The position numbers and the translations under genes were made by a program. The notes under the pieces were generated by a model. That model was given only the letters and a program-made list of their open reading frames with translations. It did no database searches and was not told where the DNA came from. This document shows positions 1 to 64,000 of a stretch of 64,000 bases of DNA, in pieces (the stretch's first letter is position 1; every line of letters begins with the position of its first letter). The stretch is from contig JAMPFF010000011.1 in NCBI GenBank assembly GCA_023664605.1, positions 16,219 to 80,218 on the forward strand, read 5' to 3'. This DNA is from Clostridium sp. Lineage in GTDB: Bacteria > Bacillota > Clostridia > Lachnospirales > Lachnospiraceae.

Positions 1-246
1 GCTTTTCTCCGTAATCTGCGCCACCTCAGCGCCGCGTCTCGGAATCATAATAACAAGACCTTCCAGCTCCAGCTTACGGATGGCCTCTCTAATAGGCGTC
101 CTGCTGACGCCAAGTTGATTGGCAAGATGGATTTCCATTAACCGCTCGCCCGGTTTTAACTCCCCGGTCAGAATTGCCTTTCGCAGCGTATTAAAAACCA
201 CATCCCGCAAAGGAAGAAATTCATCAATATTTGTCTGCAACTGCAT
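1..246 (-). CDS. GntR-family transcriptional regulator, N-terminal part (cut by window edge)
   Basis: Translation of the minus strand from the ATG at 244-246 gives 82 residues with a winged helix typical of the FadR/FCD branch of GntR regulators: an RxxILTGELKPGERL stretch at about 22-36 and the recognition-helix region LGVSRTPIREAIRKLE at about 45-60. The C-terminal ligand domain is outside the window, so the effector is unknown. The AAGGAGG site 8 nt upstream favours this ATG over the one nearer the site. It lies 18 nt downstream of ispE and should share its transcript. Palindromes in the shared promoter suggest that it represses its own operon. The family call is firm; the target is inference. 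Confidence 0.88.
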   Translation of the reverse strand, partial: MQLQTNIDEFLPLRDVVFNTLRKAILTGELKPGERLMEIHLANQLGVSRTPIREAIRKLELEGLVIMIPRRGAEVAQITEKS

Positions 247-264
247 TCCATAATCCTCCTTTCT

Positions 265-1128
265 TTATACATAAAATCCGCTCACAAAAACCTCTTTTGC
301 CAAATTCTTTTCCTTTATCTGCGACGCCGCCCGCCCCGCGCTTTCCTCTTTCGTAAAGATACCGAAAACCGTAGGCCCGCTGCCGCTCATCAGCGCATTT
401 TCTGCACCGGCGTTTTTCATCATTTTCTTTATCTCATCAATGACAGGGTATTCCCGCACCGTGACCGTTTCCAACACATTTCCGAGCCTGTCCGTAATTC
501 CTTTTAAGTTTCCGTCCTTAATCGCCCCCGCCATGCCGTCGATATCCGGATGGAACGATAAGCTTTCCACATGCAGATTTTCGTATACAAATTTCGTAGA
601 AACATTAATATCCGGCTTGGCAATCACCAAAACACACTTCGGCGGCGGCGGAAGTTTCGTTAAAACCTCTCCGATTCCCTCCGATAAAGCGCAGCCGCCC
701 ATCAAACAATACGGAATATCCGCGCCTAACGCAACGCCAATTTTTTGCAGTTTTTCCAGCGAAAAGCCAAGCGCAAACAGTTCATTTAATCCCGTAAGCG
801 TCGCTGCGGCGTCCGTACTGCCGCCTGCCATTCCCGCGGCAATCGGGATTCTTTTTTGCAGCGTAATCTCTACGCCTTTTGTAATGCCCGCCTCTTTCAT
901 CAGAGACGCTGCCGCCTTATAAATGAGATTATCCGTTCCCGCAGATAATTCTTCTTTATCTGTTTTTAAGAAAATTCCTGGCTCTTTTTTCATGGTGAAC
1001 GTCAGCGTATCGTAAATATCAATGGTCTGCATAATCATCCTGACTTCATGATAGCCGTCCGCTCTTTTTCTCAGCACATCCAATCCTAAATTGATTTTGG
1101 CATATGCTTTTTTCTGAATCTGCTCCAT
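265..1128 (-). CDS. ispE: 4-diphosphocytidyl-2-C-methyl-D-erythritol kinase (IspE)
   Basis: Cytosolic GHMP kinase of the MEP isoprenoid pathway; it phosphorylates CDP-methylerythritol at the 2-hydroxyl. Visible are the N-terminal AYAKINLGL motif, the GHMP ATP loop PIAAGMAGGSTDAA at about 95-108, GADIPY with the catalytic Asp near 137, and the C-terminal LMSGSGPTVFG motif. The length of about 287 residues is normal. An open frame extends further upstream, but homology begins at MEQIQKKAYAKIN. The in-frame ATG at 1137 is also possible because the AGGAAAGG site sits just before it. It is the first gene of an operon with the GntR regulator. The pairing is unusual, since ispE is normally housekeeping. 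Confidence 0.95.
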   Translation of the reverse strand: MEQIQKKAYAKINLGLDVLRKRADGYHEVRMIMQTIDIYDTLTFTMKKEPGIFLKTDKEELSAGTDNLIYKAAASLMKEAGITKGVEITLQKRIPIAAGMAGGSTDAAATLTGLNELFALGFSLEKLQKIGVALGADIPYCLMGGCALSEGIGEVLTKLPPPPKCVLVIAKPDINVSTKFVYENLHVESLSFHPDIDGMAGAIKDGNLKGITDRLGNVLETVTVREYPVIDEIKKMMKNAGAENALMSGSGPTVFGIFTKEESAGRAASQIKEKNLAKEVFVSGFYV

Positions 1129-1173
1129 ATGAATCATCATGCCTTTCCTATAATATGCGAATGAACAGGATTT

Positions 1174-1190
1174 TTGTATACAGTATGCAA
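1174..1190. promoter_or_regulatory. Near-perfect 17-bp palindrome, candidate GntR operator
   Basis: TTGTATACAGTATGCAA reads almost identically on both strands (15 of 17 positions symmetric, counting the centre as free). It lies just downstream of the predicted ispE start point. FCD-type GntR proteins are known to favour TTGTATAC-like half sites, and a GntR gene is in the controlled operon. Binding is inferred. Confidence 0.5.
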
Positions 1191-1195
1191 AAATT

Positions 1196-1221
1196 AGATT
1201 GTACTTAATTTTATACAATCT
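1196..1221. promoter_or_regulatory. 8-bp inverted repeat over the ispE promoter, candidate operator
   Basis: AGATTGTA and TACAATCT are perfect inverted arms separated by 10 nt. The repeat covers the minus-strand -10 box and part of its spacer, a position where a bound repressor would block RNA polymerase. It shares the TTGTA/TACAA half site with the palindrome at 1174-1190. Confidence 0.45.
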
Positions 1222-1236
1222 ATGAAAGTTTGTCAA
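1208..1236 (-). promoter_or_regulatory. Sigma-A promoter of ispE-gntR
   Basis: On the minus strand, TTGACA (1231-1236) is followed after exactly 17 nt by TAAAAT (1208-1213). The start point would fall near 1201, giving a leader of about 70 nt that contains the palindrome at 1174-1190. Confidence 0.7.
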
Positions 1237-1238
1237 TG

Positions 1239-1244
1239 TATAAT
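1239..1244 (+). promoter_or_regulatory. -10 box for the divergent serine hydrolase
   Basis: TATAAT preceded directly by TG lies about 24 nt before the plus-strand start codon. No good -35 is seen 17 nt upstream. The position overlaps the -35 region of the divergent ispE promoter, so the two promoters should interfere. Confidence 0.4.
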
Positions 1245-1267
1245 GAATTTAATGGAGGATGAGAATC

Positions 1268-2443
1268 ATGAATCAGAAAAAACTAACGCAGATACAGACG
1301 ATACTTCAGGAAATGGTGGCAGAGCATTTTGTCTCCGGCGTTACCTGTATGGTTATCCAAAACGGCGAAAAACAGTGCTATTATGAAGCCGGATACCGCG
1401 ATATGGAAAATAAACTGCCGATGACAAAAGACACTATTTTCCGGCTCTATTCCATGTCGAAGCCGGTCACGGCCACAGCCGTCATGATGCTGCTGGAAGA
1501 GGGAAAGCTCGATTTATTAGACCCTGTCTGTCAATATCTGCCCGGTTTTATGAACCAGCATATTTTTGAAAACGGCAAAATGATTCCCGCCGCCCGCCCC
1601 GTTACGATACAGGATTTGCTGAATATGACTTCCGGACTCGTATATCCGGGAGAAAATAATATTGCAGAGGTCAGAACAGGCGTTTTAATGGAAGAAATCA
1701 TCAAGACCCTGACCTCGGACCATCCGCTTGCCACCGTAGAAATCATGAACCGTCTGGGGGAAATCCCCCTTGCCTTTCATCCCGGCGAAAGATGGCAGTA
1801 CGGCATGTCGGCGGATGTTCTCGGCGCCGTCGTGGAAGTGGTTTCCGGCATGAGATTCGGAGAATTTTTAGCGCAGAGAATTTTTGAACCGCTTGGCATG
1901 AAAGATACTGCATTTTATGTTCCACAGGAAAAGCAAAACCGGCTTGCCAAGGTCTATGAGGAAAACAACGGAAAATTACAGGAATATCATACGCCGCATC
2001 TTGGCATCCAGAACCGCATGGAAATTGCCCCCGCATTTGAATCGGGCGGCGCAGGGCTTGTCTCTACGATAGAAGACTATGCCTCCTTTACGCAGATGCT
2101 GTTAAATAAAGGCTCTTATGCAGGGCAGGAACTTATATCGCCCAAGACCGTGGAATTTATGACCGGCGCCCACTTAACGCCCTCACAGCAGCCCTATGTC
2201 TGGCAATGGGAAAATCTCCCCGGTTATACCTATGCAAACTTACTGCGTATTATGGTTGACCCCGGCGCGGCAGTCTCTTTCAGCAGTCAGGGAGAATATG
2301 GCTGGGATGGCTGGCTGGGGCCGTATATGACAAACGATCCCGCCCATCATCTGACACTGCTTATGATGCAGCAGAAAACCAACAGCGGCACTACCGTATA
2401 TACGAGAAAGATTCGGAATATTCTCTATTCCGCATTAGATTAA
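1268..2443 (+). CDS. Serine hydrolase of the beta-lactamase / class C family
   Basis: Penicillin-binding-protein-like alpha/beta serine hydrolase of about 391 residues. The nucleophile motif SMSK (SxxK) is at about 62-65 and a Tyr of the second motif is in QYGMSAD at about 178-184. There is no signal peptide or membrane segment, so a cytosolic esterase or peptidase is more likely than a secreted beta-lactamase. The GGAGG at 1254-1258 touches an upstream ATG at 1259 and sits 9 nt before ATG 1268, so 1268 is chosen. It diverges from ispE and converges on the 2494-3108 gene. The substrate cannot be read from the sequence. Confidence 0.85.
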   Translation: MNQKKLTQIQTILQEMVAEHFVSGVTCMVIQNGEKQCYYEAGYRDMENKLPMTKDTIFRLYSMSKPVTATAVMMLLEEGKLDLLDPVCQYLPGFMNQHIFENGKMIPAARPVTIQDLLNMTSGLVYPGENNIAEVRTGVLMEEIIKTLTSDHPLATVEIMNRLGEIPLAFHPGERWQYGMSADVLGAVVEVVSGMRFGEFLAQRIFEPLGMKDTAFYVPQEKQNRLAKVYEENNGKLQEYHTPHLGIQNRMEIAPAFESGGAGLVSTIEDYASFTQMLLNKGSYAGQELISPKTVEFMTGAHLTPSQQPYVWQWENLPGYTYANLLRIMVDPGAAVSFSSQGEYGWDGWLGPYMTNDPAHHLTLLMMQQKTNSGTTVYTRKIRNILYSALD

Positions 2444-2446
2444 ACA

Positions 2447-2485
2447 AAAAAACTCCCAATCCGAAAACCGGATTGAGAGTTTTTA
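2447..2485. terminator. Bidirectional terminator between convergent genes
   Basis: AACTCCCAATCCG pairs with CCGGATTGAGAGTT around a short AAAA loop, with an A run on the left and a T run on the right, so both transcripts end in a hairpin plus U tract. Confidence 0.85.
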
Positions 2486-2493
2486 TTTGCTGT

Positions 2494-3108
2494 TTAGTTG
2501 TTGGTTGTAAGTCCCGCTTCTTCAGCCATCTTATCGAAACCCTGCATAACGGCGTCATATGTTCTCTTGGAAATATCCGGCAGTTCGCCGCCCCATGTCT
2601 TTTCAGCCTGTTTGTAGCCTTTCTTGAAAGCCTCGCGCATTTCTTCAATCTTGCTCGGATCTCCGCCTGTCAGCGCCGTAGCGAAATCAAGAATACGTTC
2701 TGAAGTCTGTTTTACGCCCCAGTAACCGTCTTCTGCGATATCTTTTTCTGCCTGTGCCTTTGTCGCTGCATCAACCGTAAAGTTTCCGCTTGATAAAATG
2801 CTCCAGATACCGTTTGCTTTATTATAAGTATCGCCCTGCTTTGACAGCATCTTATTTACGATATCCTGTAACTGCTGCTGTCTGCTTTCCTGGTCTGCTT
2901 TTAATTTAGCAACTAAGTCCGTATTCTGTGTGTAGGTCTTCTTGGTGGAAGAAGTTGTCGCTGCATCTTTTGACTGCTCATAAACAACGCCTGTCTCCTT
3001 CTCTGTGGACTCCGCCGCTGTCTGCTCTTTTGCTGCCGTAGATGCCTGGCTTGTCTGGTAAGCTGTTTCGTAAGTGCTGGTTGAATTGGTAACTCCGTTT
3101 ACGCTCAT
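2494..3108 (-). CDS. Small conserved cytosolic protein, unknown function
   Basis: 204 residues. The first 65 are Ser/Thr/Gln/Ala-rich and probably disordered; then a charged helical stretch; then a conserved block at about 128-150 (DGYWGVKQTSERILDFATALTGGD in pieces) and a lysine-rich tail. I recall this block from uncharacterised proteins of flagellated bacteria, but no function is established. There is no signal peptide. The AAGGAGG site 8 nt upstream supports the start. The promoter resembles sigma-28, which with the family distribution would fit a motility-linked role; this is inference. Confidence 0.8.
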   Translation of the reverse strand: MSVNGVTNSTSTYETAYQTSQASTAAKEQTAAESTEKETGVVYEQSKDAATTSSTKKTYTQNTDLVAKLKADQESRQQQLQDIVNKMLSKQGDTYNKANGIWSILSSGNFTVDAATKAQAEKDIAEDGYWGVKQTSERILDFATALTGGDPSKIEEMREAFKKGYKQAEKTWGGELPDISKRTYDAVMQGFDKMAEEAGLTTNN

Positions 3109-3173
3109 GTCTATCCCTCCTTGGAAATTTTAAATCTACCTGGAATCTGCCGATTCCGTCAGTTCTGTATATT

Positions 3174-3201
3174 ATATCGTACCGCCATCCCAAAAACATT
3201 A
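3174..3201 (-). promoter_or_regulatory. Sigma-28-like promoter of the 2494-3108 gene
   Basis: Minus strand TAATGTTT (3194-3201), 12 nt, TACGATAT (3174-3181), against the flagellar consensus TAAAGTTT-N11-GCCGATAA. The 13-mer GGTACGATATAAT recurs exactly at the chemoreceptor promoter (23471-23483). A plain TATAAT overlaps it, so sigma-A use is not excluded. Confidence 0.45.
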
Positions 3202-3270
3202 GAGCAAAATGGCAGTTTTTTCAATTTTTTTATACTTTTCATGACAAAAGTACGTCCGCTCATGACATTT

Positions 3271-4098
3271 TTATTTGGAAGCTAAAATAACTTCCTCTAC
3301 CCACGTATGAGCAAGCTCTATCCACGACTGGCATTCCGGCTCTATTTCCTTCCCTGACATACTGACCGTCCTCTCGTCGGCAAGCCCAAGACCATGGCCG
3401 CCTTTCGCATATAAATGCAGTTCCACCGGAATATTCTGTTCTCTCATTGCCAATGCAAGCAACAAGGAATTTTCCGCCGGAACAGTCGCATCTTCGTTCG
3501 TATGCCAGATAAAGGCCGGCGGCGTGTCTTCGTTTACCTGATTTTCCAAAGACAGCTCTTCTTTCATCGCCTCGTAATTTTCCTCCAGCAAACGCCTGAA
3601 AGAACCCTCGTGCGCATACTCTCCGGAAGTAATGACCGGATAATTTAAAATCATGCCCGCCGGACGAAGAAGTTCAGAGGATACGCCCAGCTTCTGCGCC
3701 AGAAATCCCCTGTTCCAAAACATACTGTAATTGGCCGCCAGATGTCCGCCCGCCGACGAACCCTCTATCAGAATTTTATCGGCCATAATATGCCACTCGT
3801 CCGCGTGTTCCCTCATAAACCTTACGGCAGCCGCAAGCTGTAACAGCGCTGTCGGATAAACCGTGGCCGGACTAATGGAATAGCGAAGCACCGCCGCATG
3901 ATATCCAAAAGACGCCCACTGTAATGCCAGCATCTCTCCTTCCCTGTCGGAGACATGCTCATAACCGCCTCCCGGGCATATGATAATCAACGGTCTTTTA
4001 TCAACGCCGACGCTTTCCGAATGGGATATCAAATATGTAATTAACGTCGCCTCTTCTTCCATTCCCTCTATACGGATTGGATATTCTTTATAAATCAT
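3271..4098 (-). CDS. Alpha/beta hydrolase, acetyl-xylan / feruloyl esterase-like
   Basis: 275-residue cytosolic alpha/beta hydrolase. The oxyanion-hole motif PGGGYEH is at about 42-48, the nucleophile elbow GSSAGG has Ser near 115, the acid is Asp near 203 in TNEDATVP, and the His is in KGGHGLGLA near 235. This is the arrangement of carbohydrate O-deacetylases and related esterases. It lies 15 nt downstream of the bactofilin gene, so a role in trimming acetyl groups from an envelope or imported glycan is possible but unproven. Confidence 0.85.
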   Translation of the reverse strand: MIYKEYPIRIEGMEEEATLITYLISHSESVGVDKRPLIIICPGGGYEHVSDREGEMLALQWASFGYHAAVLRYSISPATVYPTALLQLAAAVRFMREHADEWHIMADKILIEGSSAGGHLAANYSMFWNRGFLAQKLGVSSELLRPAGMILNYPVITSGEYAHEGSFRRLLEENYEAMKEELSLENQVNEDTPPAFIWHTNEDATVPAENSLLLALAMREQNIPVELHLYAKGGHGLGLADERTVSMSGKEIEPECQSWIELAHTWVEEVILASK

Positions 4099-4113
4099 AG
4101 CAACAAACCTGCC

Positions 4114-4569
4114 TTAAGCTTTTTTCATGGAAGATTCCGCAGATGCGTTATTCTGCGTATTATCCTGACTTGTCTTATCCTTACCGAATTTGCTGCCTGA
4201 CGCATCATCCGCAGCATTCGTCATCGTACATCTGCCGTCGAAGCTTGCGTCTTCATCGACAACAAGAGAACGTGCTGTAATATTGCCGACCAGTTTTGCC
4301 GTGGAAAGAAGTTCCAGTTTTCCATGCGCAATAATGTCACCGTCTACTTTTCCGGAAATAACAACATTCTGTGCCGTGATATCGCCGTTAATCTTTCCCT
4401 CTACGCCGACAATGAACATCGCTTTGCAGTTACAGTTTCCATTGACCGTACCGTCTACGCGGATTGTTTCCGGCGCCTCCAGATTACCGTCAAAAACCGC
4501 TCCTTTTCCAATCAGTGTTCCAACTTTTGCGCGCGCGTCCGCCGCAGTATTTTTGTTTTTACTCATCAT
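4114..4569 (-). CDS. Bactofilin-family cytoskeletal protein
   Basis: 151 residues with the bactofilin fold: a disordered head (about 1-20), a central right-handed beta-helix made of short GxxxGDIxA-like turns (about 25-115), and a polar tail. Bactofilins polymerise without nucleotide and scaffold cell-wall enzymes. The gene lies 15 nt downstream of a LytM-like membrane protein, a pairing known from other bacteria where bactofilins localise M23 peptidases. An AAAGGAGG site stands 8 nt before the start. Confidence 0.93.
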   Translation of the reverse strand: MMSKNKNTAADARAKVGTLIGKGAVFDGNLEAPETIRVDGTVNGNCNCKAMFIVGVEGKINGDITAQNVVISGKVDGDIIAHGKLELLSTAKLVGNITARSLVVDEDASFDGRCTMTNAADDASGSKFGKDKTSQDNTQNNASAESSMKKA

Positions 4570-4584
4570 TATATTATCCTCCTT

Positions 4585-5328
4585 TTATCCTTTCGCTTCA
4601 ATAACCGTAAGCGGGTCTATCGGTTCTCCCTCAAAGAGAATCTGATAATCCAGTTGTGAATCGTCTATTGTAATGGTAAATAAGGTATCGCCCGCTTCCA
4701 CCTGCGCGCCTTCCGTCGCCTGTACTTCCGCTTCCTGACGGCACATATAGCGCGTCTGATAGCCTTTGTCATGTTCCACTTCCACAATAACCGGATAGGT
4801 ATCATCCGACGTTACCGTGGTTATCGTGCCGTTGCCTGTCGCAACAATATTTCCTTCCGTATGTGTGCTGATAGCAAGATAGGGCTGTTCTTCGGAGTAA
4901 GAAGAAAGCCTCCCGCTCGTTCCGGAAGTCGGATAGCGTCTGGGAATGCCGGCATCATCATTCGCTGCCACCTCGGCTTCTGCCAGCGCTGCTTCACTGT
5001 ACTGCTCCACTGTCTGGAGTAAACTCTCGTTCTCCTGCTGTAATGCCAGCAGTTCATTACTCAAATTTTCTTTTTCCGCCTCCAACTGCTGCATTAGCTG
5101 TGTCTGCTCATCCACCTGCGCGCGCAGCTTATTCTGTTCCATGCCCGCTAACGGATTCTGCGCTAATACCCATATCGCGCCTCCGACAGCCACGCAGACA
5201 ATAAGCAGTAAAACAATAAGCAGCCGGGATGCAAAACGTGTAATACGAAATTGCCTGTTACGCTGCCCCGTATTGGAAATCAGGAGTATGGAAAAAGATT
5301 CCTTATGATTATGTCCTTTACGTTTCAT
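4585..5328 (-). CDS. Membrane-anchored coiled-coil LytM-like (M23 fold) protein, catalytic residues missing
   Basis: 247 residues: a basic cytosolic tail, one membrane segment at about 34-54, a coiled coil at about 65-115, a short linker, then a LytM-type beta domain from about 145. The zinc-binding HxxxD and HxH motifs of active M23 peptidases are absent; the equivalent regions read AISTHTEGNIV and DYQILFEG. It therefore probably acts as a scaffold or activator rather than a hydrolase. It is the first gene of the operon with bactofilin and the esterase. The fold is judged from pattern, not alignment. Confidence 0.8.
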   Translation of the reverse strand: MKRKGHNHKESFSILLISNTGQRNRQFRITRFASRLLIVLLLIVCVAVGGAIWVLAQNPLAGMEQNKLRAQVDEQTQLMQQLEAEKENLSNELLALQQENESLLQTVEQYSEAALAEAEVAANDDAGIPRRYPTSGTSGRLSSYSEEQPYLAISTHTEGNIVATGNGTITTVTSDDTYPVIVEVEHDKGYQTRYMCRQEAEVQATEGAQVEAGDTLFTITIDDSQLDYQILFEGEPIDPLTVIEAKG

Positions 5329-5414
5329 ATCGTTCCCCTTTCAGCTTTATGCAGAAAGCATTTTCTGATATATCATATCATAATTTTTTGTAAAAGTAAA
5401 ACCATAAACAGAAA

Positions 5415-5448
5415 ACCGAACGGAAATTCTCGCGTATTTCCATTCGGT
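5415..5448 (-). terminator. Terminator downstream of the SipL-like gene
   Basis: ACCGAACGGAAAT pairs with ATTTCCATTCGGT (one mismatch); on the minus strand the hairpin is followed by TTTTCTGTTT. It sits between the SipL-like gene and the LytM/bactofilin operon. Confidence 0.7.
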
Positions 5449-5462
5449 TCCCATATCTTGTA

Positions 5463-7019
5463 TTATGAAATACCTTTCACCACTAAAATTTTATCTCCGG
5501 CCTTAATTTCTTCCGAAACCAGTTCGTTTACTTCTTTCAACTGCGCAATCGGCACATAGTACCTTTTACCGATATCCCAGAGCGTATCCCCCGTTCCCGC
5601 AATATAGATAACAATACCCGGAAGTTCGCTTATTTTATTCATATCCAGTTCTTCCACTTTAATATCCGTGATAAGGCTGGTTTTCCCTGTCGTAAAGACA
5701 AGGACGTCAAAATTCAGCACCGCTTTTATATCCAGTTCATCGCTGTCTAACATTGTCACAATAAGCTGCTCTATGTTCCAGTGGATATGGCTGATAACGG
5801 ACGGTTCCATATCCTGCACCTCAATGAAATGGGTAAAAGGCAGCGCACTCTTCGTCGCATACAGCGTATTTTGCCCATTTGTACATAAATAGATGGTCGT
5901 AATATAGAGCGTTCCGTTAATATTGATACCGTTATCCGCGGCCGCTTCCTCTTCTATCTGAATCTCGCCCTCGCTATGTAAAAGCTGGTACATGTGCATT
6001 TCCGTATTTTGGATCTTAGCATGTTCCGCTATTTTACATTTCCCATTTCCATGCAGCAGCAGGCTCTTGAGGGAAACTTCCGTTGTGACGGCCTCGATTT
6101 CTTTGGACACACCGTAAATATCCGACAATACTTCCAGATTTTCCTCTTCATAAAGGCGGATTTCCATATCCAGCACGCTTTCCACGCATAACACTCTTTC
6201 CTCTCCGTCAAAGTCCGGTTTGACCTCGACGCTGCACTGCGCGTTCGTATAGCGGATATCCGGAATCATATTTTCCCGGCATCCATGACATTCTATCATG
6301 CCGCTGAACGGTACGGTATTTTCATACCAGAGCGTCCTGTCGTTATCCCCCTCGCCCTCATAGAGGAAAAAGGCTTTCAGCTCGCCCTGCAGGGCGATTT
6401 TTTCATCCAATGCCTTGAACTCTACATTATTTAACGTAATGCTGTGCCAGACTACCTGAAACACGTTAGGCAGGTTGCTTGGCAGTTCCATTTCTTCCTT
6501 GATGCGGAAAATGTCTTTTTTGTTGACGGCAATCTGTAACAACGGATGCGTTTTTTTACGGTATTCCACCGGTTCCTCATGATAAATATCGACGGCCGCC
6601 TCCTGCTCTGTTTTTTCTTCCAGTTCCAGTTCAAAAGAAAGCATCGCCTGCACGCTCATCTTTCTGGAATTAATCAAGCCGACGTTCAAATCTTCAATCT
6701 TCCAGGAATACAATACCGTATCGCCGTTATGCACGCCCTCCATATTGATTTTTTCATCAAAGGGAATTGCCGCTTCCATCCCGGCACACATGCCGTTTTC
6801 TTCCGTCAGATACAGCATCCTCACTTGCAGCCTGCCTTTTAAATTGACCCGGTCGTCATTGACGCGGATCTCATCTACAACGACATCCCCCTTGACGGCA
6901 ATCAAATGACTGGCATCCGGTCTGTTATCTGATATATTTACATCCTCTTCCAACACCATCTGGGTTCCGGCCTTGCTTGCAATGCGGTCCATATGTATCT
7001 TTTTTTTCACTAATTCCAC
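5463..7019 (-). CDS. SipL-like spore coat morphogenesis protein (SPOCS domains plus LysM)
   Basis: 518 residues with repeated SPOCS/DUF3794 beta-rich segments (about 20-140, 180-300 and 335-450) and a C-terminal LysM of about 45 residues (VYIAGTGDTLWDIGKRYYVP). This is the architecture and size of C. difficile SipL, which anchors SpoIVA and the basal coat to the forespore surface in the mother cell. Translation starts at a GTG (7017-7019) with GGAGG 7 nt upstream. A consensus sigma-E promoter lies 30 nt upstream, which strongly supports mother-cell expression. The exact SipL orthology is inferred. Confidence 0.88.
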   Translation of the reverse strand: MELVKKKIHMDRIASKAGTQMVLEEDVNISDNRPDASHLIAVKGDVVVDEIRVNDDRVNLKGRLQVRMLYLTEENGMCAGMEAAIPFDEKINMEGVHNGDTVLYSWKIEDLNVGLINSRKMSVQAMLSFELELEEKTEQEAAVDIYHEEPVEYRKKTHPLLQIAVNKKDIFRIKEEMELPSNLPNVFQVVWHSITLNNVEFKALDEKIALQGELKAFFLYEGEGDNDRTLWYENTVPFSGMIECHGCRENMIPDIRYTNAQCSVEVKPDFDGEERVLCVESVLDMEIRLYEEENLEVLSDIYGVSKEIEAVTTEVSLKSLLLHGNGKCKIAEHAKIQNTEMHMYQLLHSEGEIQIEEEAAADNGININGTLYITTIYLCTNGQNTLYATKSALPFTHFIEVQDMEPSVISHIHWNIEQLIVTMLDSDELDIKAVLNFDVLVFTTGKTSLITDIKVEELDMNKISELPGIVIYIAGTGDTLWDIGKRYYVPIAQLKEVNELVSEEIKAGDKILVVKGIS

Positions 7020-7026
7020 AAAAATA

Positions 7027-7067
7027 CCTCCATGCGTATACTTATTGTATTGTATGACGCATGGAGG
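7027..7067. repeat. 11-bp perfect inverted repeat across the SipL-like promoter
   Basis: CCTCCATGCGT (7027-7037) and ACGCATGGAGG (7057-7067) flank 19 nt that include the -10 box. One arm contains the ribosome site of the downstream gene and the other lies in the -35/-10 spacer. Confidence 0.7.
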
Positions 7068-7078
7068 AGAAAATATTC
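7049..7078 (-). promoter_or_regulatory. Consensus sigma-E (mother-cell) promoter
   Basis: Minus strand GAATATTT (7071-7078), 14 nt, CATACAAT (7049-7056) matches the sigma-E consensus KMATATTT-N14-CATACAMT at every position. The predicted start near 7042 leaves a leader of about 24 nt to the GTG start. Confidence 0.88.
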
Positions 7079-7082
7079 CAGA

Positions 7083-7102
7083 TTGAAAGAATTACATTCT
7101 TT
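7083..7102. repeat. Short palindrome overlapping the pyrD stop codon, repeated at 10824
   Basis: TTGAAAGAATTACATTCTTT is identical except for one base to 10824-10843 in the plsC leader. AAAGAAT/ATTCTTT form a 7-bp stem with a TAC loop. It covers the pyrD stop codon and may serve as a weak terminator. Confidence 0.55.
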
Positions 7103-8003
7103 ATATTACCGCCCCGATTAACTCCCGGATATCCTCTACTTCGTACTGCTTCATATAACTTTCGATTCCCTCGATAACTTCTATCGTTGCATAAGGATTG
7201 ACAAAATTCATCGCGCCTACCGCTACGGCCGAGGCTCCGGCCAGTATAAACTCAATGGCGTCCTGTGCCGTCGCAATGCCGCCCATGCCGATAATCGGAA
7301 TCTTTATCGCCCGGGCCGCCTGATATACCATCCTGACCGCCACAGGTTTGATGGCAGGACCCGAAAGCCCGCCCGTCTTATTGGCCAGCACGAATTTCCT
7401 TTTATGAATGTCTATCTTCATACCCGTCAGCGTATTAATCATGGACAGTGCATCCGCGCCTGCCGCCTCCGCCGCTTTCGCCATTTCCGTAATATCCGTC
7501 ACGTTTGGGCTGAGTTTCATGATAACAGGCTGCTTCGCTTTCTTTTTGATTTGGGCGGTAATGTCGTACAGACAGTCCGCCTTCTGTCCGAAAGCGATTG
7601 CCCCCTCTTTTACATTCGGGCAGGAAACATTGATTTCCAGCATATCTATCGGCTCATCGCCAAGTCTTTCCACTACTTCCAGATAATCTTCCACCGTTTT
7701 GCCGCAGACATTCACAATGACAGTCGTGTCATATTCTTTCAAAAAAGGAATATCACGCTCTATGAACACATCTATCCCCGGATTCTGTAAGCCGATGGCA
7801 TTTAGCATCCCGCCATAAGTTTCCGCCACTCTGGGTACGGGATTTCCCGGCCATGGCACATTGGCAACGCCCTTTGTCACGACCGCCCCCAGCCGGTTCA
7901 AATCTACAAAATCACTGTATTCCATCCCTGAACCAAAAGTTCCCGATGCCGTCATAACCGGATTTTTCAACGTAACTCCTGCAATTTCTACTTTTGTATT
8001 CAT
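7101..8003 (-). CDS. pyrD: Dihydroorotate dehydrogenase B, catalytic subunit
   Basis: 300-residue class 1B FMN enzyme that oxidises dihydroorotate to orotate in pyrimidine synthesis. The active-site Cys is near 128 in NVSCPN, and FMN-binding glycine motifs (GGLSGPAIKP, GMGGI) follow. Electrons pass to NAD+ through PyrK, whose stop codon overlaps this start by one base (TGATG), indicating translational coupling and 1:1 assembly. It is the last gene of the pyrC-pyrK-pyrD run. Confidence 0.96.
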   Translation of the reverse strand: MNTKVEIAGVTLKNPVMTASGTFGSGMEYSDFVDLNRLGAVVTKGVANVPWPGNPVPRVAETYGGMLNAIGLQNPGIDVFIERDIPFLKEYDTTVIVNVCGKTVEDYLEVVERLGDEPIDMLEINVSCPNVKEGAIAFGQKADCLYDITAQIKKKAKQPVIMKLSPNVTDITEMAKAAEAAGADALSMINTLTGMKIDIHKRKFVLANKTGGLSGPAIKPVAVRMVYQAARAIKIPIIGMGGIATAQDAIEFILAGASAVAVGAMNFVNPYATIEVIEGIESYMKQYEVEDIRELIGAVI

Positions 8004-8779
8004 CAGATATCCACCTCTCTTACTTCAAATACCGGGCCATCCGTGCAGATACGCGCGTTATGCACATGGGAATGCGCATCGATTTCTTTTGTTTTGCAGA
8101 CGCACCCGAGGCAGGCTCCCACGCCGCAGGCCATCCGTTCCTCCAGAGAAATATAGGCTTCTATCCCGTTTTCCTGCGCATATTTTTTGATGGCGCGAAG
8201 CATCGGCATCGGTCCGCAGGCCATAATCACGTCCGCTTGTAAGTTATTTTCCCGTATAGCGTCCATAACGTTTCCTTTGCTGCCGACGCTGCCATCTTCC
8301 GTTGCAATATATACGGTTCCGTTTTTAGCCAAATCTTTTTGTAAAAATAAATCCCGGTTCCGATAGCCGACAATAATCCGCTTGTCGGCGTCCAGTTCTT
8401 TAGAAAGCTGTAAAAGCGGCGGAATCCCGATGCCGCCTCCCATGATAAATACGCTTTTTTTCTGCGCTTTTTCCAGCGGGAAGCCATTGCCCAGAACGCC
8501 TAATATAAAAATTTCGTCTCCGGCTTTATAAGTAGAAAATTCCTCCGTGCCTTTTCCCGCCACCCGGTAGACAAGACGCAGTCTGTTTTGCTGCCTGTCC
8601 GCCTCACAGATACTGACAGGCCTTGGCAGAAGCGTTGCGGCATTTTTCGGATAGACCCCTATAAACTGACCGGGATGTGCGTCCTTTGCAGCTTCCGTTT
8701 CCAGCCACATATCATAAATATGCTCTGCTATTTCATTTTGTGACACTACTGTCGCTTTTGTTTTTTTCTTCTGCGCCAT
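8003..8779 (-). CDS. pyrK: Dihydroorotate dehydrogenase B, electron-transfer subunit
   Basis: 258-residue flavoprotein of the ferredoxin-NADP reductase type: FAD-binding RPVSIC near 55-60, a nucleotide-binding GGGIGIPPLL near 115, and a C-terminal [2Fe-2S] cluster with Cys near 218, 223, 226 and 245. It links PyrD to NAD+. It lies 32 nt downstream of pyrC and overlaps pyrD by one base. Confidence 0.95.
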   Translation of the reverse strand: MAQKKKTKATVVSQNEIAEHIYDMWLETEAAKDAHPGQFIGVYPKNAATLLPRPVSICEADRQQNRLRLVYRVAGKGTEEFSTYKAGDEIFILGVLGNGFPLEKAQKKSVFIMGGGIGIPPLLQLSKELDADKRIIVGYRNRDLFLQKDLAKNGTVYIATEDGSVGSKGNVMDAIRENNLQADVIMACGPMPMLRAIKKYAQENGIEAYISLEERMACGVGACLGCVCKTKEIDAHSHVHNARICTDGPVFEVREVDI

Positions 8780-8811
8780 ATGCGTTCCTCTCTTTTCATG
8801 CCGTCTGCATG

Positions 8812-10179
8812 TTATTTTATTCCGTATCCGTTCCTATACACAATCTTTCCGCCGCATATCGTATAAGTAACGACGCCCGGCAGGGTCTCTCCGATAAATG
8901 GGGAATTACATGCTTTCGAGGCAAACTTTTCCTTTTCCACTTTCCACTCTGCATCTTTTTGGAAAATAACAAAATCCGCCGGAGCGTTTACTCCAATATA
9001 TCCTGCATCCAGGTGATACAGTTTCGCCGGTGCCAGACTCATCTTCCGAATGAGTTCCATCATATCTAAATAACCCGGAGCCACCAGTTCCCTGATACCA
9101 AGCGATAATGCCGTTTCCAGTCCGATAATGCCGCTTGGCGCCTCCGTTATCGGTTTTGCCTTTTCTTCTTCGCTATGGGGCGCATGGTCTGTCGCTATCA
9201 TATCGATTGTGCCATCCCGCAGCCCCTCTATAATCGCCATTCTGTCATCTTCCTCACGAAGCGGCGGATTCATCTTGGCAAGCGTGCCATGTATAATGGC
9301 GGCCTCCTGTGTCAGCGTAAAATGATGCGGCGTCGCTTCGGCGTAAATATGCGCGCTTCGTTTTTTCGCCTGTCTGACAAGCTCCACCGCCTCTTTCGTA
9401 CTGATATGCTGAATGGACATATCCGCCTCTTCCTCAATGGAAGCTTGCGCATCCATGGCTATTTGAATATCCCGCTCTACCATGCTGATTTCCGCTTCTC
9501 TGGGAGAACCCCCAATATGATAATGCGCCGACGCCTTACCCGCATGAATGCCGTTATTCGTAATATACGCAGGGTCTTCTTCATGCAGGCTGATTGGCTT
9601 ATGCAGCCTTGCGGCATTTTGCAATGCTTTTCGTAAAATTTCTTCTTCCATAATGGGAATGCCGTCATCCGTAAATCCCACTGCCCCGGCCTGGCTTAAC
9701 GCCTCCATATCCACCAGCTTCTGCCCTTTCATTCCCATCGTTACATTCGCGCATGTATGCACATGGATACCGGTTTGTTTTCCCTTCTCCAAAACATAGG
9801 AAAGCGTCTCCGGCGTATCTACCGCAGGTTTTGTATTAGCCATCAGCACAACCGTTGTGAATCCGCCCTTTGCGGCCGCTGCCGCCCCGCTTATGATATC
9901 TTCCTTATACGTAAAGCCGGGGTCTCTGAAATGAACATGCACATCCACTAGTCCGGGCGCAATTATCTGTCCGTCCGCGTCAATTTGTTCTATCTTATCT
10001 GTCCTGCCCGCACCGTCTGCCGGTTTGCACTCTGTTTCCCCTGCTTCTTTTAACAGCCGGGAAAGAGGCGTACCCCGCCCGGCAATCGCCGCTATTTTTT
10101 CGTCCTTTACCAGAATATCCCGATAATCCTGCAATCCTGATTTCGGGTCTATGACATAACCGTTAATAATATGAATCAT
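8812..10179 (-). CDS. pyrC: Dihydroorotase
   Basis: 455-residue amidohydrolase that cyclises carbamoyl-aspartate to dihydroorotate. Metal ligands are HVH at 81-83 in DVHVHFRDPG and the ATDHAPH motif near 335, the pattern of the class I (multifunctional-type) dihydroorotases. It is the first pyrimidine gene of the operon; a lipoprotein gene lies upstream. A hairpin sits in the gap before it, but no PyrR-type leader was recognised. Confidence 0.95.
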   Translation of the reverse strand: MIHIINGYVIDPKSGLQDYRDILVKDEKIAAIAGRGTPLSRLLKEAGETECKPADGAGRTDKIEQIDADGQIIAPGLVDVHVHFRDPGFTYKEDIISGAAAAAKGGFTTVVLMANTKPAVDTPETLSYVLEKGKQTGIHVHTCANVTMGMKGQKLVDMEALSQAGAVGFTDDGIPIMEEEILRKALQNAARLHKPISLHEEDPAYITNNGIHAGKASAHYHIGGSPREAEISMVERDIQIAMDAQASIEEEADMSIQHISTKEAVELVRQAKKRSAHIYAEATPHHFTLTQEAAIIHGTLAKMNPPLREEDDRMAIIEGLRDGTIDMIATDHAPHSEEEKAKPITEAPSGIIGLETALSLGIRELVAPGYLDMMELIRKMSLAPAKLYHLDAGYIGVNAPADFVIFQKDAEWKVEKEKFASKACNSPFIGETLPGVVTYTICGGKIVYRNGYGIK

Positions 10180-10220
10180 ATCAAATCCTGCTCTCTTCCC
10201 GGTCTGTGATGTTACTGTCA

Positions 10221-10251
10221 GGAGGCGGATGCCGGTATCGTTTCCGCCTCC
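10221..10251. terminator. GC-rich hairpin between the lipoprotein gene and pyrC
   Basis: GGAGGCGGA (10221-10229) pairs with TCCGCCTCC (10243-10251). On the minus strand no U tract follows, so it may be a weak or Rho-type terminator, or an mRNA processing or stability element. Confidence 0.4.
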
Positions 10252-10280
10252 CTAAGTCCGTATCTATTTTATCATAATTT

Positions 10281-10703
10281 TCAGTCAAACACTACCGGCT
10301 TTGATACATTTTCCGTTTTCACAACGATGTACGGATAGGTCGGCGCATTCTTTCCTTTTTCCTCCGGCCCCGGGCCAATCAGATTAGTGTCTATGTACAC
10401 TGCGTTACCCGTCTCATATAAGGCGTTGACCGATATGCTGTAACCGGCCGTCTCCTGCTGCCCATAGCCAACACAAATATAGAGAAACCCCCGGTCTTCA
10501 AAAGTCATCTTAAAAGAATCCGCCTTTTTTTCTTCAATCATCGCCAACAGTTCCTCCGGTAGTTTATCCTCCGCAATAACCGTAAAATCCAAATCCTTAA
10601 TTTTTTCCATCGGGCTTTGCTTATCAGCCCCGCAGGCAATAACGCTTATGCACAGCATCCCTACAAGCAAAACGCTAAACAATCTTTTCTCCCATTCACC
10701 CAT
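10281..10703 (-). CDS. Lipoprotein with PrcB-like C-terminal domain
   Basis: 140 residues with a signal peptide ending in a lipobox-like CISVIACG (Cys near 24), then a domain with GYSISVNALYETGNAVYIDT and YPYIVVKTE strands that resembles the PrcB C-terminal (PF14343) fold, first named in a Treponema protease complex. It is probably anchored outside the membrane. The role is unknown. It precedes pyrC by 101 nt, and a hairpin between them argues for partly separate expression. Confidence 0.7.
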   Translation of the reverse strand: MGEWEKRLFSVLLVGMLCISVIACGADKQSPMEKIKDLDFTVIAEDKLPEELLAMIEEKKADSFKMTFEDRGFLYICVGYGQQETAGYSISVNALYETGNAVYIDTNLIGPGPEEKGKNAPTYPYIVVKTENVSKPVVFD

Positions 10704-10744
10704 CGTAATAAACTTTTCCTTTCTACGCTGATAAAACGCGGTAT

Positions 10745-10810
10745 ACTTTGGTTATTACTAATTTATTAGCGAACGGAAAAGTCTATTCCTATTGAATAAA
10801 AAACCAAAGT
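10745..10810. promoter_or_regulatory. Separated inverted repeats in the lipoprotein / plsC divergent region
   Basis: ACTTTGGTT (10745-10753) and AACCAAAGT (10802-10810) are perfect 9-bp inverse copies 48 bp apart. The second lies inside the plsC -35/-10 spacer. They could be paired operator half sites; no regulator is identified. Confidence 0.35.
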
Positions 10811-10820
10811 CCACTATAAT
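10792..10820 (+). promoter_or_regulatory. Sigma-A promoter of plsC
   Basis: TTGAAT (10792-10797), 17 nt, TATAAT (10815-10820). The transcript would start near 10827, inside the first leader palindrome. Confidence 0.65.
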
Positions 10821-10821
10821 A

Positions 10822-10879
10822 AGTTGAAAGAATTGCATTCTTTCAACTGCGAGTTTGCGGCTACGCCTCAAACATCGCA
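10822..10879. repeat. Tandem palindrome cassette in the plsC leader
   Basis: Two adjoining hairpins: AGTTGAAAGAAT / ATTCTTTCAACT with a TGC loop (12-bp perfect stem, 10822-10848), and TGCGA-GTTTG-GGC pairing with GCC-CAAAC-TCGCA (10848-10879). The first shares a 20-base unit with 7083-7102. Confidence 0.65.
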
Positions 10880-10900
10880 AGTCGAGGAAGGAGTATAGTT

Positions 10901-11635
10901 ATGATTCGATTTATTTTGGTTGCGCTTTTTGTGGTATTATTTCTGATTTTCAGTATTCCCTTAATGATAATTGAATATTTTATCGGCAAATTTAATATGG
11001 ACATTAAAAACCGTTCTTCCCTCGCCATTGTCAACTGGGCTTTCCGCTGCTGCCTGTTTTTTGCCGGCACGAAAATCACTGTGCTTGGTGAGGAGAATGT
11101 TCCGAAAGACGTGCCTGTTTTATACATTGGCAACCACCGAAGCTATTTTGATATCGTCATGACATATGTGCGGGTTCCCAGGCCGACCGGCTATATCGCC
11201 AAAAAAGAAATGCTGCGCTATCCGCTTCTGCGCACCTGGATGAAATATCTGCACTGCCTGTTCCTTGACCGGAACGACATCAAACAGGGCATGAAAACGA
11301 TACTGGAGGGAATCGATAAAATCCATGCAGGCATTTCCATCTGCATTTTCCCGGAAGGAACCCGAAATAAAGTCAACGACACTTTCCTGCCCTTTCATGA
11401 AGGCAGCTTTAAAATCGCGGAAAAAAGCGGATGTCCTATCGTTCCCATGAGCATTAACAACGCCGCGGATATCTTTGAAGACCATTTCCCGAAGATAAAG
11501 AAAACACATGTCGTCATCGAATACGGAAAACCCGTTTACATGAATGAAATGACGCGGGAAGAAAAGAAAGGCATCGGCGTAAAGGTGCAGGCGATTATTA
11601 AGGAAATGTATTTCAAAAATAAAGAACTGGTATAA
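10901..11635 (+). CDS. plsC: 1-acyl-sn-glycerol-3-phosphate acyltransferase (PlsC)
   Basis: 244 residues. An N-terminal membrane segment (about 3-27) precedes the acyltransferase domain with the catalytic NHRSYFD (HX4D, His79/Asp84) and the phosphate-binding FPEGTR near 150. It makes phosphatidic acid from lysophosphatidic acid at the membrane. A GAAGGAG site precedes the ATG. It is a single gene on the plus strand; its last codons fall within a bidirectional terminator shared with the opposing GH9-like gene. Confidence 0.93.
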   Translation: MIRFILVALFVVLFLIFSIPLMIIEYFIGKFNMDIKNRSSLAIVNWAFRCCLFFAGTKITVLGEENVPKDVPVLYIGNHRSYFDIVMTYVRVPRPTGYIAKKEMLRYPLLRTWMKYLHCLFLDRNDIKQGMKTILEGIDKIHAGISICIFPEGTRNKVNDTFLPFHEGSFKIAEKSGCPIVPMSINNAADIFEDHFPKIKKTHVVIEYGKPVYMNEMTREEKKGIGVKVQAIIKEMYFKNKELV

Positions 11636-11652
11636 AACCGGTTCTTTATTTT
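11617..11652. terminator. Bidirectional terminator overlapping two stop codons
   Basis: AAATAAAGAACTGG pairs with CCGGTTCTTTATTT around the plsC stop codon; the GH9-like stop (11646-11648) also lies in the stem. A-rich and T-rich flanks serve both directions. Confidence 0.75.
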
Positions 11653-13202
11653 TCCGCCAATTCTTCCTCTATCACACTCATAAACAAAATAAACTGCGCA
11701 TTCAAATCCATCTGCTTCATAATATTGATTTTGCCCTCATTATTATCCGTATTATCAATGTATTTGACAGACTGCGCATTTCTTCCCAGAAAATAATGCA
11801 AATGATTTTCTAAAACCATCAGATACTCGTGGTTGGTAATAATATGGTCTACAACCGCCATCCGCGCCATTTTCTGCAAGAGTTCATTGTTATTGCTCTG
11901 CTCCAAATTCCCTTCCGTCAAATATTTGGAACTCTTGGAGTTTAAAGAAATCTTTTCCACGGCCGCCAGCAGCTTTGTAATAACCTTGTCGCACAAAGTC
12001 ACATCCACTCTCTGTTTCGTGGACAAATACGTAACGCAGCCCCAGAAAACATAATCGTTTTCTACTATATTCGGCTCGCTTTCCTCTTTTAAATACTTTA
12101 ATACCGCATCATGATAACCATATGTGCCGGTCGCCCGGTACAGTTCCGCCGCCGCAAAAAAATATTCCTCCTTGGAAATATTTTCCGGATACTTTTCCAC
12201 ATACCGATAGGCTCTGTCTGCGGCTCTTAAACACTGTGTTGCAAAATCCCTGTCATAACCCTGGTACAGATAGCTGAACTTCGCCATAGTGGCCGCAAAC
12301 TGAATGGTAGCGTTCATCGTCGCAGGCTCCACATACAAAACATATGCCGCATCGGGATTTTCAATCACGCTGACTGCCGAATAAACCGCCCCGCTCGTGG
12401 AATCCTGCATCTTAAGCAGCCAGTCTGTCTCATATTTCACTTCATCCAACACATCCGGAATGCCGTTGCCGCTCTCCGGGATGCCGACGTCATCAGTAAA
12501 AATGCCGCCATATAATTCATAGGCCAACAGCAGATTATTCACCGCCTGACAGCCGCTTATCACGTCTCTGTTTCCTTTCCCGTCAATATGCCAGCCTCCC
12601 GCCACGTCAATCTGTACGGTAGTATCTTCTTTTAACTGCGCGGTTTTGGTATGGCAGGCATTATGCGCCGCCCCCCTTGCAAGCTGTGTAGATAACGTCA
12701 GCCCGCAGCGGTTATAATAATACTGTTTTAATGCTTCCGTGAAAATATTCTCATACGGATTATTCTCAATCACAAACAAATAGGATTGTCCGATGATATC
12801 CGCCTGTAAATAATAGGTTCCCGGAACCGTATAATCCGTAAAATCACCGTAGCTGATATTCTCTTTTGTGGTTTCATTGTACCCTTTTGGCTCAATTTCT
12901 CCCGTGTATACAATATCCCCGGTCTCGGCGTTCACCAAATCATATGTATCGGGCAGCGTTTCTCCGCGAAACACTGCAACTTTATTGCTATCTGATGCAT
13001 AGCCCACCTGATTCACCATAATATCCGGAATGCTTTTTGGCACTTCGTAATCAAATTCAGGCGTCAGCCCCAGACTGACCATTTCCTCTTCGCTTTCCGT
13101 CTTTTTATCCCCCGCCGCGGGCGACTCAAGTTCGGCGCAGGCGGAAAGAAAAAGTGCTGTTATTAAAACAGGCACTATCGTTTTTAAATGTCTTTTTTTC
13201 AT
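11646..13202 (-). CDS. GH9-like lipoprotein (CelD_N Ig domain plus degenerate alpha/alpha barrel)
   Basis: 519 residues. The ATG at 13202 follows AAGGAG; an upstream ATG lacks a site. A lipobox LSAC (Cys22) predicts a lipoprotein. Residues about 55-145 resemble the cellulase N-terminal Ig domain (VNQVGYASDSNKVAVF). The rest is a GH9 (alpha/alpha)6 barrel, with IPDVLDEVKYETDWLLKMQ as the best match. The DAGD catalytic pair of GH9 is replaced (GGWHIDGKGNRD), and the C-terminal HHR and acid Glu motifs are not seen, although YFLGRN remains. It is probably a binding or structural protein. It follows the amidohydrolase gene and a palindromic region. Confidence 0.82.
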   Translation of the reverse strand: MKKRHLKTIVPVLITALFLSACAELESPAAGDKKTESEEEMVSLGLTPEFDYEVPKSIPDIMVNQVGYASDSNKVAVFRGETLPDTYDLVNAETGDIVYTGEIEPKGYNETTKENISYGDFTDYTVPGTYYLQADIIGQSYLFVIENNPYENIFTEALKQYYYNRCGLTLSTQLARGAAHNACHTKTAQLKEDTTVQIDVAGGWHIDGKGNRDVISGCQAVNNLLLAYELYGGIFTDDVGIPESGNGIPDVLDEVKYETDWLLKMQDSTSGAVYSAVSVIENPDAAYVLYVEPATMNATIQFAATMAKFSYLYQGYDRDFATQCLRAADRAYRYVEKYPENISKEEYFFAAAELYRATGTYGYHDAVLKYLKEESEPNIVENDYVFWGCVTYLSTKQRVDVTLCDKVITKLLAAVEKISLNSKSSKYLTEGNLEQSNNNELLQKMARMAVVDHIITNHEYLMVLENHLHYFLGRNAQSVKYIDNTDNNEGKINIMKQMDLNAQFILFMSVIEEELAEK

Positions 13203-13242
13203 AAAACTCCTTTTATGCATTATTCATCATTCTTGTAAACTC

Positions 13243-13350
13243 GAAAGCCCGTGCTATCGCACTCATTGTTTGACTTCGTCAAACGCTTTCTCGTTAATAC
13301 CGCAAGAAAAGTAAATGTCGGCTTCGCCGCCGCTTCCTTTTCTTTTGCGG
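13243..13350. repeat. Composite palindromic element between the amidohydrolase and GH9-like genes
   Basis: GAAAGC/GCTTTC (13243-13248, 13285-13290) encloses GTGC-TATC-GCAC and GTTTGAC-TTC-GTCAAAC; then CCGCAA-GAAAAG (13300-13311) faces CTTTTC-TT-TTGCGG (13337-13350) around CGGC-TTC-GCCG. The whole can fold into two multi-hairpin units. It would lie in the 5' leader of the GH9-like gene. Confidence 0.6.
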
Positions 13351-13358
13351 TTATTATA

Positions 13359-14528
13359 TCACAAATCTTGCATGTTTTCATCATGATATACAATTTTTCC
13401 CTCAATTATTGTATATAATGCTTTGGTAGATACTTCTAACGGACTGCCGTCAAAGATGGCAACATCGCCGTCCTTGCCTACTTCCAAGCTGCCGACCCTA
13501 TCCGCAACGCCGCAAATTTTCGCCGCGTTTATCGTAATGGCGCGAAACCCTTCTTCCTCATCAAGGCCTGATTTTACCGCCAGTCCTGCACAGATAGGCA
13601 GAAACTGTATCATGGAAACCGGATGATCCGTCATGATAGCCGTACAGACGCCGGCCTGACTCAAAATGCCGACCGTTTTAAAAGCCATATTCTGCACTTC
13701 GATTTTATTTCTGCTCGCCATATCCGGCCCCACAATCGCCGGAAATCCGCTTTCTTTAATTTCCTCGGCAATCAAATGCCCTTCACTGCAATGGTCAAGC
13801 GTCATGGACAGACCAAATTCTTTGGCAATCCTGATGGCGGTTAAAATATCGTCCGCACGGTGGACGTGAGCCTTTAACGGAATCTCTCCCTCCAAAACCG
13901 GAATCCAGCATTCATAACGGAAATCTTTCTCCTGATTTTTATTCTCTTTTCGCTTTTTCCAATATGCCCTCGCCTCAAAAAGCTCCCGGCGCAGCATCGC
14001 GGCAATCGCCATTCTGGTGGCCGGAGATACATTTTGTCCTGCATAATTCACTTTCGGGTTTTCTCCAAAAGCAATTTTCATGGCTGCAGGCGCCTTGACA
14101 ATCATGTTGTCGATACATCTGCCATGCGTTTTGATAAAAGCAAACTGCCCGCCTACCACATTGGAACTTCCCGGGCCTACCATGGCGGAGGTGATTCCTG
14201 CGCGAAGCGCATCATCAAACGCCGCATCCATGGGATTGATAGCGTCAATAGCGCGCAGCCAGGGCGTCACCGGTTCCACGCTTTCATTACAGTCATCCCC
14301 CTCCATGCCTTTCTTTTCCTCCGTGATGCCCATATGACAGTGCGCTTCTACAATGCCGGGCAGCACCAGATTCCCTTTTGCATTCAGAACGCCGCTATCG
14401 CCCTCTTTCACAGGACAGTCTTTCATATCTCCGATGGCGGTAATCTTTCCGTCTTCTATCTGCAAAAATCCGTCCTGATAATACGCCTGCGCCATTGTCA
14501 TAATTTCCCCGTGAATAATTGTAAGCAT
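13359..14528 (-). CDS. Metal-dependent amidohydrolase
   Basis: 389-residue cytosolic TIM-barrel amidohydrolase, imidazolonepropionase/adenine-deaminase-like in outline: AHCH metal ligands near 62-65 after LPGIVE, an insertion rich in Lys/Glu near 195-205, HVH near 222, DHCSEGH near 245 and TDHP near 300. The substrate is unknown. It starts 19 nt after the SpoIIQ-like stop, so it may share the sporulation transcript, which would be an unusual partner. Confidence 0.85.
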   Translation of the reverse strand: MLTIIHGEIMTMAQAYYQDGFLQIEDGKITAIGDMKDCPVKEGDSGVLNAKGNLVLPGIVEAHCHMGITEEKKGMEGDDCNESVEPVTPWLRAIDAINPMDAAFDDALRAGITSAMVGPGSSNVVGGQFAFIKTHGRCIDNMIVKAPAAMKIAFGENPKVNYAGQNVSPATRMAIAAMLRRELFEARAYWKKRKENKNQEKDFRYECWIPVLEGEIPLKAHVHRADDILTAIRIAKEFGLSMTLDHCSEGHLIAEEIKESGFPAIVGPDMASRNKIEVQNMAFKTVGILSQAGVCTAIMTDHPVSMIQFLPICAGLAVKSGLDEEEGFRAITINAAKICGVADRVGSLEVGKDGDVAIFDGSPLEVSTKALYTIIEGKIVYHDENMQDL

Positions 14529-14547
14529 CCGTGCTGCCTTTCTTTTT

Positions 14548-15495
14548 CTATTTTTTCAGTTTACTGATTGGATTAACCGGTTGTCCGTCCTTCGTCAGTT
14601 TAAAATAGACATTTGCGCCCTCCGTGCTGTAATACTTCGTTGGCGACGCCACGCTGCCGATAATGTCTCCGGTAACGACATAGCTGCCCTCGCTCACGGT
14701 AATATTGTCAAGCTGTCCGTAAGTCAATTCATACTGATTTCCTAAATCCATAACCACCGTATTGCCGAGCTGTGTGTCATAAGAGACGGAAACTACCCTG
14801 CCTTCCGCGGCAGCCGCAATAGACTCTCCTACCGTTGCGGAAATTACAATGGCCGGATGATATTTATACTGCTGCAGCGTCGGGAAATAAACCGTCTTGT
14901 CCATGCTGTAATTGATTAAAATATTTCCTGCAATCGGCCATACCAGCTCGTCCTCTTCGCCAAAATCCAGTATGGGCTGTACCGTCGTCGCGATTGCCTC
15001 CGTGTCTTCCGGTTCATCTAACATCGTTTCCTCGGATTCGTCAAACATACCTTCCTTACTTCCGTCGCTCTCTGTCTGTGCCTCGTTCTTTTTGGCGTCC
15101 TGCTTTGTGGAAGCGCTTGGCTTATTTTCTGATTCTTCCGATTCCTTTACGTTTCCCTTTTCCGTATCGTCCGTTTCTTTCTGATTTTTACTGGTTATCG
15201 CGTTTTCTACATGTCCGGAATTGGCCTCCTGGAAATAGGGGTCATAATCTAAGTCATCCGTTCCCACCTCCGCAAAGAGCGTGTCCAAATCCTCATCCGA
15301 CATAATGCTTTCCGCACTTTCTTCCACGCGGTTTTCAATGACACTGAAATCCACCACATTGCTTTCGTCTTCTTTCTGGCGGCTGTTTCTGACAAACACA
15401 CCCGTCACCGTAAGCGCAGTCAGCACCAGCGCTGATGATGCCAGCATAATAATTCGTTCTTTCCTTACACCATTTCTATTTCTTCTCATACCCAT
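14548..15495 (-). CDS. SpoIIQ-like forespore membrane protein with degenerate LytM domain
   Basis: 315 residues: basic N-terminus, one membrane segment at about 17-36, a long acidic low-complexity linker (about 40-185), then a LytM/M23 domain (about 190-315). The zinc ligands are not intact: the first motif has His without the partner Asp (YKYHPAIVI), the YxH position reads TYGQL, and the HxH position reads VYFKL. SpoIIQ bridges the forespore membrane to SpoIIIAH, and some family members lack activity. The position immediately after spoIID supports the call. An AGGAGG lies 13 nt before the ATG, which is rather far. Confidence 0.82.
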   Translation of the reverse strand: MGMRRNRNGVRKERIIMLASSALVLTALTVTGVFVRNSRQKEDESNVVDFSVIENRVEESAESIMSDEDLDTLFAEVGTDDLDYDPYFQEANSGHVENAITSKNQKETDDTEKGNVKESEESENKPSASTKQDAKKNEAQTESDGSKEGMFDESEETMLDEPEDTEAIATTVQPILDFGEEDELVWPIAGNILINYSMDKTVYFPTLQQYKYHPAIVISATVGESIAAAAEGRVVSVSYDTQLGNTVVMDLGNQYELTYGQLDNITVSEGSYVVTGDIIGSVASPTKYYSTEGANVYFKLTKDGQPVNPISKLKK

Positions 15496-15578
15496 GATTC
15501 CAACTTTGCCTCCTGTTATCGTATCAGTTTTTTTGAGAAATTATTTTATGGTGTTTAGTCTTTCCCGAATTTGACACA

Positions 15579-16598
15579 TTATTCAATTTTTACTAATTCT
15601 GCCTGAAAAAAGTAATTTGCTAAAATCTCATCAAAAGTTTCTCCCGAAACAGCTCTTTCATTGGCGTCATACTGACTCATTCCCAGTCCATGCCCGACGC
15701 CTTTCACGAAAAAAACGACTTCCCGTTCTCCCCACTCGGCGTAAAAACTGGAAGAGGCAAGCCCAAGTGCGCTCCGGAAAATTTCTCCGCTGCATGTATG
15801 CCCGTTGACCGACGCCTCTTTCACATACTCTGCACTGTCATAGGTAAGTTCCAGCCGGTTCCAGACTTCCTCCTTTGTATCTTCCATGGCAAAAAGCGTT
15901 CTGACCAGGCTGCAGTACTTCTCCTTTTCAATGCTTACACGGCTTTGATAGTCTTTCGCCAGAATATCCTGTCCGCATTCTATGCTGATTAAATAGGGAT
16001 AACTTTCCCCGTCCACAATTTCCGACGCATTTCTCGTCCGCCCGTTACTGACAGGAAAATACGCCGCTTTTATAGGTTCCTTTTCATAAGATAAATAAAT
16101 GCCATCCGTTTTACAAACCGCATTTCTATAAAGCGTTTCCGTTTCCCGACTGTATTGATTTTCCCCGTAATGAAAAAAGGCGTCGTCCTGCAAGGTAAGC
16201 GTATTTTCATTGCCTTTCCGGTAATTTTCCCATAACTGCGTTCTTAACAGCACTGCCTGTGCCTTTAAAGCCTCTTCTTCATATTTTATTGCCATCCCGT
16301 CTTCTTCATCACAGGGCATGACAAACTTTAACTTCCATATCAGATATTCCTGCATATTCATCCGTTTACTTCCCCACTCCCCGCAAAGGCGCACTTCATA
16401 CATCATGTCAATCCATTCGTCATCCTCTTCATCCTGTATAAAAAGAAGCGCCGCTTCTTGGCCGACATGCCCCCACAAACAGGAGATTACATATGGAAGC
16501 AAAAAAACAAACAAAAGTACCGTAAGTGCATCCCTAAGCGGACTGCTTTCATACTTCCTTTTGTTTGTTCTTTTCAAGACGATTCTAAATAAATTCAT
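15579..16598 (-). CDS. spoIID: Stage II sporulation protein D (SpoIID)
   Basis: 339 residues. An N-terminal membrane anchor lies near 24-44. The lytic transglycosylase domain includes EALKAQAVLLRT with the catalytic Glu, and VKGVGHGLGMSQYDAN near the C-terminus. With SpoIIM/SpoIIP it strips peptidoglycan during forespore engulfment. The ATG at 16598 is preferred: an AGAGGTG site is 5 nt upstream, and a sigma-E -10 box ends at 16615, so the further ATG at 16616 would lie outside the transcript. It is followed by the SpoIIQ-like gene, a known clostridial order. Confidence 0.93.
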   Translation of the reverse strand: MNLFRIVLKRTNKRKYESSPLRDALTVLLFVFLLPYVISCLWGHVGQEAALLFIQDEEDDEWIDMMYEVRLCGEWGSKRMNMQEYLIWKLKFVMPCDEEDGMAIKYEEEALKAQAVLLRTQLWENYRKGNENTLTLQDDAFFHYGENQYSRETETLYRNAVCKTDGIYLSYEKEPIKAAYFPVSNGRTRNASEIVDGESYPYLISIECGQDILAKDYQSRVSIEKEKYCSLVRTLFAMEDTKEEVWNRLELTYDSAEYVKEASVNGHTCSGEIFRSALGLASSSFYAEWGEREVVFFVKGVGHGLGMSQYDANERAVSGETFDEILANYFFQAELVKIE

Positions 16599-16614
16599 CA
16601 GGACACCTCTTCTC

Positions 16615-16622
16615 ATTGTATG
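16615..16622 (-). promoter_or_regulatory. Sigma-E -10 box of spoIID
   Basis: CATACAAT on the minus strand is an exact sigma-E -10 match; no good KMATATTT is found 12-15 nt upstream. The start point would be about 10 nt before the ATG, so the mRNA would begin at or within the ribosome site. Confidence 0.65.
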
Positions 16623-16668
16623 TATCAGTGTCCTAATTCATAACTATTCCATTCCAATGGAATTAACC

Positions 16669-17736
16669 TTAGCGTACCAAATCCAAATGCTGCACCGTAC
16701 CCACACCGCCGTTTTCATACAAGAAAATACCGGTATTTCTGATGACTCCGTTCGTGTGATTATCCTTCATGGAATTAACGGCAAATTCCGTCCGGGCATT
16801 CTGTAAACAGATAGCGCCCACACCGGCCTCCGACAAATGATAAAGTTTATCGTTCCCGTCTTCATCTTTTGTCCAGATTAAAAGCTTATCCCAGATGTCA
16901 TCACCCTCATCAATCCAGCCGTTGCCGTCCGCGTCATACTTCGCCAAATCGGCAAACCCGTTGCCTGACTTCGTACCGAACAGCTCGCTGCCGTCGTTAA
17001 TGACTCCATCCTGATTCAAATCCAGCGCCAGATAGCCGCTGCCGGAACCTAAAGTGGATATTTCCTCTTTCGTGCCGTCACAATCCAAATCAAAGAAAAA
17101 AGTCTGGTCGGAAAGTTCTGCAATATTACTGTCTAAGTTAATGACAAGCGGGTCTGTATAGTGCAACTGTCCGATATCGTAACTTTCCTCGTAATACTCC
17201 GTGAAACTCCTGCTCATTTCCAGATTGAGACCGAAATTAATTTCCCTGCCGTCGGCAGTCTTTACTACTCCGGTTGTAGCAAAAGAAGTTGTTTCCGTCT
17301 CGCTATGGTAATACGTATTTGTAATGCCGTAGGACTGCGTATCGCTCAAGGTTTGTGAAGAGTTTGTTCCGGTTCCCCAGAACTCGTCCAGCTCCCTCTT
17401 ATGACGGTCGCCAAACAAAAGATACATCAAAAATTTCATGCACTGCTGCCTGACTGTCTCCCTGGCGTCCTTTTCCTCCCTACTGGCTGTTACCCTGCCC
17501 GTATTGGACAGATTGCGGAAGTGGAGCGAAACATCCTGTAAAGTAGTCTGCGCATTACTACTTTTATCGGCATCCTCTGCCTCCCCTTCCATTCCCCAAA
17601 AGCTTCCTAGAAATCCATTTCCTCCCCCGGTTGTCATGCTCTTGGGCCTGCCCGCGTAAGTACGGGCAGTTCTCACTGTTACAGAAGAATAACTTCTGGC
17701 GGATTCCATTCCTATCATACTGGAACTAATTCGCAA
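16669..17736 (-). CDS. Protein with three EF-hand-like Asp-rich loops, unknown function
   Basis: 355 residues from a TTG codon (17734-17736), chosen because AGGAGG lies 5 nt before it and because the only other in-frame start (a GTG at 17757) would place the ribosome site inside the gene. The first 110 residues are Ser/Arg-rich with a VRQQCMKFLMYLLFG helix. Residues about 205-295 contain three calcium-type loops: DLDCDGTKEE, DLNQDGVINDGSE and DADGNGWIDEGDD. No signal peptide is visible. It resembles uncharacterised dockerin/EF-hand proteins of Clostridia. A structured leader and sigma-28-like boxes lie upstream. Confidence 0.8.
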   Translation of the reverse strand: MRISSSMIGMESARSYSSVTVRTARTYAGRPKSMTTGGGNGFLGSFWGMEGEAEDADKSSNAQTTLQDVSLHFRNLSNTGRVTASREEKDARETVRQQCMKFLMYLLFGDRHKRELDEFWGTGTNSSQTLSDTQSYGITNTYYHSETETTSFATTGVVKTADGREINFGLNLEMSRSFTEYYEESYDIGQLHYTDPLVINLDSNIAELSDQTFFFDLDCDGTKEEISTLGSGSGYLALDLNQDGVINDGSELFGTKSGNGFADLAKYDADGNGWIDEGDDIWDKLLIWTKDEDGNDKLYHLSEAGVGAICLQNARTEFAVNSMKDNHTNGVIRNTGIFLYENGGVGTVQHLDLVR

Positions 17737-17827
17737 TGATACCTCCTTTTTTGCCACAAAAAAATGGCATTTTCAGGGGAAATTCCTTTTCCTAAAAAAT
17801 ACCATCCGTGGTCAAGATTTGTAAATT

Positions 17828-17865
17828 CAAGGAATGACCGTCTGGCCAGAAGCAGCCATCCCTTG
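17828..17865 (-). ncRNA. Structured leader element upstream of the EF-hand gene
   Basis: CAAGGGATG pairs with CATTCCTTG on the minus strand (9 bp including one G-U), enclosing a CTGGCCAG self-complementary core. It would lie in a 5' leader of about 130 nt. It does not match the riboswitch consensus sequences I know, including c-di-GMP-I, which requires a GCAAAGC core absent here. Confidence 0.35.
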
Positions 17866-17873
17866 TAACTTAT

Positions 17874-17900
17874 ATATCGACCGTTTTCATTTTTTCCTTA
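17874..17900 (-). promoter_or_regulatory. Sigma-28-like promoter of the EF-hand gene
   Basis: Minus strand TAAG (17897-17900), 16 nt, TCGATAT (17874-17880), close to the Firmicute sigma-D consensus TAAA-N14-16-CCGATAT. Confidence 0.35.
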
Positions 17901-17934
17901 ATCTGCCTGCGCAGATTTTTATTTTTCATTTTTA

Positions 17935-18930
17935 TCAGCTATCTGCACTGATATAAGAGGTATAAATATTGCTAATCTGGTTCTCATCCAAGAGGCTGTT
18001 CCAGATACGAACCTCGTCGTAACATGCGCGGAACATCCTGTCAAAACAGTTAATGCCCAGATAAGTATGCATATTCCCTTCGTCAAAACACATCTTGGAA
18101 ACGGCGTCACTGCCAATCATTTCACTGTTCAAATACAGATACGCCATCACTTTGCTATCGTCGCCCTCTACGCCCTGCGTACCGTCCACCCGGACGGTAA
18201 TATAATTCCACTTATTCAAATCAATGCATTTTTTGTCTTCCAGCGAAGGACGAACCTCACAGGAATTTTCATACACCGCATTAATCGTGTTAAATATCGG
18301 TACCACTTCTTCTCCGTCTTCGTCGGTCTTCTTATTAAAGCAGACATAATTCTGCGTAGCATTAACGTCCATCAAATTGGAACCGATTATCATAAACGGA
18401 GACCAATCGCACAACTCCTCCGCCTTAAACCAGAAAGCAATCGTATAAGAATCCGCAAGCGGCGCAATATCGGAAAGTTCTATGCCATAGCTCCCGTCCA
18501 GATAAATGGCTTCCCCCTCTATTCCCTCCGTGAACAGCGGTGACTTCTCCACATTCTCCTCAGGATACGCACCGGCCTCATTATATCCGCCGTAATCGCC
18601 CTGTCTGGACACCACCTTGGCATTACCTAACTTTTTATTGAAAGAATAAGAGTAATCCGCCGCCGGAACATTACCTAAAATGCTGTCGTTTACAATTTCC
18701 TTTGTGGATTCCTCCTCCGGCTCTTCTCCGTCTAACATAGCCAAAAGCGACGGCTGCGCTTCCTCAATTTCAATTTCTAAGGCTCTTCTGGCCGCTTTTA
18801 CTTCCGAGTTCTGCATTCCTGTCCGGTTTTCCGCAAACACACACAGCATAACCAGTCCTCCCAAAAAGCAGACCGTAAAAACTGTTTTCATTAAAAAATG
18901 TCGTTTTTGATTGCTATCCCACTTACCCAT
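17935..18930 (-). CDS. Membrane-anchored LamG-like (jelly-roll) protein
   Basis: 331 residues: a signal anchor at about 15-34, an acidic linker, then a concanavalin/LamG-type beta sandwich at about 105-325 (GEAIYLDGSYGIEL, YTIAFWFKAEE, WNYITVRVDG, CYDEVRIWNSLLDENQI). Such domains bind glycans or proteins at the surface. The gene starts 30 nt downstream of the hydratase stop with no strong ribosome site, so it is probably co-transcribed; a functional link to the hydratase is not evident. Confidence 0.83.
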   Translation of the reverse strand: MGKWDSNQKRHFLMKTVFTVCFLGGLVMLCVFAENRTGMQNSEVKAARRALEIEIEEAQPSLLAMLDGEEPEEESTKEIVNDSILGNVPAADYSYSFNKKLGNAKVVSRQGDYGGYNEAGAYPEENVEKSPLFTEGIEGEAIYLDGSYGIELSDIAPLADSYTIAFWFKAEELCDWSPFMIIGSNLMDVNATQNYVCFNKKTDEDGEEVVPIFNTINAVYENSCEVRPSLEDKKCIDLNKWNYITVRVDGTQGVEGDDSKVMAYLYLNSEMIGSDAVSKMCFDEGNMHTYLGINCFDRMFRACYDEVRIWNSLLDENQISNIYTSYISADS

Positions 18931-18960
18931 AAAGTTTCTGTCATAAATTACATCAGCCGC

Positions 18961-21261
18961 TTATTCATCGACCCTGTTATAATTAATCAGACATCCTTTC
19001 AAAATAATTTGACGTTCTTCGTCAGTTAATTCCCCCAACTGCATTGTAAAAGGATGCAGGGAATCCTCTTTTACCGATACCGTATAGGCGGTAATGTCTT
19101 CCCATTTCTCCTCTACTGCCTTCTTAATCTCCGGAATAAAAAGATAATCCAGATTCTTAAACGGTAACGCTCCCTCTTTGATGACAAACGGAAGCATACC
19201 CCAGTTTATCAGATTGGAACGATATCTTTTCGTCGCATACTCATTCGCGATATTCGCCCAGCCGCCCAATACTTTCTGGCAGCTTGCCGCCTGCTCCCTC
19301 GCCGAACCGTCGCCCGGTTTCACTGCGAAAATCGTGGAACCGAATCCGGTATTCTCATGAGAAGCATCCGCAAAAGTCTTCTTCACCACATTCATAACCG
19401 GTTTTACGTCCGGATGCGCCTGACAGGGATGTTCTCCCGCCATTCTGGCTTTCTCCGCTTTCTGAATGTCCTTTGCGCGGCCTACATATTCGGGGTCTTT
19501 TCTGGACAATGCAAACTCGGCAAGCCCTAACGGGTTCGAGCGGTAGGATGATGTTTCCCCGGACGGAATCAACTCATCAGTCGTCGTAACGGGGTCATGA
19601 ATTTCCGAAACAACGCGCAACACCAAATTCTCCGGTAACGCTCCCATCGCAGGCCAGTCTTTAATATTCGGCCCCAACTGGATGGCAACGCTTTCATCCG
19701 CCACGCCATGGGAATCGAAAACACGGTTTGCATAGATATTCGCATCAAAGTAATATTGATAAACGCCAATTTTGCCGTCAAACTCCGTTGCCGGCGTCAG
19801 TACGCCTTTATTGGCCGCCGTAGCCGCAATGGAACGTGCGTCCATCAACGCTACGGAAGATATCTGTCCGTTTTGCAGTTTAGAACCCTCCCTGTTCGGG
19901 AAGTTCCTTGTAGAATGACGAATGCTGAATGCGTTATTCGCCGGCGTATCACCTGCACCGAAGCAGGGTCCGCAAAACGCCGTCTTCATAACGGCTCCCG
20001 TTTCCAGAATCGCCGCCGCACATCCGTTTTTAATCAACTCCATATAAATCGGCATGGAAGCCGGATATACGCTCAAGGTAAAACCGTCCGAACCGATATA
20101 AGAACCTTTCAGGATATCGGCCGCCGCACAGATATTCTCAAAACCGCCGCCCGCACAGCCCGCGATAATTCCCTGGTCTACCATGAACTTACCGTTCACT
20201 ATCTTTTCCTGTAAGGAATAAGGCACCGCGCCGTCGAGGCTGACCTGCGCTTTTTCTTCCACGTCATGCAAAATATCGGAAAGATTGGCATTCAACTCGT
20301 CTATTGTATAAGTATTGCTCGGATGGAACGGCATTGCTATCATCGGCCTGATTGCCGATAAGTCCACTTCAATCATGCCGTCGTAATATGTAACCTCATC
20401 CGGAAGCAGCTCTTGATATTCTTCTTTTCTTCCATGAATATCATAAAACTCCTGAATTTTCTCATCTGTCACCCAAATGGAGGACAGACAGGTCGTCTCC
20501 GTCGTCATAACGTCGATGCCGATACGGAAATCTGCGCTTAAATTTTTCACGCCCGGACCTACAAATTCCATCACTTTATTCTTAACATATCCATTATGGA
20601 ACACTGCGCCGATAATTGCAAGTGCTACATCTTGTGGTCCCACCCCCTTAACGGGCGCACCTTTTAGATAAACGCCTACCACTTCGGGCATGTTGATATC
20701 ATAAGTCTGGGAAAGAAGCTGCTTGACAAGTTCCGGACCGCCCTCGCCTACCGCCATCGTACCCAGTGCGCCATATCTTGTATGGGAGTCGGAACCTAAA
20801 ATCATCTTTCCGCCGCCTGCCAACATCTCTCGTGCAAATTGATGGATGACCGCCTGATGCGGAGGAACATAGACGCCGCCGTATCTTTTAGCGCAGGTCA
20901 GTCCAAACATATGGTCGTCCTCATTGATAGTGCCGCCTACGGCGCATAAAGAATTATGACAGTTTGTGAGTACGTAAGGAATCGGAAACTTTGTCAGCCC
21001 TGACGCCCTTGCCGTCTGAATAATGCCTACGAAAGTAATATCATGCGAAGTCAGTTTATCAAACTTGATTTTCAGTTTTTCCATATTGCCGGAAGTATTA
21101 TGTTCCTTTAAAATATGGTAGGCAATCGTACCTTGTGCCGCTGCCTTTTTGGTAATCTCTTTACCCGTCTTACTTTTTATCTGTGCGGCAGCATCCGCCT
21201 GTTCCGCCATTAATTCGTCATTACGAATCAGATACGCTCCGCTATTCCATAATTTTATCAT
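18961..21261 (-). CDS. Aconitase-family hydratase (YbhJ-like)
   Basis: 766-residue cytosolic protein of the aconitase superfamily. Cluster ligands are visible as Cys in GCAGGGFEN (near 365) and CGPC (near 430), giving the three Cys of a [4Fe-4S] centre; [20 protein letters not shown] near 155-175 is the conserved substrate-side block. The length and single-chain form resemble E. coli YbhJ more than AcnA or AcnB. It may hydrate/dehydrate a tricarboxylate, but the substrate is unproven. It is preceded by a possible 17-codon leader ORF and a TATAAT promoter. Confidence 0.88.
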
Positions 21262-21288
21262 AGCAATTCCTCCTAATTAAAGTCTCTC

Positions 21289-21342
21289 CTACTTCAGTCT
21301 CGCTAATCTCTCTTCATAACGCAATTTTTTACTATCCGTCAT
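21289..21342 (-). CDS. Possible 17-residue leader peptide before the hydratase
   Basis: ATG at 21340-21342 with AAGGAC 6 nt upstream encodes MTDSKKLRYEERLARLK and stops 27 nt before the hydratase start. It is highly charged and begins about 15 nt after the predicted transcript start. It could be a true small protein, a leader controlling the hydratase, or chance. Confidence 0.4.
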   Translation of the reverse strand: MTDSKKLRYEERLARLK

Positions 21343-21362
21343 AATGAAGTCCTTAACTATTA

Positions 21363-21391
21363 ATTATATAGGATAAACGGGTTTGACGCAA
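21363..21391 (-). promoter_or_regulatory. Promoter of the hydratase transcript
   Basis: Minus strand TTGCGT (21386-21391), 17 nt, TATAAT (21363-21368). Confidence 0.6.
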
Positions 21392-21419
21392 TGAATTTCG
21401 GAGGAATTTCCTATACAAT

Positions 21420-21455
21420 AAAAACCCTCCGGACAAATTCAACCGGAGGGTTCTA
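21420..21455. terminator. Strong terminator after the chemoreceptor gene
   Basis: AACCCTCCGG (21423-21432) pairs perfectly with CCGGAGGGTT (21443-21452). On the minus strand the stem is followed by TTTATTG, closing the chemoreceptor transcript. Confidence 0.88.
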
Positions 21456-21497
21456 TTATTTCTTATATTCTCTGCCTTTAGCGCGATTCTTAATAAT

Positions 21498-23204
21498 TTA
21501 TGCGGGTAAGGAGAATTTTGCAATCAGTGCATCCAACGAAGCCGCCTGTGCCGCTAACTCCTGGCTGGTAGCCGAAGACTGCTGCGCAACCGCCGCATTC
21601 GTCTGGATAACGTCGGAAATCTGATTGATTCCCTCTTCCGCCTCTTTCATCGTAAGCGCCTGATTTGCGGAAATGTTGCTTAACTCCTTGGAGGATTCCG
21701 CTACTTTCTTGATACCCTCCACTACCACTTCGATAGAAGATACGGCGCGTTCCGCTACCTTGCCGCCGTTTTCAATTTCTAACATAGCGCCTTCAATCAA
21801 TGTTCTGGTATCAACCGCAGATTTACTGCTCTGCTCTGCAAGCTGCCTAATCTGGTCAGCTACTACGGAGAATCCGCGTCCCGCCTCGCCTGCTCTTGCC
21901 GCCTCAATAGAAGCGTTTAAGGAAAGCAGATTGGTCTGTGAAGCAATGCTTTCAATTTCCGAAATAATATTGCCTATCTTCATAGACGCTTCATTGATGC
22001 GAGCCATTGCGTCTACCATTGCCCTGATATCTGTACTGCTGTTGTTTGCCATATCGGCATATTCCTGTGACTGGTTATAAGCTTCTTCTGCATTCTCCGC
22101 CGCTTTTTCGGATGCCTCTGCAATCGTGGTAATGGTCGCCTGTAACTCTTCCACCGCGCTTGCCTGCTCCGTCGCGCCCTCCGCCAGACTTAAAGAAGTC
22201 TCTGAAAGGTTGCCGGAACCTGCCGTAACCTGTATGGAGGACTGCTCGATAAAGTGCATTGTATCAACCATACAGTCTCTCAGTTTCTTGGAGGAATCAA
22301 ATAACTGCCTGAAATCTCCTATGTATTTCGTGCCGTCCTGAGACCTTACGGTATAATCCGTATCCGCCATCTTACCTAAGATATGTTCCATATCGCTGAT
22401 GATAAAGTCCAGCGACTCCGCCATATCGTTTGCCGACGCTATCATATCGGCAACCTCATCCTTAGTATCAACCGTCGGGAACGGACTGAACAAATCGCCC
22501 TGTGCAAATCCTTCGAGTCTGTCGCCAAGTTCCTGCATCGGTTTCGCAATATCGTTCGCAATGTTTTTACCAAGCAGACGCGCCAATAACATTGCTCCCA
22601 CAATCGCAATGCCAATTACTACCGCCAGTACATCGCATACGATACTCAACATATCCGAATTAGCGTCTCCATGTTCCACTTTAATATCCATAATGGACGT
22701 CAACTGTGAATAAATATCATCAAACATTGGCGCCAAATCATTCATTGCCATGTTCTGTGCCTGTGTTGCAATCGCTCTGTCCGTCGTTGCGCCCAATTCT
22801 ATAATTTCCGCATCCAGCTTCCAGTAATCTTCTAACTTATCGGCAATATCATTATAAATTGCTTTGTTTTCCTCTGTCACCATGGTGTGTGCCAAATCGG
22901 CAAAGCTCTTCTCGAACAATGCCACATTCTCATCATGGCTGGCTTTCATGTTCTCAATCGCGCTCATTTCATCATAACCGATAACGCCGCGAAGCGCCGA
23001 CCTTGCCTCTGCAAAATACGTCATCGCCTTACCGACATCCCCCTGCGCAAACCCGTAATTCACCAGAGATTTGCTGTAAATGCTTGATACCACAATCATA
23101 ACCACCAACGCTATGACCGCCGCAATCGCCGGAATACCGGACGCAACCAGAAACGCATGTTCCAAACGTTTCCCAATTCGATACTTTCTCAATCTTTTAC
23201 TCAT
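21498..23204 (-). CDS. Methyl-accepting chemotaxis protein
   Basis: 568 residues: membrane segments at about 17-39 and 188-211; between them a helical extracellular sensor of four-helix-bundle type (about 40-187); a HAMP linker (about 212-270); and the cytoplasmic signalling domain with the conserved tip [20 protein letters not shown] near 420-440. It senses an unknown stimulus and controls CheA. An AGGAGG site precedes the ATG. The transcript has a leader of about 265 nt with repeats and predicted structure. Confidence 0.95.
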
Positions 23205-23231
23205 TAACTCTTCTCCTCCTTGTACTAGACC

Positions 23232-23304
23232 ATAGAATCCCTACTATCATTCGTAAATGATTCAGACTTAAAACCGAAAACTGTCTTTGCATCGAACATT
23301 CTAT
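23232..23304 (-). ncRNA. Predicted three-way-junction structure in the chemoreceptor leader
   Basis: ATAGAAT (minus, 23298-23304) pairs with ATTCTAT (23232-23238), closing a domain that holds an AGAC...GTCT hairpin and a perfect ATCATT-TACG-AATGAT hairpin (23246-23261). It ends about 20 nt before the ribosome site, so it could control translation. No known riboswitch class is recognised. Confidence 0.35.
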
Positions 23305-23339
23305 AGCTGCACAACCTAAGAAGAGTAACACATAAAATG

Positions 23340-23430
23340 CTATTATAAATACTTATATAAAACCTATAATAATACTAATATAAAACTCATATAAATACTG
23401 TTATAAATGCTATAAAAATACTATATAATT
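23340..23430 (-). repeat. Degenerate 11-12 bp AT-rich tandem repeat in the chemoreceptor leader
   Basis: On the minus strand about eight imperfect copies of AGTATTTATAT follow each other (for example AGCATTTATAAC, AGTATTTATATG, AGTATTTATAAT). The remainder of 23205-23598 holds the promoter, the structured leader and the end of the hflX transcript; no gene is seen. Confidence 0.7.
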
Positions 23431-23470
23431 TGGATGACTGGCAATCTTCCGTCCCCTTTTATCTGATTGC

Positions 23471-23504
23471 ATTATATCGTACCACATGAAACTATATTAG
23501 TCAA
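23471..23504 (-). promoter_or_regulatory. Promoter of the chemoreceptor gene
   Basis: Minus strand TTGACT (23499-23504), 17 nt, TACGAT (23476-23481), overlapping GGTACGATATAAT, which is shared with the 3171-3183 promoter and carries a sigma-28-like CGATAT. Sigma-A and sigma-28 readings are both possible. Confidence 0.5.
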
Positions 23505-23598
23505 CAATAAAACTATATTATTTCCCATTTTTTCCATATATTTACTGACATTCCAGTGATTTTATGAAATGCAAAAGCAAAATAGTGTTAAAAGTATG

Positions 23599-24870
23599 TT
23601 ATATTAAATACTTTTTGTAATATTGATAGTCCTGCGTTTTACAGTTTAATTTCATAAAAACGCCCTCCGCTTTATACTGCGTATCATAGACCACGGCATT
23701 CTCATTTAGGTAAGAGACCGCCCTGCCGTCGGTATAAGGAATCAGCATCTCACACTCCCTGTAACCGTCCGCCAGTTTTTCCTCTATCAGGCAGATTAAC
23801 TCCTCCATGCCGACTTTTTCTTTCGCAGATAAGTAAATGCCGTCACGGTTTACTATGGGAAGTTTATGAATATCGCTTTGTACTTTATCCGCCTTATTAT
23901 ATACATAAATGATAGGAATCCCGTCCGCGCCAAGCTCTTTTAACGTACTCTCCGTTACGCTTATCTGCTCTTTATAATGGCTGTCGCTGTAGTCTATCAC
24001 CTGTAATAAAATATCCGCTTCCTTCGCCTCCTCTAATGTAGAGCGGAAAGCCTCCACCAGATGATGCGGCAGTTTATGGATAAAACCCACCGTATCCGAA
24101 AGCAGAAAATCGTGGTGGTTCTCCGGACTTATTTTGCGTACGGTCGTATCGAGCGTGGCAAACAGCATATCCTTTTCCATGACCTTTTTTTCGTCCACGT
24201 CAATTTCATCCACGCCGTACAGTTCCAGCATAGCGTTTAACAGCGTGGATTTTCCCGCATTGGTATACCCCACAAGGGCAATGCGCGGCATACCGGAATC
24301 CGCGCGTTTTTTCCGCTGGTTTTTCCGCTGGGCGCTTACCTCTTTTAATTCCCTGCGGTACTCCGCCAGCCTATGCTCTAAAACACGCCTGTCCAGTTCC
24401 AATTTTTTCTCACCGGCTCCTTTATTACTCAAAGCGCCGCTGCCTCCGCCCTGACGGCTAAGAGCCGCATGAAGCCCTACCAGACGCGGCAGCATATATT
24501 GCAGCCTTGCCACTTCCACCTGTAATTTCGCTTCTCTGGTGCGGGCGCGTCTGGCAAAGATGTCCAATATTAATGTACTTCTGTCCAGAATCGGTTTCCC
24601 GATTTTATCCTGTAAGTTCCGTATCTGCATCGGTGAAAGCGAATTGTCGAATATGACGACGTCCACGTCCTGATTTTGCGCCTCTTGTTTTACTTCCTCC
24701 ACTTTTCCCGTACCGATATAGAACGCCTTATGCACCTCGGGCAGATTTTGTTCGACTATGCCCGCAACTTCCATATCGCAGGCGTTCGCCAGACTTTCCA
24801 GTTCCTCCAAAGAAAGCTTATAGTCCTCTCCGTTATTTAGATTCATTCCTACCAGTATTGCTTTTTCCAT
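23599..24870 (-). CDS. hflX: HflX-type ribosome-associated GTPase
   Basis: 423 residues. An N-terminal HflX domain (about 1-180) contains the glycine-rich loop GGGSGALSNKGAGEKKLE; the G domain has GYTNAGKST (P-loop, near 205), DTVGF and NKAD. HflX splits or rescues stalled 70S ribosomes. The ATG at 24870 is 8 nt after GAGG; the GTG one codon earlier is less likely. The glycine loop departs from the usual GGxGTRGPGE, and the C-terminal region is normal in length. Confidence 0.92.
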   Translation of the reverse strand: MEKAILVGMNLNNGEDYKLSLEELESLANACDMEVAGIVEQNLPEVHKAFYIGTGKVEEVKQEAQNQDVDVVIFDNSLSPMQIRNLQDKIGKPILDRSTLILDIFARRARTREAKLQVEVARLQYMLPRLVGLHAALSRQGGGSGALSNKGAGEKKLELDRRVLEHRLAEYRRELKEVSAQRKNQRKKRADSGMPRIALVGYTNAGKSTLLNAMLELYGVDEIDVDEKKVMEKDMLFATLDTTVRKISPENHHDFLLSDTVGFIHKLPHHLVEAFRSTLEEAKEADILLQVIDYSDSHYKEQISVTESTLKELGADGIPIIYVYNKADKVQSDIHKLPIVNRDGIYLSAKEKVGMEELICLIEEKLADGYRECEMLIPYTDGRAVSYLNENAVVYDTQYKAEGVFMKLNCKTQDYQYYKKYLI

Positions 24871-24907
24871 CACTATAACCTCGCTTTCTTCCTGTCTGCG
24901 GCTTATG

Positions 24908-24956
24908 CAAAAGAGCCATTGTTCCGGTAGACGTTATCTACTTTTGCAACAGCTCT
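24908..24956 (-). terminator. Terminator downstream of glgP
   Basis: On the minus strand AGAGC-TGTT-GTAGA pairs with TCTAC-AACA-GCTCT with internal loops, followed by TTTT. Confidence 0.5.
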
Positions 24957-24987
24957 TTCCAAATAGCATATGCTATACAGCCTCTTT

Positions 24988-27465
24988 TTATTTACCTATC
25001 TTTTTCGGTATCACTACCTTATCCAGTTTCCAGATATCATCCACATATTCCTGAATGGTTCTGTCAGAAGTGAACTTACCGGAACACGCCACGTTTAAAA
25101 TCGCGCTTCTTGCCCATCTCTTCTCGTCCTTATACGCTTCTTCCACCTTGCGCTGCGCCGCCGCGTAAGACTTGAAGTCTTTCAGGATAAAATAAGTATC
25201 AGCCTTGGATGTACTCTGCGTATTTAACAAAGAGTTATACAATGTCCTGAACAGGTCAGGGTCATTCGGTGAATAGGTTCCGTTAATCAACTGCATCAGC
25301 ACTTTTCTGATATCAGGGTCGTTATTGAAAATATCCATCGGGTCATATCCGCCGTAATTTTCATATTTGATAACCTCGTCGGAACTTAAACCGAAAATAA
25401 AGGCATTTTCTTCCCCGACTTCCTCCACAATTTCCACATTGGCGCCGTCCATCGTGCCAATCGTCAGCGCGCCGTTTAACATAAACTTCATGTTACCGGT
25501 TCCGGAAGCCTCCTTACTTGCCGTTGAAATCTGCTCCGATACATCGGACGCCGCAAAAATCATCTCTGCATTGGATACACGGTAGTTTTCGATAAATACC
25601 ACTTTAATCTTACCATTTATGCTCTCGTCATTATTAATAACATCTGCAACCGAATTAATCAGCTTAATCGTCAGCTTCGCATTCATATAACCTGCCGCCG
25701 CCTTTGCGCCGAAGATAAAGGTTCTCGGATAAAATTCCATATCCGGATGTTCCTTTAATTCATTATACAGATACATAACGTGCAGAATGTTCATTAACTG
25801 GCGTTTATATTCATGCAGTCTCTTAACCTGTACGTCGAAGATAGAACGCGGGTCTACTTCAATACCGTTATGCTCCAAGATATATTTGGCAAGACGCACC
25901 TTGTTCTGATACTTGATATTCATAAACTCCTGCTGCGCCTTTTCATCATCGGCATATACTTTTAATTTATTAATCTTGGGCAAATCCGTAATCCAGTCGC
26001 TTCCCACATGCGCCGTTACCCAGTCGGCAAGAAGCGGATTGCCGTGCAGAAGGAAACGTCTCTGCGTAATGCCGTTTGTCTTATTATTGAACTTCTCCGG
26101 CATCATCTCATAGAAATCTTTCAATTCCTGGTTCTTCAAAATCTCCGTATGTAATCTTGCAACGCCGTTTACGGAATAACCTGCGGCAATGGCAAGATGC
26201 GCCATCTTCACCTGACCGTCATAGATAATCGCCATCTTACTGATTTTTTCCTGATTGCCCGGATACATCTGCTCGATTCTGGCAATAAATCTGCGGTTAA
26301 TTTCTTCCACAATTTGATATACACGGGGGAGCAGTCTGGAGAACAGTTCAATCGGCCATTTTTCCAATGCTTCCGCCATAATCGTGTGGTTCGTGTATGC
26401 ACAGGTCTTGGTCGTAACCTCCCATGCCTCATCCCATGTCAAATAATAGTCATCCATCAAAATACGCATCAATTCCGCAACGGCTACCGTCGGATGGGTG
26501 TCGTTTAACTGGAACGTTACCTTTTCATGGAATTTCTTAATATTTTTATGCTTGCGCATATATTTTTCCACCGCTTCCTGTACGGATGCGGAAATAAAGA
26601 AATACTGCTGTTTTAAGCGAAGCTCTTTGCCCGCGTAGTGATTGTCGTTTGGATAAAGCACCTCGACGATATTTCTGGCGAGGTTCTCCTGCTCCACCGC
26701 CTTGTGGTAATCGCCTTTATCAAAGGAATCAAGCTGGAAGCATTCCACCGGTTCCGCGTCCCAGATACGCAGCGTATTGACAATGCCGTTGCCGTATCCG
26801 ACAATCGGGATATCATAAGGAATCGCCCTTACGGACTGGTAGCCCTCCTGCTTGAAGTTGTTTCTGCCGTTCTCATCCACATAGACATTCACATAGCCGC
26901 CGAATTTTACCTCTTTGGCATATTCCGGTCTGCGCAGTTCAAACGGATTGCCGTCTTTTAACCAGTTATCCGGCACTTCCACCTGATAACCGTCCTTAAT
27001 TTCCTGTTTAAACATACCATAGCGGTAACGGATGCCGCAGCCATACGCCGCATATCCCAATGTCGCAAGGGAATCCAGAAAACACGCCGCCAGCCTTCCC
27101 AGACCGCCGTTACCAAGCGCCGCATCCGGCTCCTGATCCTCTACCACATTGAGGTCAATGCCAAGTTCCTCCAACGCTTTCTTAAACACATCATATGCCT
27201 GTAAGTTAATCAGATTGTTGCCAAGCGCGCGTCCCATCAAAAACTCCATGGACAGATAATATACCATCTTAGGGTCCTGTTTTTCATATTCCTGCTGGCT
27301 CGTCAACCACTGGTCCACGATAGCATCCTTAATCGCATAGGACACCGCCTGAAAAATCTGCTGGTCGGTCGCCTCCTCCAATGTTTTACGATACAGCGTC
27401 TTAACATTATAAAGTACGCTTCGCTTAAACAACTCCGTATCAAATGTCGCTGCTTTCTTCTGCAT
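24988..27465 (-). CDS. glgP: Glycogen/starch phosphorylase
   Basis: 825 residues, the usual size of GT35 phosphorylases. Recognisable are AALGNGGLGRLAACFLDS near 130, DTHPTVAVAELMR near 330 and the PLP-binding EASGTGNMKFMLNGALTIGT near 665. It releases glucose-1-phosphate from glycogen in the cytosol. With glgC and glgD elsewhere in the window it covers synthesis and breakdown of storage glycogen. It has its own promoter. Confidence 0.96.
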   Translation of the reverse strand: MQKKAATFDTELFKRSVLYNVKTLYRKTLEEATDQQIFQAVSYAIKDAIVDQWLTSQQEYEKQDPKMVYYLSMEFLMGRALGNNLINLQAYDVFKKALEELGIDLNVVEDQEPDAALGNGGLGRLAACFLDSLATLGYAAYGCGIRYRYGMFKQEIKDGYQVEVPDNWLKDGNPFELRRPEYAKEVKFGGYVNVYVDENGRNNFKQEGYQSVRAIPYDIPIVGYGNGIVNTLRIWDAEPVECFQLDSFDKGDYHKAVEQENLARNIVEVLYPNDNHYAGKELRLKQQYFFISASVQEAVEKYMRKHKNIKKFHEKVTFQLNDTHPTVAVAELMRILMDDYYLTWDEAWEVTTKTCAYTNHTIMAEALEKWPIELFSRLLPRVYQIVEEINRRFIARIEQMYPGNQEKISKMAIIYDGQVKMAHLAIAAGYSVNGVARLHTEILKNQELKDFYEMMPEKFNNKTNGITQRRFLLHGNPLLADWVTAHVGSDWITDLPKINKLKVYADDEKAQQEFMNIKYQNKVRLAKYILEHNGIEVDPRSIFDVQVKRLHEYKRQLMNILHVMYLYNELKEHPDMEFYPRTFIFGAKAAAGYMNAKLTIKLINSVADVINNDESINGKIKVVFIENYRVSNAEMIFAASDVSEQISTASKEASGTGNMKFMLNGALTIGTMDGANVEIVEEVGEENAFIFGLSSDEVIKYENYGGYDPMDIFNNDPDIRKVLMQLINGTYSPNDPDLFRTLYNSLLNTQSTSKADTYFILKDFKSYAAAQRKVEEAYKDEKRWARSAILNVACSGKFTSDRTIQEYVDDIWKLDKVVIPKKIGK

Positions 27466-27515
27466 CTGACTTCCTCCTTGTCTGTCTTTCGCTCTAAAAA
27501 ATATCTATACAGATT

Positions 27516-27544
27516 TTATTATATCCTGTATTTCTTTTTTTGAC
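27516..27544 (-). promoter_or_regulatory. Promoter of glgP
   Basis: Minus strand TAGTCA (27539-27544), 17 nt, TATAAT (27516-27521). Confidence 0.55.
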
Positions 27545-27584
27545 TACCATCAATCTGCTAAAATTATCATTTGATAGTTTTCCC

Positions 27585-30500
27585 CTACACTTTTTCTATC
27601 GCAATGACTACTTTCTCGCCGTTGACATTCCACTCTTTCGATACCGGCAGGGCTTTTCCCTCCACAATGCTTTTGGCAAGCACTTTGGCGGCAATCATTT
27701 CTTCATTCTTTCGTACGATGTCCATAATCTTGTCGTTATCACAGATAGATACGGTAATGTTATCCATCACCTCAAAATCGGCGTCCTTGCGCATCGTCTG
27801 AATCTTGCTGATAACTTCGTATACAAAGCCCTCTTCAATCAGTTCTTTTGTTAAATTGGTGTCAAGCACAACGGTCATAACATTGTCCGCTTCCGATACA
27901 TAACCGTCTTTCTGCGCCATCTCAATCAATAAATCATCTTTTTCCAGAACCACTTTCACACCGTCGATATCAAAGGTCAGCGCGCCGTCTGCATTCAGCG
28001 TATCCATCGCCTGATTGCTGTCCAAAGAAGCCAGCGTTTTCTGGATGCCGCCAAGCTGTTTGCCGTATTTAGGTCCCACGGTGCGAAGCTGCGGTTTAAA
28101 GCTGTAGCTGGTAAACGCCCTGACGTCGTCCGTAAACTGAATTTCTTTTACGTTTAACTCGTCTTTTACAATCTCCTGATAAAATTCGCCCAGCGCATTC
28201 TCCGCTTTGACAAACATCATGCCGATGGGCTGGCGGTTTTTGATATTCGCCGCGTTACGCGCCGCGCGTCCCATGACGACGATTTTCAAAACTTCCTCCA
28301 TATCTTCTTCGAGTTTCGTATCAATCATCTTTTCATCCTCGACAGGAAAGTCGCACAGATGAATGCTCTCCGGCGCGTCTTTATCGATGCTTTTTACCAG
28401 ATTCAGATATATTTCCTCCGTCATGAAAGGAATCATAGGCGCGGCGCACTTGCTAATCGTTACAAGAGCCGTATAGAGCGTCATATACGCATTGATTTTA
28501 TCCTGCTCCATGCCCTTTGCCCAGAAACGCTCGCGGCTTCTTCTGACATACCAGTTGCTCATCTCGTCCACAAAGTTGTCAAGGACTCTTGCCGCCTCCG
28601 GAATTTTATATTCATTCAGGTTATTATCCACTTCTTTTACCGCGGTATTTAACTTGGATAACAGCCATTTATCCATAACCGGAAGATTATCATAATCCAA
28701 TGTATATTGCGTAGCGTCGAAATTATCAATATTCGCATACAAAACAAAGAACGCATAGGTATTCCATAACGTGCCGAGGAATTTACGCTGTCCCTCCTGT
28801 ACCGCCTTACCGTGGAAACGGTTGGGAAGCCACGGCGCGGAATTGATATAGAAATACCAGCGGATAGCGTCCGCCCCGTATGTCTCCAACGCCTCAAACG
28901 GATCTACGGCATTGCCCTTGGACTTCGACATCTTCTGCCCGTTTTCATCCTGCACATGACCTAATACGATGACGTTTTCAAACGGCGCTTTATTGAATAA
29001 AAGCGTAGACTCCGCCATCAGGGAATAGAACCAGCCGCGAGTCTGGTCAACAGCCTCGGAAATAAACTGCGCCGGGAACTGCTGCTCAAAAAGTTCCTTA
29101 TTTTCAAACGGATAATGATGCTGTGCGAAAGGCATGGCCCCCGAATCAAACCAGCAGTCGATAACTTCCGGCACTCTCTTCATCGTCTTGCCGCATTTCG
29201 GACAGGTAATGGTGATTTCATCAATGTACGGTCTGTGAAGTTCCACCGTCTGCGCATTCGGATTGCCGCTCATTTTAGCAAGCTCCTCACGGGAACCGAT
29301 GGATTCCATATGTCCGCATTCGCCGCATTCCCATACGTTGAGCGGCGTTCCCCAGTAACGGTTACGGGAAATGCCCCAGTCCTGGATATTCTCCAGCCAG
29401 TTGCCGAAACGTCCTTCACCGATGGATTCGGGAATCCAGTTGACCGTCTTGTTATTGCGGACTAAATCGTTCCGCACCGCCGTCATTTTGATAAACCACG
29501 ATTCGCGCGCATAGTAGATAAGCGGCGTATCGCATCTCCAGCAGAACGGATAATCATGTTCAAATTTAGGCGCGTCGAATAATTTTCCCTCTTTGTCCAA
29601 ATCCTTTAAAATTTCCGGGTCGGCTTTTTTTACGAAAAGACCCGCGTAAGCCGTCTCCTGCGTCATCTCGCCCTTGCCGTCAACAAACTGTACAAACGGC
29701 AAATCATATTTACGTCCCACCTGTGCGTCGTCCTCACCGAATGCAGGCGCAATATGGACGATACCCGTACCGTCCGTCATCGTAACATAATTATCACATG
29801 TCACATAGTGGCCTTTTTTATGCTGTTTTGCCGCCGCCTCTCCCGCACAGGCAAATAAAGGCTCATATTCCTTATATTCCAAGTCAGTTCCTTTATAAGT
29901 TTCCAATATCGTATATGGCGCGCTGTCTGCATTATCGGAATCACCTTCCGCTTTCAGTTTACCAAGTACGCTGTCCAAAAGCGCCTGTGCCATATAATAA
30001 GTATAGCCGTCCGCCGCCTTTACTTTCACATATTGTTCATCAGGATTGACGCAGAGCGCCACGTTAGAAGGAAGCGTCCACGGCGTTGTCGTCCATGCAA
30101 GAAAATAAGCGTCCTCACCCATTACTTTAAAACGCACTACCGCAGAACGTTCTTTTACCGCTTTATATCCCTGCGCCACCTCATGGGAGGAAAGCGGCGT
30201 TCCACAGCGCGGGCAGTACGGTACAATCTTAAATCCTTTATATAATAATCCTTTATCCCAAATCTGTTTTAACGCCCACCACTCCGACTCGATAAAATCA
30301 TCATGATAGGTAACATACGGGTCGTTCATATCCGCCCAGAATCCGACCGTGCCGGAGAAATCCTCCCACATACCTTTATATTTCCAGACAGATTCCTTAC
30401 ATTTGCTGATAAAAGGGTCTAAGCCGTATTCTTCTATCTGTTCTTTCCCATCCAGTCCCAACAGTTTCTCGACTTCCAGCTCCACCGGAAGCCCGTGCGT

Positions 30501-30758
30501 ATCCCAGCCCGCTTTTCGCGGCACCATATATCCTTTCATGGTACGGTAACGCGGAATCATATCTTTGATAACGCGGGTTAAAACATGTCCAATATGCGGC
30601 TTTCCGTTTGCCGTCGGCGGACCGTCATAAAACGTGTATGTCTCACCTTCTTTTCGATTTTCCATACTCTTTTCAAAAATATTGTTTTCTTTCCAGAACT
30701 GACAGACTTCTTTTTCTCTGTCCACAAAATTTAAGCTGGCATCGACTTTCTGATACAT
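27585..30758 (-). CDS. ileS: Isoleucyl-tRNA synthetase, eukaryote-like (type 2) form
   Basis: 1057 residues. HIGH is at 55-58 in NGKPHIGHVLTRVIKDMIPRY pieces, the editing domain contains TTTPWTLPSN, KMSKS lies near 600, and Cys pairs (CPRC, CGEC, CPKC) look zinc-binding. The PHIGHVLTR...KAGWDTHGLPVE form and length belong to the IleRS2 class, which is generally less sensitive to mupirocin than IleRS1. It starts 48 nt after a glycan-locus gene and has no room for a T-box leader, so its expression must come from upstream promoters. Confidence 0.95.
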   Translation of the reverse strand: MYQKVDASLNFVDREKEVCQFWKENNIFEKSMENRKEGETYTFYDGPPTANGKPHIGHVLTRVIKDMIPRYRTMKGYMVPRKAGWDTHGLPVELEVEKLLGLDGKEQIEEYGLDPFISKCKESVWKYKGMWEDFSGTVGFWADMNDPYVTYHDDFIESEWWALKQIWDKGLLYKGFKIVPYCPRCGTPLSSHEVAQGYKAVKERSAVVRFKVMGEDAYFLAWTTTPWTLPSNVALCVNPDEQYVKVKAADGYTYYMAQALLDSVLGKLKAEGDSDNADSAPYTILETYKGTDLEYKEYEPLFACAGEAAAKQHKKGHYVTCDNYVTMTDGTGIVHIAPAFGEDDAQVGRKYDLPFVQFVDGKGEMTQETAYAGLFVKKADPEILKDLDKEGKLFDAPKFEHDYPFCWRCDTPLIYYARESWFIKMTAVRNDLVRNNKTVNWIPESIGEGRFGNWLENIQDWGISRNRYWGTPLNVWECGECGHMESIGSREELAKMSGNPNAQTVELHRPYIDEITITCPKCGKTMKRVPEVIDCWFDSGAMPFAQHHYPFENKELFEQQFPAQFISEAVDQTRGWFYSLMAESTLLFNKAPFENVIVLGHVQDENGQKMSKSKGNAVDPFEALETYGADAIRWYFYINSAPWLPNRFHGKAVQEGQRKFLGTLWNTYAFFVLYANIDNFDATQYTLDYDNLPVMDKWLLSKLNTAVKEVDNNLNEYKIPEAARVLDNFVDEMSNWYVRRSRERFWAKGMEQDKINAYMTLYTALVTISKCAAPMIPFMTEEIYLNLVKSIDKDAPESIHLCDFPVEDEKMIDTKLEEDMEEVLKIVVMGRAARNAANIKNRQPIGMMFVKAENALGEFYQEIVKDELNVKEIQFTDDVRAFTSYSFKPQLRTVGPKYGKQLGGIQKTLASLDSNQAMDTLNADGALTFDIDGVKVVLEKDDLLIEMAQKDGYVSEADNVMTVVLDTNLTKELIEEGFVYEVISKIQTMRKDADFEVMDNITVSICDNDKIMDIVRKNEEMIAAKVLAKSIVEGKALPVSKEWNVNGEKVVIAIEKV

Positions 30759-30806
30759 AATTATTCTCCTCCCTAATAAAGCAAAGTTTTAAATATTCTG
30801 CTGCTT

Positions 30807-32552
30807 TTACTGCTCCATCACGGTTCCGTTTGTCGCAAGTTTCATCTGTTTATATTCTTCTTTCATTCTAAAACCATCCTCTATTGTTGAACCACGAAGT
30901 TCCATATATTGTAACATATCAACACATGGCGTACCCGGAAAAGCATAATATCCTGTATAGTTATCCTCATCCGGTCCATATACTGTAAGACCTTCCCATT
31001 CTATTTCATAACACTCCCGATATACATAATAGGAAGAACGTTTCAAAGGAAGTTTCTCTATATAACGTCCTGTCTGGCAAATCAGACATATCATTAGTGC
31101 CGCCAGCATAAAAGGCATTGCTGTCTGATAACATTTTACGGCTGTCTCTTTTTGACTCTCCAGCATATGAATGATTACCATACAGGGAATCAAAAATAAA
31201 ACAATACTGCCGTACCTGTCAAGCGGCGCTAACAGCAGCCAGTATGCAAACTGTGCAAGGACTGTAATATTAAGTACAATATCATAGGGTTGCTGTTTTT
31301 TTCTAATTTTTATAATATTTATCATGACAAAAACAGGAAGCAGCACAAGATGGGAAGCAAGCATTATTTTAAACCATAATTCTTTTGCCTGCCACCACTC
31401 GGGAAACCACTCCATAATAGACATATCCCATACTTCACGATATCTGAATATATCATACACGCCTTTTCCATATGCCGCAATTTCCATTTTATCAAATTCT
31501 ACCGAATACGGCAGCATTTTCCAGTCTACGTCAAAAAATCCCGATACTGTCATCGGATACACGAAATAGCCCGATATGATAAAATTTCTGATACAAAACG
31601 GCAGTAAAATAAACAATCCGGCCGTAATCAAAACACCTATCGTTTTGCCCCGTTTTGCTTTTATCAGTTCCACTGCGGGCTTTAGCGTCAAAATCATAAT
31701 CATGGCAACGGACAATTTTACGGTCAGGGCATACAATGCCAGTAGGCAAAGCAGTCCGTATGCTTCCGACGGGGTTTCTTTTTCCTCTGCGTAATCGCAC
31801 CACTTACTTAATAAATACAGTAAAAACAACAAAACAAAGTGGTCCGTTCCCGGAGAAGCCATCGTTCCCATATTTATCATATCATATAAAATAATTACCG
31901 GCATAAAGCAGTTCGATGCTTTATATTTTCCTTTTTGACACGGAAATTTGATAAGCGCATACACAGTGACAAGCATACATAAATATGCGTTCATCACGTG
32001 CATGGACTGGTCTATTAAAAACGCCCAGCTATATAAAGCCTGCAGCGGCATAAATGCGCTATTATAGGCAAAGCGATTATGCAGATTGCCAAGCCCCTTT
32101 ACAACACCGTATTCTTCCAGCCACCTAATAGCCTGGGCATGATATAAATCAGTATCCGCATGATACGCTCTCTGGCACGCAATAAACCAAAATAACATAA
32201 ATACCGCCACGATAAGCGTTGCATGGATAACCGTCGATTTGGACAATTTTGCCTTTTTTATGCACAAGGCTTTCTGATACAGCATTTTTAGCAAATCAGC
32301 AATTTGCTTTCTGCATAAAACCGCGGTTAAAATACAAAGGAGAAGTAAAAACGCATTCGCCAGTCCGGCTACTTTATAAAAAAGGCTGAAAATCTCGGCA
32401 TAAGCCGTCACAAAAGCGATTCCCGTAAAAAGGCATACATCCGCTTCCTTACACGCATATCCGGTCGTCTTTTTTAACAAGGTCAAAACGCCAATCCCCA
32501 TGATTGCGGCGGTCAACGTTATATAAAACCAGTTTATGAATGTTAAAATCAT
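30807..32552 (-). CDS. LIC_10190-like polytopic membrane protein (GT-C-type glycosyltransferase candidate)
   Basis: 581 residues with about 12 hydrophobic segments. The loop after the third or fourth segment holds YHADTDLYHAQAIRWLEEYG and GLGNLHNRFAYNSAF (in separate motifs), the signature I associate with the LIC_10190 family found in surface-polysaccharide loci. An acidic HADTD near the first large loop suits a polyprenyl-sugar-dependent GT-C enzyme. It is the last glycan-locus gene before ileS, with its own possible promoter and a 4-codon minicistron overlapping its start. Confidence 0.75.
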   Translation of the reverse strand: MILTFINWFYITLTAAIMGIGVLTLLKKTTGYACKEADVCLFTGIAFVTAYAEIFSLFYKVAGLANAFLLLLCILTAVLCRKQIADLLKMLYQKALCIKKAKLSKSTVIHATLIVAVFMLFWFIACQRAYHADTDLYHAQAIRWLEEYGVVKGLGNLHNRFAYNSAFMPLQALYSWAFLIDQSMHVMNAYLCMLVTVYALIKFPCQKGKYKASNCFMPVIILYDMINMGTMASPGTDHFVLLFLLYLLSKWCDYAEEKETPSEAYGLLCLLALYALTVKLSVAMIMILTLKPAVELIKAKRGKTIGVLITAGLFILLPFCIRNFIISGYFVYPMTVSGFFDVDWKMLPYSVEFDKMEIAAYGKGVYDIFRYREVWDMSIMEWFPEWWQAKELWFKIMLASHLVLLPVFVMINIIKIRKKQQPYDIVLNITVLAQFAYWLLLAPLDRYGSIVLFLIPCMVIIHMLESQKETAVKCYQTAMPFMLAALMICLICQTGRYIEKLPLKRSSYYVYRECYEIEWEGLTVYGPDEDNYTGYYAFPGTPCVDMLQYMELRGSTIEDGFRMKEEYKQMKLATNGTVMEQ

Positions 32553-32580
32553 TTATTTTCCATTTATCCTCCGATAATAT

Positions 32581-32608
32581 ACTATACCAAAAATATGAAA
32601 TAGCGCAA
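32581..32608 (-). promoter_or_regulatory. Possible internal promoter before the LIC_10190-like gene and ileS
   Basis: Minus strand TTGCGC (32603-32608), 16 nt, TATAGT (32581-32586). It would let ileS be expressed without the full glycan transcript. Confidence 0.4.
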
Positions 32609-32620
32609 GTGGGGTTTTAG

Positions 32621-33037
32621 TTATGCGGAGTTTTGGTCCTGCGTGTCTTTAAAGACAAACAGTTTACCAAGGATGTAGTTTAGCGCCGTCGTTATAACAA
32701 TCATCACCATTTTTCCTAGTTTGTCATCTATGAAAAAAACATCCACAAGTACAATCAAACCGACAAAATCAACAACACCAGTAAATCCTCTGCCCAGAAT
32801 ATAACGAATAATTTCTGTCAACTGCTCTTTAAAATTCGTCTTGGTGCGGAAAACAAATTTTTTATTCGTACAATAAGCAAATACTTTCGTTATGATAAGA
32901 CTGAGCAAATTAGCAATCTGATATGCCAAAAATTGTTTTAAGAAAAGATAACTGAAATAATTGAGCAACACAGTCATAACACCCCAGAATATATAGCGGC
33001 ATGCTTCTTTTTTTTCAAATATATTGTCAATTTTCAA
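32621..33037 (-). CDS. GtrA-family membrane protein
   Basis: 138 residues with four membrane segments, typical of GtrA proteins that are thought to move polyprenyl-phosphate sugars across the membrane. It starts at TTG (33035-33037) with AGGGAAG 9 nt upstream, and overlaps the preceding gene by 11 nt. The GT2 protein in the same operon is the natural GtrB/DPM-like partner. Flippase activity is inferred from family context. Confidence 0.88.
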   Translation of the reverse strand: MKIDNIFEKKEACRYIFWGVMTVLLNYFSYLFLKQFLAYQIANLLSLIITKVFAYCTNKKFVFRTKTNFKEQLTEIIRYILGRGFTGVVDFVGLIVLVDVFFIDDKLGKMVMIVITTALNYILGKLFVFKDTQDQNSA

Positions 33038-34295
33038 TCTGTGTCACTTCCCTACCCTTTATTTTTCCACTGATTTTTACCAACTGTTGAAACGGTAATA
33101 TCCGAATCGCACATCTGCCAACAGAAGTTTTAAAAAAGGCTAATATAAAATATAACAAAACTCCTTTTATTTGTATCTTTTGGCTGACCTTATCAAATTC
33201 TAAGCCATACTCGGGAAAAGACTTCATTTGTTTTGCCCGAACCGCAATCTGCTTCTTCTTATAAGTAACTACCTTATTCTGCGTCTTAATAATAGCCTTT
33301 TCATCCGCAGATTCGGCATATATAATACCCTGTCCTTTTACAGCATCAAACAACTGTTTTCCCGTATCTGTTCTTACGATAACTCTTGAAAACCCCTGCC
33401 CTTTCTCCCATGCATCCCCGACAGAAATATCTGCAAATTCGCCGCTATAATCAAAACATTTCCAACATCGCTTTGGGGAAAATAAAAGATTCAAAAACGT
33501 ATACCCATGTTTATTAACAAAAAATTCCCCACCATTTTTTTCTTTTATATAAAATCCTGTGTCATTTCCCCTTTTATACCGGTAGCTTATATATTCTATA
33601 TTTTCTTTCCGGATTTTGCTCTTAGCAATTAAATAATCCGTTGCCTCATACTCCATGTTAAAACCACAAAATGGCGCAAGCAAAACAACAACCTGTTCCT
33701 TTAACCAGACGTTTTTATCCATTGCCTTTCTCATTCCGTGAATCTGACATGGCAGTCCCACGTATGCTACCTTTTTACCGCTCTTTTTAATATCGCGAAT
33801 CACCTGATTAACCGGCAACATAACATATTTCGACTGTGCCGCCTCTATAATCTGCTCTCTGTTTTTTGCAATAAAAGATTCAAATTCACATGGAGAATTC
33901 TTTTTTCTTCTAACACCGACAACGCCCTCAACCACATTTTTCTCTAATAAAAATAAAAGCAACTGCGTAATAACGCCGCCGGAAGAGCCAATATGGCGGA
34001 TTTTCTCTTCTTTTGCATAAGCATTCCAAATACTTTGATACGCACCAAATAATTTCCCTGTATCATAGCTTTTTTCAAACAATTTTTCAGACCATTCGGG
34101 AAAAGAAAACTCTTTTCCCGGACAAACATCTCTGCACATACCGCACTGAATACAACGATTATCCGTATTGGTAATCTTTTCCTTTGTATATGAAAGAGTA
34201 TTTACCGGACATATGCCGATACAGGTTCCACAGCGTGTACACAAATCACACTCTATGACTTCCGTTTTTAATGCATCAAATCCCGTTCCTTTCAT
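33027..34295 (-). CDS. Ferredoxin / coenzyme F420 hydrogenase-dehydrogenase beta-subunit protein
   Basis: 422 residues. The N-terminus carries two [4Fe-4S] motifs: CDLCTRCGTCIGICP near 16-30 and CIQCGMCRDVCPG near 48-60. The remainder is the FrhB/FdhB fold with conserved Cys (YVGLPCQIHGMR, APFCGFN, KRCWKCFDYSGEFADISVGDAW). Such proteins recur in polysaccharide loci, often beside pyruvyl transferases, where their redox substrate is unknown. The start overlaps the upstream stop (ATGA). Coenzyme F420 use is not implied, since Clostridia of this type are not known to make it. Confidence 0.88.
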   Translation of the reverse strand: MKGTGFDALKTEVIECDLCTRCGTCIGICPVNTLSYTKEKITNTDNRCIQCGMCRDVCPGKEFSFPEWSEKLFEKSYDTGKLFGAYQSIWNAYAKEEKIRHIGSSGGVITQLLLFLLEKNVVEGVVGVRRKKNSPCEFESFIAKNREQIIEAAQSKYVMLPVNQVIRDIKKSGKKVAYVGLPCQIHGMRKAMDKNVWLKEQVVVLLAPFCGFNMEYEATDYLIAKSKIRKENIEYISYRYKRGNDTGFYIKEKNGGEFFVNKHGYTFLNLLFSPKRCWKCFDYSGEFADISVGDAWEKGQGFSRVIVRTDTGKQLFDAVKGQGIIYAESADEKAIIKTQNKVVTYKKKQIAVRAKQMKSFPEYGLEFDKVSQKIQIKGVLLYFILAFFKTSVGRCAIRILPFQQLVKISGKIKGREVTQIEN

Positions 34296-35896
34296 GGCAT
34301 CAGTACCTTTTCTTCCATCTGCTCACTGTCAAAATGAAATACTCTCTGTATTCTGATATTGTTTATATCCGGGTACTGTTTCCTGCTGTGACAGCCGATA
34401 TCCGACAGTGAAAAAAACTTTCCCGAAGCTACATGCCGCAATGAAAAACTATCTGCACATTCCAGGCAAATCTTGTCCTGACTGGAAATAACATCATCTA
34501 TCACAATTTTATCTTTTTGTAAAAATATCATTCTTTCAAACCGGATATTTGTTTTTTTATCCACTAAAATAATCAGTCTTTTTAACATACCGATAATTCT
34601 ATTTCCTACAATCGCCGATACGACGCGCAGACCAAAAAGCATAAACGGTGTGGCAACTTTTTGTTTTACCATATTCATATGTCCGCTTATTTTGATTCTG
34701 CATGCCTCATACTCTATTTGGTAATCCGCACTCTGCCAATTAGTTGCCGCCACTTTCCCCTCATCCAGTTTCACACGATAACCATAATCGGCAAAGCATT
34801 CCTTATCACCTTTAAAAATCCTGCACACACCGCCTTTCGATGCACCGACTATCATATAGATATTGCCTCTGGTACAGGAAAGTAATCCTGCCTCCGCAAA
34901 ATAATGCTCCTGCTCATAAGCAAACGGCAGTTTCACATCGGGCTGTGTCTTATTTTTTCCATCCTTTGCTTTTTCAATCGCCCGCAGAAAAGAATGCAGC
35001 AGATAATGGGAAAAATAACGGTCATCCACTGCATCAAGGAAATAAAAATCTTTTTCGCAGTTACGATATAAAAACTGCAGCATCGCCGCTGCATCCTGAT
35101 TGCCCAGATTGCTCATAACCTGAAGCCCATTCGGTAAAAAATAAATCGTATTTCGGGAAGCATACTCTCCTCCCACTGAAACATCCGGATGTACAAAATA
35201 TTTCAAAAATCCCATCATTTTGTTTAATGGCTCCAGAACTTTCTCATCATGGCTCATCCAGTAATACTCCGCCAGCATATCTAAGGACACGCTTAAGTAT
35301 CCGATATCCGCCCCGCCATATTCAGGAAACCAGCCTTCTTTGGACTGTAATGCTAAGATTCTTTCCAGTTTTTTATTTAATCCATCTAAAATCCAATCTT
35401 TTTGTAAAACAGTATAGGCCGAATATAATGCCGCAATAGAGGCCAGTTCCTGATTATACGCCTTCTTTTCTATGTGTGCAGACAAATATCCGGCCGTCTT
35501 TTCAAATGCCTGCAAGATGTTTTCATCCTGCATATCCAGACGTTTATATACTTCACACATTGCATAAAGAGAAAACGCCGTCGGTGGAAAACCATGCTCG
35601 TGCGGATAATATTCGTTAAAGCTTCCATCCTTTAACTGAATAGACTTCCAATAATAAACTGTACCTATCGCCCATTCCCGCACAACGTCTTTCTGATAAA
35701 AACAGTTTCCCGGAAAATCCACCATATATAGTAATGCCAATGTCAGCCCCGTCTGCTGTAAGATTGCGGAAGAAAAATCCCGAATTTTTAAATGCCAATG
35801 ATTCCTATCGCAGTCACCGTAATTCTTAGAATGTTTATCTCTGTCCACTTGCGTCAATACTCTAGGCGCCATTTTTAATACATATTCCGAATACAT
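34292..35896 (-). CDS. Alpha/alpha-toroid protein with C-terminal beta domain (heparinase-like architecture)
   Basis: 534 residues without signal peptide or membrane span. Residues about 30-290 are repeated helix pairs with aromatic/Gly motifs (DGSFNEYYPHEHGFPPTAFS, GWFPEYGGADIGYLSV), the pattern of (alpha/alpha)6 toroids; residues about 320-525 are beta-rich, as in polysaccharide lyases and heparinase II/III-like proteins. No lyase active site could be assigned. It overlaps the ferredoxin gene by 4 nt and the GT2 gene by 1 nt, so all three are coupled. It may be a cytosolic glycan epimerase or lyase, or an inactive relative. Confidence 0.6.
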   Translation of the reverse strand: MYSEYVLKMAPRVLTQVDRDKHSKNYGDCDRNHWHLKIRDFSSAILQQTGLTLALLYMVDFPGNCFYQKDVVREWAIGTVYYWKSIQLKDGSFNEYYPHEHGFPPTAFSLYAMCEVYKRLDMQDENILQAFEKTAGYLSAHIEKKAYNQELASIAALYSAYTVLQKDWILDGLNKKLERILALQSKEGWFPEYGGADIGYLSVSLDMLAEYYWMSHDEKVLEPLNKMMGFLKYFVHPDVSVGGEYASRNTIYFLPNGLQVMSNLGNQDAAAMLQFLYRNCEKDFYFLDAVDDRYFSHYLLHSFLRAIEKAKDGKNKTQPDVKLPFAYEQEHYFAEAGLLSCTRGNIYMIVGASKGGVCRIFKGDKECFADYGYRVKLDEGKVAATNWQSADYQIEYEACRIKISGHMNMVKQKVATPFMLFGLRVVSAIVGNRIIGMLKRLIILVDKKTNIRFERMIFLQKDKIVIDDVISSQDKICLECADSFSLRHVASGKFFSLSDIGCHSRKQYPDINNIRIQRVFHFDSEQMEEKVLMP

Positions 35897-36849
35897 TACT
35901 TTTTCTCCTGATTGTCATACTCCATTTTTTTAAGATGATATTTAATTTCTTCAATCATTTTGCGGTTTGCCGCCATAACATCAGCATGTAAACCCACAAT
36001 ATAAGTTTGTACGCCTATCAATAATAAAATAGCTGCCAAAATTAATGATTGAACATGTCCGGCATGAGGGTCATTTGCTAAATAAATCAGATAACGGATT
36101 CCCAGCAGCATTCCCATCGTAAATGGAATCGTGCCGATAATACTGAAAAATTTAAGCGGCTTATACATCATAAAAGCTCTTATAATTGTCAAAGCAGACT
36201 TTTTAATATAAGCGCGCATACTATGAAAAAGCCTGGACGGCCGCAATTCCGCATTCGTCCGTATGGGAACGGAAGTAATCGCAATTTTCTCCTGTCCTGC
36301 CTGTATGATAGTCTCTAACGTATATGTATACTCATTAATGACATGCAGACGCATAGCCGCATCCCGGGAAATAGCGCGAAAACCACTGGGCGCATCCGGA
36401 ATATCCGTATCAGACGCCACCCTGACAAACCAGGAGCCTAAATGCTGCAGCTTCTTTTTCAAAAAGGAAAAATGGGAAATCGAATCAATCGGACGCGCTC
36501 CAATGACAATATCGGCTTTTTCCTCAAGAATCGGAGTCACCAGCTTTTCAATATCGTCACCGCAGTACTGATTGTCCGCATCGGTATTGACAATAATATC
36601 CCCCCCCTGCTTTAATGCCTCATCCAATCCTGCCATAAACCCGCGGGCAAGCCCTTTATTTCTTTTAAAATTAACAATATAATGAACACCCCAGTTCTTT
36701 GCAACTTCCACCGTTTTGTCCATACTGCCGTCGTTAATAATCAAATATTCTATTTCGTCAATACCATCAATGTGTTTTGGAAGTGCATTTAAAGCAATCT
36801 CCAATGTTTCCTCTTCGTTATAGCATGGAATCTGTATTATCAGTTTCAT
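35896..36849 (-). CDS. GT2 glycosyltransferase, DPM1/GtrB-like
   Basis: 317 residues from the ATG at 36849, two bases beyond the upstream stop. The GT-A domain includes IPCYNEEETL, NDGSMDKT and NTDADNQY (the DxD region). Two C-terminal membrane helices lie near 230-255 and 275-300. Enzymes of this form transfer a sugar from a nucleotide donor to polyprenyl phosphate at the inner face. The product would supply the GT-C enzymes after transfer by GtrA. Confidence 0.9.
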   Translation of the reverse strand: MKLIIQIPCYNEEETLEIALNALPKHIDGIDEIEYLIINDGSMDKTVEVAKNWGVHYIVNFKRNKGLARGFMAGLDEALKQGGDIIVNTDADNQYCGDDIEKLVTPILEEKADIVIGARPIDSISHFSFLKKKLQHLGSWFVRVASDTDIPDAPSGFRAISRDAAMRLHVINEYTYTLETIIQAGQEKIAITSVPIRTNAELRPSRLFHSMRAYIKKSALTIIRAFMMYKPLKFFSIIGTIPFTMGMLLGIRYLIYLANDPHAGHVQSLILAAILLLIGVQTYIVGLHADVMAANRKMIEEIKYHLKKMEYDNQEKK

Positions 36850-36850
36850 A

Positions 36851-38596
36851 TTATTGCGCCTTTCTTTGTATGATGACATAGTCCTTTACCTGCAGACACA
36901 TAGCATATCCTTCATCGGCATAATCCGCATAATCCTGTTCGGACATTACGATATACGGAGAACCCGTTATCGCATTCATTTGACTTTTATCGATACCGAT
37001 AACCGCCTTATCCACCACTCTCGTCTGCAAATCATAGGCTGGTTTTCCTTCCGCAGTCGTATAAATAATGTCTTCTTTTTTTGTATTTTCATTCAAAAAA
37101 TCAAAAATCTGCGCATATTGCTGTATATAATCATTTTCTCCTCTTATCACGATACGCATACACGCCAGTGCGGTTGTAGAAAAAAAGAAGATAAGCAATA
37201 AACATATAATATAGCGGTTTATTTTCTTTGGCATCTTTGTCAGGGAAAATATCCAACAAAGTGTGCCTACACATATTGCAATTAACACACACTTTAAAAC
37301 GCTGAACTCTCCCAGCCAGTGAAAAACATAGATTCCCACTGCCGAAACCGTATTTAAATAAAAGTTTTCTATATCTTTTAAATTGTAATATACAATAAAT
37401 GATACTGTCAAATAAATTGCATAAACCGGCATTATATGGGCTGCATATGTTTTTTTCTCTCTTTTTTCATATAAGAAAAGCAAGGCCATCATAGTAAAAA
37501 ATCCCAATAAAACATCACTATATCTTCCATAAAATAAAGTGTCTATCCGAACCATACTTTCCGTAGGATTAACAGCATTTTCAATAAAAAACAGGCTCGT
37601 CATCGCTATTGTTCCGGCCAATGCGATAAGTGGAAATATATATAAACTAATATTTAACTTTTCCTTTAGCGCCCTTATTCCTTTATCAATACAAAAAACA
37701 ATCCCCAGCCCGGCCAATAAATAAGTTGCCGATAAAAGCTGCCATATCTGACCAATAGTATTAAGAAGAAAACTTTTTATCCCATCTGTTGTCAAAATTT
37801 CCCTAAATTTTCCCATCTGTCCGGAAAGCGTATTCGCCCCTCCTGAAGCAATGTTGCCCCCTGCATTTTGCAACACGGTATTATTTACCAGTAAATCATT
37901 AAAATACTGCTTTCCAATGGAGGAAAGCCCAAACAATAAAACTATTGCAATCACTACGGATAAAAAATGCCGTATTCTGATTTTTTTTGTCCATACCAGC
38001 AGAAGCATTGTCAATATCAATGCAGCAATAACAGCCAACATCCTGTTATGAACCATATAGGCATATCCGGCTGTCAAGCCAATTAAAATACCTTTTCCAA
38101 TGCCCGGCTTTTCTTCCAATAGAATCAACTCATATAAAAGCAGCCACAGCAAAAAAACAAGCAATGTCTCGCTCCATCCGATATAGGAATTGAAAATATA
38201 AGTGGAATAAGATGTTGCCGTAAATGCTATGGCTCCTATCGGCAATACTCCGGAAATCTCCGGCGCAGCTTTTTGTATCACTTTAAAAGCCAGCCAGAAA
38301 TTTATCAGGCTTAGCACAATATTGATAATTACCGCCATTCTATACATGACAAGCATATTTGTCGTAATCAAGAAAAGAGGCGCCAAAAGCAGGCTGTAAC
38401 CGAAAGCATACCACGGCATATTCTGCATAACTCCCGCCCATGTATGACCGGTCACGGCTGCGGCATGGCCCCAATATCCCAATTCATCCGTATAGACAAA
38501 CGGCCCCTTTACTTTTGTAATATAAAAAATTCTTACAAGAAATGTACCAAGGAAAAACATTCCTAATAATATTTTATCTTTTTGTTTTGCTGTCAT
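36851..38596 (-). CDS. Polytopic GT-C glycosyltransferase (PMT/ArnT-like)
   Basis: 581 residues with about 11-13 membrane segments. The first loop carries VYTDELGYW (a DE pair typical of GT-C catalytic loops) and a following GHTWAGVMQNMPWYAFGYSL-type region. A C-terminal extracytoplasmic tail of about 80 residues ends the protein. It probably transfers a lipid-linked sugar outside the membrane. It is the second such enzyme in the locus besides the 30807-32552 gene. Confidence 0.78.
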   Translation of the reverse strand: MTAKQKDKILLGMFFLGTFLVRIFYITKVKGPFVYTDELGYWGHAAAVTGHTWAGVMQNMPWYAFGYSLLLAPLFLITTNMLVMYRMAVIINIVLSLINFWLAFKVIQKAAPEISGVLPIGAIAFTATSYSTYIFNSYIGWSETLLVFLLWLLLYELILLEEKPGIGKGILIGLTAGYAYMVHNRMLAVIAALILTMLLLVWTKKIRIRHFLSVVIAIVLLFGLSSIGKQYFNDLLVNNTVLQNAGGNIASGGANTLSGQMGKFREILTTDGIKSFLLNTIGQIWQLLSATYLLAGLGIVFCIDKGIRALKEKLNISLYIFPLIALAGTIAMTSLFFIENAVNPTESMVRIDTLFYGRYSDVLLGFFTMMALLFLYEKREKKTYAAHIMPVYAIYLTVSFIVYYNLKDIENFYLNTVSAVGIYVFHWLGEFSVLKCVLIAICVGTLCWIFSLTKMPKKINRYIICLLLIFFFSTTALACMRIVIRGENDYIQQYAQIFDFLNENTKKEDIIYTTAEGKPAYDLQTRVVDKAVIGIDKSQMNAITGSPYIVMSEQDYADYADEGYAMCLQVKDYVIIQRKAQ

Positions 38597-38609
38597 AGTA
38601 TCATCCTCA

Positions 38610-39488
38610 TTATTGTTCTAACAGTCTCTCCCTAATACTCTCCCTGTTCTTTTCCAAATAGGAATCGCTCATATGAACACCATCCACCAGTTCGTCCTCA
38701 CTTACATAGATAATGCTGTCCATATAACGATTTAACAATTCCTCTTCGCCCTCAAAATACAGTCTATCCTGCATTTCTTCCAAAAAATATTCATAATTTT
38801 CCGGAATAGGGGGGGCTAATAAATGGAATCTAATATTCTTTTCGTCACAAACCGCTTTCATTTTTCCCAAATAAATGGCAGCCATATCCATTTCTTCCCC
38901 GCCGTCTGCCTTTCTTTTCATCTGTTGTATACGCCGGCGTCCGTTTTGATAGATATCCAGCAATTTCGGATATTTGGCAAGCATCCATTTCGGGAACTCC
39001 CTGCTCACAAAAAAACGTCCATAAACATTCTCCAGTTCCGCTTTTGTTTCCGGCTCTAAATATTGCAGAAACAACTCGTTATATAAAGGTGTCACAAAAT
39101 AACTGTATGTGTATATGAAATTAGGATTCCCCATAATGCTGTCCGGCCGCGCTATATAATACACATCTTCTATCTGAGGATTGTTTTCTAGAAACCGCTC
39201 CATCAATACGAAATTGCCGATGGTTGTAACCGCCTGATTGGTCGCAAGATAACATATATCATCGCTTTCCTCCTGATATTTCGGCTGAAAAATCTGTCTT
39301 GCCACACTGTCGCCCAAAACCAATCCCGTATAGCCGTCATTGACGCCCGCTTTATCCGCCGCGTCATAAACTTCAAACGCCACCTGTCTGGAATCTTTTG
39401 TCATTACATAATAGGCTATATTCAACAGCAGAAACAGAAAACACGCCCCGCATACAATTCCCGCCGTTCTTATCAAAAACTTTTTCAA
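38610..39488 (-). CDS. SGNH/DltD/AlgJ-like extracytoplasmic partner of the MBOAT protein
   Basis: 292 residues: one N-terminal membrane segment (about 7-27) and an outside domain with GDSVARQ (nucleophile Ser region near 60) and DGVHMS (DxxH near 275), the outer motifs of SGNH acyl-transfer/esterase proteins. It lies directly downstream of the MBOAT gene, the arrangement of PatA-PatB, AlgI-AlgJ/X and DltB-DltD pairs. It is predicted to move acetyl groups from the MBOAT protein to a glycan. Confidence 0.78.
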   Translation of the reverse strand: MKKFLIRTAGIVCGACFLFLLLNIAYYVMTKDSRQVAFEVYDAADKAGVNDGYTGLVLGDSVARQIFQPKYQEESDDICYLATNQAVTTIGNFVLMERFLENNPQIEDVYYIARPDSIMGNPNFIYTYSYFVTPLYNELFLQYLEPETKAELENVYGRFFVSREFPKWMLAKYPKLLDIYQNGRRRIQQMKRKADGGEEMDMAAIYLGKMKAVCDEKNIRFHLLAPPIPENYEYFLEEMQDRLYFEGEEELLNRYMDSIIYVSEDELVDGVHMSDSYLEKNRESIRERLLEQ

Positions 39489-39519
39489 CTTTATAACCTA
39501 CCCTTTCCTATAAAGCCTT

Positions 39520-40932
39520 TTAAAATTGGAAATAAATAAAAGTTCCACTGTCAATCCCATATTTACAATAATAGAGCATGGCTATCATAAATACAATACT
39601 CACCTGATATCCATGGAATATCTTTTCTTTCCCCTTTTCCTGCATCCGGTCGAAAAAGAATAATAACAGTAAAAATATGCCTAAAAGGCAAACCTGCATT
39701 TTCGGCAGCTCCAATAACTGAATGCCTCCCGTTATATAAGCGCCGAATGCACCGACGCCGTCCAAGCAATGCCTGAGGACAAAAACTGCGTCCGCTAGGG
39801 AATCCATCCTAAAAAAGACCCACATAATGCTCACTAACACAAACGTAACTATCTGCCTGCCAATTTTAGGAAAAGAATGTATATGCACATTTTTTCTAAA
39901 TACGCTTTCCACCACCTGCAGCGCTCCATTTAGTCCACCCCATATCAAAAATGTCCAGGCTGCCCCATGCCACAATCCGCTCAATAAATATACACACATC
40001 ACGTTTCTGTATATTTTCCAATCAGACACCCTGCTGCCGCCAAGCGGAATGTATATATACTCGCGAAACCATGAGGTAAGAGAAATATGCCACCTCTTCC
40101 AAAAATCCTTTAAGGAATCAGCAAAATAGGGCTGTCTGAAATTGGGCTGTATATGGATGCCGAATAATCCTGCCACACCGATGGCAATATCCGAATAGCC
40201 GGAAAAATCACAATAAATCTGGACAGAGTAAAATAAAATTGCCAAAAGAAGCGGAAATCCCCTGTAAGTTTCCATGTCTCCATAAATTCTGTCAATCACA
40301 GCCGCCAGACTGTCCGCAATAATCATTTTTTTCATATAGCCCAATAAAATGCGTTGTAACGCCATGCAGGCATTTTCATAGGAGAATACCTTTTCTTCCC
40401 TAAACTGCGCGGTCAGACGCTGGATTCTCTCAATCGGCCCCGCCAATAAAATCGGGAAAAAGATAACGCTCTCCAAAAAACAGCCAATGTGCTTCTCCGG
40501 TAAGATTTTTCCGGTATATACGTCTATCACATAAGCAAGCGTTTGAAAAATATAAAAAGAAATTCCAACCGGCAAAACCAGTTGAAAAACAGAAATCTGT
40601 GCGGAATTTCCAAACAAAGATAAAATATCATTGCATATTTCCCCAAAAAAGCCGAGATATTTAAATACAAATAAAACGGCCAGTTCAAAAACAATATCCG
40701 CAATCAATATTACTTTTCTGCAGCGCTCCTGCTTATTTTCCATACAGCGCGCAGCCATATAGGAGAATGCCGCCACAACCAAAATTAACGCAATATATTT
40801 TATATTCCACAAAGAATAATAAAAACAGCCTGCCGCCAACATGAGAACCCATCTGTAACGCGGCGGCATTTTCCAGTAGCATACCCATATTATTAAAAGA
40901 AAAACAATAAATTCAACAGACTGAAATAACAT
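39520..40932 (-). CDS. MBOAT-family O-acyltransferase (AlgI/PatA type)
   Basis: 470 residues from the ATG at 40932, preceded by AAGGAG. About 11 membrane segments; the conserved MBOAT His is in SGLWHGAAWTFLIWG near 325, after FWKRWHISLTSWFREYIYIPLGG pieces. It passes an acetyl (or other acyl) group across the membrane for O-acylation of an exported glycan. It is the first gene of the glycan locus behind a strong promoter. Confidence 0.93.
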   Translation of the reverse strand: MLFQSVEFIVFLLIIWVCYWKMPPRYRWVLMLAAGCFYYSLWNIKYIALILVVAAFSYMAARCMENKQERCRKVILIADIVFELAVLFVFKYLGFFGEICNDILSLFGNSAQISVFQLVLPVGISFYIFQTLAYVIDVYTGKILPEKHIGCFLESVIFFPILLAGPIERIQRLTAQFREEKVFSYENACMALQRILLGYMKKMIIADSLAAVIDRIYGDMETYRGFPLLLAILFYSVQIYCDFSGYSDIAIGVAGLFGIHIQPNFRQPYFADSLKDFWKRWHISLTSWFREYIYIPLGGSRVSDWKIYRNVMCVYLLSGLWHGAAWTFLIWGGLNGALQVVESVFRKNVHIHSFPKIGRQIVTFVLVSIMWVFFRMDSLADAVFVLRHCLDGVGAFGAYITGGIQLLELPKMQVCLLGIFLLLLFFFDRMQEKGKEKIFHGYQVSIVFMIAMLYYCKYGIDSGTFIYFQF

Positions 40933-40961
40933 GACATGCTCCTTACATTTTTTATCTTTCA

Positions 40962-40990
40962 ATTATATACTACTACCCGTATTTTGACAA
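40962..40990 (-). promoter_or_regulatory. Strong sigma-A promoter of the glycan locus
   Basis: Minus strand TTGTCA (40985-40990), 17 nt, TATAAT (40962-40967). Confidence 0.8.
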
Positions 40991-41007
40991 TTTTATTTTT
41001 TCTTAAC

Positions 41008-41036
41008 TTGCAAAGTTTGCCATCATACCGTATGAT
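41008..41036 (+). promoter_or_regulatory. Sigma-A promoter of the degV transcript
   Basis: TTGCAA (41008-41013), 17 nt, TATGAT (41031-41036); AGAGGG then precedes the ATG at 41077. Confidence 0.65.
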
Positions 41037-41076
41037 AAAAGAAGTATTTTATATCAAAATAAAGAGGGAAAACATT

Positions 41077-41964
41077 ATGCTTCGTATTATTACCGATTCC
41101 GCAAGCGATTTACCTAAAGATTATATTAAAGAACACAATCTCCATGTCATCCCGACGCCTGTTGTCATAGATGACGTGGATTATTTTGACGGCACAACGA
41201 TTCAAACGGAAGAGTTTTATAATATTCTGGATGATATCAAACGCGATGTAAAAACTTACCACATCAATCCCGCCATGTTTACGGACGCTTTTACGCCGTA
41301 TGCACAGGCGAAAGACACTATTATTTACCTCTGCTTTTCAACGGGAATCGCAGGAACCTTTAATGCCGCCAACATTGCCAAAAACAATGTTCTGGAGGAC
41401 TATCCCGACTTTGACTTAACGATTATCGACTCCAAATGCGCATCGATTGGTTTTGGCCTGCTTGTTTCCAAACTGGTTACTATGTTAGAGAAAGGCGCGT
41501 CTAAAGAAGAAATTATAGAAGCGGCGGACTATTTTATATCGCATATCAAACACGTTTTTACCGTCCAGACGCTTGCCTATCTCATAAAAGGCGGACGTCT
41601 TACCAAGTTCAAAGGCACGCTTGCCGAAACGCTGGATATGAAACCGGTACTGATAGTCGATGACAAAGGCGCCCTGTCCGTTATCAAAACGGTGCGCGGG
41701 CGCAAAAAATCGCTTCGCTATCTTATCGAATACGCAAATGAGGCCGGATTCCATCTGGAAAATCAGACAGTTGCGCTCTGCCATGGGGAAGACCGTGAAT
41801 CGCTTGCCTTTGTTCAGGATATGGTCGAAGAGACTTTTCATCCCAAATCCGTTATGACTTCTGTTGTCGGATGCGCAATCGGCGCACATACCGGCCGCGG
41901 CATTATCGGCTTTTGCTTCTTTGATGCAGACAACGGCAAATATGCCAAATATTTTACGAAATAA
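41077..41964 (+). CDS. DegV-family fatty-acid-binding protein
   Basis: 295 residues. Start chosen at MLRIITDSASDLP, the typical DegV beginning; the longer open frame runs through the promoter. DegV/FakB proteins hold a fatty acid for phosphorylation by FakA; no FakA kinase gene is present here. Visible motifs are TDSASDL, YLCFSTGIAGTF near 90 and GRLTKFKGT near 180. It is followed 22 nt later by an Eis-like acetyltransferase on the same transcript. Confidence 0.93.
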   Translation: MLRIITDSASDLPKDYIKEHNLHVIPTPVVIDDVDYFDGTTIQTEEFYNILDDIKRDVKTYHINPAMFTDAFTPYAQAKDTIIYLCFSTGIAGTFNAANIAKNNVLEDYPDFDLTIIDSKCASIGFGLLVSKLVTMLEKGASKEEIIEAADYFISHIKHVFTVQTLAYLIKGGRLTKFKGTLAETLDMKPVLIVDDKGALSVIKTVRGRKKSLRYLIEYANEAGFHLENQTVALCHGEDRESLAFVQDMVEETFHPKSVMTSVVGCAIGAHTGRGIIGFCFFDADNGKYAKYFTK

Positions 41965-41986
41965 GAAGTCAGAATGGGGAACTTTT

Positions 41987-43231
41987 ATGAGTGAGATACA
42001 GCAATATACTTATATCGAGGAAAACGGAAATTTTAAAATGCGGGAACTGGGGGAAAACGACTTGGAACAGTTCAACGCACTGCTGCAATATGCTTTTCAG
42101 GTCACCTCTTACGACCTTTTTCAAACAGGCTGGCAGCAGGAGGAAATCAAATCCGCCAAAAGCCCGATACTGAAAGAAGCTTATGTCTTAGGCTGGTTTT
42201 ATCAGGAAAAACTGGCCTCTATGATTGTTGTATACTCCATGAAAGTAAATATTCTGGATGAAATTATGGATATGGGCGGCATTACCGGTGTTGCCACCTA
42301 TCCGGAATATACCGGCAGAGGATTGATTCACTCTCTTATGAGACATGCCCTCGATTACATACATCAAAACGGTATGCTGATTTCCTTTCTCTATCCATAT
42401 TCCATTCCTTTCTATCGAAAAATGGGATGGGAAATCGTATCGGACAAACTCACCTTTGTCGTAAAAGACACGCAGCTTCCCAAAGCGGTTCCGGTAGACG
42501 GCATGGTGGAACGGGTCAGCCTGGATTCTGAAGACTACCATAATGTACATTCCTATTTTGCCCTGCAAAGGCATGGCGCGCTCATTCGCGATAATCTGGC
42601 ATGGGAAGAATACTGGCGTTGGGATAACGAGGATATCATTGCCGCAGTCTACTACAGTAAAGAACATAAACCTCTTGGCTATGTTGTCTATTATATTGCC
42701 AATGAAATTTTCCACATCAAAGAAATGGTTTATTTGAATATTGAGGCCAACTACGGCCTATGGAACTATATCAGTGCGCATTTTTCCATGATTACGCAGG
42801 TACAGGGAAATAACTATTCCGGTGAAACGATGGCGTACTTATTTGAAGACAGCGAAATTACGGAAACTATCTCCCCATACATTATGGCGCGTATTGTTGA
42901 TGTAAAAGAATTTTTGACGGAATATCCCTATCAGATACAGCCTGAAGACCTCAAACTCCACTTTCTTGTCCATGACCGGATGGCTCCTTGGAACGAGGGC
43001 GACTATATGCTTTCCTGGCATAACGGCAAGACGATATGCGAGCGGGTGGAAAACAACCAGTCCATCAACGTTGTGGAATTGTCTATCAATACCTTAACAA
43101 CCATGCTGATGGGGTATAAAAGACCTACTTATCTCTATGAGCATGAAAAACTCCAAACGGAATACTATATGCTGACATGGCTGGAACGCCTGATTCCGGT
43201 AGAGAAACCATATTTTTCAGATTATTTCTAG
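41987..43231 (+). CDS. Eis-like GNAT N-acetyltransferase
   Basis: 414 residues from ATG 41987 (GGGGA upstream). The N-terminal GNAT fold has the acetyl-CoA motif VATYPEYTGRGLIHSL near 105-120 and PYSIPFYRKMGWE near 140-155; a second GNAT-like half and a C-terminal SCP2-like region follow, the three-part layout of Eis proteins. Family members acetylate amines such as aminoglycosides or polyamines, and the substrate here is unknown. It is co-transcribed with degV. Confidence 0.88.
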   Translation: MSEIQQYTYIEENGNFKMRELGENDLEQFNALLQYAFQVTSYDLFQTGWQQEEIKSAKSPILKEAYVLGWFYQEKLASMIVVYSMKVNILDEIMDMGGITGVATYPEYTGRGLIHSLMRHALDYIHQNGMLISFLYPYSIPFYRKMGWEIVSDKLTFVVKDTQLPKAVPVDGMVERVSLDSEDYHNVHSYFALQRHGALIRDNLAWEEYWRWDNEDIIAAVYYSKEHKPLGYVVYYIANEIFHIKEMVYLNIEANYGLWNYISAHFSMITQVQGNNYSGETMAYLFEDSEITETISPYIMARIVDVKEFLTEYPYQIQPEDLKLHFLVHDRMAPWNEGDYMLSWHNGKTICERVENNQSINVVELSINTLTTMLMGYKRPTYLYEHEKLQTEYYMLTWLERLIPVEKPYFSDYF

Positions 43232-43264
43232 CCCCCGGACGGCTTTCTCTGCACTCCGCCCCAG

Positions 43265-44383
43265 TTACACGGACAATAGCAATTCCGTAAGAAGCCCGGC
43301 TGTCGTATACAGCACATCCGGATTTACCAAAAACGCAGGATGATGAATCGGATGCCCGATTCCGGTTCCGACTTTTAAATAGCAGCCCGGTATTTTTTCT
43401 TCATAAAACGAGAAATCATCTCCGCCTAAAGAACTTTCTTCCAAAACAACTTTCATGCCTGATTCTTTTGCCTTTCGGGCGCAAAAATCCGCCATTTCCT
43501 TATCATTATACGTCGCCGGGGAACCCGCAATCCATTCCACCTGCGCCTCCGCGCCATATGCCTTGGCCGTATTTACCACTATTTCCTGTATTTTTTTCTC
43601 ATAAAGGGTTCTATCCTCCCGCTCCATGGTACGGACGGTTCCCTCCATAACAGCCTGCGCGGGGATAACGTTCCATGTTGTGCCTGCATTTATCCTTGTC
43701 ACGCTCAGTAACGACGGATGAAACGCATTGACATTTCTGCTGACGATAGACTGCAATGCCTGAATGATTGCTGCCGATACCAAAATTGGGTCAATACCGT
43801 CATCCGGATGCGCGCCATGGCAGCCCACCCCTTTTACCGTAATGACAAATCTGTCCACGGCCGCCGTAACGTATCCCTCTCTAATGCCAATCGTACCGGC
43901 CACGTTCGTCGGGTCTGCATGGAATCCCCAAATGCGGCTTACATCCTCCATAACATCGGTCTCCAGAATCTTTAACGCACCAAGAGAAGTTTCCTCCGCC
44001 GGTTGAAAAATAATTTTAACATTTCCCTGTAATTTACTTCTTCTTTGCTGCAGCAGCACGGCGCAGCCAAGCCCCGCCGTAATATGCATATCATGTCCGC
44101 AGGCGTGCATCTTACCCTGTATTTCGGAACGATACGCTAAGTCTGTTTTTTCTTCTATCGGAAGCGCGTCAATATCGCAGCGAAGCGCCTGCACTGCGCC
44201 GTCTTTTTCCCCGCGGATAATGGCTGCCAGTCCGGTTTCCAGTTCATATGGTAAAATTTCGATGTCATGCGCCGTCAAAAACTCCCGGATTTTCTTTGTT
44301 GTCTCATATTCTTCATAAGACAGTTCCGGATGTCTGTGAAACCAGTAAAACGCTTCCTTTAATTCCTGCTCCAACTCCTGCAT
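43265..44383 (-). CDS. M20D-family amidohydrolase (N-acyl amino acid / hippurate type)
   Basis: 372 residues. Metal-site motifs: RCDIDALPI, MHACGHDMHITAG near 85-97, and GGDDFSFY near 330. The start is placed at MQELEQELKEAF, 22 nt after the oppC stop. Enzymes of this class remove acyl groups from amino acids or split amidated dipeptides in the cytosol. As the last gene of the peptide-transporter operon it probably processes what the transporter brings in. Confidence 0.9.
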   Translation of the reverse strand: MQELEQELKEAFYWFHRHPELSYEEYETTKKIREFLTAHDIEILPYELETGLAAIIRGEKDGAVQALRCDIDALPIEEKTDLAYRSEIQGKMHACGHDMHITAGLGCAVLLQQRRSKLQGNVKIIFQPAEETSLGALKILETDVMEDVSRIWGFHADPTNVAGTIGIREGYVTAAVDRFVITVKGVGCHGAHPDDGIDPILVSAAIIQALQSIVSRNVNAFHPSLLSVTRINAGTTWNVIPAQAVMEGTVRTMEREDRTLYEKKIQEIVVNTAKAYGAEAQVEWIAGSPATYNDKEMADFCARKAKESGMKVVLEESSLGGDDFSFYEEKIPGCYLKVGTGIGHPIHHPAFLVNPDVLYTTAGLLTELLLSV

Positions 44384-44405
44384 AGTAATCCCTGCTTTCT
44401 TTTCA

Positions 44406-45290
44406 CTAACGTTTCCCACCATTCGGGTCAAGTGCATCTCTTAATGCATCCCCGACAAAATTAATTGCAATAACCAATATAATAATCAACAGCCCCGGCG
44501 GAATCCACAGCCACGGCTTATCGGTCAGCACCGTTAAAGACTGCGCGCCGTTTAACATATTGCCCAGACTCGCTGTCGGCGGCTGCACGCCCATGCCGAG
44601 AAAACTAAGCGCCGCTTCGTCCAATATGGAAATAGCCAGAACGGACGTTGCATAAACGAGAATCGGCGCAACCGTATTCGGCAGTATCTCGGAAAATAAA
44701 ATATGACGCAGCGGCATACCCGCCACAATATTTCCCTTTACGAAATTGGTTTCCCGCAAGGACAATACATTGCCTCTTACAAGCCTTGCGATACCCGGCC
44801 AATCCACAAAACCGAGAATCAAGATAATATTCCAAAGACCAGGTTTAAAGACAGCGGCTGCAACCAGCACCAATAAAATATACGGAAACGACATTACCAT
44901 ATCCGTAAAACGCATGATCACCATATCCACAACGCCGCCGAAATATCCTGCCAAAAGCCCCAGCACAACGCCTACCGCCGTCGATATCAACGTCGCCATA
45001 ACCCCTACTAACAAAGAAATTCTCATCGCGTAGAGCAGTCTGCTCAACACATCCCTGCCTATCTGATCCGTTCCCAATATAAATTCCCGGCATGGCGCAC
45101 CGCTGAATGTACCGACGATTGTATCCGGGTCATAGGGAGCGATAACGGGCGCTAAAACGGCCGCGCCGCATAAAAATGCCAAAACTACCAGACTATACGC
45201 TGCCAGATGATGTTTTCTAAATCTTCTAAAAACAGTCTGCCCATAACTTTCCGTTGCAATTTTATCCATTTCCATAGCCTGTGATTCCAT
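44406..45290 (-). CDS. oppC: Oligopeptide/dipeptide ABC transporter permease, OppC type
   Basis: 294 residues, six membrane helices, an N-terminal helix typical of OppC/DppC, and the EAA loop ETNFVKGNIVAGMPLRHILFSEILPN region near 190-215. It forms the membrane channel with OppB. The DPNGGKR C-terminus is usual. Confidence 0.93.
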   Translation of the reverse strand: MESQAMEMDKIATESYGQTVFRRFRKHHLAAYSLVVLAFLCGAAVLAPVIAPYDPDTIVGTFSGAPCREFILGTDQIGRDVLSRLLYAMRISLLVGVMATLISTAVGVVLGLLAGYFGGVVDMVIMRFTDMVMSFPYILLVLVAAAVFKPGLWNIILILGFVDWPGIARLVRGNVLSLRETNFVKGNIVAGMPLRHILFSEILPNTVAPILVYATSVLAISILDEAALSFLGMGVQPPTASLGNMLNGAQSLTVLTDKPWLWIPPGLLIIILVIAINFVGDALRDALDPNGGKR

Positions 45291-45314
45291 TATTTTTCTC
45301 CATGATTTATTAAT

Positions 45315-46262
45315 CTATTGCAGTTGAATGGTCGGGTCTACCAGCGCATAGAGGATATCCGTCAGTAAATTGCCGATTAAAACGACAACCGCGGAAAGCA
45401 GGCACACCCCCATAATCACGGGATAATCCCTGTTGCTGATCGCGCTCATTGTCATAAGTCCAAGTCCCGGCCAGGAAAAAACCTGTTCAATAATAATTGC
45501 GCCTCCAAAAAGCATCGGAATTTCCATGCCGATTACCGTGACAATCGGCACTAACGCATTTCTTAAAGCATGTTTATAAATGACTTTAAATCTGCCAATT
45601 CCCTTTGCTCTGGCCGTTCGCAAATAATCCTGCTGCAAAATCTCCAATACCGCGCTTCTGATATAGCGGATATTGCTGCCCGCCATAGAAGCCGCCAGTA
45701 CAATGACCGGCATTACCATATGCCTGGCTACATCCCCGGCGCCGCCCTCCGTTCCCAGCGTAATCATGCCGCTGGACGGTAAAATTCCCAGCCGGACGGT
45801 AAAAATATAAATCAACAATAACGACAGAAAAAATCCCGGCACACTGCTTCCCAGAAAAGAAAGCGTCACAACGGCGTAATCTCCCTTGGAATACTGGTGA
45901 ACCGCACTGTATATGCCTGCCGGAATTGCAATAAACAGGCTGACAATCAAAGATACGCCCATCAAAAGCAGCGTAGGCCCTAAATGACCTCCTATTAAAG
46001 AAGCGACCGACTGATAAGACTTAATGGAATATCCCAGGTTGCCATGTAAAAGCTGTCCTAACCAGACAAAATACTGTATATAAAACGGTTTATCCAGACC
46101 AAGCGCAATCTTTTTCGCTTCCAGCGCCCCCTCGGAGACTCTTGGGCCTTGCAGCATCTCCAGCGGACTGCCGGCCAGACACATAATGGCATAATCAATA
46201 ATTGTAATGCCAATCAGAACGGGAATTGCGATGACTATTCTTTTTAAAATATATTTACCCAT
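45315..46262 (-). CDS. oppB: Oligopeptide/dipeptide ABC transporter permease, OppB type
   Basis: 315 residues with about six membrane helices and the EAA motif DYLRTARAKGIGRFKVIYKHALRNAL in parts near 195-220. The ATG at 46262 follows GGAGG by 7 nt; an upstream GTG would include that site. It is in operon with oppF (15 nt) and oppC (25 nt). Confidence 0.93.
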   Translation of the reverse strand: MGKYILKRIVIAIPVLIGITIIDYAIMCLAGSPLEMLQGPRVSEGALEAKKIALGLDKPFYIQYFVWLGQLLHGNLGYSIKSYQSVASLIGGHLGPTLLLMGVSLIVSLFIAIPAGIYSAVHQYSKGDYAVVTLSFLGSSVPGFFLSLLLIYIFTVRLGILPSSGMITLGTEGGAGDVARHMVMPVIVLAASMAGSNIRYIRSAVLEILQQDYLRTARAKGIGRFKVIYKHALRNALVPIVTVIGMEIPMLFGGAIIIEQVFSWPGLGLMTMSAISNRDYPVIMGVCLLSAVVVLIGNLLTDILYALVDPTIQLQ

Positions 46263-46276
46263 GCCGACGCCTCCAC

Positions 46277-47266
46277 TCACTTATCATTCCAACAGGCCAC
46301 ACAATGTCCGCCAGCCGCGCCCTTAGCCTCTTTTATCACAGGCTCGTTCCTACCGCACTCATCCAGCGCATAAGGACACCTTGTATGAAATCTGCATCCG
46401 GACGGCGGGTTGACGCTGCTGCCAACCTCTCCCTGTAAAATACCATGCTCCAAAACATTCTCCTCCGGATTGGGAACCGGCGCCGCATCCAACAACGCTT
46501 TTGTATAGGGATGTACCGGATTCCTAAAGATTTCTTTTGCCTCTCCCATTTCTACAATTTTGCCAAGATACATGACAGCGATTCTATCGCTGACATAGTT
46601 TACCGCGCCAAGCCCATGCCCTACAAAAAGCAACGTCAAATGCAGTTCTTTCTGCAGGCTTTTTAATAAATTCAAAATCTGCGCCTGTATGGAAACATCC
46701 AGCGCGCTTACCGGTTCGTCACAGACAATAAATTCCGGATGTAAAGACAGCGCTTTTGCAATGCCAATGCGCTGTCTTTGCCCGCCGGAAAATTCATGCG
46801 GATACCTGCCCAGCGTATTCTTTGGCAGTCCCACCATGTCCAGAATCTTCAAAATATCCTTTTCAACGGAATCTTTCGCAGACACTTTATGGTACAGCAT
46901 CGGCTGCGCCAGAATTTCGTATATATGTTTTCTCGGATTTAGGGAAGAATATGGATCCTGAAACACCATCTGCAGCCCGGTACGAATCTGCTGCATCTCT
47001 TTTTTCCCCATATCGGCCAGATTCTTTCCCTTATAGTAAACCGCGCCGCCCGTCGGTCTTTCCAGTCCGACTAACTGTCTGCCAATCGTAGACTTACCGC
47101 AGCCCGATTCTCCTACCAGCCCCAATGTTTCCCCTTTCATAATGGAAAAACTGACATCATCCACCGCCTTCACATAGCCTGTCGTATGTGTAATCATCCC
47201 GCCCTTAACGGGATAATATTTTTTCATCCTCTCCACCTGAATCAGTGGCGTCCGTTCCGTATTCAT
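46277..47266 (-). CDS. oppF: Oligopeptide ABC transporter ATP-binding protein, OppF type
   Basis: 329 residues. Walker A GESGCGKST near 54-62, signature SGGQRQRIGIAKAL near 155, Walker B VCDEPVSALD, and the C-terminal oligopeptide-transporter extension with Cys motifs (GCRFHTRCPYALDEC). It pairs with OppD to power uptake. Confidence 0.94.
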   Translation of the reverse strand: MNTERTPLIQVERMKKYYPVKGGMITHTTGYVKAVDDVSFSIMKGETLGLVGESGCGKSTIGRQLVGLERPTGGAVYYKGKNLADMGKKEMQQIRTGLQMVFQDPYSSLNPRKHIYEILAQPMLYHKVSAKDSVEKDILKILDMVGLPKNTLGRYPHEFSGGQRQRIGIAKALSLHPEFIVCDEPVSALDVSIQAQILNLLKSLQKELHLTLLFVGHGLGAVNYVSDRIAVMYLGKIVEMGEAKEIFRNPVHPYTKALLDAAPVPNPEENVLEHGILQGEVGSSVNPPSGCRFHTRCPYALDECGRNEPVIKEAKGAAGGHCVACWNDK

Positions 47267-47284
47267 ACTGCATTCTCTCTTTCC

Positions 47285-47344
47285 ACAGAATTGTCTCCGA
47301 CAATTCTGTCAGGCGAACTTATTCGCCGGACAAACTCGTTTGTC
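47285..47344. repeat. Three tandem palindromes at the oppD 3' end / oppF leader
   Basis: ACAGAATTGTC-TCC-GACAATTCTGT (11-bp arms), GGCGAA-CTTA-TTCGCC and GACAAA-CTCG-TTTGTC follow one another without gap. The last two include the oppD stop codon and encode its final residues TSLSGE. Confidence 0.7.
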
Positions 47345-48296
47345 TTGTACACTTAACCGTATGGCCGGGAAGCACTTCGTAATCCATCTGCTCCTTATCG
47401 CATTTCGCGCAGTAGTACTGACACCTTTGGGCAAAACGGCATCCCGTAATATCATCATAATTTTCAGGCACGATTCCCGGTATGGATACCAACTTCCTGT
47501 CGGCATCATCCCTTATCGTCGGCACAGAGGCCAAAAGCGCCTGCGTATACGGATGTCTCGGATGTTGGAATAATTCCGTCACGGACGCCTCTTCAATCAA
47601 CTGCCCTGCATACATCACAAGCACCCTGTCCGCCATACGCGCAACCAGTCCGATATCATGCGTAATTAAAATGACAGACATGTCATTTTCCTGCTGTAAT
47701 TCTTTTATTAATTTCATTATCTGCGCCTGAATCGTAACATCCAGCGCGGTAGTCGGCTCATCCGCAATTAAAAGCTGCGGATTACAGGATAACGCCATGG
47801 CAATCATAACCCTCTGGCGCATACCACCGGAAAGCGTGTGCGGGAATTTTTTCATTGCGCGCTTTGCATCCGGCATACCGACTCTTGTAAGCAGCATCTG
47901 CGCTCTTTTTTCCGCTTCTGCTCTGGAAAGCCCCATATGTGTCCTGATACTCTCCGTAATCTGGTTTCCTATCGTAAAAACAGGATTCAACGACGTAAGC
48001 GGGTCCTGAAAAATCATGGTCATCTGATTGCCCCTGACATCGTCCAATTCCCGCTGCGTCATTTCAAACAGATTGCGCCCGTCAAAATAAACTGCCCCGT
48101 CCGTCACTTCCCCGTCTCTGGCTAACAGCCCCATGATGGAAAGCGATGTAACGCTTTTCCCGCAGCCGGACTCTCCCACAATACAGACAGTCTCTCCCTT
48201 ATCCACATAAAAATGAATATGGTCCACGCTTATATTTTCCCCGTAATCTCCCTTAAAAGCCGTTGTAAGCCCGTCAACTTCCAGCAAATGTGACAT
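47319..48296 (-). CDS. oppD: Oligopeptide ABC transporter ATP-binding protein, OppD type
   Basis: 325 residues from MSHLLEVDGL (GGGGAAAA upstream). Walker A GESGCGKS near 42, signature SGGMRQRVMIAMAL, Walker B IADEPTTALD, and the C-terminal GCRFAQRCQYYCAKC extension. The last codons lie in a palindromic cassette. It is separated from oppA by a long hairpin. Confidence 0.94.
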   Translation of the reverse strand: MSHLLEVDGLTTAFKGDYGENISVDHIHFYVDKGETVCIVGESGCGKSVTSLSIMGLLARDGEVTDGAVYFDGRNLFEMTQRELDDVRGNQMTMIFQDPLTSLNPVFTIGNQITESIRTHMGLSRAEAEKRAQMLLTRVGMPDAKRAMKKFPHTLSGGMRQRVMIAMALSCNPQLLIADEPTTALDVTIQAQIMKLIKELQQENDMSVILITHDIGLVARMADRVLVMYAGQLIEEASVTELFQHPRHPYTQALLASVPTIRDDADRKLVSIPGIVPENYDDITGCRFAQRCQYYCAKCDKEQMDYEVLPGHTVKCTRQTSLSGE

Positions 48297-48347
48297 GATT
48301 TTTCCCCACTGATTATCAATTATTTTCCCTGCGCTATACTGCAACAA

Positions 48348-48380
48348 ATACCACAGACGGTCTTACGCCATCTGTGGTAT
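48348..48380. terminator. Intercistronic hairpin between oppA and oppD
   Basis: ATACCACAGA-C-GG pairs with CC-A-TCTGTGGTAT with one mismatch and a 7-nt loop. No U tract follows on the minus strand, so it more likely protects or attenuates: such hairpins typically keep the binding-protein message more abundant than the transporter message. Confidence 0.6.
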
Positions 48381-48427
48381 TACACTTATCGTTTTTTATA
48401 TTATCATCCATGCTTATTGATTGCAAG

Positions 48428-50077
48428 TTATTGTGCAACATCCCATTCATGCACATTGGTAAAGAATCCGTAAACATTCGCATTAACTCCCGTCAATCTC
48501 TTGCTGACGGCCCCCTGCGCGCTAATAACATAGGCGGAAAACATCGGTACATCTTCCTGCACTTTTTTATCGACAACGGAATAAAACTTTTTCATTTCCT
48601 CAACGCTGCCCGCCGTCTGTGTAGAAGCCAGCGCGTCGTTAATTTCATCACTGCCATATCCGGTCCAGCTTCCCTCGCCGCCAAGTAGCCATGCAATGTC
48701 CGGATAAGGATCAACCGGCGCATATGTATACTGCACCGCAAAGAAATCATAGTCGGTCGTACCCGCAATCGTCATCAGCGTTGCCAAATCAACCGTCTGA
48801 ATCTCCACCTTAATGCCTACGTCCGCCCACTGCGCCGCCATAACCTGTGCCGCATTCACAAACGTGCCATCACCGGAATTGACATAAAAGCGAAGTGTCC
48901 GGGAACTATCCCATCCCGCCTCTTCCAATAATGTCTTCGCTTTCTCCGGGTCATACGGCAGCGGCGTAATCGTTTCATCAAAAAACGGACCGGCGGAAGA
49001 AAGGAAACCGTCTACGATTTCGCCATGTCCTTTCATCAACTGCTCTAAAATCTGGTTCCTGTCAATCGCATATACAAGCGCCTGCCGCACCCTTACATCC
49101 GGAATATTTTCCGTCTGGATAAATACGGACTGATTGGTAATCGGTGAACCGTATACCACATCAATATTTTCCAATGCTTCTATATTTTCATAGTCTTCCT
49201 GCGGAATTGCCGTCATCGTATGATGTGTGACATCTATTTCCCCAGACTGTAAACCTGCATAAATCTGGCTGGAATCCAGAATCCGAAAATTCAGCTTATC
49301 AATTTTCGGCGCGCCTTTCCAGTAATTTTCATTGGCCGTATAGGAAATATAATGGTCAACGTCATAATCCGTCACCCTGTAAGGACCGCTTATAACGTCA
49401 GGATGGTTAAACCAATCCAATGTGGAAAGTTCCGCCTCACTGTAACCCTCCAGCACATGTTTCGGTAATGTATGAATATAAAAAGCGTACGTATTTTCAA
49501 ATGTAGTCAGCGCTATCGGATATTTGGTCGTAAACTGAACCGTCTTATCATCCAGGATCTTGATTCCCTCTACGCTGTTTGCGCCCTCTTCTACAAAGCC
49601 TTCATCGTTTACCCCTTCAAAGGCATACAGCATCAAAGTCGGATTGGCTATCACAGGACTCGCCAGACGGCAGAACGTAAACTCAACATCCTGCGCCGTA
49701 ACCGGCGTACCGTCCGACCACGCGGCATTTTCATCAATATGAACGATGAAATTTATATTATCCTCCGTCGTCACGGAATCCGCCAGCATGGGCTGGAATT
49801 CCAAATTTTCATCCAAATCTACCAGCGGAAGGAATTCTAATCCTATTGCATATTTATTAATCCAGGTCTGGTCGATTGTCAAGGGATTCATGCCGCCCAA
49901 AGAATCCGTAATGCCGATATTGACTACCTTTCCGTCCGCAGACGCACTATCCTGCGTCTCTACCGCGTTATCTGCGGATGCGCCGCCCTGCTCTTCTGAT
50001 GAACCACAGCCTGTCATCACAAACAGCATTGTCCATACAAGCGCAATACTGACAGCTTTACCAAACAACTTTTTCAT
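48428..50077 (-). CDS. oppA: Oligopeptide-binding lipoprotein, SBP family 5
   Basis: 549 residues from ATG 50077 (AGGAGGAG upstream). The signal peptide ends in a lipobox, VMTGC; an acidic Ser/Glu-rich linker follows, then the family 5 solute-binding fold (VTAQDVEFTFCRL, YDVDHYISYTANENYWKGAPKI pieces, VRVRQALVYAIDR). It captures peptides outside the membrane for OppBCDF. It is the first gene of the operon and has its own promoter and palindrome. Confidence 0.94.
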   Translation of the reverse strand: MKKLFGKAVSIALVWTMLFVMTGCGSSEEQGGASADNAVETQDSASADGKVVNIGITDSLGGMNPLTIDQTWINKYAIGLEFLPLVDLDENLEFQPMLADSVTTEDNINFIVHIDENAAWSDGTPVTAQDVEFTFCRLASPVIANPTLMLYAFEGVNDEGFVEEGANSVEGIKILDDKTVQFTTKYPIALTTFENTYAFYIHTLPKHVLEGYSEAELSTLDWFNHPDVISGPYRVTDYDVDHYISYTANENYWKGAPKIDKLNFRILDSSQIYAGLQSGEIDVTHHTMTAIPQEDYENIEALENIDVVYGSPITNQSVFIQTENIPDVRVRQALVYAIDRNQILEQLMKGHGEIVDGFLSSAGPFFDETITPLPYDPEKAKTLLEEAGWDSSRTLRFYVNSGDGTFVNAAQVMAAQWADVGIKVEIQTVDLATLMTIAGTTDYDFFAVQYTYAPVDPYPDIAWLLGGEGSWTGYGSDEINDALASTQTAGSVEEMKKFYSVVDKKVQEDVPMFSAYVISAQGAVSKRLTGVNANVYGFFTNVHEWDVAQ

Positions 50078-50096
50078 TATAAACTCCTCCTCCCAT

Positions 50097-50117
50097 TTCC
50101 TAGTATTCAACTAGGAA
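50097..50117. promoter_or_regulatory. Perfect palindrome at the oppA transcript start, candidate operator
   Basis: TTCCTAGT-ATTCA-ACTAGGAA has 8-bp perfect arms and lies within the first 25 nt of the predicted transcript, an ideal repressor position. Confidence 0.5.
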
Positions 50118-50126
50118 CTGTGTTAA

Positions 50127-50155
50127 ATTATATTTCCAGAACCCTCTATTGTCAA
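50127..50155 (-). promoter_or_regulatory. Consensus sigma-A promoter of the opp operon
   Basis: Minus strand TTGACA (50150-50155), 17 nt, TATAAT (50127-50132): an exact match in both boxes. Confidence 0.85.
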
Positions 50156-50240
50156 CATTTTTTTCCAAAAAACTGACATTTATTAAAATGCCTCTTAAAT
50201 GCGTGCTTTATCGGACAGGCAAACGTATCATAGCACATTC

Positions 50241-50269
50241 TTGACAAAAAAATCAATACGTTGTATATT
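50241..50269 (+). promoter_or_regulatory. Sigma-A promoter of the C39-like peptidase gene
   Basis: TTGACA (50241-50246), 17 nt, TATATT (50264-50269), about 60 nt before the ATG. Confidence 0.75.
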
Positions 50270-50328
50270 ACAATCACTTTTATGCTGTTTTATGTCGAAG
50301 AAACATCGGAAAGGAACATGGATTCCAC

Positions 50329-50970
50329 ATGAAAAATTTACTCAATTATCAATCCAGCGAATATGACTGCGGTCCGGTTACGCTTACCAATGCCGTCCGC
50401 TATCTTTTTGAAAGAGAAGATATCTATCCGGACATTATTAAATACATTATGCTTTATTGCCTGGATTCCTATAATGAAAACGGCGAGGTTGGAAAACATG
50501 GCACTTCCGCTACCGCTATGATGTTTCTTTCTAATTGGCTCAACCAGTTTGGTCAGATGAAAAACTTCCCGATTTCCTGTGAATTTATATCGGGTGAAGA
50601 TGTACATATCAACCAGACCAGTAAAATCCTGTATGCCTTACAACAAGGCGGCGTTGTTGTTCTGCGCGTATTTTTAGACGTAGGACACTATGTACTTTTA
50701 ACGGGCGTTGAGGGTGACAATATCTACCTCTTTGACCCTTATTATGAGGAAGAAGATGACCCTGAATTAAGCGAAGAATACTCCGAACCGGGCATCACCT
50801 TTATAACGGACCAGCCCAAACGTGCCAACCGTCTTGTCTCTATCGAACGTTTAAACCGTACCGGCGAAGGCTTTTACGAGATGGGGCCGTATCCCATCCG
50901 GGAGGCGGTCATCATCTTTAATAATAATACCCGTCTTCTCCCGGAAGATACGATAGACTATTTTATATAA
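50329..50970 (+). CDS. Standalone C39-like cysteine peptidase
   Basis: 213 residues. The catalytic Cys is in EYDCGPVTLTNA near 14, the His in VGHYVLLTG near 123, and the Asp in LFDPYYEEED near 138. There is no membrane or ABC domain, so it is not a bacteriocin exporter but a free cytosolic peptidase. It has its own strong promoter. Its stop codon directly abuts that of the opposing spoVT gene. The substrate is unknown. Confidence 0.85.
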   Translation: MKNLLNYQSSEYDCGPVTLTNAVRYLFEREDIYPDIIKYIMLYCLDSYNENGEVGKHGTSATAMMFLSNWLNQFGQMKNFPISCEFISGEDVHINQTSKILYALQQGGVVVLRVFLDVGHYVLLTGVEGDNIYLFDPYYEEEDDPELSEEYSEPGITFITDQPKRANRLVSIERLNRTGEGFYEMGPYPIREAVIIFNNNTRLLPEDTIDYFI

Positions 50971-51516
50971 TCACTGTTCCATTTGCCTGCCCAAAAAACC
51001 TGCCGCGGACTGAATCAATTTCTGCTCCACCTCGCCCATTTTGGATTTGTTATCCATTTCCAAAAGAATAACGGCGCCAATCACATCCCCCTCACATATA
51101 ATGGGGCTGATTGCCTCATGGTGGTATTCTTCACCGGCCTCGTGGCAGACAGGGATAAAATTTCTGTCTCCCTTAGTCGCTACCACACTCTCTCTGTTAT
51201 TGATTTTTTCTTCCAAGTCTCTGCTGATGGATTTTCCCAAAACATTTTTCATGCCTCCGGAAACGGCAATAAACTGGTCTCTGTCGGATATCATTGCAAT
51301 ATGTCCGGATACCTGTGCCATACTCTCGGCATACTGTTTTGCAAACGTTCCCATCTCTCCAATAGGCGAATATTTCTTCAGAATAATTTCGCCTTCTCTG
51401 TCGGTATAAATTTCCAGCGGGTCGGCTTCTCTGATGCGCAGTGTCCGACGAATTTCCTTCGGAATGACAATACGCCCTAAATCATCTATTCTTCTAACAA
51501 TTCCCGTTGCTTTCAT
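50971..51516 (-). CDS. spoVT: SpoVT-type AbrB transcriptional regulator
   Basis: 181 residues. The N-terminal AbrB swapped-hairpin DNA-binding domain MKATGIVRRIDDLGRIVIP continues to about 50, followed by a GAF-like C-terminal domain (about 60-180), the two-domain layout of SpoVT. SpoVT tunes forespore (sigma-G) genes. It could instead be a paralogue such as Abh-like proteins, but those lack the GAF part. Confidence 0.92.
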   Translation of the reverse strand: MKATGIVRRIDDLGRIVIPKEIRRTLRIREADPLEIYTDREGEIILKKYSPIGEMGTFAKQYAESMAQVSGHIAMISDRDQFIAVSGGMKNVLGKSISRDLEEKINNRESVVATKGDRNFIPVCHEAGEEYHHEAISPIICEGDVIGAVILLEMDNKSKMGEVEQKLIQSAAGFLGRQMEQ

Positions 51517-51567
51517 ATACTAAAAACCTCCATTTACTCTAATCGTATTTTATATAAACCGTGCTAG

Positions 51568-51597
51568 TAGTATCTGTAAATGGTGGGAGTTTATACC
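51568..51597 (-). promoter_or_regulatory. Possible sigma-G promoter of spoVT
   Basis: Minus strand GGTATA (51592-51597), 17 nt, GATACTA (51568-51574), compared with TGMATA-N17-18-CATNNTA. Partial match only. Confidence 0.3.
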
Positions 51598-51638
51598 TGA
51601 ATCTTATTATTTTCTATATGATTTTTATATCGCCCTCT

Positions 51639-52820
51639 TTATTTTTTTACACCCTTTGCGCCGGAAAGGCTGGCATTTTGCAAAATATTGCTTTCAAAGG
51701 AAGTTAAAAGATTATTCTCTTCACGCTCCCTTTTTAATGCAAGTTTTACCATATCATCCAACAACTCCGCATACGGCTTTCCCACGGCCTCCCATAGATA
51801 AAAAGCAAGCGACCCCGGAATGGAGTTGATTTCATTCACATATACCTTGTTCGTATCTTTATCAATCATAAAGTCAATTCTGGACACTCCGTTACAATCC
51901 AATGCCCGGAATGTTTTTACCGCAAGGCTGCGGATTTCCTCCCGCAGCTCGGGCGTCAGATTGGCAGGCAGTTCCCTTTTCGCTGTCCGCATTCCCTCGG
52001 ACCCGGATTTATTCCCCGCCACATACTTATCTTCATAACTTAAAATTTCATCACTGGAAACCGGCTCTTCACATTCGGATGCCTGCGCGCTCTCATAATC
52101 CCCTAAAACCGCGCAGTTGATTTCCCGCAGATTCATAATCGCTCTTTCTATCAGCACTTTCTGCCCAAATTCATAGGCATATTCCAAAGCCTCCCGTAAT
52201 TCCTCCCTGTTTTTCGCAATTTTAATCCCTACGCTGGACCCCAGATTGACCGGCTTTACAATAACCGGATATGCCACCTTGTTTTCTACCTTATGGTATG
52301 CACTCTCTTCATCTTTCTGGTATTCCGACACATGCAGCGTAACGCAGTCCAGTATCGGAATGTCATTATCTTTTAACACCGCTTTCATAACATATTTATC
52401 CATGGAAACCGCCGCAGGCGCCACATCACAGCCTACGAGCGGCACATTATAGTGGCGTAAAAAACCCTGCAAAGATCCGTCTTCCACGTTGGCTCCATGC
52501 ACAACCGGGAACGCTACATCAATATAATCTACCACGGAACTTCCAAATTTCTTCTCCGGATACTGCACAAGATTTAATTTTCCCTGCTCGCAGATACAAA
52601 AGATTCTAATACTCTTTTTCAATAACTCCGGAATATTTTTATAATTTTCAATCTCTCCTGCCGCCTCTCCGGTATACATTTCATTTTCTTTTGTAATATA
52701 AATGGGAATCGCTTCGTATTTCTCTTTATCAAAGGCCTTCAATGCCTGAATGCCGGAAATAACGGAAACCTCATGTTCCACACTTTTTCCTCCAAAAAAA
52801 ACGCCTACTTTAATTTTCAT
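51639..52820 (-). CDS. ddl: D-alanine-D-alanine ligase
   Basis: 393 residues from MKIKVGVFFGG. ATP-grasp enzyme joining two D-alanines for peptidoglycan. Visible: GGKSVEHEVSV with the Glu that binds the first D-Ala, VKPVNLGSSVGI, the loop SYEDKYVAGNKSGSEG, and NEINSIPGSLAFYLWE at the ADP-Mg site. A charged tail of about 40 residues follows. It lies directly downstream of the MurF-like ligase that uses its product. Confidence 0.93.
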   Translation of the reverse strand: MKIKVGVFFGGKSVEHEVSVISGIQALKAFDKEKYEAIPIYITKENEMYTGEAAGEIENYKNIPELLKKSIRIFCICEQGKLNLVQYPEKKFGSSVVDYIDVAFPVVHGANVEDGSLQGFLRHYNVPLVGCDVAPAAVSMDKYVMKAVLKDNDIPILDCVTLHVSEYQKDEESAYHKVENKVAYPVIVKPVNLGSSVGIKIAKNREELREALEYAYEFGQKVLIERAIMNLREINCAVLGDYESAQASECEEPVSSDEILSYEDKYVAGNKSGSEGMRTAKRELPANLTPELREEIRSLAVKTFRALDCNGVSRIDFMIDKDTNKVYVNEINSIPGSLAFYLWEAVGKPYAELLDDMVKLALKREREENNLLTSFESNILQNASLSGAKGVKK

Positions 52821-52900
52821 AATCTTTACCATACCTTTCCCGCCGCCTGCAAATCCGGACACAGACACAAAGACGCAGACGTAAAGTTTCTTATGCGCCG

Positions 52901-54469
52901 TTACATATAATTATCCGGCAAATCATTTTCAATCAAAACAACCTTCTGTTTCTCGCCGGGTATCGCATTCACCATCTGAAACGCCTCCTGAAGCGTGTCT
53001 ACGACAATCATTTTCTGTTTGGCAAAACCGGATTCCAGCAGACCGTCCTGTATCGGCTTGGTCTGTTCCTTTCCTACCAGTACCGCATAATCGCATTTAT
53101 CATGCGCATATATGCCTATTTCCTTATTTTCCTCATACTGCCGTTCCCCCAGTTCCACCATACCGGGCGTCACTAAGATTCTAAGTTCTTCAAACATTGC
53201 CAATGTATCCAAAGCGGCCTTAAATCCGCTTTTATTGGAATTATAAGCATCATCCAATATGGTCCGGCTTCCCTGCTTGATTAACTGCAGTCTGTGAGGT
53301 ACGCTCTCCAGTTGTTTCACCGGAAATATCAGTTTTTCCATCGAAATGCCCAGCGTATTGGCAACCGCGATAGCTCCGGCAATGTTTTGCACATTATGAT
53401 TGCCGACCAGTTTCGTATGAAACTCATATTCCGCGCCCTGTTTGTCTTTCATCTTAAAAAATGAGCCTTCTTTTGACACTCTGATATCATAGGCCGCGTA
53501 ATCCGTATTTTCTCCTGATGTGCCATAGCTGACAAACGGTTTGTCTGTTTTTTTATCCCTGATATAAGGATTATCATAATTTAAAAAAACTTTCCCGTCA
53601 GACGGTATGGCGTCGGCCAATTCAAATTTCGTGCCGATGACATTCTCAATCGTATGAAAGCTTTGCAGATGCTGCGGTCCTATCGAAGTGATAATGCCAT
53701 ATTTTGGATTCACTAAGTCGCAGATTTCCTTAATATCCCCTACCTGCCTTGCTCCCATCTCACAGATAAAAATTTCATGGAAAGACTTCATATGCTCCCT
53801 GATAGTTCTGACAACCCCCAGAGTCGTGTTGTAATTACCAGGCGTATGCAAAACATTAAACTGTTGTGACAGCAGCTTGCTAAGAAAATACTTAACGCTG
53901 GTCTTTCCATAACTTCCGGTAACGCCTATCACCGTTAAATCCGGCATCCTGCTTAAAATCCGCGCCGCATCATTAATATAATATCTGTCAATGGCCTGCT
54001 CTATCGGATGATTGATAAAATTCACCAACAACACCAAAACAGGAAGCAGCACAAATAACGCCGATAAAACCACACTGCATGTTCCGGCGATATCCGCCCT
54101 GCGGATAAAAGAACACAAAATGCCAATGATGAATAAAATGCCTGTCGTTATCAGCATTCTCTTGACTCTTGCCGTATAAACAAGCGGTTTTTTAGCTTTG
54201 CGGGGTTTATTGACCAGTATAGTCATTACATTCATCAGGCACGCCGCAACAAGGCACCCTCGCCCGCCAATCATAAGTAACGGCAGGCAAATCAGGCTGT
54301 AAAGCGTTTTTCCAAGCAGTCTTCCGATATTCCCGGTTACTGCAAGCCATTCCCGGTATTCCGTCGATTTATAGGAATTTTGCTGAAACATATGCAAGAT
54401 ATAAAGTTCAAAACAAACCGCTCCGGGTATATACGTGCCGAACCAGATAATCCACAAAAAGATATCCAT
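52901..54469 (-). CDS. murF: Membrane-anchored MurF-like Mur ligase
   Basis: 522 residues. About 160 N-terminal residues form four or five membrane segments (near 1-28, 55-90, 104-122, 130-155), replacing the usual MurF substrate domain. The Mur ligase core follows: P-loop GVTGSYGKTS near 183, GNHNVQNIAGAIAVA near 345, and the C-terminal domain with DDAYNSNKSG. It should add D-Ala-D-Ala (from Ddl, next gene) or a related unit. Because the substrate domain is missing, a different amide-forming reaction at the membrane is possible. Confidence 0.82.
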   Translation of the reverse strand: MDIFLWIIWFGTYIPGAVCFELYILHMFQQNSYKSTEYREWLAVTGNIGRLLGKTLYSLICLPLLMIGGRGCLVAACLMNVMTILVNKPRKAKKPLVYTARVKRMLITTGILFIIGILCSFIRRADIAGTCSVVLSALFVLLPVLVLLVNFINHPIEQAIDRYYINDAARILSRMPDLTVIGVTGSYGKTSVKYFLSKLLSQQFNVLHTPGNYNTTLGVVRTIREHMKSFHEIFICEMGARQVGDIKEICDLVNPKYGIITSIGPQHLQSFHTIENVIGTKFELADAIPSDGKVFLNYDNPYIRDKKTDKPFVSYGTSGENTDYAAYDIRVSKEGSFFKMKDKQGAEYEFHTKLVGNHNVQNIAGAIAVANTLGISMEKLIFPVKQLESVPHRLQLIKQGSRTILDDAYNSNKSGFKAALDTLAMFEELRILVTPGMVELGERQYEENKEIGIYAHDKCDYAVLVGKEQTKPIQDGLLESGFAKQKMIVVDTLQEAFQMVNAIPGEKQKVVLIENDLPDNYM

Positions 54470-54507
54470 AAATGCTTTCTAATTCCTTTCTCTTCTTCCA
54501 ACATCCT

Positions 54508-55272
54508 CTATCCGAAAAAGCTCTGCAATGCACCGTGTACTTTTGCGGGCTGTTCCAGGAAAGAATAATGCCCCGCTCCCTCGCATACCACAAGCCCTGC
54601 ATCTTTTATCAGCCGCTCCATTGTCCGGGCATCCTCAATCGGCGTTGCCGTATCCGCATCTCCCCAAATAAGAAGCGTCGGACATTTTATTTTGGAAATA
54701 AGCGGTTCCAAATCTTCATTCACAACTTTTACCAACGTAGCCCGCATAATCGGCGTCGCATTATTATAATCCGCGGATCCCCTCTTTTTCCTCATATCCT
54801 CCACCGCATCAGGGTATAAAAAATGCAATACTTTCGTACTCATAATGCTGCTTGCCATCTTATAAAGGCGCAGGCTCACTTTCTGCTTCCATGTCTTTTT
54901 CGGCATAATTCCCGCACTGTCAATCAAAACCGCCTTACGGATTGTATAGGGAAGATTCTGCCTCGCATTCATCTTAAATAGGACTCTGCCGCCAAAGGAA
55001 TGCACTACGATACTTACCTCCTTTAATTGCAGACTCTCCATAAACTTCATCACGAAGTCCACATAGTCATCCACGCACCACGGCGTCTGCGGCTCCGGTG
55101 TTTTGCCAAATCCCGGCATATCCGGCGCAATTACTCTGTGCTTTGCAGAAAGAGTCTTGATAATCCCATCAAACAGGGTAATATTAGAACCCCACCCATG
55201 CAATAATAAAATTACATCGCCTGTTCCCTCATCTATATAATTCACCGGAATATTATCAACTCTAATAATCAC
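54508..55272 (-). CDS. Alpha/beta-fold hydrolase
   Basis: 254 residues from a GTG (55270-55272), picked because GGAGG lies 5 nt upstream and similarity starts with VDNIPVNYIDEG. Oxyanion motif LHGWGSN near 28, nucleophile VHSFGG near 97, Asp in WGDADTATP near 200, and His in GAGHYSFLEQP near 230. It is a generic hydrolase of unknown substrate. It precedes the MurF-like and ddl genes on one transcript. Confidence 0.88.
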   Translation of the reverse strand: MIIRVDNIPVNYIDEGTGDVILLLHGWGSNITLFDGIIKTLSAKHRVIAPDMPGFGKTPEPQTPWCVDDYVDFVMKFMESLQLKEVSIVVHSFGGRVLFKMNARQNLPYTIRKAVLIDSAGIMPKKTWKQKVSLRLYKMASSIMSTKVLHFLYPDAVEDMRKKRGSADYNNATPIMRATLVKVVNEDLEPLISKIKCPTLLIWGDADTATPIEDARTMERLIKDAGLVVCEGAGHYSFLEQPAKVHGALQSFFG

Positions 55273-55382
55273 ACAGACCTCCACACTATTTTCCACAACA
55301 CGGATTATGAATGAATGGTATTGCACTTTCGTTATCTTAACATATAATATATGCCATTTCATCCCATCATACAACACTTAAT

Positions 55383-55490
55383 TCAATTCCGGTGTTCTAC
55401 ATATTCTTCATAATCCGTCTCGCTTGCAAACAACATATAGACACCCTCCACATATCCCATATAACCGCTTTCCACCGTGTATCCTTTCAT
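55383..55490 (-). CDS. 35-residue conserved-looking small protein
   Basis: ATG at 55488-55490 with AAAGGAG 9 nt upstream encodes MKGYTVESGYMGYVEGVYML and 15 further residues rich in Glu, Tyr and Asp. Its aromatic/acidic pattern resembles very small hypothetical proteins I recall from Lachnospiraceae. There is no membrane segment. It lies between mfd and the alpha/beta hydrolase; a TTCAGAA/TTCTGAA hairpin (55506-55531) precedes it. Confidence 0.65.
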   Translation of the reverse strand: MKGYTVESGYMGYVEGVYMLFASETDYEEYVEHRN

Positions 55491-55592
55491 AAATGCCATC
55501 TCCTTTCAGAATCTGTTTTATTGTTCTGAAAATAGAATAGCATTTATAAAGTACCATAAACCGGTCTTTGATGAACAACCGTTCGACTTAAG

Positions 55593-58500
55593 CTACTGCA
55601 CTGCTATATTTTTTCCCAAAAGAAGTTCCTCCATATCGCCCAATAGCTGTTCCGTCAAGGATAAAAGCATTTCTTCATTTTTTTCCACCAAATCGCATTT
55701 TCTATACCGATACCGGAAAGCCGGAGTGCCTTTCGGGTCAAACAAAAGTTTTCCCTCATATTTCTGCACCAGCAAAGGAATATTCTCCACCTTTATCGGC
55801 GCATCCGTCCTAAATAGGAATTGCAGCAATTCATTTTTCCCTTTCACTTCAGGCATAAAAAGGTTGTGTGCCTTTACCCGGATAAGCGCAATCCGCAGCA
55901 AATTGTCTACGGACTTGGGGATTTCCCCGAAACGGTCAAGAAGTTCTTCTTTCATGTCGTCGCATTCCCTGTCATTTTCAATTCCGGCAATCCGCTTATA
56001 GATATCCAGCTTTTGAATCTCATTGACAATATAGGAGGGCGGAATATAGGCATCCACATCCAAATCAATCGTCGTGTTAAAATCCTCTATGACAGGGATT
56101 CCCTTTATATTTTTTACCGCCTCATTTAGCATTTTACAGTATAAATCATATCCTACCGCCTGCATATGCCCATGCTGTCTTGCACCGAGAATATTGCCCG
56201 CGCCGCGGATTTCCAAATCGCGCATGGCAATTTTAAAACCGCTTCCCAAATCGGTAAACTCCCGGATTGCTTCCAGACGTTTCTCTGCCACTTCTTTTAA
56301 CATCTTATCTCTCTTATACATGAGGAAAGCGTATGCCGTCCGGTTGGAACGCCCTACCCTGCCGCGCAGCTGATAAAGCTGGGAAAGTCCCATATTATCG
56401 GAATCATGAATAATCATGGTATTCACATTCGTGATATCCAATCCGGTTTCGATAATGGTAGTAGATACCAAAATATCAATCTCTCCGGCGATAAAATCAT
56501 ACATGATACGCTCTAATTCCCTCTCTTTCATCTGTCCATGCGCAAAGGCCACCGTTGCTTCCGGAACCAGATTTTGGACAGAGGCCGCAATATCTGCAAT
56601 ATGCGCAACCCTGTTATAAACATAATATACCTGTCCTTTTCTGGCAAGTTCCCTGACAATCGCCTCCCGTACCAGCTCCTCATTGTATTCGCAGACAAAG
56701 GTCTGTATCGGCAGCCTGTCGTTCGGTCCCTCCTCTAACACACTCATATCGCGGATGCCGATAAGGCTCATATGGAGCGTCCTGGGAATCGGCGTCGCCG
56801 TCAGCGTCAATACGTCAACATCTTCTTTCATCTTCTTAATCTTTTCTTTATGCGTCACGCCAAAACGCTGTTCCTCATCTACAATTAATAATCCTAAATC
56901 CTTAAAAACAACATCATCCGAAAGCACTCTGTGCGTACCGATAACGATATCCACCATGCCTTTTCGCAGCGCTTCTATCGTCTTTTTCTGCTCCGGTGCA
57001 GTACGGAAACGGGAAAGCAGTTCGATACGCACCGGAAAGTCTTTCATACGCTGTATAAAGGTATTATAATGCTGCTGCGCCAAAATCGTCGTCGGAACCA
57101 GATAAACCACCTGTTTTCCCTCCTGCACCGCCTTAAACGCGGCGCGGATGGCTATTTCCGTCTTTCCATAGCCGACGTCTCCGCAAATCAAGCGATCCAT
57201 TATCTTAACGCTTTCCATATCCGCCTTGGTATCGGCGATAGCGTTTAACTGATCCTCCGTCTCCTCATAGGGAAACATTTCTTCAAATTCTTTCTGCCAG
57301 ACCGTATCCTCCCCGTACTGATAACCGTTTCTCTGCTGCCTGTGCGCATATAATTCCACCAAATCCTGTGCTATTTCATTGACTGCGCTGCGTACTTTGG
57401 TCTTTGTCTTATTCCATTCCTGCGTGCCTAATTTATTTAATTTCGGCGTTCCGGCATCCGCAGACGCGTATTTTTGAATAACATCCAGTCCTGTCGCCAG
57501 AATATACAGATTTCCGCCATCCCGGTACTCTATTTTAATATAGTCCTTTGTGACTTTCTCCACTTCCACTTTCTCAATGCCACGGTATATGCCGAGGCCG
57601 TGCGTCTCATGCACGACATAATCGCCGACTTTCAGTTCCGCAAAATCATTAATTTTCTGCCCTTCATAAATCTTTTTCTTCTTCTTTTTCTTTTTCTGGA
57701 CGCCGAAGATATCGCTCTCCGAAATGACGATAAACTTAAGCAGCGGATATTCAAATCCCTTTAGCACCCGTCCGTAATAAGTCATCACCTCTCCCGGCTG
57801 TACTTCCCGTTCCGGGTCTTCACTGTAAAAAGCGGAAATCTCCTGCTCCCGCAAATCCTCGGCAAGTCTTTTGGCTCTCGTTCTGGAACCTGACAGAAGC
57901 AGCACCCGGTATCCGTTCTTTTTATATCTTGATAAGTCTTTCACCAGTGCGTCAAAACTGTTATTATAAGAGGGCAGGCTTCTTGCCTGAATATCAAATT
58001 TCCGCTCCGTCTTAAACAACGGATTTTTCCCGTCCATCATGGACAGCGCCACAACTCTTCTGTCCGCAAGTTTTGCGGAAACCTCCTCACATCTGAATAA
58101 AACGTCCATCTGCCCCGGTAAAATATAACCTTTCTCCACACGGTGCATCATGCTTTCCCTGAATTCAAATTCCACCGCACCCGCATATTCGCCGACACGG
58201 ATAGGCTCGTCTATAAAAACGCAGCTTTGCTCTACCGGAAAAAATTCCAGAAAAGTCGTAAGCTTCGGATAAAAATACCGGATATAGCTTTCCAGATTCA
58301 CCGCATTAAAAGAAAATCCAAGTTCCAAAAGCTGTTCTTTCAATTCTTCTATCTGTTTATGAATGCGGTGCGCCTCCTCCGTCTTCATTTCGGCGCGCAG
58401 TTTGGCCTCATATTCTTTTTCCTCTTTTTCAATGGCCTTAAGGCCCGTACGCAGTTGTTCTTCGCTTAAGGCAATTTCCGTCGCGGGATAAATGGAAACG

Positions 58501-59150
58501 GACTCTAATTTTTCAATGGAACGCTGGCTCAACACATCAAAACTCCGGATAGACTCTACATCCTCCCCCCACAGTTCAATGCGGTAGGGATTTTCCTCCG
58601 TTAAATCAAAAATATCAATAATGCCGCCCCGGATACTGAACTGCCCGGGCGCTTCCACCTGATAGTTTTTCTCATACCCTAATGAGGTTAATTTCATGGC
58701 CAGACCGTTTTCGTCAACGCTGTTTTCTTTATTAATGGAAATAATATTCTCTTTCTGCACCGATAACGGAACCTGCGGCGCCATCAATGCGTCAAAGGTC
58801 GTAATGATGGTCGCGGGCTTTTTTTCCATCAGCCTGCGTAGCGCTTTCATACGCTGCATAATCAACTGATTGCCATGAATATCAGCCTGAAAAAATATCA
58901 GGTCCTTGGCCGGATAAATCATGACATTTCTGTCATAAAACTTATAATCTTCATACAATTCCTTTGCTTTCAGTTCATCAAAAGTAACGATGATTTTATA
59001 TCGAAAACCATCGCCAAGTCCGTATATCATATGCAGCTTTTCAGAATCAACACAGCCGCTTAACGCAACCGCCGCATTGTCCTTTTTCAGCATTTTTTTA
59101 ATTTCGTCATATTCTCCCAGTTCATGCAGGGGCGCCAGTAATGCCCTCAT
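55593..59150 (-). CDS. mfd: Transcription-repair coupling factor
   Basis: 1185 residues. UvrB-like N-terminal modules, an RNA polymerase interaction domain after about 505 (VGDYVVHETHGLGIYRG), RecG-like helicase motifs (GDVGYGKTEIAIRAAFKA near 655, DEEQRFGV, GRVGRS), and a C-terminal TRCF domain. It removes stalled RNA polymerase and recruits UvrA. A run of eight lysines near 497 lies at the domain junction. The start overlaps the pth stop by 4 nt. Confidence 0.97.
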   Translation of the reverse strand: MRALLAPLHELGEYDEIKKMLKKDNAAVALSGCVDSEKLHMIYGLGDGFRYKIIVTFDELKAKELYEDYKFYDRNVMIYPAKDLIFFQADIHGNQLIMQRMKALRRLMEKKPATIITTFDALMAPQVPLSVQKENIISINKENSVDENGLAMKLTSLGYEKNYQVEAPGQFSIRGGIIDIFDLTEENPYRIELWGEDVESIRSFDVLSQRSIEKLESVSIYPATEIALSEEQLRTGLKAIEKEEKEYEAKLRAEMKTEEAHRIHKQIEELKEQLLELGFSFNAVNLESYIRYFYPKLTTFLEFFPVEQSCVFIDEPIRVGEYAGAVEFEFRESMMHRVEKGYILPGQMDVLFRCEEVSAKLADRRVVALSMMDGKNPLFKTERKFDIQARSLPSYNNSFDALVKDLSRYKKNGYRVLLLSGSRTRAKRLAEDLREQEISAFYSEDPEREVQPGEVMTYYGRVLKGFEYPLLKFIVISESDIFGVQKKKKKKKKIYEGQKINDFAELKVGDYVVHETHGLGIYRGIEKVEVEKVTKDYIKIEYRDGGNLYILATGLDVIQKYASADAGTPKLNKLGTQEWNKTKTKVRSAVNEIAQDLVELYAHRQQRNGYQYGEDTVWQKEFEEMFPYEETEDQLNAIADTKADMESVKIMDRLICGDVGYGKTEIAIRAAFKAVQEGKQVVYLVPTTILAQQHYNTFIQRMKDFPVRIELLSRFRTAPEQKKTIEALRKGMVDIVIGTHRVLSDDVVFKDLGLLIVDEEQRFGVTHKEKIKKMKEDVDVLTLTATPIPRTLHMSLIGIRDMSVLEEGPNDRLPIQTFVCEYNEELVREAIVRELARKGQVYYVYNRVAHIADIAASVQNLVPEATVAFAHGQMKERELERIMYDFIAGEIDILVSTTIIETGLDITNVNTMIIHDSDNMGLSQLYQLRGRVGRSNRTAYAFLMYKRDKMLKEVAEKRLEAIREFTDLGSGFKIAMRDLEIRGAGNILGARQHGHMQAVGYDLYCKMLNEAVKNIKGIPVIEDFNTTIDLDVDAYIPPSYIVNEIQKLDIYKRIAGIENDRECDDMKEELLDRFGEIPKSVDNLLRIALIRVKAHNLFMPEVKGKNELLQFLFRTDAPIKVENIPLLVQKYEGKLLFDPKGTPAFRYRYRKCDLVEKNEEMLLSLTEQLLGDMEELLLGKNIAVQ

Positions 59151-59740
59151 GGTTGTTGTCCTGCTCCTTTCACCGTCTTTTTATTAAATTGGTTCATTGC
59201 CGCATCAGCTCCGTCCGTTATCATAACTTCCATTGCCTCTACCGCTTTTTTTACACAGTCTTCTATTATTGTTCTGTCTTCTGCTCCGAAATGCCCTAAC
59301 ACATAATCCACCAAATCATAATCGGTCGGTTTTTCCCCTACGCCGATTTTAATCCGCTGAAATTCATCATGTCCAAGATGCAGGATAATATTTTTAAGGC
59401 CGTTATGTCCGCCTGCGCTGCCCTTTTTACGGATACGGAGCATTCCCACATCCAGGCTGATATCGTCGGAAATGACGATAAGTTCCGATTTTTCTTCTAT
59501 TTTATAATAGTCTATGACCTCTCTTATACTTTCACCACTGAGATTCATAAAAGTCTGCGGCTTTACCAGAATTACTTTTTCACCGCCAATCATACCCTTT
59601 CCGATTAACGCCTTATGCTTTTTTTCCGTTACCGCGATATGATGCTTTTCTGCCGCTGCATCAATTACCATAAACCCTGCATTATGGCGTGTATTTTCAT
59701 ATTTTCCACCCGGATTTCCCAAACCTGCGATAATGTACAT
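59147..59740 (-). CDS. pth: Peptidyl-tRNA hydrolase
   Basis: 197 residues. GLGNPGGKYENTRHNAGF with the catalytic His near 20, and HNGLKNI near 112 are diagnostic. It recycles peptidyl-tRNAs that drop off ribosomes. It overlaps mfd by 4 nt (ATGA), a widespread gene order. Confidence 0.97.
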   Translation of the reverse strand: MYIIAGLGNPGGKYENTRHNAGFMVIDAAAEKHHIAVTEKKHKALIGKGMIGGEKVILVKPQTFMNLSGESIREVIDYYKIEEKSELIVISDDISLDVGMLRIRKKGSAGGHNGLKNIILHLGHDEFQRIKIGVGEKPTDYDLVDYVLGHFGAEDRTIIEDCVKKAVEAMEVMITDGADAAMNQFNKKTVKGAGQQP

Positions 59741-59765
59741 AGCCTCTCCCTGTTTGTGGCTGACA

Positions 59766-59791
59766 AAAAAGGATGCCTAAGCATCCTTTTT
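59766..59791 (-). terminator. Terminator of spoVG
   Basis: AAAAAGGATGC-CTAA-GCATCCTTTTT is a perfect 11-bp stem with A and T runs on either side. Confidence 0.9.
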
Positions 59792-59812
59792 GCCAATTAC
59801 TCACTCAATCCA

Positions 59813-60085
59813 TTATTCGTCATTCGGTTCTAAAAGCGCTTTCTCATAGCTGTCCAAAATAATACTTTGAATACGTTCTCTGGTAGTCGAATTAATCGGA
59901 TGTGCAATATCCCGATATTCGCCATCAGTCGCCTTCTTGCTTGGCATAGCAATAAAAAGTCCTTTTTCGCCCTCAATTACTTTAATGTCATGCACTACAA
60001 ACTCGTCGTCAATGGTAATTGAGACGATTGCTTTCATCTTGCTGTCTTGAGTCATTTTACGTACGCGGACATCAGTAATTCTCAT
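59813..60085 (-). CDS. spoVG: SpoVG RNA/DNA-binding regulator
   Basis: 90 residues, beginning [11 protein letters not shown] with AAGGAGG 9 nt before the ATG; the longer open frame has no support. Conserved [14 protein letters not shown] and FIAMPSKK blocks span about 28-60. SpoVG is a small conserved regulator that affects sporulation, division and virulence in Firmicutes. It has its own terminator; its promoter could not be fixed. Confidence 0.95.
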
Positions 60086-60238
60086 GAAGCTCAGCCTCCT
60101 TATCATATGATACCGAACAGGTTCCCGTCGGCTTTCACAAGCTTTTCCACACAAGTCATACTTATCAAGCCACGCAGCTTGTAATCAACAACATCTTTAT
60201 CCATTCAATCTATCAGACCTACTTCGGATACAATAACA

Positions 60239-61357
60239 TTAAATAACATATCTGTCATTATGTTCTACCACAATTTCTATTCCGTTTTCCCCTCTGTAAT
60301 ATGAATTTGCCCTAATTGTTCCCCGGCTTTCAACAATACAATTCTCAATATGCGTATTATCTCCGATATAAACATCATTTAAAATGATGGAATTCTTAAT
60401 ATAGCAGTTGTTTCCAACATAGGTCTTTTTAAAGATAACTGAATCCTCTACAGTACCATTTACAATACAGCCGCTTGAAATCAGGCTGTTCCTTATTTTT
60501 GCTCCTACGTTATATTTTGCCGGCGGATTATCATCTACCTTGGAGTATACATCCGGATACTGTTTAAAGAAATAATTTCTGATATCCGGCTGTAAGAAAT
60601 CCATATTTGTCTTGAAATAATCTTCCACCGTCGCAATGTTGCTCCAGTACTCCTTAATTTTATAACCAAAGATTCTCTTAATGTCTTTATAACGAATCAG
60701 AATGTCTTTTACAAAATCGTACCGGTCTTCTTCGGCGCATTTCTCAATCATTTCGATAAGCTGTCGTCTTCTGACAATATATACGCCGCAGGAAATCGTG
60801 TTGGATTTTGCTACTACCGGCTTTTCTTCAAACTCTTCAATACGGCTTTCCTCATTCATCTTAACCGTACCGAAACGTTCTATATTGGCGTCGGCCCCCA
60901 TCTCCTTACATACTACCGTAATATCAGCCTTTTTTTCAATATGATATTCCAATACCTTATTATAATCCATCTTATAAACACAGTCACCGGAAGAAATGAC
61001 TACATATGGTTCATGGCTGTTTTTCAAAAAAGCAAGGTTCTGGGCTATAGCGTCCGCTGTGCCGCGATACCACGCATTGCTCTCTGCCGTCGTCGCAGGG
61101 GTAAAAAGAAATAATCCACCCTGTTTACGTCCGAAATCCCACCACTTGGATGAACTTAAATGTTCATTTAAGCTGCCCGCATTATACTGGGTAAATACCG
61201 CAACCTTATTGATATGGGAATTGGTCATGTTACTGAGTGCAAAGTCGATACCGCGATAACTTCCTGCAATCGGCATAGCACAGACAGCACGCTTTCTCGT
61301 CAATTCTTTCATTCTGTGGTTGTTACCGCCGGCTAAAATAATTCCTATCGCTCTCAC
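60239..61357 (-). CDS. glgD: GlgD, regulatory subunit of glucose-1-phosphate adenylyltransferase
   Basis: 372 residues. The nucleotidyltransferase-like N-terminus reads [12 protein letters not shown] in place of the catalytic GGxGxRLxxLT of GlgC, so it is probably non-catalytic; the C-terminal left-handed beta-helix is intact ([31 protein letters not shown] pieces). GlgD partners GlgC in Firmicutes. The start overlaps the glgC stop by 4 nt. Confidence 0.93.
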
Positions 61358-62628
61358 TGTTCATCACCTGCCTTAATCAATGTTCTACCGCTCGGAAGAT
61401 ATAAGTTGTCATAATCTTCGGCAGTGGTCGCGCCAAATACAACGGAGTTCTTCCCTATCGTAACGTTGTCAGGAATAACGCTCTTTTCCCCGATTGTTAC
61501 AAGGCCGTGATTATAAATATGCGGGTCCGTCATATTGGGAACTTCATCCCCGATTCCCAGTTTCACGTTATCTCCCAAGGTCACGTTCTCCGCTACGATG
61601 GCTTTATATAATTCACAGTTTTTGCCAATTTCCGTAGAATTCATGACTATGGAATCCCTGATAACAGTGTCTGCTCCAATCGTTACGCCGCAGCCGATAA
61701 CGGAATTATAAACTTTTCCGTATACCTCGCTTCCCTCTCCGATAATGCTTCTTTCCACCACGCTGTCGGGAGCCAGATACTGAGGCGGCAGCGTCTCGCA
61801 TTTCGTATAAATCTTCCAGTACTCTTCATATAAATTAAATTCCGGAACAATGTCAATCAGTTCCATATTGGCTTCCCAATAAGAACTCAGCGTTCCTACG
61901 TCTTTCCAATATCCGTTAAATTCATATGCGTAAAGAGGCGCGCCTTTTTTATGGCAGTATGGAATAATATGTTTACCAAAGTCCAGGCCTGACTGTTCCG
62001 CATTGACAAGCAGCGCTTCTTTCAGGGTCTTCCAGTTAAAAATATAAATTCCCATGGAAGCGAGATTGCTTCTCGGCTGCTCCGGTTTCTCCTCGAAGTC
62101 AGTAATCCTGCGGTTCTCATCGGTAATCATAATACCGAACCGCTTCGCCTCCTCCATAGGAACCGGCATAACCGCAATGGTGGCTTCCGCACCGTTCTGC
62201 TTGTGGAAATCCAGCATTACTTCGTAGTCCATCTTGTAGATATGGTCGCCCGAAAGAATCAGGATATATTCGGGGTTAAAACTCTCCATATAGGCAATGT
62301 TCTGGTAGATTGCATTCGCCGTGCCTGTATACCATTCACTGTGTACGCTCTTCTCGTAAGGAGGAAGCACGGTAACGCCGCCGATATTCCTGTCCAAATC
62401 CCACGGAATGCCAATGCCGATATGCGTATTCAAACGAAGCGGCTGGTACTGTGTCAGGACACCCACCGTATCAATGCCGGAATTGATACAATTACTTAGT
62501 GGAAAATCAATAATCCTGTACTTGCTGCCAAATGATACGGCAGGCTTCGCCACTTTGGAAGTCAACACCCCCAGTCTGCTTCCCTGACCGCCCGCTAACA
62601 GCATGGCAATCATCTCTTTCTTAACCAT
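61354..62628 (-). CDS. glgC: Glucose-1-phosphate adenylyltransferase, catalytic subunit
   Basis: 424 residues. [19 protein letters not shown] (catalytic loop, near 14), [19 protein letters not shown] (metal site), and a C-terminal beta-helix. It makes ADP-glucose for glycogen synthesis. The ribosome site GAGGTGAGG lies just before the ATG. Together with GlgD it forms the heteromeric enzyme. Confidence 0.96.
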
Positions 62629-62693
62629 ATCCTCACCTCTTGTTTCTGATAAATTTATTTAAAATAAAAATAATAATTTTATTTTGTTCCATA

Positions 62694-62722
62694 ATTATAT
62701 CACACTCCAATCAGAAAGTGAA
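62694..62722 (-). promoter_or_regulatory. Promoter of glgC-glgD
   Basis: Minus strand TTCACT (62717-62722), 17 nt, TATAAT (62694-62699). The gap 62629-62965 is very AT-rich and otherwise contains only this and the divergent murC promoter; the open frames in it look accidental. Confidence 0.5.
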
Positions 62723-62884
62723 TATTATTTACAAAATAATTCTCTTTTTATCTTTCTTCCTTTATTCATATATTACAATATTTTTTATATATTTTTGTAT
62801 TTTTTATCAATATTATATAATTTTATCTTTTTCCTCCCTGTGTTCCTCGTATATTTTTCCAAACTTTATTCTCACAAATAAATA

Positions 62885-62913
62885 TTGGTTTTTTTGGAAG
62901 AAATGCGTATAAT
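62885..62913 (+). promoter_or_regulatory. Promoter of murC
   Basis: TTGGTT (62885-62890), 17 nt, TATAAT (62908-62913), with a second TATAAT 9 nt further on and AGGAAG before the ATG. Confidence 0.65.
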
Positions 62914-62965
62914 ACTTATAATAGTTATATCATTCATAAAATATAAAAGATAGGAAGTCATAAAT

Positions 62966-64000
62966 ATGTATCAAATCGATTTTGAAAATCCGATTCATGT
63001 ATTTTTTATAGGCATAGGCGGCATCAGTATGAGCGGCCTTGCCGAAATTCTTCTCTCAAAAGGATTTACGGTATCCGGTTCCGACAGACAGCAATCTTCT
63101 CTCACCGAGGCTTTGACCGGCAAAGGCGCTCATGTTTATTATGGACAGAAAAAAGAAAACCTTGCATACCGTCCTGATTTAATTGTATATACAAGCGCCA
63201 TCAAAAATGACAATCCGGAATTTGTGGCCGGCATGGAGCTTGGCATCCCGTTTTTGACCAGAGCGCAGCTTCTCGGACAGATGATGAAAAATTACAAAAT
63301 CCCCGTCGCTGTCAGCGGCACACACGGGAAAACAACCACGACCTCCATGTTATCCCAGATTTTACTGGAAGCGGACTGTGACCCGACCTTGTCCATTGGC
63401 GGCATCTATCAGGCTATCGGCGGCAATATCCGTGTCGGAGGCTCCGACTATTTTGTAACCGAAGCATGTGAATACACGAACAGTTTTTTAAGCTTTTTCC
63501 CCAAAATCGGGATTATCCTGAATGTCGAAGAAGACCATATGGATTTTTTCAAAGATATTGATGATATCCGCCACTCCTTCCACAAATTTGCCGGGCTGCT
63601 GCCTCCCGAAGGAACGCTTATTATCAACGGCGATATTCCACAAATACAAAAAATAGCAAGCGGACTGTCCTGCCATATCGTTACTTACGGGGCGTCTTCT
63701 GCCTACGATTATTATCCCGCCGATATCACTTATGACGAGTTTGGACACCCGTCTTTTACGCTGATGGAAAAAGGCGGCCATACGGCCGGTTCCTATACCC
63801 TCCGCGTTCCGGGCCTCTATAATGTATACAATGCCATTGCCGCCATTGCTGCCGCCAAGGTTCTTGCCATCGCCGACGACGCAATCGCTGGCGCCTTACT
63901 TCACTTTAACGGAACCGACAGGCGCTTCGAGTACAAGGGGCAGGTAAACGGCATCACTATAATAGATGATTATGCGCATCATCCCACAGAAATTACTGCA
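62966..64000 (+). CDS. murC: UDP-N-acetylmuramate-L-alanine ligase, N-terminal part (cut by window edge)
   Basis: 345 residues are present of about 455-460 expected. The Rossmann domain has FIGIGGISMSGLAE near 15; the ATP loop is SGTHGKTTTTSM near 117; NVEEDHMDFF near 186 is the central-domain catalytic block; the C-terminal domain begins with NGTDRRFEYKG and DDYAHHPTEI. It adds L-Ala to UDP-MurNAc. It diverges from glgC. Confidence 0.95.
   Translation, partial: MYQIDFENPIHVFFIGIGGISMSGLAEILLSKGFTVSGSDRQQSSLTEALTGKGAHVYYGQKKENLAYRPDLIVYTSAIKNDNPEFVAGMELGIPFLTRAQLLGQMMKNYKIPVAVSGTHGKTTTTSMLSQILLEADCDPTLSIGGIYQAIGGNIRVGGSDYFVTEACEYTNSFLSFFPKIGIILNVEEDHMDFFKDIDDIRHSFHKFAGLLPPEGTLIINGDIPQIQKIASGLSCHIVTYGASSAYDYYPADITYDEFGHPSFTLMEKGGHTAGSYTLRVPGLYNVYNAIAAIAAAKVLAIADDAIAGALLHFNGTDRRFEYKGQVNGITIIDDYAHHPTEITA

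What the first reader, a model, noticed from the sequence alone, without database searches (positions are those of the whole stretch)
30807..40932. Compact glycan locus combining O-acetylation, lipid-linked sugar transfer, a ferredoxin/F420-type oxidoreductase and a toroid protein
Eight genes under one consensus promoter: MBOAT + SGNH (acyl export), GT2 + GtrA (polyprenyl-sugar supply and flipping), two GT-C-like membrane enzymes, plus two unexplained soluble proteins translated in coupled overlap with the GT2. No initiating glycosyltransferase, Wzx or Wzy is present, so it may decorate an existing polymer such as a teichoic acid, glycolipid or protein. It is the best candidate here for an undescribed system.
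Basis: partly seen in the sequence, partly recalled or inferred. Interest (0 to 1): 0.7.

Follow-up and report, generated by a model that had tools for sequence, protein, structure and literature searches.

The report
Lipid-linked sugar transfer with built-in remodelling
A gut bacterium carries a set of genes that probably loads a sugar onto a membrane lipid, flips it outside and attaches it to a surface glycan, and inside that set sits a recurring pair of enzymes, one of unnamed family and one flavin reductase, that probably remodel the sugar while it is still on the lipid.

Summary
The toroid protein (TOR, 34292-35896) has no Pfam or NCBIfam family. In 13 of 14 close TOR loci it sits beside a flavin reductase: 7 FrhB-type as here, 6 an unrelated nitroreductase-family protein. 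A family-2 glycosyltransferase is in the cluster in 11 of those 14 and in 7 of 7 distant loci (Chloroflexota, Theionarchaea, an alphaproteobacterial plasmid). In Christensenella hongkongensis FrhB and the GtrA flippase are one open frame. The sister locus L002 lacks FrhB and GtrA, and its TOR alone of 21 has lost a conserved tyrosine. Profile comparison, strong only with intermediate sequences, places TOR far out in the heparinase II/III toroid superfamily, whose known members act on uronic acids (recalled). I read the locus as a three-component lipid-linked glycosylation system (GT2, GtrA, candidate GT-C enzymes) plus a two-enzyme module that remodels the lipid-linked sugar, with MBOAT/SGNH acylation added. 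The chemistry (elimination plus ene-reduction, or C5-epimerisation, of a uronate) is inferred.

The parts
39520..40932 (-). MBOAT O-acyltransferase (ORF opens at TTG 40962; likely ATG start 40932)
   Evidence: Pfam MBOAT 7.5e-29; TIGR04091 DltB-like 5.3e-43 but below cut-off; WHG motif; 470-aa orthologue in L002
38610..39488 (-). SGNH/GDSL-type hydrolase with N-terminal membrane anchor, probable acyl-transfer partner of MBOAT
   Evidence: GDSV at 59 and DGVH at 269; one TM-like window at residue 4; no Pfam match
36851..38596 (-). GTC1, polytopic membrane protein, candidate GT-C transferase
   Evidence: 10 TM-like windows; recurs beside GT2-TOR in L002-L007 (split into two ORFs in L003), distant relative in L009 (alignment); no GT-C relative in the PDB
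35896..36879 (-). GT2 polyprenyl-phosphate sugar synthase (DPMS/AglJ/PgfS-like)
   Evidence: Pfam Glycos_transf_2 9.7e-26; AglJ model 3.6e-30, below cut-off; PDB dolichol-P-mannose synthase 4.6e-14, ArnC-type 2.4e-8; two C-terminal TM-like windows
34292..35896 (-). TOR, 534-aa protein of an unnamed family, probably a distant heparinase II/III-type toroid enzyme
   Evidence: No curated family; 21 TOR rows aligned with N148, E187, E192, D197 in 21 of 21 and Y200 in 20 of 21; profile link to Hepar_II_III proteins
33027..34295 (-). FRHB, ferredoxin-domain plus FrhB N/C-domain flavin/Fe-S reductase
   Evidence: Pfam FrhB_FdhB_C 4.8e-31, FrhB_FdhB_N 6.1e-21, Fer4; PDB 8riu, 8rja, Fsr over residues 4-347; 12 Cys invariant in the 6 FRHB proteins aligned, of 7 known here
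32621..33037 (-). GtrA flippase of polyprenyl-phosphate sugar
   Evidence: Pfam GtrA_DPMS_TM 2.3e-19; in one frame with FRHB in L009
30807..32552 (-). GTC2, LIC_10190-family polytopic membrane protein, second candidate GT-C enzyme
   Evidence: NF047510 287 bits, cut-off 100; 10 TM-like windows; clusters only with its L002 orthologue
40962..40990 (-). promoter-like site TTGTCA-17-TATAAT
   Evidence: 11 of 12 matches; 7 sites in the 601-bp stretch against 2.7 in shuffles

Best explanation
The locus makes and exports a modified monosaccharide on a polyprenyl-phosphate lipid. (1) GT2 transfers a sugar, probably a uronic acid, from UDP to polyprenyl phosphate on the inner membrane face. (2) TOR, a cytosolic toroid enzyme, acts on that lipid-linked sugar at C5/C4. 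(3) The FrhB-type iron-sulfur flavoprotein (a nitroreductase-family protein in other lineages) adds two electrons to the TOR product, most simply by reducing a 4,5-unsaturated uronate to a 4-deoxy sugar. (4) GtrA flips the finished lipid-sugar. (5) GTC1 and/or GTC2 transfer it to an existing surface glycan outside. (6) MBOAT and SGNH O-acylate the product. Shown: gene content, recurrence of the core, replacement of FrhB by an unrelated reductase family, an FrhB-GtrA single open frame, the conserved residues of TOR. Supported but not proven: distant relation of TOR to heparinase-type proteins. Inferred: each catalytic step, the uronate substrate, GT-C roles and the acceptor.
For: TOR beside a flavin reductase in 13 of 14 close loci: 7 FrhB, 6 nitroreductase (the nitroreductases of L013 and L062 by blastp clustering only). 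In L008 the reductase lies upstream of TOR, elsewhere downstream. A GT2-family gene is in the same cluster in 11 of 14 close loci and 7 of 7 distant ones (in L063 and L067 by blastp only). L009 carries FrhB (169-322) and GtrA (419-536) in one 543-aa frame (44% to FRHB, 50% to GtrA of the window). GtrA or PF03706 flippases and YfhO/PMT_2-type membrane proteins recur nearby. TOR plus 7 intermediates match heparinase II/III proteins of set A at 93.9%, E 1.5e-7, 189 columns; reversed and unrelated controls 0-0.5%. In the TOR/set A alignment N148, E192 and Y200 fall on residues kept in 9, 12 and 11 of 12 of those proteins. UDP-glucose dehydrogenase genes lie in the cluster in L009 and L010. L002 lacks FRHB and GtrA at the locus and is the one of 21 without Tyr at 200 (TAC in the window, TGC there). 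FrhB elsewhere overlaps a polysaccharide pyruvyl transferase gene, and structures near the L010 nitroreductase include an enone reductase.
Against: L012 and L013 have TOR and reductase with no GT2 in the fetched stretch; L013's genome has a 51% GT2 elsewhere, L012's none at E 1e-20. The 7 distant TOR loci show no FRHB or nitroreductase homologue by blastp. TOR alone against heparinase set A reaches only 32%, the close clade alone 4%, and set B gives 0.2-10% throughout. Direct HMM search with set A gives no TOR below E 0.02, and the TOR HMM gives no heparinase protein below 0.0056. The His kept in 11 of 12 heparinase proteins aligns with Phe361 of TOR, in a low-confidence stretch outside the 93.9% match. 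In the alignment of the distant TORs alone the Glu is one column off, Asn and Tyr still pair. UDP-glucose dehydrogenase is in 35 of 61 relatives, 34 of 37 of the genus, so genome-level presence says nothing. L002 TOR still shows dN/dS 0.10 against the window. One FrhB relative opened (Haloferax) has no glycan neighbours. Elimination of a C4 hydroxyl from a monosaccharide is harder than from a chain.
Confidence: 0.5

Rival explanations
1. TOR is a C5-epimerase that turns a lipid-linked (or short oligosaccharide) D-uronate into its L-epimer; the reductase handles another step, for example the reduction of an enolpyruvyl or keto group on the same sugar.
For: DSepi1, a uronate C5-epimerase, has a toroid plus beta-sandwich, and Agl32 epimerises a GlcA in an archaeal N-glycan (PMC13308652, abstract and passages). 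Asn and Tyr positions are kept.
Against: The tight TOR-reductase pairing (13 of 14) is not needed for a redox-neutral epimerase; the known epimerases require flanking sugars (PMC13308652 abstract); no match to the GlcE C-terminal family PF06662 among 14 TOR members.
Confidence: 0.25
2. TOR is a lyase or hydrolase that clears stalled or wrong lipid-sugars and recycles carrier lipid, and the reductase is a separate redox function.
For: Heparinase II/III relatives are mostly degradative (recalled); no signal peptide was seen in TOR by reading the sequence, so it would act inside.
Against: Overlapping genes, the FrhB-GtrA single frame and replaceable reductases point to a biosynthetic order.
Confidence: 0.12
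3. TOR and the reductase modify the polyprenyl chain, such as saturation of an isoprene unit, not the sugar.
For: Reductases pair with a polyprenyl-phosphate GT2 and GtrA; alpha-saturated carriers (dolichol) exist (recalled).
Against: TOR resembles sugar-active toroids; a squalene-cyclase match is insignificant (E 0.13, 1 of 10 proteins scanned); 2 of 21 loci place UDP-glucose dehydrogenase in the cluster.
Confidence: 0.06
4. Chance assembly: unrelated genes that happen to be neighbours in this genome.
For: TOR is rare and patchy: 4 of 61 relatives and 2 of 200 family members, own genome included in both.
Against: Same neighbours in separate lineages with changed order and a non-homologous replacement.
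Confidence: 0.02

Closest known systems
Three-component glycosylation systems (CsbB/GtcA/YfhO; GtrA/GtrB/Gtr)
   Same: GT2 that makes polyprenyl-P-sugar, small GtrA flippase, polytopic transferase candidates; YfhO itself occurs beside TOR in L011 and a YfhO-like protein in L009
   Different: Two extra soluble enzymes inside the operon, and MBOAT/SGNH acylation; acceptor unknown
Carrier-level epimerisation: DprE1/DprE2 and Klebsiella ORF13 (PMC11127046, passages seen)
   Same: Sugar is remodelled after transfer to the lipid and before transfer to the glycan; ORF13 lacks a signal sequence
   Different: Oxidase/reductase pair or SDR epimerase acting on pentofuranose; here a toroid enzyme and an FrhB or nitroreductase-family flavoprotein, sugar unknown
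Heparinase II/III-type lyases and DSepi1
   Same: Distant profile match over the toroid, aligned Asn, Glu and Tyr
   Different: Conserved His not kept (Phe361); no signal peptide seen; sits with biosynthetic genes; no match to the Pfam models
FrhB proteins of EPS/LPS loci (K00441; PMC10267222, passages seen)
   Same: FrhB-family gene in a glycan locus; that paper calls the link previously uncharacterized
   Different: Those opened here on plasmids sit by a pyruvyl transferase gene or in polysaccharide loci, one does not; in the window the partners are TOR and GtrA
Agl32 archaeal D-glucuronyl C5-epimerase
   Same: All-helical enzyme in a lipid-linked glycan pathway (paper passages)
   Different: Helical domain only, nearest to the AGE superfamily by fold in that paper; sequence relation to TOR not tested

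Membership tests
Three-component lipid-linked glycosylation system | GT2 polyprenyl-phosphate sugar synthase with C-terminal TM helices | tested here: met
   By sequence:
Three-component lipid-linked glycosylation system | GtrA/GtcA-type flippase | tested here: met
   (GtrA_DPMS_TM 2.3e-19)
Three-component lipid-linked glycosylation system | GT-C-fold transferase | tested here: inconclusive
   GTC1 and GTC2 polytopic, no fold evidence; YfhO/PMT_2 in other loci
Three-component lipid-linked glycosylation system | transfer of one sugar from polyprenyl-P to an external acceptor | not testable with these tools
   needs glycan analysis
Heparinase II/III superfamily (TOR) | homologous alpha/alpha toroid | tested here: inconclusive
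   Set A: 93.9% with intermediates, 32% without, 4% close clade alone; set B 0.2-10%; controls 0-0.5%
Heparinase II/III superfamily (TOR) | Asn and Tyr of the active site (roles recalled) | tested here: met
   N148 21/21 and Y200 20/21 align with N (9/12) and Y (11/12) of set A
Heparinase II/III superfamily (TOR) | conserved His of the GHxD motif | tested here: not met
   Phe361 in the aligned place, low-confidence stretch
GlcE-type C5-epimerase (PF06662) | Pfam C5-epim_C match | tested here: not met
   none listed among 14 TOR members at E up to 10
FrhB/FdhB family (FRHB) | FrhB N and C domains and Fe-S cysteines | tested here: met
FrhB/FdhB family (FRHB) | F420 as electron carrier | not testable with these tools
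   no assay; F420 biosynthesis genes not searched
MBOAT/SGNH O-acetyl export pair | MBOAT His motif with partnered GDS/DxxH hydrolase | tested here: met
   MBOAT plus AlgX-type protein also in L011

The most novel reading that the evidence does not exclude
TOR and the flavin reductase form a two-step deoxygenation module: TOR eliminates the C4 oxygen of a polyprenyl-phosphate-linked uronate to give a 4,5-unsaturated uronate, and the FrhB or nitroreductase-family flavoprotein reduces this 2-alkoxyacrylate to a 4-deoxyuronate that GtrA then flips. The same reductase chemistry would explain FrhB beside pyruvyl transferases, where an enolpyruvyl ether, also a 2-alkoxyacrylate, would be reduced to a lactyl ether (as MurB does in peptidoglycan synthesis, recalled). 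FrhB proteins of glycan loci would then be glycan ene-reductases.
Probability: 0.2. Interest if true: 0.85.

Novelty: new variant of a known kind. Interest (0 to 1): 0.62.

Why it matters
Sugars remodelled on the lipid carrier are known from a few cases (DprE1/E2 and ORF13 in PMC11127046; ArnD and NaxD recalled). Here an enzyme family with no Pfam or NCBIfam entry recurs as a pair with a flavin reductase in such a system. FrhB genes were reported to cluster with EPS/LPS genes in gut bacteria with no known role (PMC10267222, passages). The FrhB-GtrA single frame and the exchange of FrhB for a nitroreductase give that open question a concrete, testable answer: a reductase that works on a lipid-linked sugar.

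Tried and rejected
Sequence search of the PDB with TOR or its profile found nothing. Pfam hits of TOR to Exonuc_V_gamma, Filo_VP35, DUF6288 and ELF are sub-threshold and were dropped; Pec_lyase (7 of 14 members, best 0.023; 0.0013 in L065) was kept only as a weak toroid hint. UDP-glucose dehydrogenase as a marker of TOR genomes was tested and dropped: 35 of 61 relatives have it. In viral contigs 25 stretches matched a pattern and none encoded a TOR relative. No Rfam family at gathering score and no tRNA in the 64 kb. No paper describing this cluster was among those listed by searches (25 of 171 listed; 20 of 26; 43: 20 of 25); this covers only the held open-access library, and most of those papers were seen as titles and abstract starts.

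Rows set aside before counts: L001, L015-L019, L022-L036, L045 and L061 are shorter or repeat stretches of loci already counted. L020, L037-L044, L046-L060 and L068-L070 come from weak or partial TOR matches and were not counted as TOR; seven ORFs from L037-L043 served as the intermediates. Of the 30 heparinase loci fetched, twelve went into set A and eight into set B, picked by me by ORF length, three being in both; set B's weak scores are reported. The FRHB of L005 was left out of the alignment. The tree has long branches and low support at several inner forks.


Full report
WHAT IS THERE. The window lies in a 3.6-Mb, 78-contig genome. The nearest TOR loci are labelled Lachnospiraceae MAGs (L003-L007) and, for L002, Bacillus sp.. 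Eight co-directional genes run from 40962 (or 40932) down to 30807. Overlaps are 29 bp (GTC1/GT2), 1 bp (GT2/TOR), 4 bp (TOR/FRHB) and 11 bp (FRHB/GtrA, if its TTG start is right); GtrA and GTC2 are 68 bp apart, and ileS (named by reading) begins 48 bp after GTC2. A promoter-like site with 11 of 12 consensus matches lies at 40990-40962, among 7 such sites where shuffles give 2.7. Inside 30600-40900 the 41 promoter-like and 7 terminator-like sites are near the shuffled means of 35.1 and 8.1. The gene list is sound; the single transcript is not shown.

FAMILIES. MBOAT, GT2, GtrA and FrhB/Fer4 domains are firm. The GT2 resembles AglJ (3.6e-30, below the model's cut-off), PgfS and dolichol-phosphate mannose synthase 5mlz (4.6e-14), with two TM-like windows at its C-terminus. 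FRHB has relatives of known structure over residues 4-347 of 422 (8riu, 8rja, F420-dependent sulfite reductase), and twelve cysteines are invariant in the six FRHB proteins aligned, enough for three [4Fe-4S] clusters (inferred). SGNH shows GDSV and DxxH motifs, MBOAT a WHG motif. GTC1 and GTC2 are polytopic; only GTC2 has a named family, LIC_10190. TOR has no Pfam, NCBIfam or PDB relative by direct search.

DISTRIBUTION. TOR is rare. Counts include the own or centre genome: 4 of 61 relatives, 2 of 200 family members, 3 of 398 phylum members of which one is a weak partial hit, 1 of 151 of the Christensenella order, 13 of 298 of the Pelolinea class of which 5 are near full length, 17 of 115 of the Theionarchaea phylum of which 2 are near full length. 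One plasmid record of 72,556 has it. A scan of species genomes gave 13 loci, L002-L014.

NEIGHBOURHOOD. I counted 21 distinct TOR loci: 14 close (window, L002-L013, L062) and 7 distant (L014, L067, L063-L066, L021). Next to TOR is FRHB in the window, L003, L004, L005, L006, L007, L009 (blastp; L009 also Pfam), and a nitroreductase-family gene in L008, L010, L011, L012 (Pfam), L013 and L062 (blastp cluster). So 13 of 14 close loci have a flavin reductase beside TOR, from two Pfam families. In L008 the reductase is upstream of TOR, elsewhere downstream. GT2 is immediately upstream of TOR in 10 close loci (in L005 seen, since an antisense ORF hid it), and in L062 it lies downstream with three genes between; it is absent from the fetched stretch of L008, L012 and L013. 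The GT2 of L011 is only 24% identical to the window's. L008's genome has a 69% GT2 on another contig beside a UDP-sugar dehydrogenase-like gene, L013's a 51% GT2 elsewhere, L012's none at E 1e-20. GT2, TOR and a reductase in one cluster: 10 of 14. In the 7 distant loci a GT2-family gene is adjacent in 7 (on the opposite strand in L014 and L067), but those are 19-24% identical to the window's except L021 (49%), and no FRHB or nitroreductase homologue was seen by blastp. A methyltransferase is separate in L063 and fused to TOR in L064. Flippases are GtrA or PF03706. YfhO occurs in L011 and a YfhO-like protein in L009, PMT_2 in L062. MBOAT plus an AlgX-type partner recur in L011.

THREE TELLING CASES. 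First, in L009 (Christensenella hongkongensis HKU16) one 543-aa frame holds FrhB (169-322) and GtrA (419-536). It aligns at 44% with FRHB and 50% with GtrA of the window. A one-base sequencing error at an overlap could mimic a fusion; no second strain was at hand. Second, L002 is a sister locus (TOR 95%, GT2 98%); the same stretch is in genome G034 of the window's genus. It lacks FRHB and GtrA at the locus (the rest of that genome was not searched for them); the spacer before GTC2 is kept. Its TOR is the one of 21 without Tyr at position 200: TAC in the window, TGC there. Yet dN/dS between the two TORs is 0.10, so the gene is still constrained or the loss is recent; it is one observation in one MAG. 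Third, the TOR tree mixes FRHB and nitroreductase loci (L009 with FRHB groups with nitroreductase loci L012, L013, L062), which suggests exchange, but the forks there have 82-93 bootstrap support.

FOLD OF TOR. I took 12 and 8 proteins (three shared) from the PF07940 loci as sets A and B. TOR (21 rows) against set A: 32%, E 4.7e-4; the 7 distant TORs alone 51.5%; the 14 close alone 4%. Seven intermediate proteins from the Pelolinea class match TOR at 98.9% and set A at 72%; TOR plus intermediates against set A reaches 93.9%, E 1.5e-7 over 189 toroid columns. Set B gives 0.2-10% throughout. Reversed and unrelated profiles give 0-0.5%. Direct HMM searches are weaker: set A HMM against 21 TORs, best E 0.02; TOR HMM against the heparinase ORFs, best 0.0056; the two best intermediates match TOR at about 1e-20 and set A at 3e-4 and 1e-3 (small database). 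The 32% alignment puts N148 on an Asn kept in 9 of 12, E192 on a Glu kept in 12 of 12 and Y200 on a Tyr kept in 11 of 12 of set A; in the alignment of the distant TORs Asn and Tyr pair likewise and Glu is one column off. The His kept in 11 of 12 falls on Phe361 of TOR, in a stretch outside the 93.9% match. DSepi1 is described as toroid plus beta-sandwich with catalytic His and Tyr (PMC13308652, passages). I conclude, with moderate confidence, that TOR is a distant toroid relative with a changed active site. The most hydrophobic 19-residue window falls at the same conserved stretch (about residue 420 of the window's TOR) in 5 of 6 TORs tested, at 1.24-1.55, below a TM threshold; in L014 it is elsewhere. 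This hints at membrane contact and no more.

SUBSTRATE. UDP-glucose dehydrogenase overlaps the end of the cluster in L009 and L010, and toroid relatives act on uronates (recalled, and PMC13308652). But 35 of 61 relatives, 34 of 37 of the genus, have that dehydrogenase, TOR or not, so genome-level presence is no evidence. The uronate is an inference.

REDUCTASE. FrhB relatives on plasmids (102 records matched, 4 opened): in Sinorhizobium medicae the gene overlaps a polysaccharide pyruvyl transferase gene, in Pontibrevibacter and Alloyangia it lies in polysaccharide loci, in Haloferax it follows a ferredoxin-nitrite reductase gene without glycan neighbours. The one nitroreductase hit opened, of 26 records, had no glycan neighbours. 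A study of 123 gut genomes found LPS/EPS functions enriched near FrhB (K00441) and called the link previously uncharacterized (PMC10267222, passages). In 79 Klebsiella capsule loci there are two nitroreductase genes and one FrhB gene, and four types carry pyruvyl transferase genes without pyruvylation (PMC4616057, passages); which types carry the reductases I could not see. The structures nearest the L010 nitroreductase include an enone reductase (4qlx) and albonoursin synthase (8uc3) among 24 listed. An enolpyruvyl ether and a 4,5-unsaturated uronate are both 2-alkoxyacrylates, so one reductase chemistry could serve both settings. This is a proposal, not a result.

MECHANISM AND RANK. System level (lipid-linked sugar, remodelled before flipping, transferred outside, O-acylated): supported by gene context. 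Chemistry: open between elimination plus reduction, epimerisation, and others. Compared with known systems it is a three-component glycosylation system with a new two-enzyme insert, hence a new variant of a known kind; precedent for enzymes acting on the carrier-linked sugar is in PMC11127046 (passages). PMC7389260, PMC8035078 and PMC5836110 were seen in search listings only.

Noticed in passing
L064:7876-10242 (-): TOR fused to a methyltransferase domain (residues 613-748); L063 and L062 have a separate methyltransferase in the cluster, a further tailoring step in other lineages.
   Followed up: partly
L002:10001-11602, codon 200: The only TOR of 21 without the conserved tyrosine (Cys) lies in the one close locus that lacks FRHB and GtrA.
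   Followed up: yes
L003:7977-9046: GTC1 is split into two ORFs, described only; may be a sequencing error or decay.
   Followed up: no
L151:3893-6383 (Sinorhizobium medicae): Polysaccharide pyruvyl transferase and FrhB genes overlap by 14 bp, a pair that may make a reduced pyruvyl (lactyl) substituent.
   Followed up: partly
L014:9965-12545 and L067:9161-11726 (Theionarchaea): TOR and a GT2 on opposite strands with overlapping ends, next to a FemAB-like gene; function unclear.
   Followed up: no
G000:C11:221846-222295 (L136): The same genome carries a Hepar_II_III_C protein (642-aa frame) besides TOR.
   Followed up: no
L112:8923-11878 (G459): A second copy of the GT2 (70%) beside a GTC1-like gene, with no TOR homologue in the blastp, near a phage integrase gene: a transfer cassette that may be mobile.
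   Followed up: partly
window 23599-27465 and 41864-62628: Ten flank genes were scanned: a GTPase (HflX-like, recalled), carbohydrate phosphorylase, GNAT/SCP2 acetyltransferase, oligopeptide transporter parts, D-Ala-D-Ala ligase, two GlgC-like nucleotidyltransferases. Ordinary cell functions.
   Followed up: partly
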